Shown piece by piece: positions 1-64,000 of a stretch of 64,000 bases of DNA. Source of the DNA: Nodosilinea sp. FACHB-131 (GTDB taxonomy: Bacteria; Cyanobacteriota; Cyanobacteriia; Phormidesmidales; Phormidesmidaceae); assembly GCF_014695395.1 (NCBI RefSeq), contig NZ_JACJOF010000025.1, positions 124,001 through 188,000 of the forward strand, read 5' to 3'. Position 1 is the first letter of the stretch; the number at the start of each line of letters is the position of its first letter. The notes below the pieces were generated by a model that was not told the origin of the DNA, searched no databases, and saw only the letters and a program-made list of their open reading frames with translations. A program made the translations under genes and the position numbers.

Positions 1-158
1 CGCGCCATTAGTGTTTACAAACCCTGTGCTGACAGCAGTTTGGAGACTCCTGTTGAGGTCGATAAAATGGTATGAGCAATGACTGTGAAAGTGATGGCCA
101 TTGTTCATGAAAGCTGTTAGTGACAAAAACCAGCTTTTCTAAACAGCGACCTCAATAA

Positions 159-452
159 GCTATACAGCTATGCCACTTCGCTATACAGCTGTGCCACTTT
201 GCTATACATCGGCCTGTGCAAGCTAAACAGCTGTGCCACTTTGCTATACATCGGCCTGTGTAAGCTAAACAGCTGTGCCACTTCGCTATACATCGGCCTG
301 TGTAAGCTAAACAGCTGTGCCACTTCGCTATACATTGGCCTGTGTAAGCTAAACAGCTGTGCCACTTCGCTATACATCGGCCTGTGTAAGCTAAACAGCT
401 GTGCCACTTCGCTATACATTGGCCTGTGTAAGCTAAACAGTTGTGCCAGTTT
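159..452. repeat. 42-bp tandem repeat array (6 full units plus two 21-bp half units)
   Basis: Six nearly identical 42-bp units lie head to tail at 201-452. Two 21-bp units at 159-179 and 180-200 match the outer parts of the 42-mer with its middle 21 bases missing. Units begin GCTATACATCGG and end CTGTGCCACTTC and differ at one to three positions; the last (411-452) is the most diverged. Because 42 is divisible by three and the unit has no stop in some frames, both strands show repetitive open frames with a 14-residue period; I read these as a by-product, not genes. The array lacks variable spacers, so it is not CRISPR. Function unknown. Confidence 0.9.
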
Positions 453-576
453 GCTTTACGGCGGTCTTAGTTTGTGAAACGGGCTGCTCAGTAGGCCAAG
501 TTGCGAGCGGTGGGCTTGATGTTGGTCGCCGCCCCCGACGAAAAAGGGTGCTGCCATCGGGGGCGGACAAAGTGCA

Positions 577-882
577 TTACTCAATCAGCACGGTTTTGGT
601 GGCGATTCGCGAAGCGATCCGTCCCGGAATCGCCATCCAGACAGTTCCTGCTGAGGAGGTTGCGCCGCTGATATCGCTGGTAGGCGGCACGGGGATGGGG
701 TCGCTCCAGTCGTTGGGGTCGGTGTAGCCGAGGGCGTGGAGGATTTTGATGGTGCGGTCTATGCCTGCGAGGCTGCCGTAGAGCATATGGCGCACCCGCT
801 CGGGGCGAATTTGAGGAGTACTGTGTGAAGACGGCGGAAGATGAGATGCGCCGCTGGCATCGGGTTCGAGATATTCAAACAT
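577..882 (-). CDS. Small conserved cyanobacterial protein of unknown function
   Basis: A 101-residue reading if it starts at the ATG at 880-882 (MFEYLEPD...); the frame stays open upstream to 936, but those 18 residues look non-coding. The recognisable part is a block with VRHMLYGSLAGIDRTIK, then HALGYTDPNDWSDPIP, ending in a threonine/valine-rich tail. I know this arrangement (VRH.LYGS..., LGY...NDWS.PLP) from small uncharacterised cyanobacterial proteins, so I think the gene is real. No signal peptide, membrane segment or catalytic motif is visible. It stands alone between the tandem repeat array and a long gene-free stretch. Confidence 0.6.
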   Translation of the reverse strand: MFEYLEPDASGASHLPPSSHSTPQIRPERVRHMLYGSLAGIDRTIKILHALGYTDPNDWSDPIPVPPTSDISGATSSAGTVWMAIPGRIASRIATKTVLIE

Positions 883-1380
883 GGGTTCTGTCTCCAGTTG
901 TTGTTTAGGAAGACAGAACGCGAAAACCCCAGCCACCCGCAGTTGAAGTGCAAACTGTGGGGGCTAGGGTACGATGAGCCTAGCTTCGCAATCTGCGCCG
1001 TAGATTTGCGGAGTTAGCTGTCGTTGGTGTTACCAGCATCTTCAGGCAGCGCTAAAGTTTTCGAGTTCTGCGTAAGCACCGCTCTGCTGAACGGCTTAAT
1101 GTAAGAGAATAGTGGTACAAAAGCTCCCCATAACCGTAGGACAGCCTTGGTTAAGAAATCCAGCATCTATGAACAAAAAAGAATCTGAAGCCTGGAGATA
1201 CTTCAGCGCTCGGGCGTTCATACAAAAAATATTTCTATATTAAGATCCTATGTTCTGCGTTTAGACCAGAATCTTTCCGCCTAAAATCCATATAAAGATA
1301 TTTAAGCTGATAGACTTCCACCTAAGCTCCCACAGGAGAGTATTAGGCAGAATTTTTCCCTCTAATTATGAGTTAGATCA
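883..1380. other. Gene-free stretch
   Basis: No convincing coding frame, RNA gene or repeat is visible here. It is AT-rich and leads into the block duplicated upstream of the first two paralogous membrane proteins. Confidence 0.5.
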
Positions 1381-1595
1381 CTTGAGTTGTCTGTGAGGAC
1401 AGCCGCTTGAGAGCTATCTGTAGAATGATTTCAAGAACAGAATAGACAACATATAAGTACTTTCATCAGAATCATCTAACAGCAATGTTGGGGGAGTTGA
1501 AAATATTAATTTTGGATTAAGTTTATATTTTGTACTCCTTGTAAAAGCTTTTATAACTACGCACCAGTTCTCTAAATTCTAAAGAGGAAGTTTCA
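1381..1595 (+). promoter_or_regulatory. Upstream block shared with the second paralogue
   Basis: This stretch aligns with 2432-2644, ahead of the next paralogue. Shared pieces include CTTGAGTTG, ACAGCCG, CAGAATAGACA and the last bases before the start codon (GGAAGTTT). The ribosome binding site GAGGAAG lies five bases before the ATG at 1596. The duplication that made the paralogues therefore carried about 210 bases of upstream DNA, presumably the promoter. No promoter boxes can be assigned with confidence. Confidence 0.5.
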
Positions 1596-2117
1596 ATGAC
1601 ACGATTACTAAGACAGCCAGGTTTCATTCGACGTGGATTACTCGTTGCTTTCGTAGTTACCTTACCTGCTTCTGGCTTCTTTATTTGGCTGAGTCTCGTC
1701 TTCTTCGCTGCTCCATCTCTGCTTAATTCAGATAGTATTATCCCAGCTTATGTTGGATTTCACATTAATTATCCATATCCAAGTCTTATGGGAGCCGTGC
1801 ACAATCTCCGCTGCCGCACTAACGGAGTAGTTATTCCGGATGGCTTTTCCTACTCCTGCCGCTTTAGTATGAAACCATCGAATGTTGAGCAGTTTATTCA
1901 GTGGAGGGAACTAAGCTCTACCAAAAGTAACCACTGTATAGAACGGTTAGCTAAACCTGGACCAGAGTTAGCTAAAACGAGTTGGTTTCCTCCAGAGGAT
2001 TGGTGGAAACCCTTAGAATTAGTCGAAGGACAATGCTACTCAAATCCCGATCGTCACTTCACACTGTTTTATTCCTCAACAAGCCAAATTGCTTATCTAA
2101 GTCATTCTGATTACTAA
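1596..2117 (+). CDS. Membrane-anchored four-cysteine protein, paralogue 1 of 3
   Basis: A 173-residue protein of no family I can name. Residues 1-12 are basic, 13-39 form one hydrophobic membrane segment, and the rest should lie outside the cytoplasm. Four cysteines (73, 88, 114, 147) are kept in all three paralogues and could form two disulfides. The best-kept motifs are RCRTNG, SCRF, PSNVEQF, CIERLA, SWFPPEDWWKPL and VEGQCY. GAGGAAG five bases upstream supports the start. It is followed within 2.2 kb by two paralogues in the same direction, so the locus is a tandem triplication. Base composition is AT-richer than in the iron and protease regions. Function unknown. Confidence 0.75.
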   Translation: MTRLLRQPGFIRRGLLVAFVVTLPASGFFIWLSLVFFAAPSLLNSDSIIPAYVGFHINYPYPSLMGAVHNLRCRTNGVVIPDGFSYSCRFSMKPSNVEQFIQWRELSSTKSNHCIERLAKPGPELAKTSWFPPEDWWKPLELVEGQCYSNPDRHFTLFYSSTSQIAYLSHSDY

Positions 2118-2431
2118 GTAGCTATTTGCAATTTATGCTTTTTAAGCAAGCGATCGCGGTTTAACAATGCTTGTGCACACCGGACACAAAGAAGTTATTT
2201 GTTGCAATAGCTTACGCAAATATAGCTGCAGTACTAGCTGACCAGCAGCGGTTCCAAGAAGCTGTGTAGTGAGACTCGTCGCAAGCATATCCCTAGCCTT
2301 ATTGAGTAGTTGGATGCTGACGGTTGGTAACCTAGAGTGGCACCGGCTGTGTAACAAGTCGATTAAGCGGAAAAAGGAGAAATTTTGGTGATCTGAGATT
2401 ATCTGCAACCGCTTATATTGGTCATCAGGCC
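2118..2431. other. Gene-free stretch between paralogues 1 and 2
   Basis: An 88-codon frame on the minus strand (2142-2408) shows no motif I recognise, and its first codons overlap sequence with no ribosome binding site. I do not call it a gene. Nothing else is visible. Confidence 0.4.
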
Positions 2432-2644
2432 GCTTGAGTTGCTTGCGGGAACAGCCGTTTGAAAGTTATCTATGGAATAATTGCAAGGACAGAATAGACA
2501 GCCGTGATTATTTCTTCGGACTTGCTTGATGTCAGCGTCTAGGGGGGTGATAATATCAACTTTAGATTAGTTTTGTATTCGATATTCTCCGCAAAATTTC
2601 TATAAATATATACCAGTTCTTTAAACTTTAAATAGGAAGTTTAA
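2432..2644 (+). promoter_or_regulatory. Second copy of the duplicated upstream block
   Basis: Aligns with 1381-1595 along its length with many substitutions, mostly transitions. It ends in AATAGGAAGTTTAA directly before the ATG at 2645, so the ribosome binding site is kept. That a non-coding block stays alignable between paralogues that have diverged in coding sequence hints at a regulatory role, but recent duplication alone could also explain it. Confidence 0.5.
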
Positions 2645-3154
2645 ATGATACGATTATCAGGACAACCAGGTTTCATACGACCTCGATTACTCATTGCTTT
2701 TTTGATTGCCTTCCCTGCTTCTTTCTTATTTATTTGGATATGTCTCTACCTGTTCAGTGTTCCACATTTACTAAATTCAGGTCGTACTATTCCAACCTAT
2801 GTTGGGTTTCACATTAATTATCCATATCCGTATTTTATTGGATCTATACATGACCTCCGCTGCCGCACCAATGGAGCAGTTGTTGGTCATTCCTTCTCCT
2901 GTCGCTTTAATGTGAAACCATCGAATGTTGAGCAGTTTGTTCAGCGGAGGGAGCTACACCCTATCGCAAGTAACCTCTGTATAGAACGGTTAGCTAAACC
3001 TGGACCAGAGTTAGCTAAAACGAGTTGGTTTCCTCCAAAGGATTGGTGGAAACCTTTAGACTTAGTCGAAGGACAATGCTACGCAAGAGATCACTTCCTA
3101 CTGTTCTATTCTTCAATAAGTCAAGTTGCTTATATAAATGATTCTGATCATTAA
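2645..3154 (+). CDS. Membrane-anchored four-cysteine protein, paralogue 2 of 3
   Basis: A 169-residue paralogue of the gene at 1596 with the same plan: short basic start, one hydrophobic segment near residues 13-39, then an exported domain with four cysteines in the motifs LRCRTNG, FSCRF, LCIERLA and EGQCY. It shares SWFPPKDWWKPL and a long identical run around PSNVEQF and IERLAKPGPELAKTSW with paralogue 1, so these two are the closest pair. It is slightly shorter before SFSCRF and near the C-terminus. A dispersed repeat follows directly after the stop. Function unknown. Confidence 0.75.
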   Translation: MIRLSGQPGFIRPRLLIAFLIAFPASFLFIWICLYLFSVPHLLNSGRTIPTYVGFHINYPYPYFIGSIHDLRCRTNGAVVGHSFSCRFNVKPSNVEQFVQRRELHPIASNLCIERLAKPGPELAKTSWFPPKDWWKPLDLVEGQCYARDHFLLFYSSISQVAYINDSDH

Positions 3155-3230
3155 GAGCGATCGCAGATCTCCTATAGGTTGGGTTGACGGTGGATGTTGG
3201 GTTTCGCTAGCTCAACCCAACCTACTAACT
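3155..3230. repeat. Dispersed palindromic repeat (TAGGTTGGGTTGA type), copy 1
   Basis: Begins GAGCGATCGCAGATCTC, then TAGGTTGGGTTGA (from 3175) and the inverse TCAACCCAACCTA (ending about 3225), so the ends can pair. Related copies lie at 3778, 4385, 5212 and 6050. Repeats of this kind are common between genes in filamentous cyanobacteria. Confidence 0.8.
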
Positions 3231-3252
3231 AGACTTTAAAGAGGAAGTTTCA

Positions 3253-3777
3253 ATGACACGATTACTAAGACAGCCAGGTTTCATTCGATGTGGATTACTC
3301 ATTGCTTCCCTGGTTACCTTACCTGCTTCTAGCTTTTTTATTTGGCTGTGTCTCGTCTACCTCGCTGTTCCATATCTGCTAAATTCAGGTCATATTATTT
3401 TAATTTATTTTGGGTTTCACATTCAATATCCATATCCGCATCTTATCGGAGCTGTACATAATCTCCGCTGCCGCACTAATGGAGTAGTTATTGCAGATGG
3501 CTTTTCCTACTCCTGCCGCTTTAATATAAAACCATCAAATGTTGAGCTGTTTGTTCAGCAGATGGAACTAGCCTCTACTACGAACGACCATTGTATCCAG
3601 CGATTAGCTGAACGAAGAAACCAGTTATCTGAACATAGTTGGTTTCCTCCAACGGATTGGTGGAAACCGTTAGACTTAGTTGAAGGAAAATGCTACGTAA
3701 AAGGTTCTAGTGACTACACCATATTGTTTTACTCTCCAACAAGTCGAATTGCTTATATAAATGATTCTGATTATTAA
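3253..3777 (+). CDS. Membrane-anchored four-cysteine protein, paralogue 3 of 3
   Basis: A 174-residue paralogue with a nearly identical N-terminus to paralogue 1 (MTRLLRQPGFIR), the same single membrane segment, the four conserved cysteines and the motif SWFPPTDWWKPL. It is the most diverged in the middle (for example LAERRNQLSEHSW instead of LAKPGPELAKTSW). Only the last 20 or so bases upstream (AAAGAGGAAGTTTCA before the ATG) match paralogue 1; the rest of the shared upstream block is replaced by a dispersed repeat, so its expression may differ. Function unknown. Confidence 0.75.
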   Translation: MTRLLRQPGFIRCGLLIASLVTLPASSFFIWLCLVYLAVPYLLNSGHIILIYFGFHIQYPYPHLIGAVHNLRCRTNGVVIADGFSYSCRFNIKPSNVELFVQQMELASTTNDHCIQRLAERRNQLSEHSWFPPTDWWKPLDLVEGKCYVKGSSDYTILFYSPTSRIAYINDSDY

Positions 3778-3950
3778 GAGCGATCGCAGATCTCTTATAG
3801 GCTGGTTGACAAAGCAAACCCAACAATCCCAGAAAGATTTCACTCTCGCCCACTGTGGTATTACATAGTGCTAAATCAACGTTGGGCGTTGGATTACTCT
3901 GCAAGAAGGTAAAGCCTACGCTAACTCAACTCAGCCTATTAACTGCTACG
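3778..3950. repeat. Dispersed palindromic repeat, copy 2 (long form)
   Basis: Starts with the same GCGATCGCAGATCTC lead and a degenerate GGCTGGTTGACAAAG. It continues through TACATAGTGCTAAATCAACG and GTTGGATTACTCTGCAAGAAGG and ends CTCAACTCAGCCTATTAACTG. It closely parallels copy 3 at 4385-4531, including the inner TACATAGTGCTA and TACTCTGC pieces, so the two are one longer version of the element. Confidence 0.75.
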
Positions 3951-4084
3951 TGGGCGATCGCTCCGAAGACTAGCCAGCAGCCAAACATACTAGAGTACAG
4001 TTTCAGTGGGCAAAAAAATGGATTAGGCAGCGCCAATCCATTACGTAGCGTTTATCGCCATTAGTCTTAAAGACTACAACGAAA

Positions 4085-4294
4085 TTATTCAGAGTCTTGG
4101 TCATCGACTTGCCCCATACCTGCGCCCTCTTCGTCGCGGCGATCGCCGAGCATTTGAGGGACAACAGCAGGATTTGAAAGGATTTCTTGGGGGTCTTTGT
4201 CGTAGCCACCCTTATTGACTAAGTCACGAGGATCAAAGGTTTCCGCATCAGTAGCTTCGGCGTTGTCGGGATTGTTATGTTGATTCTCAGTCAT
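4085..4294 (-). CDS. Small acidic conserved protein of unknown function
   Basis: A 69-residue, strongly acidic protein rich in Asn, Asp and Glu. The centre (DLVNKGGYDKDPQEILSNP) looks constrained and resembles small uncharacterised cyanobacterial proteins I have seen; the ends are low complexity. There is no signal peptide, membrane segment or cysteine. It lies between two copies of the dispersed repeat and has no operon partners. No biochemical role can be suggested. Confidence 0.55.
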   Translation of the reverse strand: MTENQHNNPDNAEATDAETFDPRDLVNKGGYDKDPQEILSNPAVVPQMLGDRRDEEGAGMGQVDDQDSE

Positions 4295-4384
4295 AAAACC
4301 ACTTCTTTTACGTCGGCTCCTAAGAGCACTTGTTTGTTAGCGTAAGCAGCAACAGCGATCGCTTCATCCCTCATCCGCTATACA

Positions 4385-4531
4385 TTGAGTGCGATCGCAA
4401 ATCTCTTATAGGTTGGGTTGACAAAAGAAACCCAACAATTCCAGGTAGTACATAGTGCTAGATTAACGACGGGTGTTGGGTTACTCTGCGAGAAGGCAAC
4501 ACCTACGCTAGCTCAACCCAACCTACTGACT
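4385..4531. repeat. Dispersed palindromic repeat, copy 3 (long form)
   Basis: GTGCGATCGCAAATCTCTTATAGGTTGGGTTGAC opens the element and GCTAGCTCAACCCAACCTACTGAC closes it, giving terminal inverted arms. The inside matches copy 2. It ends about 17 bases before the start codon of the DJ-1/PfpI gene at 4548, so it must form part of that gene's leader. Confidence 0.8.
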
Positions 4532-4547
4532 CCTTCTTACCGCCGAC

Positions 4548-5150
4548 ATGCGCATAGCAATCCTCACATTTCAGGGGTTCAACGAACTGGATTCTCTCGT
4601 TGCACTGGGCATACTCAACAGAATTAAGCAGCCAAACTGGCAAGTGACGCTGTGTTGCCCCGAGCCAACTGTCACGTCTATGAATGGAGTCACGATCCAC
4701 GCTCAATCGAGCCTCGACGAAGTTGAGCCTGCCGATGCCGTCATCATTGGCAGCGGCATCAAAACCCGAGAGATAGTAGCTGACAAAGAACTTATGTCGC
4801 GGCTGCGCTTAAATCCCCAACGCCAATTGATCGGAGCACAATGCTCCGGAACGCTTATCTTGGCGAAGCTCGGCATGCTCGGTTCCGTACCCGCCTGCAC
4901 AGACCTCACAACAAAACCCTGGGTTCAAGACGCCGGGGTCGAGGTTCTCAACCAGCCATTCTTCGCAACAGGTAACGTCGCCACAGCCGGCGGTTGCTTC
5001 GCCTCGCAATACTTGGCAGCCTGGATCATCGTCAAAAGCGAAGGCGAAGAAGCTGCAAAGGCAGCATTGCACTACGTCGCACCCGTGGGCGAAAAGGAAG
5101 AATACGTTTTGCGGACCATGAAAAACATTGCTCCGTACCTTGAGCGCTGA
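4548..5150 (+). CDS. DJ-1/PfpI family protein (class I glutamine amidotransferase-like fold)
   Basis: A 200-residue cytoplasmic protein with the DJ-1/PfpI fold. It begins with a beta strand (MRIAILTFQGFNELD) carrying a Glu near residue 13 and has the nucleophile elbow GAQCSGT with Cys99. Family members include chaperones, glyoxalases and isonitrile hydratase-like hydrolases, so the exact reaction cannot be given. I see no N-terminal extension or AraC-type DNA-binding domain, unlike the related regulators. It is a single gene placed immediately after a dispersed repeat, with no clear ribosome binding site. Confidence 0.8.
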   Translation: MRIAILTFQGFNELDSLVALGILNRIKQPNWQVTLCCPEPTVTSMNGVTIHAQSSLDEVEPADAVIIGSGIKTREIVADKELMSRLRLNPQRQLIGAQCSGTLILAKLGMLGSVPACTDLTTKPWVQDAGVEVLNQPFFATGNVATAGGCFASQYLAAWIIVKSEGEEAAKAALHYVAPVGEKEEYVLRTMKNIAPYLER

Positions 5151-5211
5151 CGCCTAACCCCTCACTCAACCGGACAAACAACTGCATGCGATCGCCTAGG
5201 CCACGCTTTAC

Positions 5212-5403
5212 TGAGTACGATCGCAGATCTCCCGTAGGTTAGATTTTCTTCGTCAACCCAACCATTTCAAAAGGATTTTGTACCCAACCCACTGTGATAC
5301 TGCATGAGATTTACCTATTGGGAATAGACCTAGGGTACGTAGAGGAGTGTTGAGGTAACGGTAGGTGTTGAGTTCAGCTAGCTCAACCCAACCTACTAAC
5401 TAG
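5212..5403. repeat. Dispersed palindromic repeat, copy 4
   Basis: Starts TACGATCGCAGATCTCCCGTAGGTTAGATT and ends GCTAGCTCAACCCAACCTACTAAC. The inside is more diverged than in copies 2 and 3 but keeps the GGTGTTGAGTTCAGCTAGC part. It fills most of the gap before the DinB-like gene. Confidence 0.7.
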
Positions 5404-5466
5404 GCGATAATAAGCACCATATGAGGTCATAATCGGGACAGGATTGAGCTTGGAGTAGAAGCCGTA

Positions 5467-6018
5467 ATGGACTTTTCTGAAATAGCAAAAAGGTTGACTG
5501 GATACAAAGCCTGGGCAAATGAAATTACATTTTCAGCCATAAAATCCTTGCCAGAAGGTGAGGCAATCAAAGAACGTAAAACCCGTTTCAGAAACATGGT
5601 TCATACGCTCAATCATGCCTATGTCATCGATTGCATCTTTAAAGCTCATCTGGAAAAAGAAATTCACCCATATACTGCAAGAAATACTGAGACTCATCCA
5701 CCATTAGAAGATCTGTGGCAAGCAGTCAAGACCGTTGACCAGTGGTATGTTGACTATGCTCATTCGATTTCTGAGCAGGAGTGGCTAGACATCGTAAACT
5801 TCCAATTCGTTGACGGCGGTGAAGGTGCGATGTCCCGTAGTGAAATCATTCTGCATGTAGTGAATCATGGCACTTATCATCGGGGCTTTGTCAGTGACAT
5901 GATGTATCAGGTTCCGGCTGTACCCCCAGCGAATGATCTAACTGTTTATTTAAGAGACGTGATATACAGTTCGCAGTTGAACAATTCTGTTGCACACCGA
6001 CCGAATAAAGCCAGTTAG
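5467..6018 (+). CDS. DinB family protein
   Basis: A 183-residue four-helix DinB-like protein. The metal-binding histidines are at residue 50 (TLNHAYVID) and residues 134 and 138 (HVVNHGTYHRG), the usual spacing of this superfamily. Despite the name, the family is a set of metal-dependent, mostly thiol-using enzymes and not a DNA polymerase; the substrate here is unknown. The gene looks AT-richer than the iron cassettes. It stands alone between two copies of the dispersed repeat and could have been acquired with them. Confidence 0.8.
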   Translation: MDFSEIAKRLTGYKAWANEITFSAIKSLPEGEAIKERKTRFRNMVHTLNHAYVIDCIFKAHLEKEIHPYTARNTETHPPLEDLWQAVKTVDQWYVDYAHSISEQEWLDIVNFQFVDGGEGAMSRSEIILHVVNHGTYHRGFVSDMMYQVPAVPPANDLTVYLRDVIYSSQLNNSVAHRPNKAS

Positions 6019-6049
6019 TGAATTTGAGAGATTACTAGTGGCGGGTGAA

Positions 6050-6103
6050 TAGGGTCGTTGGGTTGACTAAGGAAATCAAACAATCCAGCCTACTAACTGC
6101 CCG
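6050..6103. repeat. Dispersed palindromic repeat, short copy 5
   Basis: GGTCGTTGGGTTGACTAAGG followed by ATCAAACAATCCAGCCTACTAACTG matches the ends of the longer copies with the centre missing. It lies between converging genes. Confidence 0.6.
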
Positions 6104-6109
6104 CCACTC

Positions 6110-6481
6110 TTAAGGTGCAGGCGGAATTCGCGCCATTCTGCGAGGTTGAAGCTCATCAGGCAACTTGAAGCAGGGCACCATGCCATCTTTGCTATCGAGA
6201 TATAGCTCAGCCGCCGTGAGCAGATCGGCAGCGCAGGTGGCAGGGTCGAGGTCAGCGAAAAGATAGGTGGGTTTGCCGGTGCCCACGTAGGCGATCGCGC
6301 AGGCCTTTTCACAAATGCACAAACACCCCGTCGTCGCGATCGCCAACTCACCCTTGCGAGACCACTGCGAATGTAGCGCCTCCAGGTGCTTCAGCAGGTG
6401 CTCCCCGCCCGTTTCCCCATCGCGCTTCTCTTCATCTGCTGAAAAGCCGCAGCTTTTGCACACAATCAACTGGTCAGGCAT
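6110..6481 (-). CDS. DUF1636 family metal-binding protein
   Basis: A 123-residue protein with the cysteine pattern of DUF1636: CKSC at residues 8-11 and TTGCLCICEKACAIAY with Cys53, 55, 57 and 61. The family is thought to bind metal, perhaps an iron-sulfur cluster in a thioredoxin-like ferredoxin fold, and often lies beside metal-chelate transport genes; its reaction is unknown. Its start lies two bases after the stop of the siderophore binding protein gene, so it is translated as part of that operon. This placement supports a role in handling the imported iron complex. Confidence 0.8.
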   Translation of the reverse strand: MPDQLIVCKSCGFSADEEKRDGETGGEHLLKHLEALHSQWSRKGELAIATTGCLCICEKACAIAYVGTGKPTYLFADLDPATCAADLLTAAELYLDSKDGMVPCFKLPDELQPRRMARIPPAP

Positions 6482-6483
6482 GC

Positions 6484-7488
6484 CTACGCTGGCTCCACAA
6501 GATATTTAAACAGGTCATCCAAAATGGCATTGGCGGCGATCGGGCCGCTGCCAATCCAATAGCTGGGCACGGTGTAAACACGCCCCGCCTGCACCGCCTT
6601 GAGCTGTCGCCAAAGCGGGTCTTGTCGCAGCGCCTCTAGTTTTTGCTTAGCTGTTGCCGTCGCCTCGGGAGTGTTCTCACCCATCCAGAGAAAAATGACA
6701 TCGCCATCGGCCTGCCCCAGCAGTTCTCGGCTAATGCTGGTTTGAATCGGGTTATCAAACAGGGCCGCTGCCTTATCGGCTCCAATATCTTGAGCGGTCG
6801 GTCGGGCCAACCCCGCATCTTGCAACACAGTGCCCGCAAACGAATCCCGCAGGTAGAGATTAATGGTGTCAGGATAAATTCGCACCACCGACACCCGCAG
6901 GTCGTTGAGGCGATCACCCATCTGAGCCTTAAAGTCTGCCGTTCTCGCGTCGTAATCGGCCATCGTCTGCTGCGCCGCATCCGCTTGCCCCAATGCCGCC
7001 GCCATCTGTTGAAACAGCGTTTTCCACTGACCGCTGTGCTCAAAGCTAAACATGAGCGTTGGCGCAATTTGAGCAGCTTGGGCATAGGCCGCCTGATTGT
7101 CGTTCAGCCCCACAATCAAATCGGGCTTGAGAGCCAGCACCTGCTCTAGATTGGGTTCTCCCGTCAGCCCGACGTTCTCGACCTGGGCCATTTGCTCGGC
7201 CATGTGATCCATCAAGCCGCCCATGGCCGTGGCAATGGGGGAGAGGCCAGATGCGATCGCATACTCAAACGTCACCCCATCCAGCGTCACCAATCGCTCA
7301 TAGGTTTCCGGCACACAGGTCGTTCCAGCTGCATGTTCAACCTCAGTGCAATCCACCGCAGTCGATTGATCGACGGTTGATTCTCCCCCCTGACAAGCGA
7401 CTACTAATCCCAAGGTCACCAGCGCCAGGACAAGTTTGATTGCCCACTGTTTTAGAACTCGTAAGTTCAAATGTCTAACCTCACTCAC
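6484..7488 (-). CDS. Iron-siderophore ABC transporter substrate-binding lipoprotein
   Basis: A 334-residue FecB/FhuD-type periplasmic binding protein. An N-terminal hydrophobic segment ends in the lipobox LVVAC with Cys32. The body has the family features: YERLVTLDGVTFEYAIASG, VGLTGEPNLEQVLALKPDLIVG, and a C-terminal PSYWIGSGPIAA block. The first codon taken is GTG; a TTG six codons later fits the GTGAGG sequence upstream about as well. It should collect ferric siderophore passed by the TonB receptor encoded upstream. The permease and ATPase partners are not in this window. Confidence 0.85.
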   Translation of the reverse strand: MSEVRHLNLRVLKQWAIKLVLALVTLGLVVACQGGESTVDQSTAVDCTEVEHAAGTTCVPETYERLVTLDGVTFEYAIASGLSPIATAMGGLMDHMAEQMAQVENVGLTGEPNLEQVLALKPDLIVGLNDNQAAYAQAAQIAPTLMFSFEHSGQWKTLFQQMAAALGQADAAQQTMADYDARTADFKAQMGDRLNDLRVSVVRIYPDTINLYLRDSFAGTVLQDAGLARPTAQDIGADKAAALFDNPIQTSISRELLGQADGDVIFLWMGENTPEATATAKQKLEALRQDPLWRQLKAVQAGRVYTVPSYWIGSGPIAANAILDDLFKYLVEPA

Positions 7489-7561
7489 TTATCTTGCGAT
7501 CGCTTATTCACTCAGGTCCGTCCCAATCTGTCGATCAACCCGCGGGAAGGAAGCTGTACCT

Positions 7562-7642
7562 AAATCCCTCTTCCTGAGGAAGAGGGACGTTGAAAATCCG
7601 GTTCCCCTTCTCCCCAAGGGAGAAGGGGTTAGGGGATGAGGG
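7562..7642. repeat. Double-hairpin dispersed repeat between receptor and binding-protein genes
   Basis: Two perfect hairpins in a row: CCCTCTTCC/GGAAGAGGG (7567-7587) and CCCCTTCTCCC/GGGAGAAGGGG (7603-7627), joined by GACGTTGAAAATCCGGTT. A related copy lies at the matching place in the second iron cassette (21541-21632). In RNA either hairpin could stop transcription or shield the upstream message. Confidence 0.8.
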
Positions 7643-7682
7643 CCACAAACTTGCAGAAGCAGGATGCACCCTACTAACTTTC

Positions 7683-10166
7683 CTAAAACTCCACCCCCAC
7701 CCTAGCTGAAACCGTCAGCGGGGCTCCGGGAGTTACTCCCAAAAACTGATCCGACGAGGTGAAATAACGGCTGTTGAATAGGTTTTCAACATTGAGCTGG
7801 GCTCGCCAGTTGTCGCGGCGATAAAACAGCGCTGCATCGGTGCGAAAATAGCTGGGCAGCGTAAAACTATTGTCAGAATTGCCCGCTCGCTGACTGACGT
7901 AATACAGTCCCAGACCAAAACCTAGACCCTCCAAACTTCCCTCTTGTAGTTCGTAGGTGCTCCACAGGCTGAACTGGTTGTCGGGCACATTGGCCAGACT
8001 GTTGCCCACCGGAATAGAGTTATCTTGGCTGACAAAAGCATCCAGCAGGGTGTAGTTGGCGGTGAGGTTCCACCCCGGCAAAATTTCGCCACCCAGACCT
8101 AGCTCAAAGCCTCGGCTGGCCACTTCTCCAGTTTGGATGGTAAACGCTGGGTCGTCGGGATCAGTGGTTTGCACATTTTGGCGGCGAATATCGAACAGGG
8201 CCGCTGTAAAGCTGAGGCTGTCGGTAATATCGCCCTTAACCCCCACCTCAAACTGTCGGCCCCGCTCGGGGGCGAAGGTGGAGTCGTCAGCGTTGCGGCT
8301 GGCCCCAAAGGAAGGCTGAAATGAAGTGGTGTAGGAGGCGTAGAGCGACACCGGCTCGATCGGCTGATAAACAATGCCGACCCGAGGCGAAAGAGCGCTG
8401 TCTGTCTGTCTAAATTCTTCGCGGGGCTGGCCGATGTCGCGGGTCGTGCGAAACTGATCGGCGGTGTCGTAGCGCACCCCAGCCAGCAGCTTGAGATTCG
8501 GCAAAATATCGATCTGATCTTGCAGATAAATGCCTACGGTTCTAATCGTGTCGTCCCTAAAGAATTCGGGTTCGATCGCGTAGGGAGTGCCCGTGTAAAC
8601 CGGGTTAAAAATATTGATGGAGTTGTAGGAATTGCTGAACTGAAACTCGGGTTGCTCCAGCGTGTTGCGATATTCAACGCCAAACAATACCTGGTGAGGA
8701 ATGGAGCCGGTGTTAAAACGCCCAACAGCTTCTGCATTAGTGTAAAAGCGCTGGTAGGTGCCACCCGCAAAGTAGGCCAAGCGCCCCAGCTCGCCGGTCG
8801 TTTCATCCAGCGAATCAAATAGGGGAGCGTAGCGGCGCGGCGCATATCGTTGGTACTGGAGGGTATGGCGCAGATCAAGATTCTCGTTAACCTCGTGGTT
8901 GAGACGATAACCAAGGTTGAACTGCTCTTGGGAAAATTCGCCAAAGTCTTCGCCCAAGAAGCGATCGCGCGGCAGATCGATAATGCCATTGGCACCCACC
9001 ACCAACCCTTCATCGATAGTTTCGCGATCGCTCGTATACTGCCCATACACATCCAGCGAGGTGCTGGGGCTAATATCCCAGGTGATGATCGGCGAAATCA
9101 GCAGCCTTCGGCCATCCACCAGGTTGCGGAAGCTGTTGAGATTTTCGTAGGACACATTAAGTCGGTAGCGAAGAGTGCTGTCGTCTGTGATGGGTCCCGA
9201 TAGGTCAACCGCTCCGTCGTAGCTGCCAAAGCTATCGACACCCGCAGAGATGTCATAAAACGGCTCACTCAGCGGGCGCTTGGGTACCAGGTTAATAATG
9301 CCACCCGGCTCACCCTGGCCAAACAGCACCGAGGCCGGCCCGCGCAGCACCTCGACCCGCTCGATGTCATTGGTGCTCAGCCCCCCCAGCGAAACCGCCT
9401 CGACCCCATCGCGAAAAACACCGCCTCGGTTCTCAAAGCCGCGAATCAAAAAGCCAGGGCCAAACACGCTCAGCCCCCGACCGCCATTGTCGGCCACCGA
9501 ACCCGCTGTCTCTAGGGCATTGCCCAACTCCCGCGCATCGCGGTCTTCAATCACTGCCTGAGGAATCACCTGAATCGACTGGGGAATGTCGCGCAGGGGC
9601 GTGTCGGTGCGCGTGGCCGTGCTGGAGTCGCTAGGCGCATAGCCCTCATCGCCCTCACCCGTCACCCCGATGCGAATGACTTCCTCCTCCCCAGAGGCCA
9701 AGCTTTGCCCTGGTGTAACGCCCAGCACCAGCCCGGCCACCCCAGAGCTCACATTCACCGCTGGCGGTCCATCGCTGCCGGTAATCGACACTCGCACCCG
9801 GTTATCTTCCAAGCTAGTGACGCTCACCAGGGCAATGCCCTCAGCAGGCCCAAACTGCTCAAAACTCTCGCCCTCCGGCAAGGCCAGCACCGCATTGGGA
9901 ATGTCGGTCACCAGCGCATTGCCGACTACCGAAGTGGTGGGTTCTGCCAGCGCTCCGTCGGCATCTAGCACCAGGCGAATTCCCTGACCGTCGGGTTCTA
10001 CCCGCACGCCAGTAATTTGCGTTGCCCCCTGGGCCAGATTGAGATCTGCTGCCTGCCCGCTGGGTGCCGCCTCCAGTAACGGCAGCGCCGTTTCAGCCTG
10101 AGCCGCCATTGGCACTAGCGCCAGCCATCCCGCCAACAATACCAACCGCTGCAATCGAACTCCCAT
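7683..10166 (-). CDS. TonB-dependent siderophore receptor with AMIN domain
   Basis: An 827-residue outer-membrane receptor. The ATG at 10164-10166 is chosen because AGGTGG lies six bases upstream and a signal peptide (ending AAQAETA) follows directly. An AMIN domain, in other proteins a peptidoglycan-binding module, comes next (ITGVRVEPDGQG, NALVTDIPNAVL). Then come the plug (LRDIPQSIQVIPQ, FLIRGFENRGG, VEVLRGPASVLFGQGEPGG) and a 22-strand-type barrel ending in phenylalanine. The AMIN fusion is usual for cyanobacterial receptors. It takes up a ferric siderophore of unknown identity. An AraC regulator gene lies upstream and the binding protein gene downstream, with a hairpin repeat between. 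Confidence 0.92.
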   Translation of the reverse strand: MGVRLQRLVLLAGWLALVPMAAQAETALPLLEAAPSGQAADLNLAQGATQITGVRVEPDGQGIRLVLDADGALAEPTTSVVGNALVTDIPNAVLALPEGESFEQFGPAEGIALVSVTSLEDNRVRVSITGSDGPPAVNVSSGVAGLVLGVTPGQSLASGEEEVIRIGVTGEGDEGYAPSDSSTATRTDTPLRDIPQSIQVIPQAVIEDRDARELGNALETAGSVADNGGRGLSVFGPGFLIRGFENRGGVFRDGVEAVSLGGLSTNDIERVEVLRGPASVLFGQGEPGGIINLVPKRPLSEPFYDISAGVDSFGSYDGAVDLSGPITDDSTLRYRLNVSYENLNSFRNLVDGRRLLISPIITWDISPSTSLDVYGQYTSDRETIDEGLVVGANGIIDLPRDRFLGEDFGEFSQEQFNLGYRLNHEVNENLDLRHTLQYQRYAPRRYAPLFDSLDETTGELGRLAYFAGGTYQRFYTNAEAVGRFNTGSIPHQVLFGVEYRNTLEQPEFQFSNSYNSINIFNPVYTGTPYAIEPEFFRDDTIRTVGIYLQDQIDILPNLKLLAGVRYDTADQFRTTRDIGQPREEFRQTDSALSPRVGIVYQPIEPVSLYASYTTSFQPSFGASRNADDSTFAPERGRQFEVGVKGDITDSLSFTAALFDIRRQNVQTTDPDDPAFTIQTGEVASRGFELGLGGEILPGWNLTANYTLLDAFVSQDNSIPVGNSLANVPDNQFSLWSTYELQEGSLEGLGFGLGLYYVSQRAGNSDNSFTLPSYFRTDAALFYRRDNWRAQLNVENLFNSRYFTSSDQFLGVTPGAPLTVSARVGVEF

Positions 10167-10276
10167 CACACCACCTGTAAATCGTTGAGGACAATGCCTT
10201 AGCTGCCTATAGCTTTGAGGCAATCAGGAATACTTCTCAACAAGATACAGGGCAGTGGCAGTCGCTAAAGCGAAAG

Positions 10277-10294
10277 ATGATCCCTAGACGGAGT
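10277..10294. promoter_or_regulatory. 18-bp motif shared with the exporter upstream region
   Basis: ATGATCCCTAGACGGAGT here matches ATGATTCCTAAACGGAGT at 27560-27577 at 16 of 18 positions. This copy lies about 110 bases upstream of the receptor gene, the other about 57 bases upstream of the ABC exporter gene of the second iron cassette. A regulator site, for instance for one of the AraC proteins, is possible. Confidence 0.35.
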
Positions 10295-10330
10295 TTTTGC
10301 GATCAGATTTGGGAGTTTTTGGGAGCAAGT

Positions 10331-10525
10331 GGGGGAGTGGGCGGGTGGATGGGTGAGTGGGTAGGAGGGTAGGAGGGTTAGGCAAAGTGTGCGACGAATG
10401 AGGGGTAGAAAACCAATTTCCCTATCTTTATCATTTAGGTGTGCGGTGCAGAGCATGAAGCGGAACCATCCACCCATCCACCCTCCTACCCATCCACCCT
10501 CCTACCCACCCACCCCTCACGCCCT
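10331..10525. repeat. Octamer-armed inverted element, copy 1
   Basis: A G-rich arm built of GGGTGGAT/GGGTGAGT/GGGTAGGA octamers (10331-10378) is followed after about 85 unrelated bases by a C-rich arm of ATCCACCC/CTCCTACC octamers (10466-10525). The arms can pair into a long hairpin; the G-rich arm also has the four-run pattern of a quadruplex. The C-rich arm reaches the stop codon of the AraC gene (10517). Confidence 0.85.
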
Positions 10526-11449
10526 CCTCCCCCTCACATACACCCCCGGATTCACTCCATACTTGCGGCGAAAGGCGGCGGCGAAGTGGCCCCGGCTGGC
10601 AAAGCCCACGGCCTCGGCGGCGGCGGTGACGCTGAGGTCGCCCGATTCGAGTAGCTGGCGCGATCGCTCCATACGGTGCTCGTGCAGATAGCCAAACACC
10701 GTGGTGCCAAACACCTGACGAAAGCCCACCTTGAGCTTGTGGTCATTGATGCCCACCGCCCGCGCCAGCTCAATCAGCGTGGGGGGATGGGCAATCTGGC
10801 GGCACAGCAGCTTACTGGCGTAGTGGATGCGTTCTACATCGTCGGCTTTGAGGGCTGGTGGGCTGAAGCTATCAGACATTGTTTTCAAGTCTTCAATTAG
10901 CAGCGCCATCAGCTCCCACACTTTGCTTTCCAGGTAGAGCCGCTGGGTTAGCCCTTGAAATGGACAGTGCAAAATCGCCTGCACCGCCATTTGCATCGCC
11001 GCTGTGGGAGTGCCAGAGCGCTCCAGGTAGCGTTGATCCGCAGGGCGCAACAGGTCTAGAAGATCATCGCAGGCTTCCCCAATCCACTGGTGAAAGGCGT
11101 AAGGATCGATATGGACGTTGATCCCTACAATCCGTTGATTGCCGGGAACCCGCCAAGCCTCCGCCGGAGCTAGACCACTGCCAAAGAAGACGTAGCGCTG
11201 GCTGCTTTTGCCGCTGCTCTGAACTTGCTCAAAGATAAACTCCAGCGGATGTTCGCGATCGCAGTGTCTAATCTCCAAATCATCGTGCAGACAGAACTCT
11301 TCCATACAAAGTTCGACGCCCTCGCGCAGAGCCACATAGCGCTGTTGCCCCTGACCGAGAGCAGCAGGATAAGCCGTTACTTCGCTGTCTGTTGCGGTAG
11401 CCTCGTCGAGCCAGTTCGCGTAGTCAGCTTGGGAAAGGGTAATGGTCAT
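10517..11449 (-). CDS. AraC family transcriptional regulator (PchR-like)
   Basis: A 310-residue regulator with an N-terminal effector-binding half and a C-terminal double helix-turn-helix (LIELARAVGINDHKLKVGFRQVFGTTVFGYL ahead of SVTAAAEAVGFASRGHFAAAFRRKYGVNPGVY, cited here as two motifs). Proteins of the PchR type sense ferric siderophore and switch on the matching receptor gene. The open frame continues upstream to 11509 from a TTG; the ATG at 11449 is preferred because conserved-looking sequence starts there. It lies directly upstream of the receptor gene in the same direction, as in the second cassette. Confidence 0.85.
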   Translation of the reverse strand: MTITLSQADYANWLDEATATDSEVTAYPAALGQGQQRYVALREGVELCMEEFCLHDDLEIRHCDREHPLEFIFEQVQSSGKSSQRYVFFGSGLAPAEAWRVPGNQRIVGINVHIDPYAFHQWIGEACDDLLDLLRPADQRYLERSGTPTAAMQMAVQAILHCPFQGLTQRLYLESKVWELMALLIEDLKTMSDSFSPPALKADDVERIHYASKLLCRQIAHPPTLIELARAVGINDHKLKVGFRQVFGTTVFGYLHEHRMERSRQLLESGDLSVTAAAEAVGFASRGHFAAAFRRKYGVNPGVYVRGRRA

Positions 11450-11618
11450 AGCGATGGGCGCAGCAGCGCTATAGGAATAAACAGGAGCGATAAAACGGGG
11501 TTGCCCCAACGCCAGCCGACAACTCCTCGTAGACAGGCTTTTGGAGCAACCCCTAGCAATCTACATCCAAAGCATCAGATGCCAGAGAGGATGGAAAAAT
11601 TTTATCCTAATTGGCACC

Positions 11619-11640
11619 GATTCTCAATAGTTTAGATTTT
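11619..11640. promoter_or_regulatory. Possible Fur box upstream of the AraC regulator
   Basis: GATTCTCAATAGTTTAGATT carries the ATTCTCA core (TGAGAAT on the other strand) also found upstream of the second receptor and the second AraC gene. Cyanobacterial Fur sites are AT-rich and often contain TGAGAAT, so iron repression is plausible. The palindrome is imperfect. Confidence 0.3.
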
Positions 11641-11760
11641 AGGTTTTGTCTTGAGCCTCTCTTGGGTAGAGTGGGTCAGTAGCGATCGCCGTCGTCAAGG
11701 GCTTTGCCGAGCGATCGCAGGTTCCCACGAATGCTTTTGGAGTCAATGCTGTGGCGATCG

Positions 11761-12390
11761 CTAATCTAAATTTCCATGTGCCCAGAGTGCAGCTTGAGTG
11801 CGATCGCTCAAATCTAGCTCGCTCAGAACCCGGCTGATGTAGTTTCTGACGGTTCCTTCGGTAATATGCAGGGTTTTGGCAATTTCACGGTTTGTCTTTC
11901 CCTGTCCTAGTAGCTTGAGAACCTCTAGCTCCCGTTCACTTAAGGCTAAATTAGCTGGGGTAGCACTAACAGGTTGTTGAAGCTGGGCAAAGACTTTAGG
12001 TGCGATCGTTGGCCCGAGCTGACTGTGTCCTTTATGAATTGTGCGGATAGCATCAGCCACCTGTCCAGAGGGAGTGTTTTTGAGTAGGTATCCAGTTGCT
12101 CCTGCCTTCAGCGACTCCCACACATAGTCATCCTCGTCGAACGTTGTCAGCACCAAGATACGAATCCACGGATAGCTGCGGAGAATTTCACGAGTAGCTG
12201 TAACGCCATCACATTTGGGCATGCGAATGTCCATGAGAATGACATCGGGCTGAAGCGTCCCGGTCAGGTCGATCGCCGCTCTTCCATCCGCTGCCTGTCC
12301 TACCACTTCGATGTCTGTCTCTAGGGACAACAAAGAGGCTAACCCTTCTCGAAAGAAGGATTGGTCATCAACGACGAGCACTCGAATCAT
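11761..12390 (-). CDS. NarL/FixJ-type response regulator
   Basis: A 209-residue regulator. The receiver domain (residues 1-120) has the acidic pair DD at 8-9, the phosphoacceptor Asp54 (VILMDIRMPKCDG), a conserved threonine in LVLTTFDEDDYV and Lys in GYLLKNTP. The output is a LuxR-type helix-turn-helix (LSERELEVLKLLGQGKTNREIA, TEGTVRNYISRVLSEL) near 145-205. It overlaps the 3' end of the histidine kinase gene by 23 bases, so the two form an operon and a cognate pair. The neighbouring divergent devBCA-type locus is the likely target. Confidence 0.92.
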   Translation of the reverse strand: MIRVLVVDDQSFFREGLASLLSLETDIEVVGQAADGRAAIDLTGTLQPDVILMDIRMPKCDGVTATREILRSYPWIRILVLTTFDEDDYVWESLKAGATGYLLKNTPSGQVADAIRTIHKGHSQLGPTIAPKVFAQLQQPVSATPANLALSERELEVLKLLGQGKTNREIAKTLHITEGTVRNYISRVLSELDLSDRTQAALWAHGNLD

Positions 12391-13642
12391 AAGGCATCAC
12401 AATTTTGATTTGCGTTCCCTGATCGGAACCCGTACTAATTTTAAGGGTTCCACCCAAGAGTTCTACCCGTTCCTGCATTCCTGGCAAACCGCATCCAGTC
12501 AATGGCTGCTTCAGATCAAACCCTTGACCATCATCTTGCAGCGTCACCACGATCGCGTCTGATTCAACCAGTCCCCGCAGCGTCACCTGAGCTGCTTTGG
12601 CGTGCTTTTGAATGTTAATTAAGCCTTCCTTCAAAATGCAGTAAAGCTGATAACTCGATTGCAGGGAGAGGGCAGGCAAACTTAAATTTACTTGAGTGGC
12701 AATTCCCTGCTGGCGCATCTGCTCAAGTCGTTCGTGTAGCGCTTCATTAAGATTGAAACTGGACCGATGGCGCATGGTTTGAACCAGTTGCCGCACATCT
12801 TGTAGGCACTGACTCACCAATAGAGCGGCATTGTCTACCGAATCGAAGGATTTCGCTAAATCGCGATCGCGCAATTTCTGAGCAACTTCCAGCTGTACTC
12901 CCAATGAAGTGAGGGTGTGCCCTAGAGAATCATGAATCTCTCTCGCAATCCGCAGACGTTCTAGTTTGGCGCTCAAAACTTCTACTTCTTGCGACAATGC
13001 TTCTGCCTGCTGGCGGCTTTCGCGTTCTGCCACAATGACAAAGCCAAGCAAAACGACAAAAACACCGGCGCTGACATAATACAGTAATGCATGCAGCAGC
13101 GTCGTGTACAAATTAGACTGCAAAGTGACACTATCAAACTCTAGGAGTTTTCGTTGAATCAGTGATGGATACAGCCAGGCAAAACTAGCCAACCAGACCA
13201 CTCCACCCATAACGTTAGTCAAAATGACTTCGTGGCGACTCAATAGGAAACACGCCTTGATTAGTAGCAAATAAAGTACATAACTAGTTTCGATCCCAGA
13301 CGCGATCGCAACGCCCGCCAATCCCATCTCCAGCACAACGTAAGCGCGGCGCTGCCAAAGTGGACGATCGAGCGGCAAGATAAAGCTGAAACAGAAAAAG
13401 AGCGTGCTAAACACAACACATTTGACGATTAGCTTAGGCGTGGAGGCTTCGTCAAACACATAAATCAAGATTGTCATGAATAGCAGGAGCCACTCACCAA
13501 GGCGCAGTGTACGGCGAAGTGATGGAGAAGAGCCAGTATCTAGATTCATTGAATAGACTAACCGTCCTGTTCTCTCTAATTTGCGCGACCGCCTGCCAAT
13601 CCAGATATGACACCTATCAAGTTTAGACATGACAAGTGTCAT
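12368..13642 (-). CDS. Sensor histidine kinase, NarL type, membrane-bound
   Basis: A 424-residue kinase. Roughly residues 45-215 hold six hydrophobic membrane segments with no large sensing domain outside, suggesting a signal within the membrane. A short coiled coil leads into the HisKA_3 phosphoacceptor motif REIHDSLGHTL with His near residue 237. The ATPase domain shows INIQKHAKA, DDGQGFD and GCGLPGMQERV. The start is uncertain: the first ATG overlaps an inverted repeat (ATGACAC...GTGTCAT, 13607-13642), and a second ATG at 13549 lies just before the first membrane segment. It phosphorylates the overlapping response regulator. Confidence 0.88.
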   Translation of the reverse strand: MTLVMSKLDRCHIWIGRRSRKLERTGRLVYSMNLDTGSSPSLRRTLRLGEWLLLFMTILIYVFDEASTPKLIVKCVVFSTLFFCFSFILPLDRPLWQRRAYVVLEMGLAGVAIASGIETSYVLYLLLIKACFLLSRHEVILTNVMGGVVWLASFAWLYPSLIQRKLLEFDSVTLQSNLYTTLLHALLYYVSAGVFVVLLGFVIVAERESRQQAEALSQEVEVLSAKLERLRIAREIHDSLGHTLTSLGVQLEVAQKLRDRDLAKSFDSVDNAALLVSQCLQDVRQLVQTMRHRSSFNLNEALHERLEQMRQQGIATQVNLSLPALSLQSSYQLYCILKEGLINIQKHAKAAQVTLRGLVESDAIVVTLQDDGQGFDLKQPLTGCGLPGMQERVELLGGTLKISTGSDQGTQIKIVMPYDSSARR

Positions 13643-14318
13643 CCGTTTCCATGATAGCTGTAGGTATCAGAAACGCTGTGGATGGTTTTAGATGATTTGT
13701 AGATGAGCCGTTGAACCACGTATGCAGCCAGACTACTCAAGCTCTCAAACTACCATTCACCACTTAGCAAGGCTGAGCAATTGTATTTTTGCCCTAGAAA
13801 TAGCAATCACCCTTATGAGCTTTGAGCTGCTAGAAATCGTTCAATTGCTGTCAAACTTGGAAATTAATCAATTTTTAATTTGACAACTTAAGTCCCTTAG
13901 CATCTATATCATCACCTTCATTCTGGCTGCCTTTTATTGGATCAACCACGCTCAACAGTTTAGTTACTTTGGAAAGACTAATAAAGCTCATTTGTTTATA
14001 ACTTGTACTTAATGAGTTTATTAGTGATTCCGTTCTCGAATGTTAATGACAAAGATTTAAATTGTCAAATCATTCGATTGAGGCAAGTAAAAGCACCAGT
14101 TGAATCTATTTGTACCTTAATGTCAATTCCAGTCGCACTAGTTAATCCGAATTTATTAGATATGGTCTGGTTGTTAATCCTGGTTATCTCTTTAATGACG
14201 AATAAGACTCCCAAACAGACGCCTGGATCCGATGTAATACCAATTTCAACTTAAGTAGTTATTTCAATCTTATTGCTTAATTTGTCGTTTCAAATTTCAT
14301 CGTCTCTGCTAGCCGCTA
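13643..14318. other. Intergenic region between divergent kinase and devB genes
   Basis: About 680 AT-rich bases between divergent genes, so promoters for both must lie here. An open frame at 14003-14254 (83 codons) has no recognisable motif and I do not call it. Near 14200 is GAATAAG followed by CAGAC with a 16-base offset, similar to but not spaced like the shared motif of the protease island. No other structure is clear. Confidence 0.4.
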
Positions 14319-15503
14319 ATGCTGACCATTATGAATTTGCAGTTGCTGTCAAAACCATCTAATCGTTGGATGCTTGCCTTGGTCGTTGTTGCATCTACCA
14401 TTACAGCAGGAATTGCTTACTACGGCATTTCGCAATTTTCTGTAGAGAAACCAGCAGAGAACACTCAGATTACCCCGATTATTCAGTCTATTGTGGCGCT
14501 GGGTCGGTTAGAACCTGAAACTGAGGTGACAAAAGTGTCAGTTCCAGCCACGCTCAGTAACGATCGCGTTGCCCAGCTCCTCGTCAAACGGGGCGAGCGA
14601 GTCGAAGCCAACCAATTAATTGCGATTCTAGACAGCCACGATCGGTTACAAGGCGCTCTCCTAGAAGCCGAACAACAAGTCGTCGTTGCCCAAGCAGAGC
14701 TTGCCCAGGTTAAAGCCGGAGCAAAATCGGGCGAAATTGAGGCACAACAAGCAGAAATTGAGCGTTTGCAGGCAGAGCTAGCAGGTGAAACTCGGCGACA
14801 GCAAGCAACCTTAACGAGTTTAGAAGCCGGGGTTAATAACGCCCGCGCTGAATACAGCCGTTATCAATCGCTTTATCAGGTAGGAGCAATCTCTGCATCT
14901 GAGTTTGACCAGAAGCGACTAGCTTTCGAGAACGCACAGGCACAATTTAATGAGGGAAAAGCGAATCAAGGCCGGACGGCTGATACATTGCAGGCACAAA
15001 TTGAGTCAGCTAGAGCTAACTTAAACAGCATTGCGGAAGTGCGCCCAACGGATGTGCAAACTGCACAGGCAAAAGTTGATCAAGCGATCGCTGCTGCTAA
15101 GCGAGCCGCAGCAGATTTGAGACAAGCAGTCGTGCGATCGCCCCAAGCAGGACAAATTCTTGAAATCTATGCCAAGGCAGGAGAAGTGGTGAATGAAAAA
15201 GGTATTGCGGATCTGGGGCAAACTCGCCAGATGCACGTAGTTGCCGAAGTTTATCAAAGTGACATCGAAAAAATTCGCATTGGGCAACAGGCAGTGATTA
15301 CAGGTGAACCTTTTTCTGGAGAACTGCGCGGCACAGTGGAGGAAATGGGGCTGCAAGTGAGCCAGCAGGAGATCTTCAATAGTCAGCCAGGCGAGAACCT
15401 AGATCAGCGGGTGGTGAAAGTCAGAATTCGGCTCAATGCATCGGACAGCGACCGTGTTTCAGGGTTGACGAATTTGCAAGTGCAGGTTGCCATTCAACCC
15501 TAA
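14319..15503 (+). CDS. devB: DevB-type membrane fusion protein of an ABC exporter
   Basis: A 394-residue HlyD-family adaptor. One N-terminal membrane anchor lies near residues 14-37, then a lipoyl-like half (VAQLLVKRGERVEANQLIA), long coiled-coil helices (about 95-260) and the second lipoyl half (VVRSPQAGQILEIYAKAGEVV). Length and order match DevB of the heterocyst glycolipid exporter and its relatives in cyanobacteria without heterocysts. It should bridge the inner-membrane DevC/DevA pump to an outer-membrane channel. The transported substrate is unknown. The GC content looks lower than in the flanking iron cassettes. Confidence 0.88.
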   Translation: MLTIMNLQLLSKPSNRWMLALVVVASTITAGIAYYGISQFSVEKPAENTQITPIIQSIVALGRLEPETEVTKVSVPATLSNDRVAQLLVKRGERVEANQLIAILDSHDRLQGALLEAEQQVVVAQAELAQVKAGAKSGEIEAQQAEIERLQAELAGETRRQQATLTSLEAGVNNARAEYSRYQSLYQVGAISASEFDQKRLAFENAQAQFNEGKANQGRTADTLQAQIESARANLNSIAEVRPTDVQTAQAKVDQAIAAAKRAAADLRQAVVRSPQAGQILEIYAKAGEVVNEKGIADLGQTRQMHVVAEVYQSDIEKIRIGQQAVITGEPFSGELRGTVEEMGLQVSQQEIFNSQPGENLDQRVVKVRIRLNASDSDRVSGLTNLQVQVAIQP

Positions 15504-15593
15504 AGCGTTTGTATCCTCACCGATAACCAATCAGTTGATTCTTATCTTAATTGAAAAAAACATGCGCAGTTATTGTATACGGCGCAACTAAAG

Positions 15594-15779
15594 GACCTTT
15601 CAAGCCGTGAAATAGAAGTTCTTAAATGATGGTTGAAGGACAAGGTAACACCAAAATGCTGGGCGTTACATCTCAGTTCAAATACTGTCAAAACGCATTT
15701 CAAAAGTACTTTAAGCAGTTTTTGAGCTGATAATTGCGTTCAAGCGGTTGTTTTTGCTCTTCGTCATGGTTTGGCCTAA
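15594..15779 (+). pseudogene. Decayed C-terminus of a LuxR/NarL-type response regulator
   Basis: Reading codons from 15594 gives DLSSREIEVLK, a stop (TGA at 15627), then a degraded middle, LHLSSNTVKTHFKS, a second stop (TGA at 15723) and ADNCVQAVVFALRHGLA followed by TAA. This is clearly the helix-turn-helix end of a LuxR-type regulator (compare LT.REIEVL, LSPNTVKTHVRS, DR.QAAVFALRHGL) with two in-frame stops and one likely codon loss. No receiver domain remains upstream. It sits between devB and devC, so a regulator gene was once inserted in or formed part of this locus. Confidence 0.8.
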
Positions 15780-15799
15780 AGCGTGGAAAAGAGTTACCT

Positions 15800-16966
15800 A
15801 TGTTTCGCAAAATATTTCGTAAAACACCTTTAGCATGGTTTCAGCTCAAACGGGAAAAAACCCGCCTTGCGGTGGCTTTGGCGGGAATTGCCTTTGCCGA
15901 TATTCTGATGTTTTTTCAACTGGGATTGCTCGATGCCCTGTTTGAGTCTGCCGTAAAACCCTATGCCTCTCTGCAAGGGGATCTGTTTCTAGTTAACCCA
16001 TTATTTGAGAGCCTAGGTGGGGTGAGAAGCTTTCCTAGGCAGCAACTATATCAGGCAGCAGGCACTAAAGAAGTTGAATCGATCAACTATCTCTACATTG
16101 GCCAGGGCGAGTGGCGCAATGCTCAAACTCTAGCAGATCAGTCCACAATGGTATTTGCCATTGATCCTAATAATTCAGCAATCACGCTGTCAGATGTACA
16201 AGCACACCAGAGTGAGCTTAAGCTGCTGAATCGAATGCTCTACGATCGCGCTGGTGCGAAACACTTTTTTGGCAATGTAGTTGAAGAACTTCAGCAGTTT
16301 GGCTCGGTACCAATTCAGTTTAATAACTTTCAAGTCAAGGTAGTTGGAACATTTTTCATGGGAGCATCATTCTCAGCTAATGGGAATGTCATTACGAGTC
16401 ACTCAACTTTCCTTCGGCTTTTTCCAGATCGCCAGCCCGATGAAATTGATATTGGAGTCATCCAGTTGAAACCGGGTACTGATATTAAGCAGTCTAAGGC
16501 TGCGATGCAATCGGAGCTTAAAAACGTTCTGATCCTGACGCATGAAGAGTTTGTCGAACGTGAAAAAAAATACTGGCAGACCACTAGTCCGATTGGGATT
16601 TTGTTTGGATTTGGCGCTGTCATTGGTTTTGTCGTTGGCACCATTATTGTCTATCAAATCCTCTATTCAGACGTATCAGACCATTTGCCGGAATATGCCA
16701 CGCTGAAAGCAATGGGCTACAGCGACAGTTATTTAATTGGCGTACTCATCCAGGAAGCGCTGATTATGGCAGTTCTAGGGTTCATTCCAGGATTTATCAT
16801 TTCGATTGGACTGTATTCGGTTGCTGCCGCTGCAACTTTTCTACCAATTGGTATGACAACCAGCCGCACGATCCTTGTGTTGACGCTGACGATTGTAATG
16901 TGTGCGGCATCAGGAGGAATTGCAATGCGCAAACTGCAATCTGCTGATCCGGCCGATATTTTTTAG
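15800..16966 (+). CDS. devC: DevC-type ABC exporter permease
   Basis: A 388-residue permease of the MacB/FtsX type as found in DevC. The ATG at 15800 (MFRKIFRKTPLAWFQLKREK) is preferred over an in-frame ATG at 15734, because the latter's first codons overlap the regulator pseudogene in another frame. The first membrane segment is near residues 20-45, a periplasmic domain follows, and three segments lie near the C-terminus (GFGAVIGFVVGTIIVYQIL, LIGVLIQEALIMAVLGF, TILVLTLTIVMCAASGG). It forms the membrane part of the pump with DevA. Confidence 0.88.
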   Translation: MFRKIFRKTPLAWFQLKREKTRLAVALAGIAFADILMFFQLGLLDALFESAVKPYASLQGDLFLVNPLFESLGGVRSFPRQQLYQAAGTKEVESINYLYIGQGEWRNAQTLADQSTMVFAIDPNNSAITLSDVQAHQSELKLLNRMLYDRAGAKHFFGNVVEELQQFGSVPIQFNNFQVKVVGTFFMGASFSANGNVITSHSTFLRLFPDRQPDEIDIGVIQLKPGTDIKQSKAAMQSELKNVLILTHEEFVEREKKYWQTTSPIGILFGFGAVIGFVVGTIIVYQILYSDVSDHLPEYATLKAMGYSDSYLIGVLIQEALIMAVLGFIPGFIISIGLYSVAAAATFLPIGMTTSRTILVLTLTIVMCAASGGIAMRKLQSADPADIF

Positions 16967-16986
16967 TTCTTACCCAATGTAGTCAG

Positions 16987-17655
16987 ATGCCATCCTTACT
17001 TGCCTATCTTGTTGCGATCGCGGCACTAGACAGCCTCAACCCCACTACTACAGCAGTCCAAATGTATCTGCTCAGTACACCCAAGCCAGTTCCTCGCTCA
17101 GTTTCGTTTATTACAGGAGTATTCATTACTTATTGGACAGCTGGATTGGTAGTAGCATTTGGAGCAAGTCGGTTGACTATCAATTTACCAAATCTGCCAC
17201 CTTTACTGATATACACGTTGCAACTGGTCATTGGCGTCGTTTTATTAATAGTGGGTTGGAATCTTAATCGGTTTTCGGCCGATCCCCAAGAAGCTAAACG
17301 CCCTGCTCAATTAACAATCGCCCAAACCTTCCTATTTGGTAGCGCTGCAACGCTTTGGGATTTTCCAACTGCACTGCCTTATTTAGCAGCGATCGAGCGA
17401 ATTGTGCGATCGCAGGTTGATCTCTTCACCACAATAAGTATTCTAGCAATCTATAACGCGATCTTTGTCTTTCCACTAATTGCTCTATTAGGGCTCTATA
17501 TCTGCCTAGGTGACCATAGTGCTAACTTAATCCAAGCAACTAATCGCTCAGTGCAAAAATGGGGACACAAAATATTGCGAGTCCTATTAATTGGACTAGG
17601 TATTCTCCTAATTGCAGACTGCATTGCTTTTTCCCTAGGCCATCCAATTTTCTGA
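16987..17655 (+). CDS. GAP/Sap family multi-pass membrane protein
   Basis: A 222-residue protein with six predicted membrane segments and little outside them. The start (MPSLLAYLVAIAALDSLNP) and the later FGSAATLWDFPTALPYLAAI fit the GAP (sulfolipid-addressing, LysE-like) family; related proteins help export glycolipids in mycobacteria. It begins 20 bases after devC and precedes devA, so it interrupts the usual devB-devC-devA order. I infer an accessory role in delivering a lipid substrate to the pump. Confidence in the family is moderate. Confidence 0.65.
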   Translation: MPSLLAYLVAIAALDSLNPTTTAVQMYLLSTPKPVPRSVSFITGVFITYWTAGLVVAFGASRLTINLPNLPPLLIYTLQLVIGVVLLIVGWNLNRFSADPQEAKRPAQLTIAQTFLFGSAATLWDFPTALPYLAAIERIVRSQVDLFTTISILAIYNAIFVFPLIALLGLYICLGDHSANLIQATNRSVQKWGHKILRVLLIGLGILLIADCIAFSLGHPIF

Positions 17656-17777
17656 TCGCTTATACCAATGTAATTCGGGCTTACAAATAATACTTTCTTG
17701 CCCTGCAAAGCTTTCAGACTCCTACTGGATGCAGCTTCACAAAAAATTAATATTACCCATACACAAGAACAAATGCA

Positions 17778-18518
17778 ATGATTCAATCTTGGCAGTCAGG
17801 TCAATCTCACTTAACAGCAGCAGAACCAGTTATTTCTGCTCGGCAGCTTAATCACTACTTTGGCAGCGGCGAACTCCGCAAACAAGCCTTGTTTGACATC
17901 AATTTAGATATTTATGCAGGCGAAATCATTATCATGACTGGTCCCTCTGGCTCTGGTAAAACTACCCTGCTAACGCTGATGGGCGGATTACGATCGGCGC
18001 AAGAAGGCAGTCTCAAGATTCTCGGTCAAGAATTGTATGATGCCAACAAACAACAATTGACTCAACTTCGCCGCAACATTGGCTATATTTTTCAGGCACA
18101 TAATCTATTGACATTTCTGACTGCCAAACAAAATGTGCGAATGTCTCTAGAACTGCATGACGAAATGTTCGATCGCGACATCGATGAAATGAGCGTTGCC
18201 ATGCTAAACGCAGTAGGGCTGCAACAGCGGGTAGACTATTATGCTGATAGCTTATCGGGTGGACAAAAACAGCGAGTTGCGATCGCCCGTGCGTTAGCAA
18301 GTCAACCCAAAATTGTATTAGCTGATGAACCCACAGCCGCTCTAGACAAGAAATCTGGGCGTGATGCTGTAGAGATTATGCAAAAACTTGCTAAAGAGCA
18401 GGGCTGCACCATCTTATTAGTCACCCACGACAACCGCATTTTAGACATCGCCGATCGCATCGTTTATATGGAAGATGGCCGCTTGGCGGATAACCCGGAG
18501 ACTGCGATCACGAATTAG
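17778..18518 (+). CDS. devA: DevA-type ABC exporter ATP-binding protein
   Basis: A 246-residue ATPase of the MacB/LolD class. It has Walker A (GPSGSGKTT), the Q-loop (YIFQAHNLL), the signature LSGGQKQRVAIARAL, Walker B (IVLADEPTAALD) and the switch histidine (LLVTHDNRI), so it should be active. It completes the devBC pump despite the intervening GAP-family gene. The 120-base gap to that gene holds no obvious terminator, so one transcript is likely. Confidence 0.92.
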   Translation: MIQSWQSGQSHLTAAEPVISARQLNHYFGSGELRKQALFDINLDIYAGEIIIMTGPSGSGKTTLLTLMGGLRSAQEGSLKILGQELYDANKQQLTQLRRNIGYIFQAHNLLTFLTAKQNVRMSLELHDEMFDRDIDEMSVAMLNAVGLQQRVDYYADSLSGGQKQRVAIARALASQPKIVLADEPTAALDKKSGRDAVEIMQKLAKEQGCTILLVTHDNRILDIADRIVYMEDGRLADNPETAITN

Positions 18519-18601
18519 ATATCTACCTTACCTAGATGGTTTGCGGTGGATTGTCACAAATCAGTTCAGGCGTTTGAATTTACCAAACCAGCTGGAGTTT
18601 T

Positions 18602-20347
18602 ATGATGTCCTGGCATCAATGGCGTAAATTTTGGTTGGGTTCTGGTGTCACGCGCTTCAAAAAACGCTCTGGACCGTGGACCTCATTGATCAGTAGGTGC
18701 GGACAGTTATTTGGAATTGGCTGCCTTTCTACTCTGCTGTACCCTGCTACAACCGTTGCGGCAGAGCAAGTTTCTTTGTTTTATGGCCCGTTTGAGTTTT
18801 CCATCTCCGTGTCATCCCTAGAGAGATTTGCACGAGAAGGCACCGTTGATAGCGAACTAGCAGCATACGCCAAACATGCCAAACCCGAAGAAATAGCAGA
18901 GTTTCGGCAAATCCTCAGCTATCGCCTTAATTTAGGTGTAGTACCCGTCTCTCAATTTCTCTATTCCTCGTTTGGAGAAATCTCCTTAAGATTTTTAGGC
19001 AACTTGATTCAAACGGAGGCACATCAAAATGGCTTCTATGCGCTCCGAGCTTCGCTGATTCTAGCAGCAGCAGATCCAGAGGGACTTACACTGCTCAATG
19101 TTCTAAAGAAGTTTCCCACGCGAACCATGCGAATCAATTCAGAATTTGCCCTTGAGATGGTTCGCGGCTTTACAGACTTATATCACCAGACGCAGCAAGC
19201 TACCACACTGATAGAGCGCCAGTTTGATGCCGAAGCAAAAACTGAGCCTGCAATCAATCCCGATCTAGCTCCTAAGTTGGATCAGCCAGGTGAGTGGAAA
19301 TGGACACAAGAAACTCTGACCCTTGACGATCGTCGCCGTCAACGCCGATTCGTTGTTGATCTCTATCGCCCTCAGCGTCCAGATTCAGTTTCAACCCTCA
19401 TTATCTCTCCTGGACTGTGGGCAAGTCGATCAAACTTTGCTGAATTGGCTCAACATCTCGCGTCCCATGGTTTTGCGGTTGTTGTGATGGATCATCCCGG
19501 TAGTAATCGGCAACAATTGGAAGCCTTACTGGCAGGTAGAGCCAGGGAGGTGGTCAGAACCTCTGAATTCATTGATCGCCCTCTAGATGTGAGCTACTTG
19601 CTAGATGAGCTACAGCGTCGCACTCAAACGCCAGTCTCAGGGCAGGGAACGCTGAACTTACAAAGCGTAGGAATAATTGGACACTCATTTGGAGGATACA
19701 CTGCGCTGGCGCTGGCAGGCGCAACGTTCGATTTAGCATCTCTGCGGCAGGAGTGCGAGTCGAGTCAAATCAATCTCAACGTTGGCAACATCTCACTGCT
19801 ACTCCAGTGTTCAGCCATTGGTCTATCTCCTCAAGCCGTAAACCGTTTACGCGATCCACGGGTCCAGGCAGTTGTTGCACTGAATCCGATCGGTAGCCAG
19901 ATTTTTGGGCCGCAAGGAATAGGCCAACTTCAGGTGCCAGTTATGCTGGTTAGCGGCAGTGAAGATGCGATCGCTCCTGCACTATTAGAACAGATTTGCC
20001 CCTTCACCTGGCTAACCACCCCTAATCAGTATTTAGTTCTGATTCAGAAGGGATCTCACACCTATGCCAGTGCGAACACTAATCAAAATGATCCATTCAA
20101 CGCACCTGAGTTAGCAGGCCCCGATCCAGCTCTGGCCTATCGCTATCTCAACACAATGACCCTTGCCTTTGCAAAAAATCATCTGGCGGCTGCGCCTGTC
20201 TCTGCTTCCTTTTTACAAGCATCCTACGTCCGCTCGATTAGTCAGCCTCCGCTTCCTCTCAAACTAGTGCGCTCGCTCGACGAACCTGAGGTTGCTCAGG
20301 CGATGACTCAACTATGTCCACGTCCAACCGTTGCTCAAAATCCCTAG
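18602..20347 (+). CDS. Alpha/beta hydrolase with N-terminal DUF1400
   Basis: A 581-residue exported hydrolase. A signal-like hydrophobic stretch near residues 38-57 precedes DUF1400, a cyanobacterial domain (YGPFEFSISVSSLERFAREG, LGNLIQTEAHQNG). The catalytic half has the nucleophile elbow GHSFGGYTAL, an oxyanion-like HPGSNRQQ region, and a likely acid and His at GSEDAIAP and KGSHTY. Relatives resemble lipases or platelet-activating-factor acetylhydrolase. It lies 83 bases after devA in the same direction, which suggests processing of the exported, perhaps lipid, product. GGAG six bases upstream supports the first ATG. Confidence 0.85.
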   Translation: MMSWHQWRKFWLGSGVTRFKKRSGPWTSLISRCGQLFGIGCLSTLLYPATTVAAEQVSLFYGPFEFSISVSSLERFAREGTVDSELAAYAKHAKPEEIAEFRQILSYRLNLGVVPVSQFLYSSFGEISLRFLGNLIQTEAHQNGFYALRASLILAAADPEGLTLLNVLKKFPTRTMRINSEFALEMVRGFTDLYHQTQQATTLIERQFDAEAKTEPAINPDLAPKLDQPGEWKWTQETLTLDDRRRQRRFVVDLYRPQRPDSVSTLIISPGLWASRSNFAELAQHLASHGFAVVVMDHPGSNRQQLEALLAGRAREVVRTSEFIDRPLDVSYLLDELQRRTQTPVSGQGTLNLQSVGIIGHSFGGYTALALAGATFDLASLRQECESSQINLNVGNISLLLQCSAIGLSPQAVNRLRDPRVQAVVALNPIGSQIFGPQGIGQLQVPVMLVSGSEDAIAPALLEQICPFTWLTTPNQYLVLIQKGSHTYASANTNQNDPFNAPELAGPDPALAYRYLNTMTLAFAKNHLAAAPVSASFLQASYVRSISQPPLPLKLVRSLDEPEVAQAMTQLCPRPTVAQNP

Positions 20348-20446
20348 CCTCTAGTGGCAATGTATACCTTGACGACCATTACTCCCACAGCGAAGGTGCA
20401 TGCGAATCACAATGTAGGCATTAGAATCTTCCGAAATTGTTCCATG

Positions 20447-21478
20447 CTAATTAAGAGGGGTCAAAAAACTTAGATAGCTCTCCAAAATAGCCGCCGCCGC
20501 CACAGGGCCTCGAATAGTAGATAAACGCGCATCTAAAAAAAAGACTCGCTCGGCCTGAGAAGCTGGCATTTGACTTAGTATAGGAACGCTATTCCACTCC
20601 TGCTGTATTTTTTCCCATCCCTGAGCATCGCTTTTTTCGGCATCATTCCAAGCAACGACAATAGTGATATCAGATTCTAGCTGCGGTAAGATTTCAAGCG
20701 AGATTGTAGGGTTGTTAGAAAGAACTGATTTTGTGTCTACAAGCTGAAAGGTGAGTTGCTCAAGCAGTCTTGAAAACACGGTATCGTTGTAAGGATAAAT
20801 CGCTTGAGATAAGCTTCCAGAACTGATCAGCAATACCCGAGGATATTTGCTTGCAGCTGAGGCCAACTGAGCCCGGGCAGCCGAGACTTTGGCTTCATAG
20901 TCAGCCTTGATCTGCTGTAACTGCTTTGGTTTATCTAAGGTTTTGCTGACAATTTCAACACTGTGCTGCCAACCGTCCTTGCTATCGTCGACCAATACCG
21001 TTGGCGCAATTTTAGATAATAAACCATACTTGCCCTGGGTGCCCTGCCAGCCCTCACCTAAAATCAAGTCTGGCTGCAATTGAGCGATCGCCTCTAGAGA
21101 AGGGCTGTGGCGATCGCCCAAATTAACCGGCTGGCCGGTTAATCGATTTCCCAGATAAGGAATCTGTTGCTTGGGGTTGTCAAATTTAGGCCGTTGCAAC
21201 ATATCTTTGGTCACATCGGCAGCAGCATATCCCGCTGGCTCTACGCCTAGGGCCAGCATCATATCTAGAATGTAGGGGCTGAGGGCAACGATGGTAAAAG
21301 GCTGTCCGCAAATCTCTGTCTGCCCAGCATCATGGGCAATCATTCGACAATCTGGAGAAACGCTCGCAGAACTTTGAGATGGGTTGTTTGATGGTAGACG
21401 ATAGCTACAGCCCCAACTCAATAGTAGAGCTAGACAAAATAGCAAAAAAGGCTTAAAAATTCGACAACTAGCAATCAT
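20447..21478 (-). CDS. Iron-siderophore ABC transporter substrate-binding lipoprotein
   Basis: A 343-residue periplasmic binding protein of the FecB/FhuD class. A hydrophobic N-terminus ends at the lipobox LSWGC with Cys24. The body shows FTIVALSPYILDMMLALGVEP, LEAIAQLQPDLILGEGWQG and the C-terminal RLSTIRGPVAAAAILESYL. It is a distant paralogue of the protein at 6484 and has the same position after a TonB receptor. It should accept a ferric siderophore; permease and ATPase genes are absent here. It ends about 100 bases from the convergent hydrolase gene. Confidence 0.88.
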   Translation of the reverse strand: MIASCRIFKPFLLFCLALLLSWGCSYRLPSNNPSQSSASVSPDCRMIAHDAGQTEICGQPFTIVALSPYILDMMLALGVEPAGYAAADVTKDMLQRPKFDNPKQQIPYLGNRLTGQPVNLGDRHSPSLEAIAQLQPDLILGEGWQGTQGKYGLLSKIAPTVLVDDSKDGWQHSVEIVSKTLDKPKQLQQIKADYEAKVSAARAQLASAASKYPRVLLISSGSLSQAIYPYNDTVFSRLLEQLTFQLVDTKSVLSNNPTISLEILPQLESDITIVVAWNDAEKSDAQGWEKIQQEWNSVPILSQMPASQAERVFFLDARLSTIRGPVAAAAILESYLSFLTPLN

Positions 21479-21540
21479 TAATTTAGTTAATTTACCAGGT
21501 GAATCTAGAGAAAAAGCTTAGGGATATCCCAGGTTTGTGG

Positions 21541-21632
21541 CCCTCTCCCTAAATCCCTCTCCCTGGGGGAGAGGGACTTTGAAGTTTGGCTTCCCTTCTC
21601 CCTAAGAGAGAAGGGGTTGGGGGATGAGAGAG
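21541..21632. repeat. Double-hairpin dispersed repeat, second copy
   Basis: CCCTCTCCC/GGGAGAGGG followed by CCCTTCTCCC and GAGAGAAGGG form two hairpins joined by ACTTTGAAGTTTGGCTT. It is related to 7562-7642 and has the same position between receptor and binding-protein genes. Confidence 0.8.
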
Positions 21633-21705
21633 GTTGGCAAAAGTGGTATGCACTCAGGACATTTCCCCAGGGTTTACAGACATCCCTGCTCAGCACTATT
21701 ACTCC

Positions 21706-24366
21706 CTAAAACGTTGTCCGGTAGCTGAGACTCATCGTTCGGCCCTGGCCCGCTCGATTGTCGCTGCTAGAGAAGGGGGCGAAGTACTGAGAATACACCG
21801 GGTAATACTGGGTATTCAGTAGATTTTGAATGCCCAGCGTTAGCTCTCCATTCCCAAGGCGAACGCCACTCAAGAGGTCAAGGGTGATGTAGCTATTAAT
21901 AGGGGCATCATCGGCACCGGCATTAAAGCCGCGATCGCGGTTACCAGAAAACAGCAGCTGCAACCGATTCCGCCAGCCCGGCAGGGTTTCGTTCTCCACG
22001 TAAGCAGTCAGCTTAAACGGCGGCACGATCAGGCTATTAAGCGCCGTAAAATCCCCATCTTCGTCAGCATCATCTTCACCCTCTAGCCAGGCGGCAGTGC
22101 CTCCTAGGCTCCAGCGATCGCTGGGTTGCCAGTCAAGGGCACCTTCTATCCCATAGACCCGTTGGGGCGATCGCACGGTTTGCAGGGGGCCATCATCCAC
22201 TACGGCAAATCTTGTGCCCAAACTGGAGTAGTTATAAAATGCGGCTAAAGACGCCTGCACGGTGTTCCAGTTGCCCCGCAGGCCGATTTCGTAGTTATCG
22301 ACCTTTTGGGGCTGGGTCAAATCAATGCCGCTTTCAACGGCAAAGCCAGCAGGGGCAAAGCGCAGCACCCGGCCAATATCGGGTAGTGAAAAGCCCTGGG
22401 AAAAGCTGGCAAATGCCGTCAAGTTATCCACAACTTCGTAGGCTAAGCCCAGATTGAAGACCACATCGTCCGCAGTCAGCGTGCCGCCTTCAATGCTGTT
22501 GCCGTCATAGGTGGTGTAGTCGTCGGTATCAATATTGAGGTTGACATACCGTGCCCCGCCGCTGAGGGTGAGGCGATCGACAACATCCCACTGCAACTGA
22601 GCAAAAATGCCCAGGTCGTTTAAGCGGTAGGGAGGGACAAAATCGACCTCACCAATTTTGCGAAAAACCAGTCCGCCGCTGGCGTCAAACTCATCGGGGG
22701 CAAATAGGTTAAACCGCTGAGAACTGTCCTCTCGCACATAGTCGACTCCCCAGAGCAAGCTCAGGGTATCTTCAGGATTAAACGACGTATTGACCTGAAG
22801 TCGGCCCCCCCACTGCTGAGTACTCCCAGGGGATTGGGAGATAATGCCAAAAAACTCCCGGAGATCGGTGGGTAGGCCGCCCACAAACTCATAGTTGCGG
22901 AAAAACACCTGCCCCGAAACCTCACTGTTGAGCAAGTCATCATGGAAGTACTGGAGGGTGAGGTTCGTGGTTTCTAGAGAGGCCTCATTGGGGGCATCAA
23001 TAATTTGAGTGCCTGCCGGTAGTTCAATAGCTCGGGCTTTCTGCACCCCCGCAATATTGTCCACCTCAGGGTCACTGATATAGGAGACGTTCTGAATTTG
23101 GCTGAAGTGGTTAAAGGTGAAATTCAACCGCTGCGTTGGGCTAAGCTCTCCCCCTAGCCGAATCAACAGGTTCACCTCGTCTGTCTCGGCGTTGGTTAAG
23201 TCGCTGGGGATGCGATCGCCCTCCGCGTCGTAATACACCCCGCGCGAGGTGTAAGACAGACTGCCCAAGATGCTGGCTGTCTCTGTCGCCGCTGAGACTG
23301 AGTAAAGTGCGTTATAGCCAAACCCATCCCCAGTCAGAAAGGCCTCGTTGAAGGCGGCACTGCCACCGATGTCGATCGTCTGGCTCACGGGACTCGCATC
23401 CGGTTGCCGCGTGATGATGTTGATTGAACCGCCTGTGGCCTGCCCACCATAGATCGCGTTGGGACCACGGACCACTTCAATCCGTTCAACCGAGCGCGGA
23501 TCAATCGTGGTCAGCGCGGCGGGGACAGAGCCCAAGTTGCTGTTTTGGGGAATGCCGTCAATCAACACCGAAATTTCGCGTCCCCGTAGGGTTTGCCCAA
23601 AGGTGTTGGTGCGTCCGGTGGGGGCACTAAAGCCAGGGACGAGCTGAGACAAAATATCCCCCAGGTCCTCGCTGAACCGGGTTTGTTGCTCAATGTCTTC
23701 CTGGGTAATCACGGTGACAGAGCGAGGAATGTTCTGTAACTCTTCTTCAGTTCGAGTCGCAGTTACCACCAGCTGAATAGCCTCCTCGGTCGCTTCGGTC
23801 TCAGTCACCAACCCAGGGGTGATGGCCAAAACTAGGCCCTGGGCAGCCGGGCTGACTGCCACACTGGGCGGGGCACTGTCGCCGGTAATAGAAACTCGCA
23901 CTTGATTATCTGGCAGCCCCGTAACGCTGACAAAGGCAATGCCCGCCGTTGAGCTGGCCTGCTGAAACTCGCCCCCGTCGGGCAGGGTCAGCACCGCATT
24001 GGGGATATCGATAATTAGGGCGTTGCCGAGCGATCGCGTGGTGGGTGCCGACAGCTCACCCGCCGCCGTCTCCAGCACCACCTGCAACCCCGCCTCGGTC
24101 GACTCTACCCGCACCCCAGTAATTTGCACCGTGGCCTGGGCGATTTGGGTTATCCATTCGTCTACGGTAGCGGCGGGGTGGCGGGTGGATGGGTGGATGG
24201 GTAAGGGGGTGGATGGGTAGGTGAGTTGTGCGGACTCATCCACTCGCCCACCCACCCACTCATCCACATTCTCATCGTTCGCTTGGGCCGCCAGCGGTTG
24301 AGCCAGGGCTGCGATCGCCCCTACCATGCCAACCCATATGCTCCATCCGCTCCGCTGCTGAGTCAT
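21706..24366 (-). CDS. TonB-dependent siderophore receptor with AMIN domain
   Basis: An 886-residue outer-membrane receptor. The ATG at 24364-24366 follows GAAGGAT, and a signal peptide ending near AAQAND follows. Residues about 32-63 are an insert encoded by an octamer-armed element (VDEWVGGRVDE, PLPIHPSTRHP). Then come the AMIN domain (ITGVRVESTEAG, NALIIDIPNAVL), the plug (IQLVVTATRTEEELQNIPRS, VERIEVVRGPNAIYGGQATGG) and the barrel ending YRTTF. The insert lies between signal peptide and AMIN domain, where it should do little harm. The plug differs clearly from the first receptor, suggesting a different siderophore. Confidence 0.92.
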   Translation of the reverse strand: MTQQRSGWSIWVGMVGAIAALAQPLAAQANDENVDEWVGGRVDESAQLTYPSTPLPIHPSTRHPAATVDEWITQIAQATVQITGVRVESTEAGLQVVLETAAGELSAPTTRSLGNALIIDIPNAVLTLPDGGEFQQASSTAGIAFVSVTGLPDNQVRVSITGDSAPPSVAVSPAAQGLVLAITPGLVTETEATEEAIQLVVTATRTEEELQNIPRSVTVITQEDIEQQTRFSEDLGDILSQLVPGFSAPTGRTNTFGQTLRGREISVLIDGIPQNSNLGSVPAALTTIDPRSVERIEVVRGPNAIYGGQATGGSINIITRQPDASPVSQTIDIGGSAAFNEAFLTGDGFGYNALYSVSAATETASILGSLSYTSRGVYYDAEGDRIPSDLTNAETDEVNLLIRLGGELSPTQRLNFTFNHFSQIQNVSYISDPEVDNIAGVQKARAIELPAGTQIIDAPNEASLETTNLTLQYFHDDLLNSEVSGQVFFRNYEFVGGLPTDLREFFGIISQSPGSTQQWGGRLQVNTSFNPEDTLSLLWGVDYVREDSSQRFNLFAPDEFDASGGLVFRKIGEVDFVPPYRLNDLGIFAQLQWDVVDRLTLSGGARYVNLNIDTDDYTTYDGNSIEGGTLTADDVVFNLGLAYEVVDNLTAFASFSQGFSLPDIGRVLRFAPAGFAVESGIDLTQPQKVDNYEIGLRGNWNTVQASLAAFYNYSSLGTRFAVVDDGPLQTVRSPQRVYGIEGALDWQPSDRWSLGGTAAWLEGEDDADEDGDFTALNSLIVPPFKLTAYVENETLPGWRNRLQLLFSGNRDRGFNAGADDAPINSYITLDLLSGVRLGNGELTLGIQNLLNTQYYPVYSQYFAPFSSSDNRAGQGRTMSLSYRTTF
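24176..24268. repeat. Octamer-armed inverted element, copy 2 (inside the receptor gene)
   Basis: G-rich arm GGGTGGATGGGTGGATGGGT (about 24176-24226), a short spacer, then a C-rich arm CACTCGCCCACCCACCCACT (about 24238-24268). It lies wholly inside the receptor gene and keeps its frame. Confidence 0.85.
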
Positions 24367-24399
24367 ATCCTTCACACCACCGTTCAAGTATTCAATAGG

Positions 24400-24424
24400 C
24401 TAGATGAGAATAGCTTTCATCTAG
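24400..24424. promoter_or_regulatory. Inverted repeat upstream of the second receptor, possible Fur site
   Basis: CTAGATGA and TCATCTAG form perfect eight-base arms around GAATAGCTT. The left arm joins a TGAGAAT core like that near the other iron genes. It lies 34-58 bases upstream of the receptor start, where a repressor would block the promoter. Confidence 0.4.
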
Positions 24425-24483
24425 GTATAGGAACTTTAGGGCGAAAGGGGCGATCGCGTCTGCCTGGGCACGGAACAATTCAG

Positions 24484-25470
24484 TCACAGCACGGAATTTT
24501 TGAAAGCTTTGGGGCTGACGCCAAACTCGCGCTTGAAGGCGGCGGCAAAGTGCCCCGCATGGCTGTAGCCCACTTGATAGGTGACCTCGGCCACGCTCAT
24601 CTCAGTGTCTTGCAATAGCTGCCGTGCTTTGATCAGGCGCTGCTGTCGCAGATAGCCAAATACCGTCGTACCCAACACTTGGCGAAAGCCGCGCTTCAAG
24701 GTGCAGTCGTTGAGACCCACAGCCCGGGCCAGCTCCAGCAGTGACAGGGGATCGTCCAGGCGTTGGGCAACGAGATCTCTGGCCTGGTAGATGCGGTCAA
24801 CATCTGAGGGCTTCAGCCGCTGAGCCAGCCGAGAGGGGCCAGCCTCTAGCCACTGAGCCGTTTGCAGGGCAATCAGCTCCAACGCTTTTCCTTCTAGGTA
24901 AACCTGTTGAATGGAGCCGGTGTAGGGGCAGTTGAGAATTTGCTGAAGCACGAACTGGATATTCGGCGCGATCGCCCCTAGAGACTGGTGCCACAAATCT
25001 GGCTTTTGGTTAACTACCCCTTGCAGTTCAGTTGGAATCAGCGCCAGTTGCTCGGAATTAAAGTCTGCCATAGCCGCAGGTGCGCGCAGGTGCAGGTCAA
25101 TTTTTAGCAGTCGGCCCCGGTGGGGCCATTCTGTGGTGTCAGCATAGGTACGATTCGGTGCTACTTGAACAAAACTCGCCTGGGCTAGGGCCGAGCCAGA
25201 CAAATCTTCCGCTGCAGCCGTTGCGATATTAAAGCCAAACTCTAGGGTCAGGCCTTCGGGTTCGGGGAGCAGCTCTTCGATCAACGTATCTTGCAGCCAG
25301 TAGTCGCGAATCAACAAATTAAGACCGTGGTTGAAGTTAAGCGATCGCTTATAGCCCCGGCTTCCCGCTTGGGACGATGGAATTACCAGCTCGTAGTTGC
25401 TGAGCGCTGACGGGTAAGCCTTGGCAGATAACGATACCGGGTGGTCTTTTTCTGAAAGCAAGATAGCCAT
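24484..25470 (-). CDS. AraC family transcriptional regulator (PchR-like)
   Basis: A 328-residue paralogue of the regulator at 10517. The N-terminal half should sense a ligand, probably ferric siderophore. The C-terminal half has two helix-turn-helix motifs (LLELARAVGLNDCTLKRGF and VAEVTYQVGYSHAGHFAAAF) and ends in the typical FGVSPKAFKNS. The two regulators share the block RGFRQVLGTTVFGYL. It lies about 120 bases upstream of the receptor gene in the same direction, the same order as in the first cassette, and a candidate Fur box precedes it. Confidence 0.88.
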   Translation of the reverse strand: MAILLSEKDHPVSLSAKAYPSALSNYELVIPSSQAGSRGYKRSLNFNHGLNLLIRDYWLQDTLIEELLPEPEGLTLEFGFNIATAAAEDLSGSALAQASFVQVAPNRTYADTTEWPHRGRLLKIDLHLRAPAAMADFNSEQLALIPTELQGVVNQKPDLWHQSLGAIAPNIQFVLQQILNCPYTGSIQQVYLEGKALELIALQTAQWLEAGPSRLAQRLKPSDVDRIYQARDLVAQRLDDPLSLLELARAVGLNDCTLKRGFRQVLGTTVFGYLRQQRLIKARQLLQDTEMSVAEVTYQVGYSHAGHFAAAFKREFGVSPKAFKNSVL

Positions 25471-25517
25471 AGGGATGAAAGCGGCGCGCCCACAGGAGTT
25501 CAGGAACTGTAATCAGC

Positions 25518-25540
25518 AAATAAGACTTATTCTCATTTAT
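25518..25540. promoter_or_regulatory. Possible Fur box upstream of the second AraC regulator
   Basis: AATAAG and CTTATT form a perfect 6-1-6 palindrome at 25519-25531, continuing into TCTCATTTATT, which on the other strand gives AATGAGAATAAG. It lies about 50-70 bases upstream of the start at 25470. AT-rich overlapping hexamers of this kind fit iron-regulated promoters. Confidence 0.45.
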
Positions 25541-25643
25541 TGATTTGATTCTGGCAAGCGGCTCAACCACCTCAATTAGGGCAATTCAAACCAGTCCGCT
25601 ATCCTGGCTGAACTGGGGATGCAGCCTTGGCGTAGTTTCAGAA

Positions 25644-27503
25644 TTAATCGGGCATCGCTCCGACCTTAAGCAAGCGTGAAAACTGTGAATTGGGGTTGGT
25701 TAAGAGGGCGGCGCGATCGCCGTACTCCACTGCCTGCCCCTGCTCCAAGATCAAGATCTGGTCAGCCCGCTCCACGGTCTTGAGCCGATGGGCGATGATA
25801 ACTCCTGTGCGGTTCACCAACAGCCGATCCACCGCCCGCTCGATTAACTGCTCTGTCAGCGGGTCGAGCCGCGACGAGGCTTCATCTAGCACCACCAGCC
25901 CCGGATCTTTGAGAAACACCCGCGCAAAGGCCAGCAGCTGTGCCTGCCCCGCCGACAGCCCACCGCTGTCGGCCCCCAGTTCTGTATCCAGCCCTTGCGG
26001 TAGCGCTTCCAGCCAGGGCATTAGGCCCAGGTCATCCAGGGTTTGCAGAATGGCGCGATCGTCGATGTGCCCATTAAAAAACGTCAGATTATTGCGCACT
26101 GAAGTCTGAAACAACTGCACATCTTGAGTCACAAACCCCACGTGGTGCGGTAACTCCCGCAGCGGCACCTGAGCAATATCCACCCCCCCCAGGCAGATCT
26201 GCCCCCGCTGAATGTCGTACAGCCGCAGCAGCAGTCGCGCCAGGGTGCTCTTGCCGCTGCCCGTGCGACCCAGCAGGCCGAGGGTTTGACCGGCGGGGAG
26301 GTGGAGGGTGAGGGATTGGAGGGTGGGTGGGTGGATGGGTGGGCGGGTGGATGGGTGGGCGGGTGGTTGAGTAGGCGGGTGGATGGGTGGTTGAGATTTG
26401 TTTGTCTCGTCAGTACTCGTTTTGTCTACGCTCCCACTCGCCCACTCGCCTACGTCTTCGTAACCAAACCACACCTCCTCAAGCTCCACCGATAGCGCAC
26501 CCCTGGGTAAAACTCCTTGACCACCGGGGCTTACCTGAGCCTGGTGCCCCAATAGATTCTGGATGCGCTGGATGCTGGCCTGGGCCTGCTGGAGTTGCTC
26601 TAGCTCTTCGCGGATGCGCTCAATGGGGTCTTGCAGCAGGGTGGCGTAGTAGAACAGCAGGTAGACGGTGCCGATGGTGATGGCGGATTGGCTCCAGAGG
26701 TAGGCACCAATGGCCAGGGCGATCGCATTCCCTATCGTAAACAGCCCCACGGTGCTGCCCCACAGCAGCGTGCTAGTGAAGCGAGCCCGGTGAAATGCCG
26801 CCAGCCACTGTCGCAGAATTTTGTAAAACCGATCCATCACGTAGCCGACAGCCCCGTTAGCGCGGATATCTTCCAGGCCACTGAGGTGCTCGGCCACAAA
26901 GCCGTAAAATTCGGCGCTGATCTGGCGGTAGGTGCCCCAGGGGCCAACGGCCAGGTTTTGCAGGCTACCCAAAACGCCAAAGGCCAACAGGGCAAACAGG
27001 CTCAGGCTCACCCCGGCGCGCCAGTCTTCGCGCCACACCATCAGTAAGACACCGACCACCAGCAGGCCATTGCCCACCACCTGCAACATAAACTGCGAGA
27101 AAAACCGGGAGAGAGCATCCACATCGCCATCGACCCGCTCTACCAGTTCGCCGGGGGTGTGGGCTTTGTGAAAGGCCAGGTCAAGGCCCAGGGCGTGGCG
27201 GGCCAGGTCAAGACGCAGGGTATTTGTAGCGCGCCAGGCAATAGTCTCGCTGAAGTAGGTGGTGGCGATCGCTAGCCCCTGCTGCAAAATTGCGATCGCC
27301 ATAAACATCGCCGCTGCCAACACCAGCGATCGCTGTTGCCCACCCGCGATCGCCGTATCGATGAAGTAGCGCAAAATCTGAGGGTTCAGCAGCTGTAAGC
27401 CAATCCCCCCCAGCAGGGCGATCGCCAACCCCCAAAACCGCTTTCGCTGCGGTTTCAGATAAGTCGCCAAAATCGCTTGATACCCCTGTGCTGCTGCCCC
27501 CAT
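25644..27503 (-). CDS. ABC exporter, fused permease and ATPase
   Basis: A 619-residue half-transporter. The ATG at 27501-27503 is chosen; the frame continues seven codons up only to a TTG. Six membrane segments fill residues 1-310. The ATPase domain has Walker A GRTGSGKST near 416, the altered signature LSAGQAQLLAFARV and Walker B LVVLDEASSRLD. An octamer-armed element adds about 50 residues (from GEWASGSVDK to PPIHPPTLQ) in the loop just before the first ATPase strands, without breaking the frame. Placed upstream of the AraC-receptor-binding protein cassette, it may export a siderophore; this is inference. Confidence 0.85.
   Translation of the reverse strand: MGAAAQGYQAILATYLKPQRKRFWGLAIALLGGIGLQLLNPQILRYFIDTAIAGGQQRSLVLAAAMFMAIAILQQGLAIATTYFSETIAWRATNTLRLDLARHALGLDLAFHKAHTPGELVERVDGDVDALSRFFSQFMLQVVGNGLLVVGVLLMVWREDWRAGVSLSLFALLAFGVLGSLQNLAVGPWGTYRQISAEFYGFVAEHLSGLEDIRANGAVGYVMDRFYKILRQWLAAFHRARFTSTLLWGSTVGLFTIGNAIALAIGAYLWSQSAITIGTVYLLFYYATLLQDPIERIREELEQLQQAQASIQRIQNLLGHQAQVSPGGQGVLPRGALSVELEEVWFGYEDVGEWASGSVDKTSTDETNKSQPPIHPPTQPPAHPSTRPPIHPPTLQSLTLHLPAGQTLGLLGRTGSGKSTLARLLLRLYDIQRGQICLGGVDIAQVPLRELPHHVGFVTQDVQLFQTSVRNNLTFFNGHIDDRAILQTLDDLGLMPWLEALPQGLDTELGADSGGLSAGQAQLLAFARVFLKDPGLVVLDEASSRLDPLTEQLIERAVDRLLVNRTGVIIAHRLKTVERADQILILEQGQAVEYGDRAALLTNPNSQFSRLLKVGAMPD
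26296..26454. repeat. Octamer-armed inverted element, copy 3 (inside the ABC exporter gene)
   Basis: G-rich arm (about 26296-26395; GGGTGGATGGGTGGGCGGGT) and C-rich arm (about 26431-26454; CCACTCGCCCACTCGCC) around a unique spacer of about 35 bases. On the coding strand it reads VGEW-type, spacer, then PIHPPT-type peptides. Confidence 0.85.
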
Positions 27504-27559
27504 AGCGAGCCTACCCCGCAAGAACCCAGCCCACAGCTTACCGACTCACCCGCCCTAAA

Positions 27560-27577
27560 ATGATTCCTAAACGGAGT
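27560..27577. promoter_or_regulatory. 18-bp motif shared with the first receptor upstream region
   Basis: ATGATTCCTAAACGGAGT; see 10277-10294, 16 of 18 identical. It lies about 57 bases upstream of the exporter start. GGGAATCGTTTAG follows shortly after and can pair partly with it. Confidence 0.35.
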
Positions 27578-27872
27578 ATCTTGACTCCCAACGGGAATCG
27601 TTTAGCCCTCCAAGAACAGGGGTAGGATCTCTCCATACCAGCAAAAAACTCCAGCAGTGCCTAAGCCAACTGCTCTGGAGCATCCTGCTGTATCCGTGAC
27701 AAGCTCTTGCAGTCGCCTGAGACAAATGTTTTGGGGTGTTCCTCTTCTCTTACTGTGGGCCATTCCAGCGGGACTATGGGCTGCTGCAGCTGGATGGATT
27801 ACAGAACTAAAGAGTGGGACTCGGTTATTGCAGTCCCACTAGAAATATTGCAGTCTCATTTTCTGAAAGGTG

Positions 27873-27957
27873 TGCCAGGAGGCGGGCTTGAACCACCGAC
27901 ACGAGGATTGTCAGTTCTCAACAGATGCTTGCTAGTCAGGTGTTTCAAGCCCCTGGT
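27873..27957 (-). pseudogene. tRNA-like sequence, probably a degraded tRNA
   Basis: On the minus strand the 3' part folds as a tRNA: T-stem GGTGG/CCGCC around the loop TTCAAGC, acceptor strand TCCTGGC pairing at six of seven positions with ACCAGGG 85 bases upstream. A helix GAGAA/TCCTC holds a CTGACAA loop that would give anticodon GAC. The D-arm region is too long and irregular for a normal tRNA. I read this as a remnant, perhaps an old integration site. No CCA is encoded. Confidence 0.4.
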
Positions 27958-28222
27958 GATGCCTTGCCCCCAACTTTTGAAAATATGGGTTGTTTCAGCT
28001 GTAGATAGACAAGTTTAGGTGTGGCCTACATTTGGCAAACAAAAATCCGCTTCTAAAACTGCCTTGAGCTGCCCATCTCCAGAACTAGCAAAAGGCTTTG
28101 GGGTTCAGTCAATAGATGGACCACTTAGAAAAGCAAAACCGCCAAGAAAAACCATGTCTCTCAATCCCATGCTAAATCCGCTCTTCTCATTTCGTTTTTG
28201 TCCTTGTAGAAGAGCAACCACT
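27958..28222. other. Gene-free stretch
   Basis: Open frames here show no recognisable motif, and one merely translates the tRNA-like sequence. The region 27504-28280 as a whole has no supported protein gene. Confidence 0.4.
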
Positions 28223-28262
28223 CCCTTGGCCAGAGATGCAGACGCATTTCTCCGGCCAAGGG
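28223..28262 (-). terminator. Strong hairpin after the trypsin-like protease gene
   Basis: CCCTTGGCC (28223-28231) and GGCCAAGGG (28254-28262) pair perfectly, and the inner GATGC/GCATT extends the stem. It begins about 20 bases after the stop of the minus-strand protease gene. No run of T follows on that strand, so factor-independent termination is uncertain. Confidence 0.45.
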
Positions 28263-28280
28263 TAATTGCTGATAGCGCCA

Positions 28281-29684
28281 TCAGTGGGTGGTGAGCCTAG
28301 GCAGCTTCACAACGCCCCGGCGCAGAGCTACAACTGTGCCCCCCGACAACAGCAGTAGGGCAACTCCACCAATGCCTAGGGTGCTAAGCGATGCCCCCGA
28401 TGAATCATTGTTGAGGGCCGCCTGGGATTTGCTTAGGTAGTCCTGCACGTAGGGGTAGCTGGGGTTGAGCTCGCTGACCTGGCGAAAGCTGGCCAGGGCG
28501 CGCTTAAACTGACCCCGCTCAAACTGGGTCACTGCCGTTTGGTAGAGCTGAGAAACGCCGCTGGGGGCAGGCTCGACGTTGGCCTGGGCCAAAAACTCGT
28601 TGACGACGCCCATGGGAATGACGAAGTTTGCCCCCTGCACCTGACTGCCCGTGGTAGGGTCAACTTTAGCAAAGGTGGCAATGCCGATCGCCTCACCCGC
28701 CTCGTTGAACACTGGCCCACCACTGTTGCCGCTGCTCATGGCGGCATCGGTTTGCAAAATATCCCAGCCGTCAGCCATGGTTTTGCGGGCGCTGACCAGC
28801 CCAGCGGTGAGGGAGGCCTCGACCGCTTCTTGCTCGTCGATTACACCTGCGCCGGGGTAGCCAAGAATGAACATGCGATCGCCTGCCGCCAGCGCTTTAT
28901 CGTCTCCCAAGGCCACAGTGGGCATGTGGGTGGCCTCAATTTTGAGAATCGCCACGTCTTTACCGGGGGCAGGTTCGCCAATGGCTTTGACGGTGGCTTT
29001 TTGGCCCTGCTCAACGATTTGGTCGCGGGCGGTAGCCCCCATCGCCGCATAGATTTTGGTATCTATAGCATCAAGCGACATGTGGTGGGCGAAGTATTTG
29101 GCGTGGGCTTGCAGGCAAAGCTGCACAAACTCCTGGGTGCCCATCAGCGCCCCAATCGCCTCCTTGTAATAGCCGTCGCCCAGTTCATTCCACAGCGATT
29201 TGCAGCTAGAGACAGCGACTTCCTCCAGGGCGCTGTCGGCCAGCATTCCCTTAATGTCGTCTTGCTCTGAGGAGACCACGTGGGCATTGGTGACCAGGTA
29301 GCCATCTTCGGTGACCGCCAGGGCCGAGCCGGTGGTGCTGACTTCGGCCTGCTCTTGCACCCGCGTTGAGATCGGGGTGAAATAGGCCAGGGGGTCAGCT
29401 AACACCGTTTGAATGATGGCGACAAACACCTGCTGCTCAGAGGTATATTCGCCGCTGGCCGCTTTTTTGCCCAAAGCCTGAGCGAGCTGGGCCATTTTGT
29501 CATCGTTGAGGTCGTAGTCGGGTACCGAAAATTCGGCATTGTGAACAGTTTGAATGATCAGGGTGCCGGGCTTGTTTTGCTCGGCCAGCTGGCTGGGACT
29601 GAGGGCGGTGGTTTTGCCGCAGCCGGTGAGGGCAACGGTGAGCAGGCTAGCGGCGATCGCCACGGACTTGAAGAAGCGTGTCAT
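28281..29684 (-). CDS. Lipoprotein trypsin-like serine protease (HtrA-like) with TPR-like tail
   Basis: A 467-residue protein starting at the ATG at 29682-29684, which has AAGGA upstream. A lipobox LTGC with Cys22 anchors it to a membrane. The protease domain has the full triad: His near 133 (VTNAHVVS), Asp near 243 (GKDVAILKIE) and Ser near 320 (SSGNSGGPVF). No PDZ domain is seen; instead a helical repeat-like stretch (FERGQFKRALASFRQVSELN) and a C-terminal membrane segment follow. It lies 119 bases after the TPR-CHAT gene with its own copy of the shared promoter-like motif, suggesting co-regulation. Confidence 0.88.
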   Translation of the reverse strand: MTRFFKSVAIAASLLTVALTGCGKTTALSPSQLAEQNKPGTLIIQTVHNAEFSVPDYDLNDDKMAQLAQALGKKAASGEYTSEQQVFVAIIQTVLADPLAYFTPISTRVQEQAEVSTTGSALAVTEDGYLVTNAHVVSSEQDDIKGMLADSALEEVAVSSCKSLWNELGDGYYKEAIGALMGTQEFVQLCLQAHAKYFAHHMSLDAIDTKIYAAMGATARDQIVEQGQKATVKAIGEPAPGKDVAILKIEATHMPTVALGDDKALAAGDRMFILGYPGAGVIDEQEAVEASLTAGLVSARKTMADGWDILQTDAAMSSGNSGGPVFNEAGEAIGIATFAKVDPTTGSQVQGANFVIPMGVVNEFLAQANVEPAPSGVSQLYQTAVTQFERGQFKRALASFRQVSELNPSYPYVQDYLSKSQAALNNDSSGASLSTLGIGGVALLLLSGGTVVALRRGVVKLPRLTTH

Positions 29685-29751
29685 GGGAGTATTCCTTTTA
29701 GGGTTAAAAGACTGGGGGCAGAGATGCCGAAGGCGGTAGCGTTCACAAGAA

Positions 29752-29779
29752 TGTATGTCTGGGCGGGGCAAGGTTATGC
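29752..29779 (-). promoter_or_regulatory. Shared bipartite promoter-like motif, copy 6
   Basis: On the minus strand GCATAAC begins at 29779 and CAGACATA begins 18 bases later. The upstream box is the weakest of the six, but box-to-box distance and CAGACATA are exact. It lies about 70 bases upstream of the protease start, inside the gap after the TPR-CHAT gene. Confidence 0.45.
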
Positions 29780-29803
29780 AAACTGTGGGGAGCGGGCTTG
29801 GGG

Positions 29804-32800
29804 CTACAGCCCATTGCCGATGAGAATGAACGGTGCCCAATAGTAAGGATGGCTGAGGTTATCGCTGACGGCCCTGGGTAGGCCGCTCTGGGCGGTAACG
29901 AGGGTGATATCAGCGCGATCGCCCGCCCCAGCAATCGTAAAATCGCCGTCGATCAGCGCCTGCTGGGCAAGCTGTAGGGCTTCGGCTTTGGTGTAGCCCG
30001 CCTGCAACCCGGCGTAGAAGGCATTCATCAACACCTGGGTGCCACCATCGCTGACCTGCCAGAGGGAGGCGATCGCCGCCTTGGCTCCGGCAGTCTGCAT
30101 CTGGTAGCCAAAGCCCAAAATCTCGACTCCGCTACCCAACTGGGCTTCCCCGACAGCGGTTTCGCAGGCGCTCAGCACCACCAGATCGGCATCCAAATTC
30201 CAGGCCTGCATGTCGCGTAGAGAAACCGAGCCGCCGTCGCCCGTAACAATAAACGACTCGCTGCCCTGACCCTGCAAAAACTTGGCGTGGGTAGCCAAAT
30301 GCACAATGGGAAACCGACCCATGAGAGAACGCAGATCCCCAGCGCTAAAGGCCTCGTTCAGCCGCAGCTCGGTATTAGGAATTTGCGCCGCCAGGGTTTC
30401 GACTTCGACCCCGGCATTGGGTAGGTCAGCAAAGCGGTAGCCGTTAATATTCTCAAAGCTGCACTGCACGCAGGCAGCGGCGAGCAGCTCCAGGTTGTCG
30501 GGTTGGTAGGTGGGTCGAGCCGTAAAATCGATCAGCGAAGCGGCGGTGATGTGGCTAACGGCAAAGCGCTCGGCCAACCACTGGTCGCCATCGTGCAGCG
30601 CCGCCAGCGGAATGTAGCGCAGCGCGCCATCGGGGGCGTAGATAATGGTTTCGGCATTGACCGCCGCCAGGTCGTCTTCAATATCAGCGATCAGCCATCG
30701 ATAGAGCTGCTGGGCAGCGGGTTGGGCATCAAGACTCGGATCTTTGAGCGCCTGTCCCAGCTCGATAATGGCGCGGTTTAGCTCGGCAGATTCAACGGGC
30801 ACAGGCCGCCGGATAGGAGCACCGTAGGGGGTAATTAGCACCAGCTCCAGGCGATCGGGCAAGATCAGCGGATAGAGCAGCACGGCGTTGGTATCGAGAC
30901 TATCCAAGCTGTTTTGTAGCTGGTTAAAGTGGCTCAGCTCAATGTTTTGGCCATCGGTGCTGGTGCGGAGCTGGGCGATCGCCGCTCGTACATCGTCGCG
31001 ATCGCGAAAGTCTTGAAAGACGCTGCGCAGCTCATCCTGACGGGCCAGCAGCTCGTCGCGCCGCTGGGTTTCTGCCGCCGTCAGGGAGTCTTTTGCCTCC
31101 AGCGTGGCCAGCTCTGCCCCTTCGGCAATGGTTTGGTTGTAGAGGTCGAGAATGCGCTGCTCGGGTTCCCACAGGTCTACTCCGGTGGCGGTTTGCTCGG
31201 TGCTGCGCACGTTGTGCAGGTAGTCGTCTAGCTCTTGCACCCGCAGCAGGTCGAGCACTCGCTGGGCCTCTAGCACGCGGTTTCGCAGCAGCAGCAGGTC
31301 GGCCAGGGTGCGGTAGGTGTCGGCCACGCTGTCGGTGTACGACTGTTGCAGGTCGGCGGGCAGAGTGCCCAGGTTGGCGCGAATGCCCTCGGTAATGTTG
31401 ACCGACTGTTTGTAGAAGGCGATCGCCATCTCGGGCTGGTTCTGGGCGGCCAAAAGCTCACCCAAACTAGCCAATGTCTGTGCCTCGATCGCCGGTTCAT
31501 TGATCTGTCGCTGAATGGTAAGCGCTTGCTGAAAAGCCGCTAACGCCTCATCCTGTTGCCCCTGCTTGCCGTAGACAACGCCTAGCCCACGCAGAATGCT
31601 AGATTCGGCCAGCCGAAAGCCAGTCTGACGGGCCAGCACTAAGGCTTGCTGATAGGTGTCGATCGCGCGATCGGGCTGTCCCTGGCGATCGTAGGTACGG
31701 CCCAGGGCATCTAAAAAAGCCGCTTCGGTGTTGACTTCGCCAACTTCACGGGCTATGGCTAGACCCTGCTCGTAGAGTGACTGAGCCTGGGAAAGCTGGC
31801 CTTGATTGAGGTGAGTTCTAGCCAGGTTGCCCAGAGCCAAAGCTTCGTTTGAGCGCTGACCCACCGCGCGGCTGAGATCTAGCGCCTGCTGATGAAACTC
31901 GCGAGCTTTGTCGTACTGACCCAGGGAATGATACACGCGCCCTAGTCCAATTAGGCCGCTGATTTCGCTCGATCGCGCCCCTATTTCTCGATAGATAGCG
32001 AGTGACTGCTGCTTTAGCTCAAGCGAGCGGGTGTAGTTGCCTTGGCCCGAGTAGATGTCGGCCATGTTGCCCAGCACGGTGGCTTCGGATAGGCGATCGC
32101 CTGATGATTGAGCGATCGCTAGAGCCTGCTCCAGTTTTTCTAACCCTTCCGCACTGAGCCCTTGATCAGAATCCAAGACAGCAAGATTGTTGAGGCTAGT
32201 CGTCAGGTCTAGTCCTAACTTTTGGTTAATAGCTAAGGCTTGCTCATAGACATCACGAGCTTCGTCTACTCTGCCTTGGGCACTGTAAACCACGCCAAGG
32301 TTGCCCAACACCGTTGATACCGAATACGGACTATCGATTGCTTGAGCTAATTGCAGGCTGCGCTGATACACCTCTAGAGCTTGAGGATATTGCCCCTGCT
32401 CGCTGTAGGCGTGTCCCAAATTATTCAGGGCAGCAACTTGATTAGGGCGGGTATCGGTAGCCAAACCAATCTCTAAAGCCCTCTCATAGGCAGCGATGGC
32501 TTCAGCATGTTGGCCCATTTCCTGATAGACGCCGCCGATGTTAAGCCGTAGCGAAGTTTCTAACTCAAGTTCTTTGTACTCTTGGGCAAAAGCCAATCCC
32601 TGATTGTATGCAGCGATGGCCTCTGGATAGCGCCCCAAAGTTCGATAATGAGATACCTGGTTGCCTAGGCCCACCGCCATGCCATAGCGGTAGGTGCTTA
32701 GGCACTGCTGCCGAATAACGGTACCTACGCTAGTTGGATATTCACTACAGAACTGTGCGAAGCTCTCGACACTGTTGCTTTGCAGGGCATCAATTGCCTC

Positions 32801-34825
32801 TTTCTGCCGGTCGATCGCCTGCTGCTGGGTCTCTAACGCCTGCCGATAGTTGCCCTGATCTGAATAGACGGTGGCAATGTTATTGAGCAGAGAAATTTCG
32901 GTATCAACGTCGCCGAGAGATTGCGCGATCGGCAATGCCTGGTGATAATTGTCTAGCACCGCCGGGTACTGGCTCAGATTATGGTAAGCCTGCCCCAGCT
33001 TAGTAAGAGCATTCAGGTTGGCGGCGGCATCGTCAGGCAGCTTTTCGGTAGCGATCGCCATAATGCGCTGGGCCACAGCTAGCGCCTGATCATAATCGCC
33101 CAAGTATGCGTGGTTACTCGACTCCAGGCTCAACGCCGACATTTGCCGAACGGGGTCATTGAGCTGTTCTGCAAGTTGCCCGGCCCCTTGAAAGGCCGTA
33201 ATCGCCTCGGCATACTGACCATTGTTGTAATGAGCCAGCCCAAGCTGCATGAGTGCGCCCTGGTGCTGGGCAAGATATTCAGCTTCGGGCATGCGATCGC
33301 GGTAAGTGTCCAAAATTTCAAGTGATTGCCGATGGGCTGTGATCGCCTCAGAAAACTGGCGCAGCTGGTCAAAGGCAAGGCCTTGGGTGGAATAAACAAC
33401 GTGGGCAGAGGTGACCAAGGAGCCAGTGAGGTCTAGGTTAAACTCTGCGACCTTTGCCAGGTTAAGAGCCTGCTGGTAGGGTGCGATCGCCTGCTGGGCA
33501 GTAGCCACCGACGCTGAGTAAGCTTCCTCGGCGTAGAGGCGCTGAGCTTGGCCGAGATAAGCGGAACCCACACCCCAAAAACCAAAGGCTTCCTGGGTGA
33601 CGTTGTTGACCTGCTGAGCGCGATCAATCTGCCGCTGAAAGTATGACCTAGCCTGTTCGTAGTCCCGCAGAGTTTCGTAGGTGTAGCCAATTGTGTTCAG
33701 CAGGCTAAGCTCACCGACAGCATTTCCCTCAGTCTGAAACAGGGCCAGCGCCTGCTGATGGGCCTCTAGGGCCTGGGGATACTGCTGCTGCCGTTTGTAA
33801 GTATTACCAATGTCAGACAATCTCCAGGCTTGGGCCTCGCGGTTGTCCAGGCTGGTGTAGAGATCGAGGGCCTGCTGATAGGCCACTCGCGCCTCGTCGT
33901 AATTTTCTTGGGCGTAGTGCAGATGGCCGATGCGGGTGTAGCCGTCAGCCACCGCCGCAGAAATGTCGAGGGCCTGTACGGCGGCCAGGGCGGATTCGTA
34001 GTTGGCGATCGCCTCGGTAAAGTCGCCCCGCTCTTTTTGCAGATCGCCCAAAAACTTCAGCGCTAGGCTCTCGAGTGAGCGATTGCCCAGAATGCGGGCC
34101 AGATCCAGGGCCTGCTGTAGCGAGACCACCGCTGTTTCATAGTCACCCTGCTGCCCCTGGGCATATCCCAGCCAGGCCAAAATTACGCTGCGTCGATACT
34201 GTTGGCGCTGCTCTAGGGCGGGTTCAACCGGGGCGCTGAGAATGGCGATCGCCTGCTGTATCGTGGCCAAACCCTGGGCCGCATCGCCCTGCTTGGTTTG
34301 ACCAATGCCGATCAGGCCCAGCGTCCAGCCTTCTCCCGACTGGTCTTGCACCGCCTGGCGCAGCGTCAGCGCCTGTTGCAGGTTGGCAATGCCCTCGTCG
34401 TACTGACCCAGATTGAGCTGGGCATCTCCAATAGCGTGGAGGGCGGCGGCTTCACCAGCGCGATCGGCCAGAGCTTGGTAAATTTCTAGAGCTTGTTGAG
34501 CGGCCTCTAGCTGGTCTTCAAACTGCCACGACCAGAGGTACGATTCTGACAACCCCAAGAGAGCGGCGGCGGCACCCGAGCGGTTGCTGGTCTGCTGACA
34601 CTGCACTAGGGTGAGCTGAAATGATGCGATCGCGCCTTGAAGCTGACTGCTATAGAGCTGCTGATAGCCCTCAGCCATCAGCTGGTCGACCATGGCGATC
34701 GACTCCACCGAGGCGGGCTGTTCTGCCAGTGAAATGGGGGGTTGGGCTGCTGCGGGTAGGGTGGGCGCGATCGTAGCTAGCAGCCAGGAAGAAGCCAATA
34801 GACCAAACAAATATGTACGGTGCAT
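29804..34825 (-). CDS. Exported TPR-CHAT protein (caspase-fold protease with long TPR array)
   Basis: A 1673-residue protein. Residues 1-27 are a signal peptide ending in PAAAQ, preceded by AGGAT as ribosome binding site. About 30 tetratricopeptide-like repeats (A.Y..AL, often followed by TLLNNIG-like pieces) fill residues 40-1230. A linker leads to a CHAT domain with the His/Cys pair of the caspase fold: VHLATHAKF (His near 1510) and VVLSACETAVGE (Cys near 1551), then LGFGYQMQTAGAKAAIASLWQ. CHAT proteins are proteases related to caspases and separase, here probably outside the cytoplasm, with the TPR array binding a partner. The trypsin-like protease gene follows. Confidence 0.9.
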   Translation of the reverse strand: MHRTYLFGLLASSWLLATIAPTLPAAAQPPISLAEQPASVESIAMVDQLMAEGYQQLYSSQLQGAIASFQLTLVQCQQTSNRSGAAAALLGLSESYLWSWQFEDQLEAAQQALEIYQALADRAGEAAALHAIGDAQLNLGQYDEGIANLQQALTLRQAVQDQSGEGWTLGLIGIGQTKQGDAAQGLATIQQAIAILSAPVEPALEQRQQYRRSVILAWLGYAQGQQGDYETAVVSLQQALDLARILGNRSLESLALKFLGDLQKERGDFTEAIANYESALAAVQALDISAAVADGYTRIGHLHYAQENYDEARVAYQQALDLYTSLDNREAQAWRLSDIGNTYKRQQQYPQALEAHQQALALFQTEGNAVGELSLLNTIGYTYETLRDYEQARSYFQRQIDRAQQVNNVTQEAFGFWGVGSAYLGQAQRLYAEEAYSASVATAQQAIAPYQQALNLAKVAEFNLDLTGSLVTSAHVVYSTQGLAFDQLRQFSEAITAHRQSLEILDTYRDRMPEAEYLAQHQGALMQLGLAHYNNGQYAEAITAFQGAGQLAEQLNDPVRQMSALSLESSNHAYLGDYDQALAVAQRIMAIATEKLPDDAAANLNALTKLGQAYHNLSQYPAVLDNYHQALPIAQSLGDVDTEISLLNNIATVYSDQGNYRQALETQQQAIDRQKEAIDALQSNSVESFAQFCSEYPTSVGTVIRQQCLSTYRYGMAVGLGNQVSHYRTLGRYPEAIAAYNQGLAFAQEYKELELETSLRLNIGGVYQEMGQHAEAIAAYERALEIGLATDTRPNQVAALNNLGHAYSEQGQYPQALEVYQRSLQLAQAIDSPYSVSTVLGNLGVVYSAQGRVDEARDVYEQALAINQKLGLDLTTSLNNLAVLDSDQGLSAEGLEKLEQALAIAQSSGDRLSEATVLGNMADIYSGQGNYTRSLELKQQSLAIYREIGARSSEISGLIGLGRVYHSLGQYDKAREFHQQALDLSRAVGQRSNEALALGNLARTHLNQGQLSQAQSLYEQGLAIAREVGEVNTEAAFLDALGRTYDRQGQPDRAIDTYQQALVLARQTGFRLAESSILRGLGVVYGKQGQQDEALAAFQQALTIQRQINEPAIEAQTLASLGELLAAQNQPEMAIAFYKQSVNITEGIRANLGTLPADLQQSYTDSVADTYRTLADLLLLRNRVLEAQRVLDLLRVQELDDYLHNVRSTEQTATGVDLWEPEQRILDLYNQTIAEGAELATLEAKDSLTAAETQRRDELLARQDELRSVFQDFRDRDDVRAAIAQLRTSTDGQNIELSHFNQLQNSLDSLDTNAVLLYPLILPDRLELVLITPYGAPIRRPVPVESAELNRAIIELGQALKDPSLDAQPAAQQLYRWLIADIEDDLAAVNAETIIYAPDGALRYIPLAALHDGDQWLAERFAVSHITAASLIDFTARPTYQPDNLELLAAACVQCSFENINGYRFADLPNAGVEVETLAAQIPNTELRLNEAFSAGDLRSLMGRFPIVHLATHAKFLQGQGSESFIVTGDGGSVSLRDMQAWNLDADLVVLSACETAVGEAQLGSGVEILGFGYQMQTAGAKAAIASLWQVSDGGTQVLMNAFYAGLQAGYTKAEALQLAQQALIDGDFTIAGAGDRADITLVTAQSGLPRAVSDNLSHPYYWAPFILIGNGL

Positions 34826-34853
34826 GGGTTAAATCCTGAAAGTAGCTAGAGCA

Positions 34854-34881
34854 TATAGGTCTGGCCAAAGTGAACTTATTC
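34854..34881 (-). promoter_or_regulatory. Shared bipartite promoter-like motif, copy 5
   Basis: On the minus strand GAATAAGTTCAC begins at 34881 and CAGACCTATA begins 18 bases later. The end of CAGAC lies 34 bases upstream of the TPR-CHAT start codon. Confidence 0.6.
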
Positions 34882-35115
34882 ACTTTTGTGCCACGCTGCT
34901 TGCACAGCCCTGCAGAGTAAGCGGGCAGACGAATGAACAAGTTGTCTAGATAGTGGTAGGTGTTGCTTTGGCCAACGCGATCGCCAGCAGTTTGATCGTC
35001 GTTGAGAGCAGCTACAAAGCTTTGTTGATCGGCTTCCCAAGAACTGGCTCCCTAGTTCGCACCAACAGCAAGAGCCGTTAGGATTGAGCTATCGCTTTGT
35101 GTTCAGAGGATGGCT

Positions 35116-35712
35116 ATGGTTGCTGCTTCAGCCTTCAGCTATATCTCCCTAGAAGAGTACTTGGCGGCAGAAGCCACCAGCCCCATCAAGCACGAGTACC
35201 GCGATGGCGAGGTCTATGCCATGGCAGGGAGCACCGATGCCCATGTCACCATCGCACTCAATCTCTGGGCGCTGCTGCGGGCGCACTTACGAAACCAGGG
35301 CTGTCGGGCTTATGCTCTGGATATGAAAGCCCGTATCGAAGTACTTAATTGCTACTACTATCCAGACGTAATGGTCACCTACGACGATCGCGATCTTTCT
35401 TCTAGTGTCGTTAAGCGCTATCCCTACCTCATTGTTGAAGTGCTCTCCAACAGCACCGAAGCCTTTGACCGGGGCGACAAATTCATTGACTACCGCCACC
35501 TGGAGAGCCTGCAAGAGTACGTGCTAATTTCTCAAACCCGGCAACAGGTGGAGGTGTTTCGCCGCAATGCCGAGGGGCTGTGGGTGCTGCATCCCTACGG
35601 AGCGGGCGAACAGGTTTCGCTGGCTAGCGTGGGCTGGGAGGGAGTAATTGCTGACCTCTACGAAGACGTTACCTTTAGTGAACCTGACACGACACAGCCA
35701 GTGACAATCTAA
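35116..35712 (+). CDS. Uma2 family endonuclease-like protein (DUF820)
   Basis: A 198-residue PD-(D/E)xK nuclease-like protein. Conserved parts are YISLEEYLAAEATSPIKHEY, the catalytic Asp in YPDVMVTYDDRD, and Glu and Lys in YLIVEVLSNSTEAFDRGDKF. The family is greatly expanded in cyanobacteria; cellular targets are unknown. An ATG at 35110 is in frame, but the one at 35116 has GAGGAT at better spacing. It diverges from the TPR-CHAT gene and has no operon partners. Confidence 0.88.
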   Translation: MVAASAFSYISLEEYLAAEATSPIKHEYRDGEVYAMAGSTDAHVTIALNLWALLRAHLRNQGCRAYALDMKARIEVLNCYYYPDVMVTYDDRDLSSSVVKRYPYLIVEVLSNSTEAFDRGDKFIDYRHLESLQEYVLISQTRQQVEVFRRNAEGLWVLHPYGAGEQVSLASVGWEGVIADLYEDVTFSEPDTTQPVTI

Positions 35713-35786
35713 AATTCGATGCTGAAGCTCGCTAAAAGAAGCTCGGTTGGGCTAGGTGGTGGACGGATGCTCTGAAGATCCCTTCC

Positions 35787-38708
35787 CTAAACCTGCTGTC
35801 GCTTAATGAGTTGGCTAAAGAGCCCTTCATCGGCGGCGAGTTGATCAAAGCTGCCCTGCTGAATCAGGCGGCCTTTTTCGAGCACATAGATGCGATCGGC
35901 ATTGCGAATGGTGCTGAGTCGGTGGGCCACCACAATGCGCGTCACCCGCAGCCGCTCCAGACTTTCGCTGACGATCGCCTGGGTGCGGTTATCCAATGCG
36001 CTAGTCGCTTCGTCAAACAGCAGAATGCGGGGGCGCAGAGCCAGGGCTCGGGCGATCAGCAGACGCTGCCGCTGCCCGCCCGAGAGATTCGTGCCTCCCT
36101 CGCTCACCACCGTGTGCATGCCCATCGGCATCGAGAGAATGTCGTCGGCTAGCCCCGCCATCGAAGCCGCATCCCAGGCTTCTTCCATGGTGATGCGGGC
36201 GCTGCTGGCGATGTTTTCAAAAATCGAGGCCGACATCAGGCGGCTAGTTTGCAACACCACGCCAAACTGTCGTCGCAGGGCGTTGAGGTCGAGGCCCGCC
36301 ATGTCTTGCCCGTCGAAGTAAACTGTGCCCACCTCCGGCGCATCGAACCCCAGCAGCAGGCGAAACAGCGTCGACTTGCCGCTACCCGAAGGGCCAACCA
36401 GGGCGACAAATTCCCCTGGCTCAATGGCGAGGGTCACGCCATCTAAAATCAAATCCCCGTCGGAGCGGTAGCGAAAGCCCACGTTGCTCACCGTCACCTG
36501 GCCCGAGATTCGCCCAGGGTCGACTTTGTGGGGGTCAACCTCAGGTTGGGCGGCGAGAATAGGTTCGGCCCGCTGCCAGATGGGCAGCACGTCGAGCACG
36601 TCGATGACGGTGCTGCTGAGGCTGGTGGCTCCGCCAATAAAGGTACCAAAGGCTGCGTTAAAAGCCAGAAACGTGCCGGTCGAGAAGCCCCCATCCCCAG
36701 CCTGGGATTGCTGAATCATGCCGGTGGCGAAGGCGAACAGCACCGCCGGGGTGAGGGCCGCCAGCAGGTTGTTGATCACGGTCAAGTTGTCTTCGATGCC
36801 CTCTGAAGCCAGGGTCAGCCGTAGCTCTTGACCGTACTGGCGGCCCCAGTAGGCAAAGGCGCGGGTTTCGGCCCCGGCCACCCGAAACTTGGCCACACCG
36901 TTAATCATCTGCACCATCATGCCGAAGAGCTTGCCCTGCTGGTCGTGGAGGGGGCGAATCTTTTTCAGGGTCAGCATCCCAGAGACCACGGTGACAGCCA
37001 TATTGAGCAGGGCCACCCCGGTGGCAATCAGCGCTAGGGGCACGCTGTAGTAAAACAGCAACCCCAAATTCAGCAGCGAGAACAGGCTTGAAAACAGGCT
37101 CTTGAGCAGGGTATTGCCCAACCGCTGGCGAATCTGGCTAATCGACGACACTCGAGCGCTCAGATCGCCAATGGAGTAGCCGCGAAAGAAGGAGGTTTTC
37201 AACTTCAGCAGCCGATCCCACACGGCGGCCTGGGTGCTGCTGTCGGCAAAAGATTCGATTCGCATCAGGGCAATGCCCTGGGTGAGCTGAAACAGGGTGG
37301 CCCCAAAGGTGGTGGCCAGCAGCGCAAAGGCAATTTGCAGCAGCAGGGTTTGATCGGCATTGGGAATGGCCTGATCGATGAGAATGCCCGTAGCTTGGGG
37401 AGTGACCATGCCCAGCAGCGTGGCGGCAATGCTGGCGATCGCCACTACTACCAGTTCCTGACGGTGCCCCTGTAGCGCGAACTGAAGCAGCTGCACAGGC
37501 TTGAGCTGGTAAGGCAGCGGGCGATAGAAAGTGTGTGCCGTGGGCAAAATTCCCTCGGCAACAGCTCGACTGCACGGCACCCGAGTACCCCGCTGTGGAT
37601 CAATCACCTCGTAGCGGGTCGCCCCAACCGGCAGCAGCGCCAGCGGGCGACCATCCTCGCGAGCGTAGGCTAGCAATGGGCCACCATCACGCCGCCACCA
37701 ATCGTCGCGCAGGGTCACCTGGCGAGTGCGAATTTGGGAGGAGCGGGCGATCGCCTCCAGTGGATCTCTCACCCGCCGCAAATCCTCAGACTGAGCCGGG
37801 GGCTGAATCGCAATGCCCAGGGCACGTCCCACCGCTCCAGCAGCAACCAACAGCTCGTCTTCACTGCTGGGCTGCTGTCCCTGAGCTTCCTGGGATAGGT
37901 TGGACGCTGGCTCAAACACCCCTGCCAGCTGCGTCAGCGTCTGGCTCACAGCCTGGGTATTCAGCCGCTCGCGGGCCTCAAAGCGCTGATATTCTTGCAC
38001 TTGTTGTTGTGCTTCGAAGTGCTGAATGCCCCTAAGCACCAGAATTTGCAGATGGCCCAAGCCCGATAGAATTGCCTCCGTCCCCCGTAACCCTTGGGGC
38101 TGCCAGATCTCCAGCTCGGCCATCGCCGTTGCCTGTAGCCACAGGTGGCTGCTCAGGGGAATCGGCCCACTGGCCGCAGTCAGCGTCAGATGCTCCAACC
38201 CCAGCAGTTGCCCTTCTCCAGCTAGCAGTCGCAGCCAGGTAATCCGCCCCTGGAGAGGCTGATACACTTCTCCAGGAGCCAGCAGCCCGCTGGTCTCAAT
38301 TGGCGTTGCCAACCGCGCCGATACAGTGTCTGACAGCGCCGCCCCCAGCCGATGCACCCAGTTTTCCAATGCCGTCAGGGTGATTGCAGCAGTCCGGCTA
38401 TCCGTCAACTCGTCTGCTAACGCAGCTAAAGAAATCGGCCTCAAATTCACCGACTCCAGCGGCATCGCCATGAGCTGGCAGGGGGTCTCTTGCCCCAGCA
38501 GCGCTGCCGGAAATAGCATTGCCCCTGGCTTAATGCTAAACAGATAGCGCCGCCGACTGGTTAACGCCGTTGACTGCACACTGACCGCAAACAGCGCCAG
38601 CGTACCCGCTTCAACCCGCCAGCAGGTCTGGGGATCGTCGAGGAAGAGGGGTTCATTGCTGCGGAGGGAGTGGAGGGGGGAGGTGATGGGTGGGTGGGTG
38701 GTGAGCAT
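35787..38708 (-). CDS. NHLP-type bacteriocin export ABC transporter, permease/ATPase without peptidase
   Basis: A 973-residue half-transporter of the second NHLP type. The first 400 residues form a long cytoplasmic region without the C39 peptidase motifs. Six membrane segments lie near 410-690, followed by an ATPase with Walker A GPSGSGKST (near 776), LSGGQRQRLLIARAL and Walker B ILLFDEATSALD. The first residues (MLTTHPPITSPLHS) derive from an octamer-armed element and the true start may differ; no ribosome binding site is seen. It should pair with the C39 transporter encoded just upstream to export the precursor peptides encoded at the head of the operon. Confidence 0.9.
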   Translation of the reverse strand: MLTTHPPITSPLHSLRSNEPLFLDDPQTCWRVEAGTLALFAVSVQSTALTSRRRYLFSIKPGAMLFPAALLGQETPCQLMAMPLESVNLRPISLAALADELTDSRTAAITLTALENWVHRLGAALSDTVSARLATPIETSGLLAPGEVYQPLQGRITWLRLLAGEGQLLGLEHLTLTAASGPIPLSSHLWLQATAMAELEIWQPQGLRGTEAILSGLGHLQILVLRGIQHFEAQQQVQEYQRFEARERLNTQAVSQTLTQLAGVFEPASNLSQEAQGQQPSSEDELLVAAGAVGRALGIAIQPPAQSEDLRRVRDPLEAIARSSQIRTRQVTLRDDWWRRDGGPLLAYAREDGRPLALLPVGATRYEVIDPQRGTRVPCSRAVAEGILPTAHTFYRPLPYQLKPVQLLQFALQGHRQELVVVAIASIAATLLGMVTPQATGILIDQAIPNADQTLLLQIAFALLATTFGATLFQLTQGIALMRIESFADSSTQAAVWDRLLKLKTSFFRGYSIGDLSARVSSISQIRQRLGNTLLKSLFSSLFSLLNLGLLFYYSVPLALIATGVALLNMAVTVVSGMLTLKKIRPLHDQQGKLFGMMVQMINGVAKFRVAGAETRAFAYWGRQYGQELRLTLASEGIEDNLTVINNLLAALTPAVLFAFATGMIQQSQAGDGGFSTGTFLAFNAAFGTFIGGATSLSSTVIDVLDVLPIWQRAEPILAAQPEVDPHKVDPGRISGQVTVSNVGFRYRSDGDLILDGVTLAIEPGEFVALVGPSGSGKSTLFRLLLGFDAPEVGTVYFDGQDMAGLDLNALRRQFGVVLQTSRLMSASIFENIASSARITMEEAWDAASMAGLADDILSMPMGMHTVVSEGGTNLSGGQRQRLLIARALALRPRILLFDEATSALDNRTQAIVSESLERLRVTRIVVAHRLSTIRNADRIYVLEKGRLIQQGSFDQLAADEGLFSQLIKRQQV

Positions 38709-38871
38709 GGGTTTGGGGAGATGGGTGGATGAGGGGAGGAGGGGATGAGGGGTGAGAGATGGGTGGGTGAGTAGGCAGGGAGCAGATGAAGATTTTTCAG
38801 AAGAAGAAATGAAACTTCCTCTAAACCCATCACCCTCCTACCCATCTACCCATCCACCCCCCTACCCTTCT
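38663..38871. repeat. Octamer-armed inverted element, copy 4 (between the two export ABC genes)
   Basis: A G-rich arm at about 38663-38775 and a C-rich arm at about 38825-38871 flank some 45 AT-rich bases (TTTTTCAGAAGAAGAAATG in the middle). The element spans the whole gap between the ABC genes and runs into the start of the downstream one. Confidence 0.85.
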
Positions 38872-41204
38872 TCACTGCGAATCAGCTGCAAATACGGCCC
38901 TTCCTGGTCGCGTAGGGCGTCGTGGCTGCCGCGCTGGACGACTTTGCCGTGGTGCATGACGATGATTTCGTCGCAGTCGCGGATGGTGCTGAGGCGGTGG
39001 GCAACGATCAGGCAGGTGCAGCCGCGCAGGCGCAAGTTGTAGTCGATGGTGCGTTCGGTTTCGGTGTCGAGGGCGCTGGTGGCTTCGTCCATGACCAAAA
39101 TGGCGGGGTTGTTGACCAGGGCGCGGGCGATTTCGAGGCGCTGGCGTTGGCCACCGCTGAGGTTGGCGGCTCCTTCGAGTAGCTCGGCGCTGTAGCCGCC
39201 AGGCATCGAGAGAATAGTGTCGTGAATGGCGGCATCGCGGCAGGCCTGGATCAAGTTGGCGTCGGGGATGGTGGTATCCCACAGGGTGAGGTTGTCGCGC
39301 ACGGTGCCCGCAAACAGCAGAATGTCTTGCTCAACCATGGCCAGGGAATTCGTCAGCACCGGGCGCGGAATTTGGTGGCGGGGCTGGCCGTCGAAGCAGA
39401 TGTCGCCCGACCAGGGCTGGTAGAGGCCACACACCAGCTTGGCCACGGTTGACTTGCCGCTGCCGCTGCCGCCGACCAGGGCCACCCGCTGCCCCGGCTT
39501 GAGGGAGAGGCTGAGGTTGTCGATCAGCGGCGGCGCGGTGCGGTTGTAGCCAAAGGTGAGGCGGTGGAGGTCGAGGAATCCGTGGAGTTTGGGGGAGATG
39601 GGAGAGAGTGGATGGGTGGATGGGTGGATGGGTAGGCGGGTGGATGAGTGAGATGGGTAAGCGGTGGCAGTCGTTAGAGTAGAAGGATCGGGTTCTCGAT
39701 CAACAGTTTCCTGCGGCTCTGTGTTTCGCCCACTCGCCCACTCGCCCACTCGCCCACTCCCCACCTCCCCACCTGGCAGCAGCGGATCGACGGGGTTTTG
39801 AAGTACGTCGTCAAGGCGATCGAGAGTGCCGCCGAGTTCTTGGAAGTCACCTGCGAGCTTGAGCAGCTGGTTGACGGGCTGCATAAATTGCTGAATGAGT
39901 GACTGGAAGGCGACGAGCATGCCGATGCTGAGAGCACCGTCGATGACGCGGAAGCCGCCAATGGTGAGGAGCAGCATGGCGCTAAGGCCGGAGAGAAAGG
40001 CGGGGAGCATACCCAGGCGCTGGTTAATGCGATCCATCTCTTGGCGGGCATTGAGGGATTTGGCGTAGTACCCGGCCCAGCGGTTGAAGAAGTCGGATTC
40101 TAGACCTGAGGCTTTGAGGGTTTCGATGCTTTGCAGACCGGCGATCGCAACGCCGCTCACCTTACCCTGCTCCTGCATCAGGCGCATATTCGTGTCCGAT
40201 CGCTGGCGGGCCACCCAGCGTAGAGCGATCAAATTTACCGCTACCGAGCCAATGCCGATTAGCGTCAGCACCCAGTCGTACTGCCACATCACCAGACCAT
40301 AGAAAACCACCATGACGCAGGAAATCGCGGTGGTGGCCAGTTCGCCGGAGAGCAGGCTAGCGAGGCGATCGTTGAGCTTGATGCGGTTGCTGATTTCGCC
40401 TGCAAACCGCTGGTCATAGAAGCTCACCGGCAGGTGCAAAATGTGCCACAAAAAGCCGCTCGACATACCCATGGCCAACTTAATTCGTAGCCGCCGCAAG
40501 ATTTGCAGCTGCAACCGGGTCAGCAGCCCGGTGAGGACAGAAGTAATCAACATCCCCAGCAGTAAAGGTCGCAACCAGCTACTGCGGCCCTGGATCAAGA
40601 TCTGATCCACAAATACTTGAGAAAAGGCGGGCATAGCCAATCCCGGCAGCACCAGCAGCAGCCCCGCCAGCAGGCAAAAGGCCAGGGCACGGAAGGAACT
40701 ACGCAAGCGCAGGCGGAGCGATCGCACCAAATCCCGCCTTTGCCCACCTGTTTGAAACTCGGCATCCGGGGCAAAGGTCAGCACCACCCCCGTAAACCCC
40801 TCGCTAAATTCGTCGAGGGAAACCGTGCGCGGACCAGTGGCCGGGTCATTCAGGTACACCTTCTGCCGATGAAACCCTTCTACTACTAAGAAGTGGTTGA
40901 AATTCCAAAACACAATATAGGGCCGCTCTAGCTGCTGCACAGCTTCCAAAGAAACCTTAAAGCCTTTGCCCTTGAGGTCGTACAGTTGTGCTGCATTCAG
41001 TACATTCGATGCTTTGCTGCCATCGCGCGAAACGCCGCAGGCCTGCCGCAGGTCAGCTAGGGAAACAATCCGCCCGTGGTAGCCGAGGATCATTCCTAGG
41101 GAGGCAGCCCCACATTCCACCGCTTCCATTTGCAGCAGGGTCGGCGTGCGGCGTAGATCGGGACGGCGGAGGCGGTCTTTGAGTTTGGCGAGTAGGGGGT
41201 GCAT
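38862..41204 (-). CDS. NHLP-type bacteriocin export ABC transporter with C39 peptidase
   Basis: A 780-residue transporter; start at the ATG at 41202-41204, because residues further up derive from an octamer-armed element. The N-terminal C39 peptidase has its catalytic Cys near residue 30 (MEAVECGAASLGM), His in FNHFLVVEGF and Asp in LNDPATGPR; it cuts leaders after a double glycine while exporting. Membrane segments (about 165-440) and the ATPase (Walker A GGSGSGKST near 580, LSGGQRQRLEIARAL, Walker B ILVMDEATSALD) follow. A second octamer element adds about 60 residues to the linker before the ATPase. Genes for two double-glycine peptides lie upstream. Confidence 0.93.
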   Translation of the reverse strand: MHPLLAKLKDRLRRPDLRRTPTLLQMEAVECGAASLGMILGYHGRIVSLADLRQACGVSRDGSKASNVLNAAQLYDLKGKGFKVSLEAVQQLERPYIVFWNFNHFLVVEGFHRQKVYLNDPATGPRTVSLDEFSEGFTGVVLTFAPDAEFQTGGQRRDLVRSLRLRLRSSFRALAFCLLAGLLLVLPGLAMPAFSQVFVDQILIQGRSSWLRPLLLGMLITSVLTGLLTRLQLQILRRLRIKLAMGMSSGFLWHILHLPVSFYDQRFAGEISNRIKLNDRLASLLSGELATTAISCVMVVFYGLVMWQYDWVLTLIGIGSVAVNLIALRWVARQRSDTNMRLMQEQGKVSGVAIAGLQSIETLKASGLESDFFNRWAGYYAKSLNARQEMDRINQRLGMLPAFLSGLSAMLLLTIGGFRVIDGALSIGMLVAFQSLIQQFMQPVNQLLKLAGDFQELGGTLDRLDDVLQNPVDPLLPGGEVGSGRVGEWASGRNTEPQETVDREPDPSTLTTATAYPSHSSTRLPIHPSTHPLSPISPKLHGFLDLHRLTFGYNRTAPPLIDNLSLSLKPGQRVALVGGSGSGKSTVAKLVCGLYQPWSGDICFDGQPRHQIPRPVLTNSLAMVEQDILLFAGTVRDNLTLWDTTIPDANLIQACRDAAIHDTILSMPGGYSAELLEGAANLSGGQRQRLEIARALVNNPAILVMDEATSALDTETERTIDYNLRLRGCTCLIVAHRLSTIRDCDEIIVMHHGKVVQRGSHDALRDQEGPYLQLIRSEEG
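39588..39776. repeat. Octamer-armed inverted element, copy 5 (inside the C39 transporter gene)
   Basis: G-rich arm GGATGGGTGGATGGGTGGAT (about 39588-39660) and C-rich arm of CACTCGCC octamers (about 39726-39776) around a unique spacer of about 65 bases. It keeps the frame and encodes VGEWASGR and PIHPSTHP-type peptides in the linker between membrane and ATPase domains. Confidence 0.9.
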
Positions 41205-41205
41205 G

Positions 41206-41399
41206 GGAGTGGAGGGTAGGAGGGTGGGCGAGTGGATGGGTGGATGCGTGGATGCGTGGGAGTAGAGAGTGGGCAGTGAGGGTAGGGGATGAGTGGAGAA
41301 TTGAACGAGGGAACGATGGCACAGCATTCAAAACCAATACCCGCCTACTCACCTGCCCACCTACCCGCCTACCCATCCACCCCCTACCCATCAACCCCC
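41206..41399. repeat. Octamer-armed inverted element, copy 6 (between HlyD and C39 transporter genes)
   Basis: G-rich arm about 41206-41294, unique spacer with GAACGAGGGAACGATGGC, C-rich arm about 41341-41399. The last residues of the HlyD protein (KGVDG and stop) come from the C-rich arm, and the ATG of the C39 transporter follows the other arm directly. Confidence 0.85.
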
Positions 41400-42862
41400 T
41401 TCACCGCCTCATCCCCAAACCCGGCCCACTGCTTGAGAATCGGCAGCACGTAGGAGATCGGGCGGCGCTTTTCGACGGTGATGCGGACGGTGGTGGTCAT
41501 GCCGGAAGTCATGGGCTGGTTGGGGCCTTGGGGGGAGGCTGACCAGCGCAATTGGCTGGGATTGTTGGGGCTGTAGTCGGTTTGCAGGGTGGCGAAGACA
41601 GCGATATGCGGCCCCTCGCCCATGATGCCGGGCAGAATGTCAGGGTGGCCGACCAGTCGGGCGGCCCCAGCCTGGGTGACGGGAAAGCTCGACACCTCGT
41701 CAACCGTGCCGAGAATGCCGCCGTACTCTTCGCGCTTGACGGTGGTGGGGGTGGCCTGGAGCGTCATACCGACGCTGATTTTTTTGCCGTCGCTGACAGG
41801 CAGAAAGGCGACGCTGGTGAGGGGGGTGTTGCTGTCCTGGGCTGCGAGCATCGCTACAGGCATGCCTGGGTCAAGGCGCTGGCCGGGCTGGGCCATCACC
41901 TCGATCACCTGACCGTCGTGGTTGCTGGTGATCGTCCGATTGCGGGTGAGCTGCTCGGTGAGCTGGGCGATCATGGCTTCGGTGTCTTTGATTTCTTTTT
42001 GGCGCTGGGCCAGGGTAGTGCTGTCTTGCTCGCGCTGGGTGGCGGCGCGGGCGTCGAGATCTTGAAGTTGGGCTTGAAGGTCGGCGATCCGGTTGAGGTT
42101 GTCGAGGTAGTCGCGCTGGGCTTCGGTGTCGCGCAGATCTAGGGATTCAAGCTGAGTTTCGACATCGTTGACTTCGTTTTGTAGCTCCTGGTATTCCAGC
42201 TGTACGCTCAGCACCTCTTCTTGGGACATGGCTCCCTCGTCAGCCAAACGCTGCCAGTTCTCCCAGCGGGTTTGATAGATGGGCAGCCGCGCTTGCAGAG
42301 TGGTAAGCCGCTGCTGAAGGGTTCGGCGCTCCTGGCGCAGCGATTCTTCGGCGCGGGACTGCAGGGTGGGGGTGAGGGCTTGCTGCGATCGCAAATTCTG
42401 CTCCAGTGCTCGCCGCTGCTGGGCGATCGCCCCCTGATCTAGCCCACTGCGCTCGCTGTTTAACCGCTGGGCAGTCTGGTCTTGGATTTGCAGCTGAGTC
42501 AATTTCTCCTGGGCCAGCCGCAGCTGGGTCTCTAGCTCAGACTGATCGAGCACCGCTAGAATGTCGCCTACCTTCACCCAGTCCCCTGGCTTCACCTCGA
42601 TTGAGCGCAGGGGGCCAGCACCGGGCGACTGCGCCGTCACCACATCGCTGGGATAAACCAGCACCCCCTGCCCAGTGACAGTTAAAGGAATCTGACCCAG
42701 CACGCTCCAGGCCGCCCCGGCACTGACCAACAGGCCCAGAGCCGTCAGCGCCAGCCAGCGCTTGGGGCTGACCACCTGCACCAATTGATCGAGCTGTTCG
42801 GGAGAGGCGCTGCGCTCTAGCGCCTGGGGGCGAAATAGGTTGCTATGCTTTGCCGGTACCAT
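41384..42862 (-). CDS. HlyD-type membrane fusion protein of the NHLP export system
   Basis: A 492-residue adaptor. The ATG at 42860-42862 has CGGAG eight bases upstream. One membrane segment lies near residues 36-58, then a lipoyl half (GDWVKVGDILAVLDQSEL), long coiled-coil helices (about 120-310), the second lipoyl half (NHDGQVIEVMAQPGQRLDPG) and a beta-barrel part. Length and gene order match the secretion protein of NHLP bacteriocin systems. It connects the ABC pair to the outer membrane. The C-terminus has been rewritten by an octamer element. Confidence 0.9.
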   Translation of the reverse strand: MVPAKHSNLFRPQALERSASPEQLDQLVQVVSPKRWLALTALGLLVSAGAAWSVLGQIPLTVTGQGVLVYPSDVVTAQSPGAGPLRSIEVKPGDWVKVGDILAVLDQSELETQLRLAQEKLTQLQIQDQTAQRLNSERSGLDQGAIAQQRRALEQNLRSQQALTPTLQSRAEESLRQERRTLQQRLTTLQARLPIYQTRWENWQRLADEGAMSQEEVLSVQLEYQELQNEVNDVETQLESLDLRDTEAQRDYLDNLNRIADLQAQLQDLDARAATQREQDSTTLAQRQKEIKDTEAMIAQLTEQLTRNRTITSNHDGQVIEVMAQPGQRLDPGMPVAMLAAQDSNTPLTSVAFLPVSDGKKISVGMTLQATPTTVKREEYGGILGTVDEVSSFPVTQAGAARLVGHPDILPGIMGEGPHIAVFATLQTDYSPNNPSQLRWSASPQGPNQPMTSGMTTTVRITVEKRRPISYVLPILKQWAGFGDEAVKGVDG

Positions 42863-42914
42863 GGTCAAACTCCGGGAGAAAGGCAGAAGAACGAAGAACG
42901 AAAAAAGAAGAATC

Positions 42915-43080
42915 CGTAGGGTGGGTTAGGCGATTGTTCTCCTATGCCACCAACCGTTAACCTGGCGCTCCGCCGTAACCCACCCCCGCCCATGACTAGA
43001 GGCTTGATTTGAGTGAGCGGTGGGTCAGGCGGTTGGACTACGGTGCAGAGCCAGGGCCAATCGCGATGACCCACCCTACT
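42915..43080. repeat. Two GTAGGGTGGGT-type palindromic repeats in the operon gap
   Basis: GTAGGGTGGGTTAGGCG pairs with CGCCGTAACCCACCC (42916-42986), and GCGGTGGGTCAGGCGG with ATGACCCACCCTACT (43017-43080). They fill the gap between the cyclic-nucleotide-binding-like gene and the HlyD gene and resemble widespread cyanobacterial repeats. They could reduce transcription of the export genes relative to the precursors. Confidence 0.7.
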
Positions 43081-43126
43081 TCTGGAGCGAGATACTTCAT
43101 CAGAGGCGCAAATCCAAAGTGCAAAT

Positions 43127-44158
43127 CTAAAATTGAGCCTGGGTTTGCAGCCGCTGCACCAGCCACTCAAACCGGGCCTCAGCCAGGGCCACCCGCTCCA
43201 ACAGCTGGCTGTCGAGATCGGTATTAGGAGCCAAAACGCCCAGTTTTTCCAGCATGAGCTGCTGTTTGTTGGCCAGCAGCAGCGCCAGCAGCCGGTAGAG
43301 TCGGGCGGCAAAGGGGCGATCGTAGAGCAGTTTGGCCAGCAGCCGCCAGCGGGGAATCGTCAGCAGGGTAGACTCACGCAGGGCGATCGCCCCCACCGCC
43401 GCCGGGACCGAATCCAATAGCAGGGTTTCACCCACTAAATCGCCCCGCGACAGCCGGGCAAATTCGGTCTCTGCTCTATCTGGATCTGGCATGAGAGCGG
43501 TCACTACTAGGTTAGGCGGCTGCTCAGCAGCGCTTAGGCCCACCGCCCCTTCTAGCAACAAATGCAGGGCATCAACTGGATAGCCGCAGCGCAATAGAGG
43601 CGTACCGGGTTTTACAGATTCGACTTGCCCCACCGCCATCATCCAGTCCAGATCGCTGTCGGCCAGTTCGGCAAACACTGTCGCCGCTTCTTTAAGCTGA
43701 AGCTGGCCGAGCAGGGCCACGCTGTAGCCCATCTGCGCCGCCCACTGATTGAGCTGGTGCCGCAGGGTCAGAGCTACTACCCGGTAGAACGGGGCGGCGA
43801 AGTCGACATCGTCGGCCAGCTTTTGAGTGAGAGCGGCCAGGGGAAGTGCCAGGACAGTGGCATCGGTGAGGGCAAACAGGGTGGATTGTGAGAGATAGGT
43901 GGTTATAGCGGGCAGTGCGCCAATCAGCTCCCCACCGGATAATCGCAGGATTTCTTTGGGGGTAGCTTTGCCACTTTCATCAGCTAGTGAGGTCTCTAAT
44001 ATCATTGACAGCTGACCACTGACCACAATCCACAGGTGGTTGAGAGGCTGGTGGGAGGTGTGGAGGCGATCGCCTGCCTGAAGCGATCGCAGTGTGCCGG
44101 TCTGCACCAGCCAATCCACATGTTGCTGGTTAAATTCTCGAAGTAGGGGCGTTGTCAT
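43127..44158 (-). CDS. Cyclic-nucleotide-binding-domain-like protein of the NHLP operon
   Basis: A 343-residue protein with two cupin-like cNMP-binding folds. The first covers about 15-130 (LQAGDRLHTSHQPLNHLWIVVSG, RLSGGELIGALPA), the second about 190-310 (VKPGTPLLRCGYPVDALHLLLEG, LSRGDLVGETLLLDSVP). The second keeps the GE pair of the phosphate-binding cassette, but the usual arginine is not obvious, so ligand binding is uncertain. No DNA-binding domain is seen. Such proteins recur in cyanobacterial NHLP clusters. AAAGGA upstream and a 34-base gap to precursor gene 1 put it in the operon. It may sense the state of the system. Confidence 0.8.
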   Translation of the reverse strand: MTTPLLREFNQQHVDWLVQTGTLRSLQAGDRLHTSHQPLNHLWIVVSGQLSMILETSLADESGKATPKEILRLSGGELIGALPAITTYLSQSTLFALTDATVLALPLAALTQKLADDVDFAAPFYRVVALTLRHQLNQWAAQMGYSVALLGQLQLKEAATVFAELADSDLDWMMAVGQVESVKPGTPLLRCGYPVDALHLLLEGAVGLSAAEQPPNLVVTALMPDPDRAETEFARLSRGDLVGETLLLDSVPAAVGAIALRESTLLTIPRWRLLAKLLYDRPFAARLYRLLALLLANKQQLMLEKLGVLAPNTDLDSQLLERVALAEARFEWLVQRLQTQAQF

Positions 44159-44192
44159 AGCGAAATCCTTTATTTGCTCACACTCAAAACGG

Positions 44193-44468
44193 CTAACGCC
44201 CAAACAGCCGAGATAGCCCGGCAAACACAGCAAAAATTTGGTCTACCGACTCAAAGCCCAGCCCAGCGAATTGAAAGGTCCCTGAGGATGTATTGGATGT
44301 TTTAGCTGGCATAGATCCTGGACAACCACAGCCGCCCGATTGAGTCAAAAGGCCTTCGCTTTGATCGAATATGGAACCCGAAATAAAAATATCTAGCCCG
44401 CCAGAAACTTCGTCTAACTCTGTTAGTGATAGCTCAACGGTGGCGAGATCTAAATCATGCTCTTCCAT
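44193..44468 (-). CDS. Double-glycine bacteriocin precursor peptide 1
   Basis: A 91-residue peptide. The leader of 24 residues ends in LSLTELDEVSGG, the double-glycine site expected for the C39 transporter downstream. The 67-residue core has a glycine/cysteine cluster (QSGGCGCPGS), a Ser/Thr-rich stretch and a hydrophobic, amphipathic end (GLGFESVDQIFAVFAGLS). No gene for a lanthionine, thiazole or radical-SAM modifying enzyme lies nearby, so the core may act unmodified or with one disulfide. It resembles CTB-type cyanobacterial precursors, but I am not sure of the subfamily. Confidence 0.8.
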   Translation of the reverse strand: MEEHDLDLATVELSLTELDEVSGGLDIFISGSIFDQSEGLLTQSGGCGCPGSMPAKTSNTSSGTFQFAGLGFESVDQIFAVFAGLSRLFGR

Positions 44469-44534
44469 GGCTTACAAAATCCTGTCTCTAGATCAATAAC
44501 TAGGTCAGTTTTGGCTTATTCAAACTTAGGAAAC

Positions 44535-44567
44535 ATGCAGAGACATGGTGGAGCCATATCTCTGCAT
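44535..44567 (-). terminator. Hairpin between the two precursor genes
   Basis: ATGCAGAGA and TCTCTGCAT pair, then after one mismatch ATGG pairs with CCAT around a five-base loop (TGGAG). It lies 80 bases after the stop of precursor 2. Without a T-run it may act as partial terminator or stabiliser, making more precursor 2 than downstream message. Confidence 0.5.
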
Positions 44568-44646
44568 GAAAGCCCTGTAGACTAGTACGCCGAGTGGTTA
44601 GAGGGTTAATGTCTAAGGGGCACTCGTCGTTTGGACAGGGGCTTTT

Positions 44647-44934
44647 TTACAGCCCGAAGCCAATCACATCGGAGTTGCCAGAGGCGGTATCAAAGCCAGT
44701 GAGAGAGCTAATGCTGCCAGCACCGTTAGGGCCAGCAAAGCTCACCTGATCCATCTTGATACCCGACTGCTCGAAGAAGCTGCTCGCCCCTTTGAACAGG
44801 CTGCTGATATCGCCTAATCCGCTGACGCCCCCACTGCAATCGGCGAGTTCGCCTGCGGAAAGCTCGGTGATGGCCAGATTAGCGGCCTCTTCAGCTTCGG
44901 CAATGATGTCGTTGGGCTTGATCATGTCAGACAT
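44647..44934 (-). CDS. Double-glycine bacteriocin precursor peptide 2
   Basis: A 95-residue peptide, first gene of the export operon, with a strong ribosome binding site (AAAGGAG). The leader of 36 residues ends in ITELSAGELADCSGG, with the usual double-glycine spacing of hydrophobic residues. The 59-residue core begins VSGLGDISSLFKGASSFFEQ, is rich in Gly, Ser and Phe and lacks cysteine. It shares short similarities with precursor 1 (a GLG start and aromatic, amphipathic helices), so a two-peptide bacteriocin is possible. The shared promoter-like motif lies about 75-98 bases upstream. No immunity gene is recognised. Confidence 0.82.
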   Translation of the reverse strand: MSDMIKPNDIIAEAEEAANLAITELSAGELADCSGGVSGLGDISSLFKGASSFFEQSGIKMDQVSFAGPNGAGSISSLTGFDTASGNSDVIGFGL

Positions 44935-45004
44935 GGAAGTTTCTCCTTTCGAGAAGTTGTTTTTCCGAGTTAGGAAGGTAGGTTTATTTGCCTTCCTGTT
45001 CTTA

Positions 45005-45032
45005 CCTATGTCTGACGAGGATGAGCTTATTC
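45005..45032 (-). promoter_or_regulatory. Shared bipartite promoter-like motif, copy 4
   Basis: On the minus strand GAATAAGCTCA begins at 45032 and CAGACATAGG begins 18 bases later, upstream of the bacteriocin precursor operon. Confidence 0.6.
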
Positions 45033-45123
45033 ACGATGTGAGCGAAGATTTTGGGTATAATCTCTAAGTCTGATTGACTGCTCTCGATTTACGCAATAAT
45101 AGAAGTAATTCATTCATAAAATT

Positions 45124-45151
45124 GTAGGGACATAGCATGCTATGTCCCTAC
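45124..45151. repeat. Perfect 28-bp palindrome
   Basis: GTAGGGACATAGCA is followed at once by its exact inverse complement, giving 28 bases of perfect palindrome with no loop. It lies in the gap between the TPR gene's end and the precursor operon promoter and could terminate TPR transcription. This palindrome is a known type of dispersed cyanobacterial repeat. Confidence 0.85.
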
Positions 45152-45231
45152 GGGGATACAGATAAGAATTGGGGCTAAGCCAACAGAATTTAGAGCGATA
45201 GTGGCAGTGCCCAGTCTACGGAGTATTTGAC

Positions 45232-46155
45232 TTAGTAATAGCCTTCTTCTGTGGGCTGTAAAGATGTTAGAGTAGGGGTATCATTTTCACTGACTTTGGG
45301 CTTTGCAGACTGCTGCAACTGTCGCGCCTGCTGGTGATAGCGCAGGGCAATTTCATTTTGCCGTAAATCCTCGTGCAGGCTGGCGAGATCGGTTAAGATT
45401 TCGGCGGCCAATGCGCGATCGCACTTCTGACAAAGCATCAGGGCAGCTTCAAAATGGGCGATCGCCAAATCAGTGTGACCTACACTTTTGGCCAACTGGG
45501 CAATGCGCCTGCGAATCATGATTTCGTAGCTGTTGCCTTCTAGCTGGTGCTTGTGCTGGCGATAGCCATCGAGGGCCGCTTCATAGCAGGAAAGAGCGCA
45601 CCAGTGCTCGCCTCGTACGGCATAGACTCGCCCCATGCAGCCCAGGGTAATGGCTTCACCCAGTTCGTCGCCCAGTTCGTGGCGCAGGGCGAGGGCTTTC
45701 TCTAGGGTTCTAAGCGCCAAGCGATAGCGGCGACGATAGTAGTGGCCCATGCCCAGGGTGTGAAGAGCAGCAGCATAGCCTGCATCGTCTGCTGTATTGT
45801 GCAGATGCTGCACGGCCTGAGCGGCGTAGTCGTAGGCCCAGCGGTACTGCTGACGTTGGGCAAACACCACGCTGAGATGGGTGAGGGTGTGGCCCAGGCC
45901 AACGACATCTTCAGCGTGGCTGAAGGCATTGAGCGATCGCAGATAAGCCCCAGCGGCACGATCCCATTCGCTCAGTTGACAGTAGAGATGGCCTAAGGCA
46001 CTCTGGGTTTTGCCGGTTTCGAGTAGGGCGGGCACAGACCGCAGCCAGGAGAGGTGATAGCGCTGTTCGATAGTCTGTACCACCGGAAAAGTCTGCATCA
46101 AAATTACCGGGCGGCTCTGGGTCAGGTAAGCGATCGCAAAGCGGGGACTAGGCAT
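45232..46155 (-). CDS. TPR repeat protein
   Basis: A 307-residue soluble protein with about six tetratricopeptide-type repeats (SALGHLYCQLSEWDRAAGAY, AALHTLGMGHYYRRRYRLAL, LGCMGRVYAVRGEHWCALSC and others). No enzyme domain or signal peptide is visible. Such proteins act as docking scaffolds. It lies between the caspase gene and the bacteriocin operon, in the same direction. A weaker copy of the shared promoter-like motif ends 35 bases before its start, the same distance as in the TPR-CHAT gene, which supports the ATG at 46155. I infer an adaptor for the neighbouring proteases. Confidence 0.85.
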   Translation of the reverse strand: MPSPRFAIAYLTQSRPVILMQTFPVVQTIEQRYHLSWLRSVPALLETGKTQSALGHLYCQLSEWDRAAGAYLRSLNAFSHAEDVVGLGHTLTHLSVVFAQRQQYRWAYDYAAQAVQHLHNTADDAGYAAALHTLGMGHYYRRRYRLALRTLEKALALRHELGDELGEAITLGCMGRVYAVRGEHWCALSCYEAALDGYRQHKHQLEGNSYEIMIRRRIAQLAKSVGHTDLAIAHFEAALMLCQKCDRALAAEILTDLASLHEDLRQNEIALRYHQQARQLQQSAKPKVSENDTPTLTSLQPTEEGYY

Positions 46156-46184
46156 AGGAATAGGGTTGAACTCGTCTACCTTCT

Positions 46185-46212
46185 CTTATGTCTGGAGCAG
46201 CCAAACCTATGC
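46185..46212 (-). promoter_or_regulatory. Shared bipartite promoter-like motif, copy 3
   Basis: On the minus strand GCATAGGTTT begins at 46212 and CAGACATAAG begins 18 bases later. The first box differs at two positions from GAATAAG, the second box is exact. Confidence 0.5.
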
Positions 46213-46271
46213 AGTGGCGGCTAGTTGGCGATTCCGGTACGGATCGCTACGCGAATCACCCCGCCGAGCGC

Positions 46272-48548
46272 TCATTCTTCTACTACCTGAATCAGGGTGG
46301 ACAGGGCGGCGAGCTGGGTGGTGTCTACCCCGCGTACATCGTCGCGCAGGCTGTTCGAGCTTCGGGTGCTGCGATCGATGTCGCCTAGCAGGGTATCTAC
46401 CACATTGATAGGGTCATCGTTTTGCAAGCCAATGGGGTCGCCGCTACGAGTGTTGTTGGCGACGGCAATTTGCTGAAGACTGCGCAGGGCATCACGCAGG
46501 GGGCTGGTGCTCACCAGAGTTAGAATTTCAGCATAGCCAGAGCTGCTCAAACACAGGTGAAAGGCTTCGCTGGGGTTGCTACAGTAGCTGCGGTTCGGGT
46601 CGCGCCCTGCCTCCTGACGGGGAATATCTAGCTGCTGACCCGGTTCTAAGAGCGATTCACTTTCAGGAGCATCCCAATCGGTAGGGTGCAGCACTGACAT
46701 ACTCCCCGAGCTGCCGATGGCTAGCACGGCTATGTAGAGGCTGCGAAATTCACCATTGGTCACCGTGACCACAATTTCACTGCCCGATCGCAGCGTTTGA
46801 CTAAAGCCATCTAGCCGTTGGGTTACCTCGTTGTCTTCGCTACCTCGACGGCTGGCGCTGCGACTGATGGCAACAGAACTATTCACCGGCTGTACAGCTA
46901 CATCGACATTGAGGTTAGAGGTGTCGCTGTTGAGCAGCGATCGCAGCACCTGCCCAGCCAGCAGCAGCTTGAGCGTGGGGTTGAGCCGCTGAATGGCAGC
47001 AGCCATGGGCTCATTAGGTTCACCAAAGCTAGCGCGAATGGCCACCAGCCCTGGAGTGAACAGGCCAATGCTGCCTAGCTGGCCTATATTCTGTACGGCT
47101 TCGGTGGCGGCGATCGCAAGCCCCTGCTCAGTCATACGCCCCAGCAAGTAGTGGGGGCTTTGGCTGCCATCCACCGCGACGGGCTGAATGCGGTTGAAAG
47201 CTAGCAGTTGCGATCGCGCCGTCTCCCGCTCTGCCCCCAAAGAGTCGTCCAGACCCACGCGCAGGGTCAAGTCGGTCGGCACTCCCCGCACCCGCTCCCG
47301 CAGCAGCTGCCCCGCTGCGATCTGACCGCGAGCGCTGCCCGTTAGGTTGCCGTAGCCCTCTAGTCCTACCCGCCGGGTTTGCTCAACTTGGCCAATCTCA
47401 TTGCCATTGTCATCCACGACCGAGAAAATAGCTCCGCGCTCAAAAGCGTTCAAACTTTGGGACGACACGCCTCCGAGCCAGAACTTAATTTCGCCACTGG
47501 CCTCAGTACCCACCACGACGGCCTCTGCTGCCGGACTCTGGGGAGGGCTGAAAAAGAGCGGTTCTTGACCAAAGTTGCGCCCTGGCTCCACCTCGTAGAT
47601 GGGCGACTGCACAATGCGATCGCTGTTAGCCACATCCCGCGTACTGCGGGCTAGGTCAACAAACACGCGATCGAGCGGCGGGCTACCGGGCTGTTGCCAC
47701 AGGTACCGGGTCAGCGCATAGGTGAACGCCCCGGCGTGAAACTGCCCCTCGCCCTCGCCAAAGGAGGCGTCTGCCGCCAGTTGGTTAGTCTGAGCCGACC
47801 CTAGCGCCACCCCTTTGGCAATGCCTCGGCTGCGCTGAGTTTTCAGCTCCGCAGGCGACCAGCCCAGCCGCGCTAGCCAGCGCTCCTGTTCGGCCAGTTC
47901 TAGAGCACTAGGTTCTGCATCGCCCAGAGCGACCCGTGGCTCGACGGCCCGTAGAATTAAGTCGCCCCGAGTACCACCGCCCGAGTGGCAGCTGTCGAGC
48001 ACGACCGTCACCTGGTCAGTTTTGAGGTTGGCCGTCAGCAAAAACAGGGTTTTGCCCATGATGTCGTTGACCTGGTTGCTGGTTAGATTCAGCCGGGCGT
48101 CGTAGGGCAACAGGCTGCCGTTATAGCCTGCCGGTGCGGTGGAAATTGGGTCAGGGTCGCGCACCAGCGAACCATGTCCCGAAAAGTGAGACACCACTAC
48201 ATCCCCCGGCTGGGCCTGGTCGATTAGGTGCGACTCAAAGGCATCTAGCAGATTCTGGCGAGTAGCGGCCTGGTTTTCTAGGGTGAGAATATTGGCGGGA
48301 TCAAAGCCAAATCGGTGTATCAACAGCTCTTTTTGCATGCGTACGTCGGTGAGGCAGCCGCGCAGAGGGGTGACCCCGGCAGGATACTCGTTGACACCCA
48401 CCAGCAGAGCCAGTTTGCGGTTGGTGGGTTGGGCTAGGGCGTGGGCGTAGCGATCGCCCTGCCGCCGCACATCCATTTGGCTAAGGCCCACAGCGGCCAG
48501 GGTTGACCCAGCAACCTGCAAAAACTGACGACGCTTAAGGCTAGGCAT
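46272..48548 (-). CDS. Caspase family (C14) protease with twin-arginine signal
   Basis: A 758-residue protein; the ATG at 48546-48548 follows GGAGATG. The N-terminus KRRQFLQVAGSTLAAVGL is a twin-arginine export signal. The p20-like domain has the dyad His near 122 (VVSHFSGHGSL) and Cys near 185 (VVLDSCHSGGG), both intact, so it should cut after basic residues as bacterial orthocaspases do. The C-terminal half has beta-rich parts (a PEGA/DUF4384-like region, SEIVVTVTNGEFRSLYIAVL) and probably binds partners. It is encoded divergently from the sigma-like gene, and both have the shared motif. Confidence 0.9.
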   Translation of the reverse strand: MPSLKRRQFLQVAGSTLAAVGLSQMDVRRQGDRYAHALAQPTNRKLALLVGVNEYPAGVTPLRGCLTDVRMQKELLIHRFGFDPANILTLENQAATRQNLLDAFESHLIDQAQPGDVVVSHFSGHGSLVRDPDPISTAPAGYNGSLLPYDARLNLTSNQVNDIMGKTLFLLTANLKTDQVTVVLDSCHSGGGTRGDLILRAVEPRVALGDAEPSALELAEQERWLARLGWSPAELKTQRSRGIAKGVALGSAQTNQLAADASFGEGEGQFHAGAFTYALTRYLWQQPGSPPLDRVFVDLARSTRDVANSDRIVQSPIYEVEPGRNFGQEPLFFSPPQSPAAEAVVVGTEASGEIKFWLGGVSSQSLNAFERGAIFSVVDDNGNEIGQVEQTRRVGLEGYGNLTGSARGQIAAGQLLRERVRGVPTDLTLRVGLDDSLGAERETARSQLLAFNRIQPVAVDGSQSPHYLLGRMTEQGLAIAATEAVQNIGQLGSIGLFTPGLVAIRASFGEPNEPMAAAIQRLNPTLKLLLAGQVLRSLLNSDTSNLNVDVAVQPVNSSVAISRSASRRGSEDNEVTQRLDGFSQTLRSGSEIVVTVTNGEFRSLYIAVLAIGSSGSMSVLHPTDWDAPESESLLEPGQQLDIPRQEAGRDPNRSYCSNPSEAFHLCLSSSGYAEILTLVSTSPLRDALRSLQQIAVANNTRSGDPIGLQNDDPINVVDTLLGDIDRSTRSSNSLRDDVRGVDTTQLAALSTLIQVVEE

Positions 48549-48620
48549 GGTGACATCTCCTAAAGGTCTAGGAGTCCTCTGCGGTAAAGGGAAAGAGGTC
48601 CTGGAGTCTCTCTGCAAGGT

Positions 48621-48648
48621 TCTATGGCTGAGACTTGGGAACTTATTC
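48621..48648 (-). promoter_or_regulatory. Shared bipartite promoter-like motif, copy 2
   Basis: On the minus strand GAATAAGTTCCC begins at 48648 and CAGCCATAG begins 18 bases later, about 75 bases upstream of the caspase start. With copy 1 it forms an inverted pair in the divergent gap (GAACTTATTC and GAATAAGTTC about 150 bases apart). Confidence 0.6.
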
Positions 48649-48797
48649 GGTGATGCAAAAAGTTAGCGCAACCAAGTTATGCAATTGATCACCGTCGCGG
48701 CCATGGCCCCAGGTTTTGAGTTCATGGACTCTAGAACTGTAGATTTACTGCCGCGTCAAACGGGTACGCAAAGCTGACGTTGTCTTTGCAGAAAACT

Positions 48798-48825
48798 GAA
48801 TAAGTTCACTCCACCCAGCCCTATA
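48798..48825 (+). promoter_or_regulatory. Shared bipartite promoter-like motif, copy 1
   Basis: GAATAAGTTCAC begins at 48798 and CAGCCCTATA at 48816. It faces the sigma-like gene. If CAGCC...TATA is the -10 region, transcription would begin near 48830, which argues against the in-frame ATG at 48831 and for a start further in. Confidence 0.6.
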
Positions 48826-49031
48826 GGCTGATGTCGTCCCCGGTAGAGGGTTACTCATGCGTCATTCTGCATCGGGTTTTGGTCAATGCTGCTGCACTAG
48901 GCCGTTGCCGAGTGCAAGGGCCAGGTTTATCGGCAGAGTCGCAGCATCCACAACCGATTGAGGCAGAAGTTACTGTCGCTGAGCACCATCGCCAAGTAGT
49001 CGCTCCTAGTCACAACTCAGAGCCCAAAATC

Positions 49032-50354
49032 ATGACGATATTTCGATACTGGCAACTGATTCGCATGACCAGTGCAGGTGAGTATCAGGCCCATTTGCTG
49101 TCTCAGGTACAAGAGTGGCTTCAGCAAGCCTTCGCCGACTCGCTAAATTACACCGATGCTCAAACGAGCGATCTGCAAAAGGCGTTGCTCGATCGCTGGC
49201 GTTCGAAAGCAGCCCAGGCCGATCTGGCTTTGCTCAGTTTGCGCTGCTTTGTCAGCCACCAAATCCGCGATGCCTGCCACCGACTGGCGCAGAAATTTGG
49301 CCATCATTACGGCTTTACTACCGCCGAGCTGCTGGCAGTGGTGCTCGATGACGACGGGCGATCGCCCTCTCCCTATCGCCCCTTTACCCAGCAAATTTTA
49401 GAGAGCTACGACCCGGATAGGGCTGCCTTGAGCACCTGGAGCAGCCGCCTGACCTGCAACCACCCGGAGCTAGACCAACTGCTGCTCGAAAAAGGGCTTT
49501 ACCGGATTAGCGATTGGGCAATTCTCAACGACACTAGCCTGGGGCAGGTGGAGAAAATTTTACGCACCTTTCATCTGTGCAGCGAGTACGAGGTGACGGC
49601 GGGGGTAGCGCTGTTGGAGCGGTATCAGCGGGTGTACTGTCGCGATCGCCTAGCTCAGCGCCAAAACGGTGGCGCCCGCCGCTGCCAGCCGCCCAAATCC
49701 GGGCAGCTGCGAGAAATGAACACGACCCTTGAGCAGCTCAAGCACCTGGCCGACCAGCTGCGCCAGTACCGCATCCATGTGCGAGGGGGCTCGAGTGGCC
49801 CCTACCGGCCCGAAGTCCCCGACTGGGATCAATTGCCCGACTTGACTCCTGTGCCCGATGAGCAAGAGGAATTTTTAGGGGCCTTTCGTCAGGCCGTTGA
49901 GCAAGGGTTAGAAGGGGCGATCGCCCAGGTGATTGCCGCCAACATTACCCGTCTCAGCCAAAAGAAAACCCCAGAGGACAGCGTTTACGTTCAGGGGCTG
50001 CACCGCTTCTACTGCCTCGGTCAAACCATTAGCGCTCTGGCAACGGAGTTGGGTCTCGGCAACTTTGCCAAAGCTCGACGGCTGCTAGACCTCCAGCGCC
50101 TGCGCGCCGATGTGCGCCATCGACTGATTCCTACTTTGTATGAACAGGTGCGGCAGGAGGCCGCTGACTACAGTTCCCCCGAGCAGCTCCAGCGGCTCGA
50201 TCAAACCCTAGAGGCTATTTTGGCTGAGCACATCGACGGCCTGATAGCCGAAGACGCCGCCGTCGCCCAAAGCCCTAACCGCTCTGCACCCACAAGTCTA
50301 TTTGCCCGCCAGCTCTGCGCCACAATCCACCAGTTCATGCCCGCCTTGGAGTAA
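49032..50354 (+). CDS. Sigma-70-like regulatory protein (cyanobacterial, uncharacterised)
   Basis: A 440-residue protein from the ATG at 49032; the frame is open to an ATG at 48831, but those residues look non-coding. A middle segment (ILESYDPDRAALSTWSSRLT followed by the IRDACHR-like helices before it) recalls sigma region 2, where YDP..G..STW is typical. A later one (FYCLGQTISALATELGLGN, then KARRLLDLQRLRADVRHRL) recalls a region-4 helix-turn-helix. I know such divergent sigma-like proteins next to DUF1822 and CHAT-CHASE2 genes in filamentous cyanobacteria. It has the shared promoter motif, so it may drive the regulon and itself. No experimental role is known to me. Confidence 0.6.
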   Translation: MTIFRYWQLIRMTSAGEYQAHLLSQVQEWLQQAFADSLNYTDAQTSDLQKALLDRWRSKAAQADLALLSLRCFVSHQIRDACHRLAQKFGHHYGFTTAELLAVVLDDDGRSPSPYRPFTQQILESYDPDRAALSTWSSRLTCNHPELDQLLLEKGLYRISDWAILNDTSLGQVEKILRTFHLCSEYEVTAGVALLERYQRVYCRDRLAQRQNGGARRCQPPKSGQLREMNTTLEQLKHLADQLRQYRIHVRGGSSGPYRPEVPDWDQLPDLTPVPDEQEEFLGAFRQAVEQGLEGAIAQVIAANITRLSQKKTPEDSVYVQGLHRFYCLGQTISALATELGLGNFAKARRLLDLQRLRADVRHRLIPTLYEQVRQEAADYSSPEQLQRLDQTLEAILAEHIDGLIAEDAAVAQSPNRSAPTSLFARQLCATIHQFMPALE

Positions 50355-50400
50355 GACCGTGCCTTTCCCTACCTTCGATTCACCCGCTAATCTAAACGCC

Positions 50401-51546
50401 ATGAGCCCTTCCCCAGACCCAATCGATTTTGAATTTGAGCCGCAGCGGGCCACCACCGTCACCCTCTCGACCGAAGCTGTGAACTGGGCAGTGCAGCGAT
50501 GCCAGCAGGTGTCGGATGGGGCACAGCAGTGGCCGACCTTTTTGCGGGCTATGGCGCTGCGAGGATTGCAGCAGTGGCTAGAATCGGGTGCCCTAGATTT
50601 AGCTCTCTACTACGATTCTCAGCAGCCCCCCACCCCTGGCGTTAACGGTCGGGTGGGCGACTATCGCCTCTGCCTGGTGGCCCAGGGCAGCCTCAGCGAC
50701 GATGAGGTGGCCATTCCAGCCGCCACGGTGAACGACACCAACGGATTTGCTCACCTCTATATATTGGCTGAGGTACAGGAAGAGGTAGATCAGGTGACCA
50801 TTTTGGCCGGGCTGCGGCGCGATCGCCTGCTAGCCCAGCGCCAAACCCTGGGCCTTACCCTCCAGCCCGACGGCACCTACCGCATCCCCATCCGCTGCTT
50901 CGACACTACTCCAGAAGACCTGCTGCTCTATCTCACCTGCCTCAACCCAGATCAGATCAGTGGCCCAGAGTCTACTTCAGCAGCTGCGATCGCCGTGCCC
51001 CAAACCGTCCCCCAGCCCACACAAACCCGTGACTCGATTAATGTCGGGAGCTGGCTACTCAACCAGCTCGACGCCGTAGCCGACAGTCTGTCCTGGACGC
51101 TAATGCCGCCGCTGGCCCCGGCCACCGCTATGCGATCCATGAGAACTCCTGTGGAGCAGCTTGAAGATATTCTGCGAGACTTGCGGCCCACGGGCGTGAC
51201 TATTCCGCCTAATGCGCGCGGTGCTTACACCGACCTGCAAACCATGGGGCTGCCCTTTCGTCTCTATGCCTTGACCTGGACGTTAGTTGAGCCTCATCCC
51301 CCAGAATGGACGCTGTTTTTGTTCTTAGGCCCTGCCCCCGGCGAGCAGCTACCCCCCGGCACCCGTCTGATCGTGCGCGACGCCGCTGCCGTGCTGGCCG
51401 AGCAAACCCTGGCCCAGGGCAATGAACGCGGCTTTCTCTACGCCCAGGCGATCGGCACCTGGGATGAAGCGTTCACCGCCACCGTTGAGCTGCCTAACGG
51501 CAATACCCTCAACTGGCCTCCGTTTGTGTTTCAGCCTGAGGGGTAG
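50401..51546 (+). CDS. DUF1822 family protein
   Basis: A 381-residue protein from the ATG at 50401; a GTG at 50359 is in frame and possible. It begins with the DUF1822 part (AVNWAVQRCQQVSDGAQQWPTF, LRGLQQWLESG) and continues with YILAEVQEEVDQVTILAGLRRD and GSWLLNQLDAVADSLSW. DUF1822 is of unknown function and is nearly always encoded beside the sigma-like gene upstream. The gap to that gene is only 46 bases, so one operon is likely. It may act as a regulatory partner, for instance an anti-sigma-like protein; this is inference from gene order. Confidence 0.85.
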   Translation: MSPSPDPIDFEFEPQRATTVTLSTEAVNWAVQRCQQVSDGAQQWPTFLRAMALRGLQQWLESGALDLALYYDSQQPPTPGVNGRVGDYRLCLVAQGSLSDDEVAIPAATVNDTNGFAHLYILAEVQEEVDQVTILAGLRRDRLLAQRQTLGLTLQPDGTYRIPIRCFDTTPEDLLLYLTCLNPDQISGPESTSAAAIAVPQTVPQPTQTRDSINVGSWLLNQLDAVADSLSWTLMPPLAPATAMRSMRTPVEQLEDILRDLRPTGVTIPPNARGAYTDLQTMGLPFRLYALTWTLVEPHPPEWTLFLFLGPAPGEQLPPGTRLIVRDAAAVLAEQTLAQGNERGFLYAQAIGTWDEAFTATVELPNGNTLNWPPFVFQPEG

Positions 51547-51760
51547 AGGGGTAGGCGGGTGGATGGGTAGGGGGTGATGGAGTTTTGAGTTCTTAGTTTT
51601 GAATTTTGAGTTAAAACGCCGAATTCAAAACTCGATACTTAACCTTATCTTCTCCAAAAACGCTACTCGAATAAAACATCCCACCTTCTCCAAAATTCAA
51701 ATTTTTCTTTTCCTACTCATCTACCCATCCACTCATCTACCCATCCACTCATCCACTCCC
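51545..51760. repeat. Octamer-armed inverted element, copy 7 (before the CHAT-CHASE2 gene)
   Basis: A short G-rich arm (51545-51580; GGCGGGTGGATGGGTAGGGG) and a C-rich arm (about 51716-51760; ATCCACTCATCTACCC). The long AT-rich spacer contains its own inverted pair (TTTTGAATTTTGAGTT and GAATTCAAAACTCG). The C-rich arm ends immediately at the start codon of the next gene. Confidence 0.8.
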
Positions 51761-54178
51761 ATGTCCTACCGCCTTACGGTTCACAAAATTGACCAGAGCT
51801 GCCTGTTTGAGCTGGCTTGGGGTCAGGGGCAGCGTCTGACCGCCAGTCTGGCGTTTCCGGCTCAGCTCTTGGATCTGTACGAGAGCTGGCGGCGGACCTA
51901 TCTGGGTTACTACAAACAGTCGCTGCGGGGGCGGGCTGGGGCTATGGGCCAAGTCGCTGTCTTGGAGGTCGATTGGCACAGCCAGCTGGTGCAGGCCGAG
52001 GCGCGGCTGCTGTCGGAGTTTCACACCTGGCTCAAGCACGGCGACCTGTTTGACTTGCGGGAAGAGTTGCAGCGGGCGGCCCAGAGTAAGGGTAAAGGCC
52101 AGGCGCTATTTTTGACCTGTACACCGTTGGATTTAGCCCGACTACCTTGGGAAACTTGGGAGTTTGGCCCTCAGATGCAAATTGTACGATCGCCCGCCAC
52201 TATTCGCTCTGCTACGGGCGATCGCAGTGAATTTCGCCGGGGTAAAGCCCGAGTGCTGGCCATTTTAGGAGATGAAACGGGGTTGAATTTTGCCGCCGAG
52301 CGCAGCGCCCTCAATGCCCAAAAGTCTCTAATGGATATTCACTACGTGGGTTGGCAACCGGGCGAAAATGCCGCCGACCTAAAGCAGCGCATTTGCCAAA
52401 CCATTGCCGACCATCAGGGCTGGGACGTGCTGTTTTTCGCCGGACACAGCAACGAGGAGGCGCTGCTGGATGGACAGATTGCCATTGCGCCCAACACCGC
52501 TATTTCCACCAAAGAATTATCCCCTTACCTACAACAGGCCCAGCAGCGGGGACTGCAATGTGCCCTGTTCAACTCGTGTAGCGGCTTGGATATTGCCCAG
52601 GGGCTGGTCAATCTTGGCCTCAGCCAAGTAGTAATTATGCGCGAGCCCATTCACAATGAGGTGGCCCAGGCGTTTTTGGTGCAGCTAGTGCAGCGCTTAG
52701 CCCGCTACGAAAATGTGCAGGAGGCGGTGAGAGGAACCTGTGAATTTCTCAAGCTGGCGAAGCACCTCACCTACCCTTCGGCCTACCTGTTGCCCTCGCT
52801 GTTTTATCATCCCCAGGCGGTGCCCTACCAGCTTCAGCCGACGGGGTGGCGATCGCTGCGGCGACGGTGGCGACCTACGCAACGGGAGGCGATCGCCCTC
52901 GGCGCGCTGGCCCTGCTCAGCCTGCTGCCCCTGCCCCAGCAGTGGCTGCTCGATCAGCGAGTAGCGGTGCAGGCCATATATCGCGACCTCACGGGCCAGG
53001 TGGCCGATGGTACTACCCCGCCCGTAGTGCTGGTGCAGGTCGATCAGGCTACCTTTGTGCAGCAAGGCATCAGCGACTTCAAACCCATCGATCGCGCTCT
53101 GCTGGCCGATATCATCACCCGCTTAAACGAACTCAATGCTCCGGTCATTGGCATCGACTACCTTCTCGACCTGGCCCAAGCCGACCACGACGCCACCCTC
53201 AACCAGGCCCTGAGCGAGACCATGGCTAACCAGGCTTGGCCCGTTTTTATCACAACCCAAAACCCTGGCGGTGATTGGACTGAGCTGTACTTTCAGGTGG
53301 CTGACCCCTACCGGGTGCTGCACGGCGATGCTTGGGTACCGCAGTGGCACATTCTGCCGCTGCGGGCTTCGCCTGACTTCCGCACCCCTTTTAGCTACCA
53401 GCTAGCCTTGGCCTACCGGTTGAGTCAGCGATGGTCGAAGACCGGCCCTCAAGGGCCATCGCGCCCCAACCGTCCCCAACCCGGCCTCCCTGGCCCCCCG
53501 CTCGAAGCCCAGGTGCAGGCCTACCTGAGAGAGCACAACGATGTTACCCCATCCCCCTGGGCCAAACTGCACCCCATCACGCACATGTCTTATCGGTTTA
53601 GGCAGCGCTGGCTACAACCCCTGCTTGATTTTTCGATTCCCCCCGAACAGATTTACAGGTCAGTGTCCGCCGCCGCGCTGCTGGCAAGCCCAGAGGGTGA
53701 GGTGACACAACTCGATGGTGTTCGCCTAGAGGAAGCCGTGGTGATTGTGGCGGCAGGGGGCTACTACGCTGCCGGGGTTGCCGCCGACGGCGATGACAAC
53801 CTGCCCATGCCACCGGCTCTCGGCTATTGGTTTGGGCAGCAGGGCGACAATCGCATCGACCTAACTGGTGGCGAGGCCCATGCCTACATGACCCACCACC
53901 TCTTGACCGACCGGCTAGTGGTGCCCATCCCCGACCTGTGGCTGATTTTGGTCGCCGCCCTGGGGGGCAAGGCCCTGGCTCTGTATCTAAGCGATCGCCC
54001 TAAACTAGGCCGGGTCAGGCTGGGGACTGCTCTAGGAACAGCCACAGCGGGCTACGGCTGGCTGAGTCTACAGCTTTACATTGGCGGAGCGGTGCTGTTG
54101 CCCTGGCTGCTGCCGTCACTAATGGTTTGGAGTTACGCACTACCGCATTTTAAGGAGGCTAACCGTGAGCAACAATAA
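51761..54178 (+). CDS. CHAT-CHASE2 protein
   Basis: An 805-residue protein. The N-terminal CHAT domain has its caspase-fold dyad at His near 228 (DVLFFAGHSNEE) and Cys near 270 (ALFNSCSGLD). A membrane segment near 380-395 leads to an extracytoplasmic CHASE2 sensor domain (VVLVQVDQATFVQQG, APVIGIDYLLD), and three membrane segments end the protein. It would turn an outside signal into protease activity inside the cell. The start at 51761 has no ribosome binding site, since an octamer element abuts it (CCACTCCC before ATG). It follows the DUF1822 gene and overlaps the next gene by 14 bases. Confidence 0.87.
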   Translation: MSYRLTVHKIDQSCLFELAWGQGQRLTASLAFPAQLLDLYESWRRTYLGYYKQSLRGRAGAMGQVAVLEVDWHSQLVQAEARLLSEFHTWLKHGDLFDLREELQRAAQSKGKGQALFLTCTPLDLARLPWETWEFGPQMQIVRSPATIRSATGDRSEFRRGKARVLAILGDETGLNFAAERSALNAQKSLMDIHYVGWQPGENAADLKQRICQTIADHQGWDVLFFAGHSNEEALLDGQIAIAPNTAISTKELSPYLQQAQQRGLQCALFNSCSGLDIAQGLVNLGLSQVVIMREPIHNEVAQAFLVQLVQRLARYENVQEAVRGTCEFLKLAKHLTYPSAYLLPSLFYHPQAVPYQLQPTGWRSLRRRWRPTQREAIALGALALLSLLPLPQQWLLDQRVAVQAIYRDLTGQVADGTTPPVVLVQVDQATFVQQGISDFKPIDRALLADIITRLNELNAPVIGIDYLLDLAQADHDATLNQALSETMANQAWPVFITTQNPGGDWTELYFQVADPYRVLHGDAWVPQWHILPLRASPDFRTPFSYQLALAYRLSQRWSKTGPQGPSRPNRPQPGLPGPPLEAQVQAYLREHNDVTPSPWAKLHPITHMSYRFRQRWLQPLLDFSIPPEQIYRSVSAAALLASPEGEVTQLDGVRLEEAVVIVAAGGYYAAGVAADGDDNLPMPPALGYWFGQQGDNRIDLTGGEAHAYMTHHLLTDRLVVPIPDLWLILVAALGGKALALYLSDRPKLGRVRLGTALGTATAGYGWLSLQLYIGGAVLLPWLLPSLMVWSYALPHFKEANREQQ

Positions 54179-54881
54179 CTGGATACTGGCCGGATTGATG
54201 ACAGCGGCAATGGTGAGCAACTTGGGTCTGCCGGTTGCGATCGCCCAGCCAGCTCCCGAGCCATCCCTAGCGTTTGAGCAGGTGTTCGACTTCTTTCGGG
54301 GCCAGGTTCAAGACCGCCGCCGGGGCCAGGTCAGCGGCTCTAGACCGGTGAGAGATAGCGCACCTCCCTGTCTCATTAACCCTGGCGATAGCGAAACTCT
54401 CTGGCACCAGAAGCCGTTGTTTTTGCTGCGGGGAGACATATCTCAAATTGAGGTACAGCCCCTAGGTGATTCCGCTGCACAGCTTTGGGATGCCGAACCA
54501 ACTGCAACCGAGTCGGGCCTGTTAACTGCCGCCTACGACGGCCAACCACTGCGGCTGGGCAGCCCCTATCAGATGTTGATCTACGAAGACCAGCCGATTT
54601 TTGGGTCAGTGTTAACAGTGCAAATCCCCCTTCAGATTATGGCTGCTGGTGAGGAGCGCGATCGCATTGCCGCCGATCTTGACCAGCTCACCGCTGAGCT
54701 GGCTACTGAAAAGGCCGATGCTGAGGCGATCGCCCAAGCCAAAGCCGACTACTTTATCGAAAATGAGCTGCCTGCCGACGCTCTGCAAATTCTTTTCACC
54801 ATTGCAGATCCCTCCGAAGAACTGATCGCGGCCCGCGAAGCCCTGGCCACCGACATTTGCAGTGAGGAGTTACGGCCCTAG
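54165..54881 (+). CDS. Small exported protein of the CHAT-CHASE2 operon
   Basis: A 238-residue protein starting with GTG, supported by a strong TAAGGAGG seven bases upstream that lies inside the CHAT-CHASE2 gene; the coupling implies tight co-expression. A signal peptide (cut after VAIAQ) precedes a domain with a single mature cysteine (APPCLINPGDSETLW), a beta-rich part (PLFLLRGDISQIEVQPLGD, LGSPYQMLIYEDQP) and a C-terminal helical part. It resembles DUF928-type exported proteins in layout, but I cannot assign it. It could be the ligand or partner of the CHASE2 sensor. Confidence 0.75.
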   Translation: MSNNNWILAGLMTAAMVSNLGLPVAIAQPAPEPSLAFEQVFDFFRGQVQDRRRGQVSGSRPVRDSAPPCLINPGDSETLWHQKPLFLLRGDISQIEVQPLGDSAAQLWDAEPTATESGLLTAAYDGQPLRLGSPYQMLIYEDQPIFGSVLTVQIPLQIMAAGEERDRIAADLDQLTAELATEKADAEAIAQAKADYFIENELPADALQILFTIADPSEELIAAREALATDICSEELRP

Positions 54882-55055
54882 CGCACGCCATCCCTATCAT
54901 CTGTCCAAACCGCTGGTGTAAGCGGCCTCACCAGTAGCGATAAAGGCTGTTTGCAGAGGTTATGCCGCTGTGACGTTGTTCGATCGTTAAGAGTGAGCCG
55001 GACTCAGCTTAGGCCTGTGGTAGGGTTGCCATGAACTATGCTCTAAACCGCATCT

Positions 55056-58000
55056 ATGGCTATTTTTCCTGCTTTGAGCAAAGCCTTGCTGACAAGGTCA
55101 CTCCCGCTGACTATGACCCTGGTTTTGCTCGCAACAGCAGGAGCAACGCTCACAGCCCAGGCGCAAGTTATACCCGATGCCACCCTGGGAAGTGAAGCGT
55201 CTACCGTGACCCCTGATGCGTTGGTGCGTGGCAGCGAAGCCGACCTGATTGAAGGCGGTGCCCTGCGCGGCAGCAACCTGTTCCACAGCTTTCTAGAGTT
55301 CAATATTGATGCCGGACAGCGGCTTTACTTCGCCAACCCGGCGGGGGTCGCATCCATTCTCAGCCGCATTACCGGGGGCAACCCCTCAGCAATTTTTGGC
55401 ACCCTGGGTGTCGATGGCGCAGCCGATTTGTTTTTGATCAACCCCAACGGCCTAGTGTTTGGCGAAACCGCCACCCTCGATATTCAGGGGTCGTTCTACG
55501 CCAGCACTGCCGAGGCGATTCCGATGGGCGATGGAGTCTACAGCGCTATCGCCCCAGAGCAGAGCACCCTGCTAACGGTGAACCCCAGTGCCCTCTTTAG
55601 CACCTACCTGAGCGAGTCGTCTGGCAATATCGAAAGCCGAGCCCCACTGGCCGCAGGCGAAAACCTCACCCTGGCCGCTAACCGACTGGACTTGCAGCGG
55701 CAGGTAGCAGCCGGAGGTGATTTAACCCTGCTAGGCAATACCGTGCAGATTCGCGACGCGGTAAATGCCCCATTTGTAGGATTCGCCGGGGGCGATCTGC
55801 TGGTGCAGGGCAACGAGCAGGTCGATATTGTGGCTCTCAGCCACCCCGACAGCGGGCTGTATAGCTATGGCGATATGGTGCTGCGGTCTGCAAACCCCGT
55901 CGGCGGCGACGCCCACTACTGGAGCGGCGGCAACTTCACTGTAGAAACCCTAGACGGCAGCGGCGGTAGCTTATTTAGCCCCATTGACCCCATCATCCGT
56001 ACATTAGGAGATGTGTTTATTGAAGACTACCTAGGTAGTTCGCTTCATGTCTTGGCCGGGGGATCCGTTACGATTGGTACTGCTGAAATTACAGCACCAG
56101 ATCCTGGCACTTTAGGCATTGATTTTTTGCAAGAAACTATTACCCTTTCAGACAAAACTGTTGTTCAAATAGATGGTGGTGCACAACCCACATTAGATAT
56201 TAGGGCTGGAATCAGCCCCGACGCATTAGGAATTCCGCCTCTTGAATTTGAAACTGGCTTTGATCCTGCTACGGATAGTTTTTTTGGAGATAGATTTAAT
56301 ACAGAAGCACCTTCAAGTGCAAACATCGTCATTGGCGACGTTCTAATTACTGCCCCCAACGGTTTGGTTCTTTTGACAAATCAATATCAGGCCAACACAA
56401 ATTTATCCGAGGGCAGTATTACTATTGACGGCAGCGGAATCTACCGCAACGGCATTAATACTAGCAGGCCGAGTGAACAGGGTGGTACGGTTTATCTTGA
56501 CGCCCGTAGCGATGTCTCTGTTATCAACAGTTTTATTGATACTACTTCAATAGGAAATGTGGGTGATGTAGTGATTAATGCTAATGGCACAGCTCGCATA
56601 GATGGCCAAGATGGCAGTCGGGCTACCGGAATCTTTGCCAATATAAGCAGTAGTGATGTAGGAACTGGCGGCAATATTCGCATTAATGCAGCTAATCTTG
56701 AAGTGCTCAATGGAGCACAGCTTAACGCTTCAGTCTTTGGCAGTGGGCAGGGAGGTAATGTTGAGCTAATCATCCGCGACACTGCTCGCATCGCTGGCTT
56801 TAATCCAATAACTGGGCTACCCAGTCAAGTCGCTAGTACTCTTCAGCCTAGTGGGAGGGGTGCTGGGGGGAATATTCAAATAATGGCCAATGTCCTTGAG
56901 GTTTTGGATGGAGCACAGATTGATGCTTCGACTTTTGGAATAGGTAATTCAGGCACCATAGAATTAGGCATTAACGAGAGAATATATGTTGCTGGATTTA
57001 ATTCCATAGTCAATATTCCAACTGGAGTTTTTAGCGCGATTGCATCTACAAAAAGCAGCACGGGTGGCAATATTGAAATAGCCACTAGAACTCTTGAAGT
57101 CTTTGATGGAGCGCAGATTAGCACCTCGGTTTTTGGAACAGGAGATGCAGGTGATGTAATTCTAAACATTACTGAACAAGCTCGTTTTGTCGGTTCTAAT
57201 CGTACTGATGGCAGTGTTACAGGAGTTGTAAGCAGCATTCAATTGGGAAGTGAAGGCACAGGGGGAGATATTCGGATTAACGCCCGCAATCTAGAAGTTC
57301 TTAATGGAGCGGCATTAAGTACAGAAAATTCCGGAAGAGGAAACGCAGGCAACGTAATTTTGACAGTTGCGGAACAAGCTCGCTTTGAAGGTTCTAGTCC
57401 TACAGGCTTCGATAGTGGGGCTTTTAGCCTGGTTGGTCCTAATGGAGTAGGAGCTGGTGGAAATATACAGATAACAGCCAGAAATCTTGAAGTGCTCAAT
57501 GGTGCCATACTTAGTGCCTCTACCTTCGGATTAGGCGATGCTGGCAGTGTAAATTTAAACATTACTGAACTAGTTCGCTTCGTTGGATTCAGCCCTATTG
57601 ATGGGGACCTTAGTGGAGTCTTCAGTAGTGTTGAACCAGGCGTAGAGGGTGCCGGTGGAAACGTTCAGATAAGAGCTAGAAACCTTGAAGTTCTCGATGG
57701 GGCTGTGCTCAACGCCGCGACTTTTGGTCTTGGTGATGCAGGCAGTGTGGTTTTGGACATTTCCGAGCTAGCCCGATTTTCTGGCACAGATGCTATAGGT
57801 TCGCCCAGTGGAGCATCCAGCAGTGTTCAACCTACGGGAGAAGGCACAGGCGGAAATATTCAGGTTAGAACTAGAAACTTAGAAATTTCGCAAAATGCAA
57901 CTCTGGACACGACTAGTTCAGGGGTAGGCAATGCGGGGAGTATCAATTTAGTAACCTTAGAGCAGCTATTAGTTGATGACGGAACTATAGCAACCTTTAC

Positions 58001-58628
58001 GGTAGAAACATCAGGAGGGCAGGTAAATATCCAAGCGGGCCAGGTTATTCTCAGAAATAATGGAGATATTCAAACTTTTGTGGGTCGAGGTGATGGGGGT
58101 GGTGGCAATATTACGATCGCATCTAACTTCCTCATTGCCCTCGAAGACAGCGACATTCTGGCCTTTTCTGCCGATGGCCGGGGCGGGGTAATTGACCTCA
58201 GCCGCACCGCCTTTTTGGGGCAAAACCCTAGCATTGCTGCACGCAATCTGAGCCGAAATGAGCTGCTAGATTTAGACGGCAACGATCGCGTCGATATCAA
58301 CGCCACGGGCGGTATCGAGTCGGGCCAAATTTTTGTGGGCGACGCCACCTTCGTCGAAAACGGCCTGACGGCCCTAACCGACGTCATTGTCGATACCAGT
58401 GCCCTCACAGCGGGGAGCTGCATTGCCCGCAGCCAAGACAGCCTGGGCTCCTTCGTAGTCACGGGGGGCGATGGGTTGCCTTCCACCCCTGGCGATGGGG
58501 GCATCTCGGCTTACCCCACCGGCACGGTGCGTGCCCTAGACGAGCCTACGGCCACCAGCATTCAAGAGCCCGATGGCGTGTACCAACTCCCCGACGGTCG
58601 CCTGGTGCTGGGCCGGGCCTGCGACTAG
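55056..58628 (+). CDS. Filamentous-haemagglutinin-type secreted protein (two-partner secretion TpsA)
   Basis: A 1190-residue secreted protein. A signal peptide (to about TAQAQ) is followed by the TPS domain (IEGGALRGSNLFHSFLEFNI, ANPAGVASILSRITGGNPS, DLFLINPNGLVFG), which guides passage through a TpsB pore. The middle (about 530-960) has at least six imperfect repeats of some 70 residues (GGNIQI.ARNLEVL.GA, ASTFG.GDAGSV), a beta-helix pattern. The end (IVDTSALTAGSCIA, YQLPDGRLVLGRACD) is typical of cyanobacterial members. The repeat part looks AT-richer than both ends. No TpsB gene is in the window. Its stop lies 4 bases from the convergent DUF928 gene. Confidence 0.9.
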   Translation: MAIFPALSKALLTRSLPLTMTLVLLATAGATLTAQAQVIPDATLGSEASTVTPDALVRGSEADLIEGGALRGSNLFHSFLEFNIDAGQRLYFANPAGVASILSRITGGNPSAIFGTLGVDGAADLFLINPNGLVFGETATLDIQGSFYASTAEAIPMGDGVYSAIAPEQSTLLTVNPSALFSTYLSESSGNIESRAPLAAGENLTLAANRLDLQRQVAAGGDLTLLGNTVQIRDAVNAPFVGFAGGDLLVQGNEQVDIVALSHPDSGLYSYGDMVLRSANPVGGDAHYWSGGNFTVETLDGSGGSLFSPIDPIIRTLGDVFIEDYLGSSLHVLAGGSVTIGTAEITAPDPGTLGIDFLQETITLSDKTVVQIDGGAQPTLDIRAGISPDALGIPPLEFETGFDPATDSFFGDRFNTEAPSSANIVIGDVLITAPNGLVLLTNQYQANTNLSEGSITIDGSGIYRNGINTSRPSEQGGTVYLDARSDVSVINSFIDTTSIGNVGDVVINANGTARIDGQDGSRATGIFANISSSDVGTGGNIRINAANLEVLNGAQLNASVFGSGQGGNVELIIRDTARIAGFNPITGLPSQVASTLQPSGRGAGGNIQIMANVLEVLDGAQIDASTFGIGNSGTIELGINERIYVAGFNSIVNIPTGVFSAIASTKSSTGGNIEIATRTLEVFDGAQISTSVFGTGDAGDVILNITEQARFVGSNRTDGSVTGVVSSIQLGSEGTGGDIRINARNLEVLNGAALSTENSGRGNAGNVILTVAEQARFEGSSPTGFDSGAFSLVGPNGVGAGGNIQITARNLEVLNGAILSASTFGLGDAGSVNLNITELVRFVGFSPIDGDLSGVFSSVEPGVEGAGGNVQIRARNLEVLDGAVLNAATFGLGDAGSVVLDISELARFSGTDAIGSPSGASSSVQPTGEGTGGNIQVRTRNLEISQNATLDTTSSGVGNAGSINLVTLEQLLVDDGTIATFTVETSGGQVNIQAGQVILRNNGDIQTFVGRGDGGGGNITIASNFLIALEDSDILAFSADGRGGVIDLSRTAFLGQNPSIAARNLSRNELLDLDGNDRVDINATGGIESGQIFVGDATFVENGLTALTDVIVDTSALTAGSCIARSQDSLGSFVVTGGDGLPSTPGDGGISAYPTGTVRALDEPTATSIQEPDGVYQLPDGRLVLGRACD

Positions 58629-58632
58629 GGCA

Positions 58633-59421
58633 CTACTCCTGCTCGGCCAGATAATTGAGGCGATCGCTAAATAGAGAGATGTCATCGTTGGGGTTTAATG
58701 CCTCCTGCTCGGCCAGCCCTGCCAGCAGGTCGCGGCGGTAGGCAGCGGCCTCTGGAGAAACCGGAGCCTCAGACAGTAGGGCGATCGCATCGTACCAAAG
58801 CCCCGCTGCGATCGCTTGCTCGGCGCGATCGACCAGATTGCCCTGGCCCGTCGGGTCCTGGTTCGTTGCAGCCACCACCTGTAGGTCGGCTTCATCTAAC
58901 GCCACCTGGGAGGGTCGGCCTGGGTTGCACTGCAAGATTATCTTCCAGCGGTAGGTGCTGCCCGCCGCTAGCGCGGGTTCATCCTCAGGCAGCGTAAACG
59001 ACCTGTACCCCAGCTGACTTTCTCCCAGATTAAATGTGTTAACCGGCGTCAGCTCGTCACCCTCGGCAGCCGCATATCGATAGAGCTGAAGCTGCATTTG
59101 GTAAGGGGTTTCGTCGGGCACATACCATACTAAAGTGGGGCGAGTCGCCGCCGTCGCGCCGATGTGTGACTGGGGGGCCAGCGCCGTGAGGTTGATGGGA
59201 GCACTGCCATCGCAGCCGCCTCGGGTGCCGCCCCCCACCGTGCGACGAGGTGCCCGAGAGGTGGGCGGCGGTTCATAACCACGGCGATTTGAGCTTTGAG
59301 CAATTAGAGGTGAGGAATTTAAGGTCACCTCATTGCCCCAGCTGGGGTTGCCCACCGATAGAAAAATGCAGGTCAGGCTGCTGAGGGCCGAAAGTGCCGC
59401 CGCGATCGCTGGTTTGTGCAT
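58633..59421 (-). CDS. DUF928 domain exported protein
   Basis: A 262-residue exported protein: signal peptide, then a low-complexity Arg/Pro/Gly stretch, then the DUF928 core (INLTALAPQSHIGATAATRPTL, YVPDETPYQMQLQLY, GSTYRWKIILQC) and a helical end (RAEQAIAAGLWYDAIALLSE). DUF928 is a cyanobacterial domain of unknown function, usually encoded with CHAT/CHASE2 and haemagglutinin-type genes as here. Two mature cysteines (in GGCDGS and ILQCNPG) could pair. It converges with the first TpsA gene. Confidence 0.9.
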   Translation of the reverse strand: MHKPAIAAALSALSSLTCIFLSVGNPSWGNEVTLNSSPLIAQSSNRRGYEPPPTSRAPRRTVGGGTRGGCDGSAPINLTALAPQSHIGATAATRPTLVWYVPDETPYQMQLQLYRYAAAEGDELTPVNTFNLGESQLGYRSFTLPEDEPALAAGSTYRWKIILQCNPGRPSQVALDEADLQVVAATNQDPTGQGNLVDRAEQAIAAGLWYDAIALLSEAPVSPEAAAYRRDLLAGLAEQEALNPNDDISLFSDRLNYLAEQE

Positions 59422-59575
59422 CCCTAGTTACCGTTCTGTAGGTGTGCTCCTAAGATTAAATGAGCGGCTCAGCGAATCAGCAAAATTTTACGCCAGTTCA
59501 TCGACGCTTAACGGTCAGCGGCCTTGCCGGTTTCGGCAAAGGGAGATTGCCCTGGGTAATTTGACTCCCATTACC

Positions 59576-61465
59576 TCATCGATTCAGCCTCCTGAACCCC
59601 AGACGGCGCTGGGCTACTAAGGGCCACCGCAGCTCGCAACAGGTACCGGCGCTGCTAAACTCGCGCTTAAACTGCCCCTTTAATCGCTGGGCTAGTTGTT
59701 TGGCCTGCCGGGTGCCCCAACCCGTGCCCGTCGGTGAGGTGTCAAGGGAGTATGGTCCCTGGCCGTTGTCGATCACCTGAATCAGGTTTTCGGTGTCATT
59801 GGCCTGGCAGACTACGGTGAGGCGGGTCACGTTTACCCCGTGTTTACCTACGTTGAGCAGCGCCTCTTCTAAAAACTGACAGAGACCCTGCCGATCGTCG
59901 GCCGAGAGGCCCAGGGTGCTGAAAGGTTCAAAGGTGACAACCTTGAGCTTGAGCGATCGCAGCCCCGGAAAGTCTTGCTCGCCCCGTGCCAGAGTCGCCG
60001 TGTAGGTGTTCCAAAGCTGTTCGTGCAGCGGAATAGCCTGATCGCTCCCTGGCAGCGCGGCGGGTAGACTCTCGCGAATGTCGCGCAGCTCCTGGTTGAG
60101 ACGCTCTAGCCTGGGTCGGGTCTCCGCCCAGGAGGTAGGTTCGCTCTCCCGCAGCAGCAGGGCCAGGGTTTGCAGGGGACCGTTGTGAATGGCGCTGTAG
60201 GTTTGGTCAATAATTTGCTGGCGCTCTGCAATGCGCGATCGCAGGGTTTGGTCATACACATAAAACCCCGGCAGCACCAGCCCATTAACGCTAAACACCA
60301 CTAGCGTCGGCACCAGCGGTATCCACCAGCCCCCCAGCCACAGCAGGCCAAAGCTCACCCCCACCAGACCCAAACCAATCAGGCCCATCGTCAACAGGTA
60401 CCAAGAGGGCGATCTGACTCCCCAGATCAGCACCGTGCCCACCCCGCCCCACAGCACAATCCATAGATACTCCAGGCCGTCGGGACAGGGGCGCAGCAGG
60501 GGGCGATCGTCCAACACTGCACTCACCAACTGACTGGTGGCGTGGGCCTGCATCACCACCCCATACACCAGCCCCGGACTGTCCGCCGCCACCGCCGCCG
60601 AGTTGAGAAAGTCCTTCGCGCTTGACGAAGTAATGCCCACCAGCACAATGGCATCCTCAATCCAGGTAGGGTCTACGCTGCCATCGAGCACCTGCTGCAA
60701 TGACGCCCGCCGAAAAGGCTGAGGGCCGCTGCGCCCGTTGAGCAACACCTGGTGCCCCCCCGCATCGGCCCCCACATAACCGCCCGCATGGGGATAAATT
60801 TGAGCAAACTCCGTAGCCCCAAAGCGCATAGCCCAGAGGTCGCGCAGGCCATTTTCCAGAGTCAGCCCCTCCGCCTGCAAATAGGTCTCCGCCAGCCGCA
60901 GCGCCAGCGAAAACCGAAACTCTCCCACTGCGTTGGGCGACCCCAGCAGAGCCCGGCGCACAAACCCATCGTCATCCTGGGGAAAATCCACAAACCCCAC
61001 CTGCTCAGGAGGTAGGTAGGCTGGCCCCGCCACCGGCGGGTTGCTCAAAATATTCTCAATGGCGATCGCATAGGGCAGGGTCGTCAGAGTTTCGACCAAG
61101 GCCGCATGACCCGGCTCCACCGCCATATCGCGGTAGATGTCGATGCCCACCGCACGGGGCCGATGCACCGCCAGGGTTTGCAGCAGCTCGGCCAGCACCC
61201 CATCGGGCACAGGATAGGTACCCAGCCGTTGAATATCAGCTTCGTCAATGCCGACAATCAGCACCCGCTCGTCGGTAGCTTCAGCCGGTCGCCAGCGCAG
61301 CAGCTGATCCAGCATCTTCAGCTCCAGACCCTGAAACAGCCCCAGCAGCCGAGCACCTACCACCAGCCCCAACACCACCACACCGGGCACCACCTGCCGC
61401 CACGGCAGTTTCCCTGCTGGGGAACGACGCTGCCAACTGTGCCGAAGTTCGTCAAAGGGTTTCAT
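59576..61465 (-). CDS. CHASE2 sensor histidine kinase
   Basis: A 629-residue kinase. A membrane segment near 25-45 is followed by a CHASE2 domain outside (VLIVGIDEADIQRLG, PRAVGIDIYRDM, DAIVLVGITSSSAKDF) and three membrane segments (about 325-400). The phosphoacceptor region reads YSAIHNGPLQTLALLL, a variant of the NarL-type HD.PLQ box with Asn for Asp. The ATPase domain has EEALLNVGKHG and DNGQGPYSLD and is rounded off by GTGWGTRQAKQLA. No receiver or response regulator gene is adjacent. Its sensor matches the CHAT-CHASE2 protein, so both may read a related signal. It diverges from the second TpsA gene. Confidence 0.9.
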   Translation of the reverse strand: MKPFDELRHSWQRRSPAGKLPWRQVVPGVVVLGLVVGARLLGLFQGLELKMLDQLLRWRPAEATDERVLIVGIDEADIQRLGTYPVPDGVLAELLQTLAVHRPRAVGIDIYRDMAVEPGHAALVETLTTLPYAIAIENILSNPPVAGPAYLPPEQVGFVDFPQDDDGFVRRALLGSPNAVGEFRFSLALRLAETYLQAEGLTLENGLRDLWAMRFGATEFAQIYPHAGGYVGADAGGHQVLLNGRSGPQPFRRASLQQVLDGSVDPTWIEDAIVLVGITSSSAKDFLNSAAVAADSPGLVYGVVMQAHATSQLVSAVLDDRPLLRPCPDGLEYLWIVLWGGVGTVLIWGVRSPSWYLLTMGLIGLGLVGVSFGLLWLGGWWIPLVPTLVVFSVNGLVLPGFYVYDQTLRSRIAERQQIIDQTYSAIHNGPLQTLALLLRESEPTSWAETRPRLERLNQELRDIRESLPAALPGSDQAIPLHEQLWNTYTATLARGEQDFPGLRSLKLKVVTFEPFSTLGLSADDRQGLCQFLEEALLNVGKHGVNVTRLTVVCQANDTENLIQVIDNGQGPYSLDTSPTGTGWGTRQAKQLAQRLKGQFKREFSSAGTCCELRWPLVAQRRLGFRRLNR

Positions 61466-61718
61466 AGGGCTGAGGGATTACGCGACGGTCAGGACGGGTG
61501 AAATCACCGCTAAGCCAAGCCTACAAAACCTTAGCGCTAGAACGTTGCAGAGTTACGTTAACCCACTTGCTGAAACCTACGCAATGTCGTCTATGGCAGG
61601 GCAAGTTCGTCAGGTTCGCAGATTCAAACCTGCTAAACCATGCGCTGATCTCAAGGTTCGACCGTCTCAAAACTGAGACAGATGCTAAAGTTTGGGTGCT
61701 TTTTCTCTGCCCCTGGTT

Positions 61719-64000
61719 ATGCCCTACTCTCCCCTTCCTGTCTGCGGCATGTTGGTGTTAGGGGCGATCGCCACCCTCCCCGCCGCTCCCCCCACCCTGG
61801 CGCAGCTGGTGCCCGACGCCACCTTGGGGGTCGAAAGCTCAACGGTGACTCCCAATGCTCCGGTGCAGAATGGTTTCGCCGACCTGATTGGGGGCGGCGC
61901 GGTGCAGGGCGGCAACCTGTTCCACAGTTTTCTGGAGTTCAATGTGGATGCCGGGCAGCGGGTCTACTTTGCCAACCCCGCTGGGGTTGAGGCCATCTTT
62001 AGCCGCGTCACCGGGGGCAACCCGTCGAATATCTTTGGCACCCTGGGGGTCGATGGCGCAGCTGATTTGTTTTTGATGAACCCCAACGGGCTGGTGTTTG
62101 GCCCCGGTGCCCGGCTGGATGTGCAGGGAGCATTTACGGCCACGACGGCCAGCGCCATTCAATTTGGTGAACAGGGCAGCTTTGGCGCTGCCGATCCGAA
62201 CCCGCTGCCGATTCTCATCGTTGACCCCTCGGCCCTCTGGTTTAATCAACTCAATCAGGGATCTATCACTAGCCAAGGAATCCTAGGGGTCGAGGCTGGA
62301 CAAAATCTTGTGTTGGCAGGCGGAAATCTTACGCTGGATGGCAGCATTTTAGACGTAGGTTCTGCGGTTGGGGGCCGCATCGAGCTAGCTGCTGTGTCCG
62401 GAGACGGTGCCGTAGCATTCGCCCCTAACGGTAGCTTGATTTTTCCAGAAACCTTGGGACGGGCCGATATTCTGATTGGTAATGATTCAGTGCTGGATGT
62501 TACTGCTAATGACGGCGGCAGTATTGCCCTAACTGGACGCAACATTACTATTTCTGACAGTCAGCTGAGTGCGGGTATCCCCCCTGGGCTAGGCACTAGC
62601 CAAAGCCAAAGCGGCAATATACAGATCAGGGCAACTGAAACTGTACGCATTGAGGACAATAGCTTAGTCAACAATGTTATTTTTACAGACGCGATAGGCA
62701 AGCTTGGCAATATTGAAATTGAAGCTGGTACACTCACTGCTCAGCGATCGCAAATTAGCAACAGCGCCATCGGTTCTGGCAATGCCGGTAATATCAACAT
62801 TCGGGTTGCGGAAAACATTGTTTTAGATGATGCCAATGTGTTTAGCCTCGGGGGCGAAGACGTAGCTGCAAATGGGGGGAATATCACGATTGATACGACC
62901 AATCTTTCACTGATTAATGGTGCTCAGATTAGTGCTAGCACATTTGGCATCGGGGTTCCTGGCAATGTGGTGATTAATGCTCGCGATCGCGTTAGCCTAG
63001 ATGGTTTTCCCAGCGCCATTTTTAGCTCAGTTTTTGGCAGTTCTCAATCCCCAGGAGGTGACATTCAAATCACAGCCAGGGAGCTATCTCTGACAAACAG
63101 CGCCAAACTAGATACGAGCGTCAACGGTCAGGGCAGCGGCGGCAACGTCATCATTGATGTTCAAGATGGCCTAATTATTGACGGCATTATTCAAGGCAGG
63201 CCCGGCAGTGCCATTTTTAGTACTATTGAGGAAGAAGGTACGGGCACAGCAGGTGATGTTAGAGTTACTGCTGGTTTTGTAGCATTGACCAACAGCGGTA
63301 CTATTCAATCCCTAACACGTGGTCAGGGCAACGCTGGCAATATCTCTATCCAAGCTCGTGATTTCGTTTTATTGGATGGCTTTGGCATTCGGGGCACTAC
63401 AACTGTTCCAGGAACTGGCGAGCCTAATTTTCTCATAATTCCAAGTTCGATTCAAAGTATTGTTACTGACGATGAGAATGCCTCAGGCAATGGTGGAGAT
63501 ATCTATGTTCAAGCTGGCAACTACATTTCGCTAAGCAACACCGCAAGAATTGAAAGTAGTATTGATTCGGAAACGGCGATCGGCAATGCTGGCAACATCA
63601 CGTTGGAGTCCGGTTCAATTCTTATGGATAGGGGTCGGATTAACACGACGACTTTTGCTCAGGGGAATGCGGGAGAAGTTACGATTAATGCTCGCGATCG
63701 CATTGCAGCAAATAATAGCTCTCGCATACAGTCCTCTACGTTTGGTGCTGGCAACGCTGGCAGTATTGCAATTTTGGCAATTGGCGAGATTTCATTTGAT
63801 GATGACTCAACCATCTTTAGCACGGTAGAACGCAGTGGCAGGGGTTCTGCTGGCAATGTTTTCGTAGATTCAGCCTCGCTGTCAATCACCAGAGGCTCTC
63901 AGTTCCTTGCCTATACTCTGGGTACAGGAAACGCTGGAGACATCTTGATTTCTGTGGCAGATTCAGCAGTATTCAATGGGAAAAGCCCTGGTAATTTTTC
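61719..64000 (+). CDS. Filamentous-haemagglutinin-type secreted protein (TpsA), 3' end outside the window
   Basis: An uninterrupted frame from the ATG at 61719 to the window end (at least 760 residues). A signal peptide (to TLAQ) precedes a TPS domain very close to that of the first TpsA (LIGGGAVQGGNLFHSFLEFN, ADLFLMNPNGLVFG). The repeated beta-helix part follows (GNAGNI.I.ARD, INGAQISASTFGIG, IQSSTFGAGNAGS). I checked the frame at several points and saw no stop or shift. The start could also be a TTG at 61692. The two TpsA proteins are paralogues that differ mainly in the repeat region. Confidence 0.88.
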   Translation, partial: MPYSPLPVCGMLVLGAIATLPAAPPTLAQLVPDATLGVESSTVTPNAPVQNGFADLIGGGAVQGGNLFHSFLEFNVDAGQRVYFANPAGVEAIFSRVTGGNPSNIFGTLGVDGAADLFLMNPNGLVFGPGARLDVQGAFTATTASAIQFGEQGSFGAADPNPLPILIVDPSALWFNQLNQGSITSQGILGVEAGQNLVLAGGNLTLDGSILDVGSAVGGRIELAAVSGDGAVAFAPNGSLIFPETLGRADILIGNDSVLDVTANDGGSIALTGRNITISDSQLSAGIPPGLGTSQSQSGNIQIRATETVRIEDNSLVNNVIFTDAIGKLGNIEIEAGTLTAQRSQISNSAIGSGNAGNINIRVAENIVLDDANVFSLGGEDVAANGGNITIDTTNLSLINGAQISASTFGIGVPGNVVINARDRVSLDGFPSAIFSSVFGSSQSPGGDIQITARELSLTNSAKLDTSVNGQGSGGNVIIDVQDGLIIDGIIQGRPGSAIFSTIEEEGTGTAGDVRVTAGFVALTNSGTIQSLTRGQGNAGNISIQARDFVLLDGFGIRGTTTVPGTGEPNFLIIPSSIQSIVTDDENASGNGGDIYVQAGNYISLSNTARIESSIDSETAIGNAGNITLESGSILMDRGRINTTTFAQGNAGEVTINARDRIAANNSSRIQSSTFGAGNAGSIAILAIGEISFDDDSTIFSTVERSGRGSAGNVFVDSASLSITRGSQFLAYTLGTGNAGDILISVADSAVFNGKSPGNF

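Follow-up and report, generated by a model that had tools for sequence, protein, structure and literature searches.

A probable divergent sigma-70-family gene beside DUF1822 and CHAT-CHASE2 genes in Nodosilinea, and the promoter-like motif that it may recognize

A sigma factor is the part of RNA polymerase that chooses promoters. Neighborhoods that combine an ECF sigma factor, DUF1822, and an EACC2/caspase protein have already been published (eLife 2021, PMC8195603), and the accessible portion of that paper proposes a transcriptional output through the sigma factor. In those systems, as in the present locus, the neighbors of the sigma gene are DUF1822 and a caspase-type protein whose C-terminus varies and may be, for instance, CHASE2; the present locus differs in that the third protein is CHAT-CHASE2. 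The same portion of the paper gives no promoter, targets, or sigma architecture.

In the CASP-sigma/Csx30/Csx29 system of type III-E CRISPR, a protease cuts an inhibitor, and sites for the sigma factor are predicted within the locus itself (Science 2022, PMC10028731, in the sections available). This arrangement shares with the present locus a sigma factor and a CHAT-domain protease, with DUF1822 in the place of the inhibitor, a role proposed here from the genes. The CASP-sigma protease is an RNA-guided TPR-CHAT protein and its inhibitor is Csx30, whereas here the CHAT domain is borne by a CHASE2 protein and DUF1822 is the putative inhibitor (comparison based on the same sections). Myxococcus and other bacteria also have metacaspase operons that include sigma-70 genes (PLoS One 2012, PMC3501461), and these likewise pair a sigma-70 gene with a caspase homologue; these operons belong to other phyla, and neither DUF1822 nor a promoter is mentioned in the accessible text. 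A census of the cyanobacterial sigma-70 factors (BMC Genomics 2024, PMC11119718) covers SigA-SigR and further families by means of sigma-70 domain profiles, according to its available sections, and would probably miss proteins like the one described here, since no Sigma70 domain was found among the Pfam matches listed for its family. No report of the motif, promoter, or regulon was found in the open-licence literature searched, and the motif is unreported in the available parts of PMC8195603, PMC9679502, PMC11119718, PMC3501461, PMC12691664, and PMC10028731.

The window, that is, the whole stretch of DNA analysed, covers 64,000 nucleotides of Nodosilinea sp. FACHB-131, and all coordinates refer to it. 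The core of the locus is composed of the following features:

48797..48823, + strand, own promoter-like motif TGAATAAGTTCACTCCACCCAGCCCTA, with upstream box TGAATAAG and downstream box CAGCCCTA
49032..50354, + strand, divergent sigma-70-family gene (440 aa), assigned by profile homology and fold prediction
49071..49499, + strand, sigma domain 2-like region (residues 14-156), which holds YDPDRAALSTW
49500..49856, + strand, middle region (residues 157-275), with an invariant WAILNDT at 162-168
49977..50165, + strand, sigma region 4-like helix-turn-helix (residues 316-378)
50401..51546, + strand, DUF1822 gene (PF08852, E 8.7e-24), proposed sigma regulator
51761..54178, + strand, CHAT-CHASE2 protein (CHASE2 E 1.3e-15, CHAT E 3.3e-6)

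The YDPDRAALSTW segment and the helix-turn-helix named in the original prediction are both present, at residues 126-136 (counted from the 49032 start) and near residues 333-352, respectively. The earliest start codon in this frame is at 48831, and 49032 is the likelier start, given that most of the relatives have a start codon at this position, or a few residues from it, and that the gene's own motif ends at 48823. The gene is present in 32 of the 292 genomes sampled, all of the same class as its host, and a few genes may have been missed, as scoring in each genome was limited to part of the first-look candidates.

The best explanation is that the 49032 protein is, very probably, a divergent sigma-70 factor which reads TGMATAAG-N11-CAGAnnTA promoters, both its own and those of its neighbors, with a DUF1822/CHASE2-CHAT switch as a further, more conjectural step. 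This reading is computational throughout, and is based on the homology of the family, the motif of the gene itself, the motifs of its neighbors, and the co-occurrence of motif and gene. The factor would direct RNA polymerase to these promoters, and may thus turn on its own gene together with DUF1822 and CHAT-CHASE2, as well as the nearby TPR-CHAT, caspase, HtrA-like, TPR, and bacteriocin-like genes.

The 49032 protein itself was matched by none of the sigma models of Pfam and NCBIfam, was not found in a TIGR02937 (sigma70-ECF) search of its own genome at E<=0.01, and does not reach the curated NCBIfam cut-off of this model, which weakly matched 13 of 76 relatives (best E 5.7e-4). These 76 sequences form the family profile (A1), drawn from 81 by leaving out truncated or frameshifted sequences (L005, L055, and L077) and copies (L050 and L064). 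They matched 64 Pfam families, with no Sigma70 domain among the 25 that were listed, and each family beyond these 25 matches at most one of the 76 members. Scattered weak Pfam matches, such as DNA_pol_delta_4 and DinB_2 (E 0.0027, in two of the 76 relatives), were taken as chance. Direct profile comparison with the 12 sigma factors encoded by the host genome was also weak, the best result being that of residues 276-385 against three ECF factors (probability 60.4, E 8.4e-5; LuxR-type control 1.5%), and no sigma factor was found by searching the PDB sequences with the family profiles.

This gap was bridged by a family of 11 sigma-70 proteins of 390 aa (A5), encoded before other cyanobacterial DUF1822 genes, of which three were scanned by HMM and the others assigned by alignment. 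The three scanned members (L155, L164, and L165) score 109.3, 105.5, and 69.8 bits against the TIGR02937 cut-off of 42.9 and are thus, unlike the 49032 family, recognized by curated sigma models. The comparison of the A1 and A5 profiles gave a probability of 99.1% (E 1.1e-18) over 322 columns, which span residues 61-404 of the 440, and the kinship is remote, with 15% identity in the profile alignment; a LuxR-type control reached 0.5%. When the parts were compared separately, the N-terminal, middle (E 3.4e-9), and C-terminal (E 5.1e-7) portions gave probabilities of 94.2, 96.1, and 92.4%. At E<0.1, the A5 HMM matched 71 of the 76 sequences of A1, 56 of which also passed E<1e-5, and none of 1520 shuffled sequences; the 49032 protein is not among the 71. 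Homology over regions 2 and 4, by which the sigma-70 superfamily is recognized, thus holds for the family rather than directly for the 49032 protein. In addition to this homology, the two families share a DUF1822 gene as the next gene downstream. By these profile comparisons, the 49032 family is homologous to a recognized sigma-70 family, and the original prediction of a divergent sigma factor gains computational support. The separation of the two regions, the region 2-like part ending, by our reading, near residue 156 and the region 4-like part starting near 316, places the protein outside the ECF group (group 4), which is defined by fewer than 50 residues between regions 2 and 4 (PMC11119718, available sections).

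The predicted structure of the protein (pLDDT 88.3) is consistent with this assignment. Domain 2 (residues 14-156) aligned best with sigma factors by VIA, with 8x6f_E in the top row (Z 8.3, rmsd 3.5, 102 aligned residues) and sigma or sigma-holoenzyme entries in all of the best 50 rows, and it is on this alignment that the sigma domain 2 fold is recognized, with the qualifications that a Z near 8 can be common among helical proteins and that Foldseek found weak matches (best E 0.16). The fold check thus favors the sigma identity. For the C-terminal domain modelled alone, the best VIA rows were unrelated proteins, the Thermus RNAP-holoenzyme chains 4oio_F and 4mq9_F reached Z 4.6 and 4.5, and Foldseek likewise yielded no clear match; the support for a sigma domain 4 comes from the sequence profiles. 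A protein with a sigma-like fold might nevertheless act as an ordinary DNA-binding regulator, or might have lost its binding to RNA polymerase, as could be argued from its strong divergence, its unusual middle region with the invariant WAILNDT, and the failure of the curated sigma models to match it. We consider this very unlikely, given that both ends and the middle align with A5, whose scanned members pass the curated cut-off, and that the motif consists of two boxes at a fixed spacing.

Upstream of the gene, GAATAAGTTC occupies 48798-48807 (+) and is followed by TATA 14 bases on, a spacing that is identical at 34881 (-). The combination GAATAAGTTC-N8-16-TATA occurs twice in the 6.16 Mb genome, both times in the window, and its reversed pattern not at all, whereas GAATAAGTTC on its own is unremarkable (10 copies vs 9 reversed). 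A de novo search of the upstream regions of the family genes (76 of 81, leaving out L035, L050, L055, L064, and L077) recovered the motif TGMATAAG-N11-CAGAnnTA in 58 of the 76, the other 18 lacking a clear copy. Its log-likelihood was 567.8, against 142.5-155.4 in five shuffles, and 58 of the 76 real regions exceeded 8 nats, against 24-31 in the shuffles. A control search around the sigma stop codon produced a stronger "motif" (793.2, 68/75 sites), which is attributed to the conserved coding sequence and was therefore not counted as a fair null. The site of the window is one of the 76 from which the scoring matrix was learnt. The motif proposed upstream of the gene is thus real and above chance, but the claim that this is the best copy did not hold, given that it scores 22.5 bits, against 24.6 before the TPR-CHAT gene.

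The matrix found six sites above 13 bits in the window, five of them above 21, whereas 100 dinucleotide shuffles of the window yielded 75 sites above 13 bits (0.75 each), with a mean best score of 13.3 and a highest of 22.6. The TGMATAAG-type pattern has six copies in the host genome (control 0), of which the five in the window precede the sigma gene itself and the TPR-CHAT, HtrA-like, bacteriocin-like, and TPR genes. The putative regulon, other than the core described above, is as follows:

48623..48649, - strand, lower-scoring copy of the motif, upstream of the caspase gene (14.7 bits, not significant alone), with GAATAAGTTC exact at 48648; the region aligns with a related locus, L003
46272..48548, - strand, caspase (C14) gene, proposed regulon member (PF00656, E 1.3e-19)
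46187..46213, - strand, motif before the TPR gene (21.2 bits; begins 58 bp ahead of the start codon)
45232..46155, - strand, TPR protein, proposed regulon member (TPR_12, E 2.5e-16)
45007..45033, - strand, motif before the bacteriocin-like gene (22.7 bits)
44647..44934, - strand, gene for a bacteriocin-like peptide of the CTB family, proposed regulon member (NF038167, E 8e-6, 25.9 bits, below the cut-off of 32)
34856..34882, - strand, motif before the TPR-CHAT gene, the highest-scoring one of the window (begins 57 bp ahead of the start codon)
29804..34825, - strand, TPR-CHAT gene (1673 aa), proposed regulon member (TPR models)
29754..29780, - strand, motif before the HtrA-like protease gene (23.0 bits; the ATG at 29684 lies 96 bp away)
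28281..29684, - strand, HtrA/DegP-like protease gene, proposed regulon member (TIGR02037, E 1.2e-26, 93.6 bits, below the cut-off of 416.2)

The six motif sites of the window support the view that the factor may control its neighbors as well as itself. The motif also precedes a bacteriocin-like gene in L003 that is 92.6% identical to that of the window. The 1.18 Mb of loci, counted over all 81 sources with copies included, contain 172 sites above 13 bits, against nine in the reversed sequence, and 61 of these sites precede the sigma gene itself. Target genes were assigned to 100 non-own sites of at least 14 bits, nine of which had no ORF within 400 bp, and some of the assignments may be wrong, as the longest candidate ORF was taken. 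Among the other 91 sites, 35 begin 54-66 bp upstream of the start codon, against 3.2 expected if uniform, and position 27, which is outside the model, is A in 96% of these sites and in 100% of 57 own sites. The 86 distinct target ORFs were scanned with the exception of 10 short or doubtful ones, one of which was the sigma gene itself, and CHAT was matched in 14 of the 76 scanned; the TPR-CHAT protein of the window, in which we take HLATHA and LSACET to be CHAT-like motifs, is among these 76.

The main comparison of motif and gene across genomes covered the 139 genomes of the same class out of the 292, the other 153 being counted afterwards. The 20 gene-positive genomes of the class contain 140 motif matches against 35 of the reversed control, and the 107 gene-negative genomes 160 against 127, a difference in motif excess that is highly significant (Mann-Whitney p 5.7e-10). 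The excess also follows the gene within a single family (8 vs 19 genomes, with the weaker gene matches of that family excluded, p 0.0019), and 12 genomes with weaker gene matches show a small excess (30 vs 17). The original prediction would be refuted by genomes with the motif and without the gene; an excess of at least three over the control is present in 16 of the 20 gene-positive genomes, against six of the 107 gene-negative genomes of the class, and in these six a second search found no homologue. In the other classes, the 153 gene-negative genomes have 179 matches against 107 of the control, with an excess of at least three in 13, and this mild excess indicates that the reversed pattern is an imperfect null.

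Another factor, either an activator acting with the housekeeping sigma or a different alternative sigma of the host genome, may read the motif, the 49032 gene being merely one of its targets. In the host genome, 12 further sigma-70 places exceed the cut-off of TIGR02937, the two boxes could form an operator, and the mild excess without the gene, together with the four gene-positive genomes that lack a clear excess (G011, G062, G123, and G251), would be in keeping with such a factor. This reading is nonetheless unlikely, since the motif excess tracks the gene, both between genomes at large and inside a single family, and the constant spacing of the boxes and their preferred distance to the start codon look promoter-like. 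Most sites, moreover, lie close to the gene in the host genome (5/6) and in G002 (8/10), G066 (8/10), G207 (5/7), and G245 (6/7).

The DUF1822 gene was correctly predicted to lie directly downstream of the sigma gene, a position that it occupies in 63 of 67 loci, and a tblastn match to CHAT-CHASE2 lies inside 47 of 57, so that DUF1822 and a sigma gene near a caspase/CHAT-type protein, the mark of EACC2-type neighborhoods, recur across these loci. The CHAT-CHASE2 protein exceeds the cut-offs of CHAT and CHASE2 in Pfam and of no model in NCBIfam, and its FFAGHS and FNSCSG are presumably the usual CHAT His and Cys. Among 20 hand-picked, non-random copies of DUF1822 elsewhere, 14 come after a sigma gene, as assigned by HMM or alignment, and two after a similar-sized ORF with no match, these assignments covering 16 of the 20 copies. 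DUF1822 is present in 177 of the 292 genomes sampled from the phylum, against 32 for the sigma gene, and is thus not specific to the 49032 factor.

DUF1822 may keep the sigma factor inactive, and a signal perceived by CHASE2 would let the CHAT protease free the factor, forming a self-amplifying switch. The alternative is that the sigma factor acts as proposed, and that DUF1822 serves as a co-activator or an adaptor, or is simply regulated along with it, to which we assign slightly less than an even chance. This would account for the three loci (L028, L052, and L071) in which a separate copy of the motif (15.2-17.0 bits) begins 60-63 bp upstream of the DUF1822 start, the arrangement expected of a simple target, and fits the wide distribution of DUF1822 and the lack of any PDB sequence related to its profile at E below 0.05, whereas the persistent adjacency to varied sigma families is the pattern expected of an anti-sigma factor or partner. 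No Csx30 was found among the 22 PDB sequences that the DUF1822 profile retrieved at E<=1.

At its broadest, the locus could be a CRISPR-independent, membrane-sensed counterpart of CASP-sigma, in which the CHASE2 sensor activates the CHAT protease, DUF1822 is removed, and the sigma factor switches on its own operon together with an arsenal of nearby genes (TPR-CHAT, caspase, protease, and bacteriocin), with DUF1822 as a general class of inhibitors for at least three cyanobacterial sigma families; we regard this as a speculative proposal, and a rather doubtful one. A sigma family missed by the domain databases gains a candidate promoter sequence, a list of putative targets, and a candidate partner, while the widespread DUF1822, seldom named in the open-licence literature, gains a working hypothesis as a partner of sigma factors. 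Bacterial caspase and CHAT proteins, which are often linked in discussion to cell death or conflict, become tied to a defined, predicted transcriptional program.

The 390-aa proteins encoded before other DUF1822 genes were also considered as HetZ, a candidate that was rejected, as sigma-70 models matched them instead. The other neighbors of the sigma gene are variable, and include, among 57 loci, TPR-CHAT in 36, TPR in 17, a 1190-aa surface-type protein in six, caspase in five, and DUF928 in one.

The candidate sigma factor encoded from position 49032 has computed kinship with the sigma-70 factors, a conserved promoter-like motif at its own gene and at local targets, and stable gene neighbours. 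The host genome is cyanobacterial (6,158,524 bases), and the closest relatives of the protein are found in Nodosilinea, at 83-85% identity. The locus is organized as follows:

38862-44934, minus strand: NHLP-type bacteriocin export genes (TIGR03796, 1120.8 bits; TIGR03794, 354.6 bits) and two CTB-bacteriocin-like peptides
Left of the sigma gene, minus strand: caspase gene
Left of the sigma gene, minus strand: TPR gene
From 49032, plus strand: candidate sigma factor, 440 aa, first in a rightward gene row
Right of the sigma gene, plus strand: DUF1822 protein (E 8.7e-24)
Right of the DUF1822 gene, plus strand: CHAT-CHASE2 protein (CHASE2, E 1.3e-15; CHAT, E 3.3e-6)
54165-54881, plus strand: 238-aa protein without a Pfam match, 3' of the CHAT-CHASE2 gene
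55056-58628, plus strand: long, repetitive, surface-protein-like product of 1190 aa, 3' of the sigma operon

The sigma gene is accompanied by DUF1822 in 63 of 67 loci and by CHAT-CHASE2 in 47 of 57, and a relative of the 238-aa protein is present in 24 of 57 related loci.

The protein has no sigma match in Pfam, NCBIfam or the PDB sequences, and a genome-wide search with the sigma70-ECF model TIGR02937 missed it, although 12 other places passed the cut-off; among the 76 aligned family members, this model matched 13 weakly (best E 5.7e-4). Two further sigma-like proteins of the same genome (L112 and L115, or C9 and C43; 214 and 209 aa) scored 38.4 and 27.9 bits with TIGR02937, under the cut-off. 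An AlphaFold2 model from the 76-member alignment reached a mean pLDDT of 88.3, and its Foldseek matches in the PDB were weak, with sigma-S (6omf_F, E 0.16) as the top entry. The top structural re-alignment of domain 2 with the sigma entries gave a Z of 8.3 (rmsd 3.5, 102 residues), a level that may be non-specific for helical proteins. Given that all of the best 50 structural re-alignments were with sigma or sigma-holoenzyme entries, the modelled sigma fold appears convincing despite this caveat. The C-terminal domain modelled alone (pLDDT 90.9) gave no clear structural match by Foldseek or re-alignment.

The decisive link to sigma-70, at the level of sequence profiles, is the match to a second family, A5. 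Twenty DUF1822 genes were hand-picked as not adjoining the window family, and 11 of these are directly preceded by a member of this single family of approximately 390 aa (L155-L165). Three members scanned with TIGR02937 scored 109.3, 105.5 and 69.8 bits (cut-off 42.9), and also exceeded the Pfam Sigma70_r4 cut-off. The profiles of the two families align over 322 columns (probability 99.1, E 1.1e-18), spanning residues 61-404 of the window protein, and the N-terminal, middle and C-terminal parts taken separately reach 94.2, 96.1 and 92.4%. A control set of LuxR-type regulators gave 0.5% against the window family and 39.9% against A5, so part of the A5 signal reflects a shared helix-turn-helix. 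The A5 HMM recovered 71 of the 76 family members at E<0.1 and 56 at E<1e-5, with the window protein itself not among the matches, and none of 1520 shuffled sequences.

In front of five other picked DUF1822 genes lies an ORF of 220-255 aa. Of these five ORFs, three match TIGR02937 under its cut-off (E 1.1e-8, 4.1e-10 and 4.7e-5) and two do not match it. No such ORF immediately precedes the remaining four DUF1822 genes. The window protein is placed by homology in a branch of the sigma-70 superfamily, as the original prediction had proposed, and DUF1822 is repeatedly found beside sigma genes. A5 is itself a second sigma-70 family before DUF1822 in other cyanobacteria, possibly an already named alternative sigma factor. 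Two of the short ORFs (L166 and L173; 220 and 255 aa), which lack a model match, have region 2-like stretches by eye, and are perhaps additional unrecognised sigma factors. As its two sigma-like parts lie approximately 160 residues apart, with the invariant motif WAILNDT in between, the window protein is not an ECF factor under the definition in the available portion of PMC11119718 (regions 2 and 4 less than 50 residues apart), and the domain-based cyanobacterial sigma census described there would probably miss the family.

The motif noticed earlier, GAATAAGTTC followed 12 bases on by CCTATA, is present ahead of both the sigma gene and the TPR-CHAT gene, and the caspase gene has a weaker copy in front of it. 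Motif discovery in approximately 350 bp 5' of the 76 family genes, the window included, recovered a shared motif without this seed (TGCATAAGttc....CCAGAnnT, where position 3 is A or C). It exceeds 8 nats in 58 regions with a log-likelihood of 567.8; in five dinucleotide shuffles, the best motifs reached 24-31 regions and 142.5-155.4. Its distance from the chosen start codon varies from 58 to 319 bp, so a coding sequence at a constant position does not account for it. The position immediately 3' of the modelled stretch is occupied by A in all 57 own sites (100%) and in 96% of 91 others, and an A-rich tract lies 5' of the upstream box, outside this stretch. If transcription starts approximately 10 bases past the last A, the boxes would fall at about -36 to -29 and -16 to -10, a layout suggestive of a promoter.

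A matrix scan of the window and 80 related loci (1,178,568 bases) returned 172 sites above 13 bits, 61 of them before the sigma gene itself, and nine in the reversed sequence. Of 100 non-own sites of at least 14 bits, 91 have a downstream ORF, and 35 of these 91 begin 54-66 bp from the start codon (uniform expectation 3.2). The 76 target proteins scanned include TPR_1 (33), CHAT (14) and subtilase (9) domains and RTX repeats (7), and relatives of the caspase, DUF1822 and CTB-bacteriocin-like genes of the window are also targets. Of the two bacteriocin-like peptides, only the first (44647-44934, minus strand) has a strong motif. No motif above 6 bits was found by the scan directly 5' of the 55056-58628 gene, the product of which looks, by eye, like a filamentous-haemagglutinin-type surface protein, and this gene may be transcribed by read-through from the sigma operon or from a separate promoter. 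In the host genome, the degenerate pattern (TGMATAAG-N11-CAGAnnTA) occurs six times, with five sites inside the window, and its reversed control is absent; the sixth site lacks an ORF at the typical spacing, the nearest choice being 240 bp away. Sites also cluster near the sigma gene in the genomes G002 (8/10), G066 (8/10), G207 (5/7) and G245 (6/7), whereas G118 (L120-L149) has 17 sites over 15 contigs (control 0), which suggests a larger regulon scattered over the genome, in contrast to the local one of the window.

In a sample of 292 genomes from the phylum, 32 contained the sigma gene. Pattern and reversed-pattern matches numbered 140 and 35 in the 20 gene-positive genomes (E<1e-100), 160 and 127 in 107 gene-negative genomes of the same class, 30 and 17 in the 12 with weaker gene matches, counted apart, and 179 and 107 in 153 genomes of other classes lacking the gene. 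As the pattern is also mildly in excess where the gene is absent, its reversed form is an imperfect null. An excess of at least 3 was present in 16/20 positives, in 6/107 same-class negatives, in which a second search returned no homologue, and in 13/153 genomes of other classes. The differences, uncorrected for kinship, give Mann-Whitney p values of 5.7e-10 within the class, 4.2e-10 against other classes, and 0.0019 within one family (8 vs 19 genomes).

The sigma factor would activate its own gene, by positive autoregulation, and control the local motif-bearing genes. More speculatively, DUF1822 might restrain the sigma factor, and CHAT-CHASE2 might free it from DUF1822. The DUF1822 sequence has no clear solved relative in the PDB (best E 0.057), and its presence in 177 of the 292 genomes implies that any sigma-restraining role extends beyond this factor. 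The CHAT domain of the CHAT-CHASE2 protein retains the His of FFAGHS and the Cys of FNSCSG, which we take to be the catalytic residues.

The nearest worked example of such a switch, in the portion of PMC10028731 available, is the type III-E CRISPR system, in which Csx30, an inhibitor of CASP-sigma, is cut by the TPR-CHAT protease Csx29, and predicted sigma sites lie inside the CASP-sigma locus itself. The promoter and regulon of the window family appear to be unreported, as no report was found in the open-licence literature searched. The type of neighbourhood is already in print: the accessible text of PMC8195603 (eLife 2021) describes ECF sigma factors with DUF1822 and a caspase-type protein that may have CHASE2 at its C-terminus, and puts forward a transcriptional output for them. 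Metacaspase operons of Myxococcus and others contain sigma-70 genes, according to the part of PMC3501461 available.
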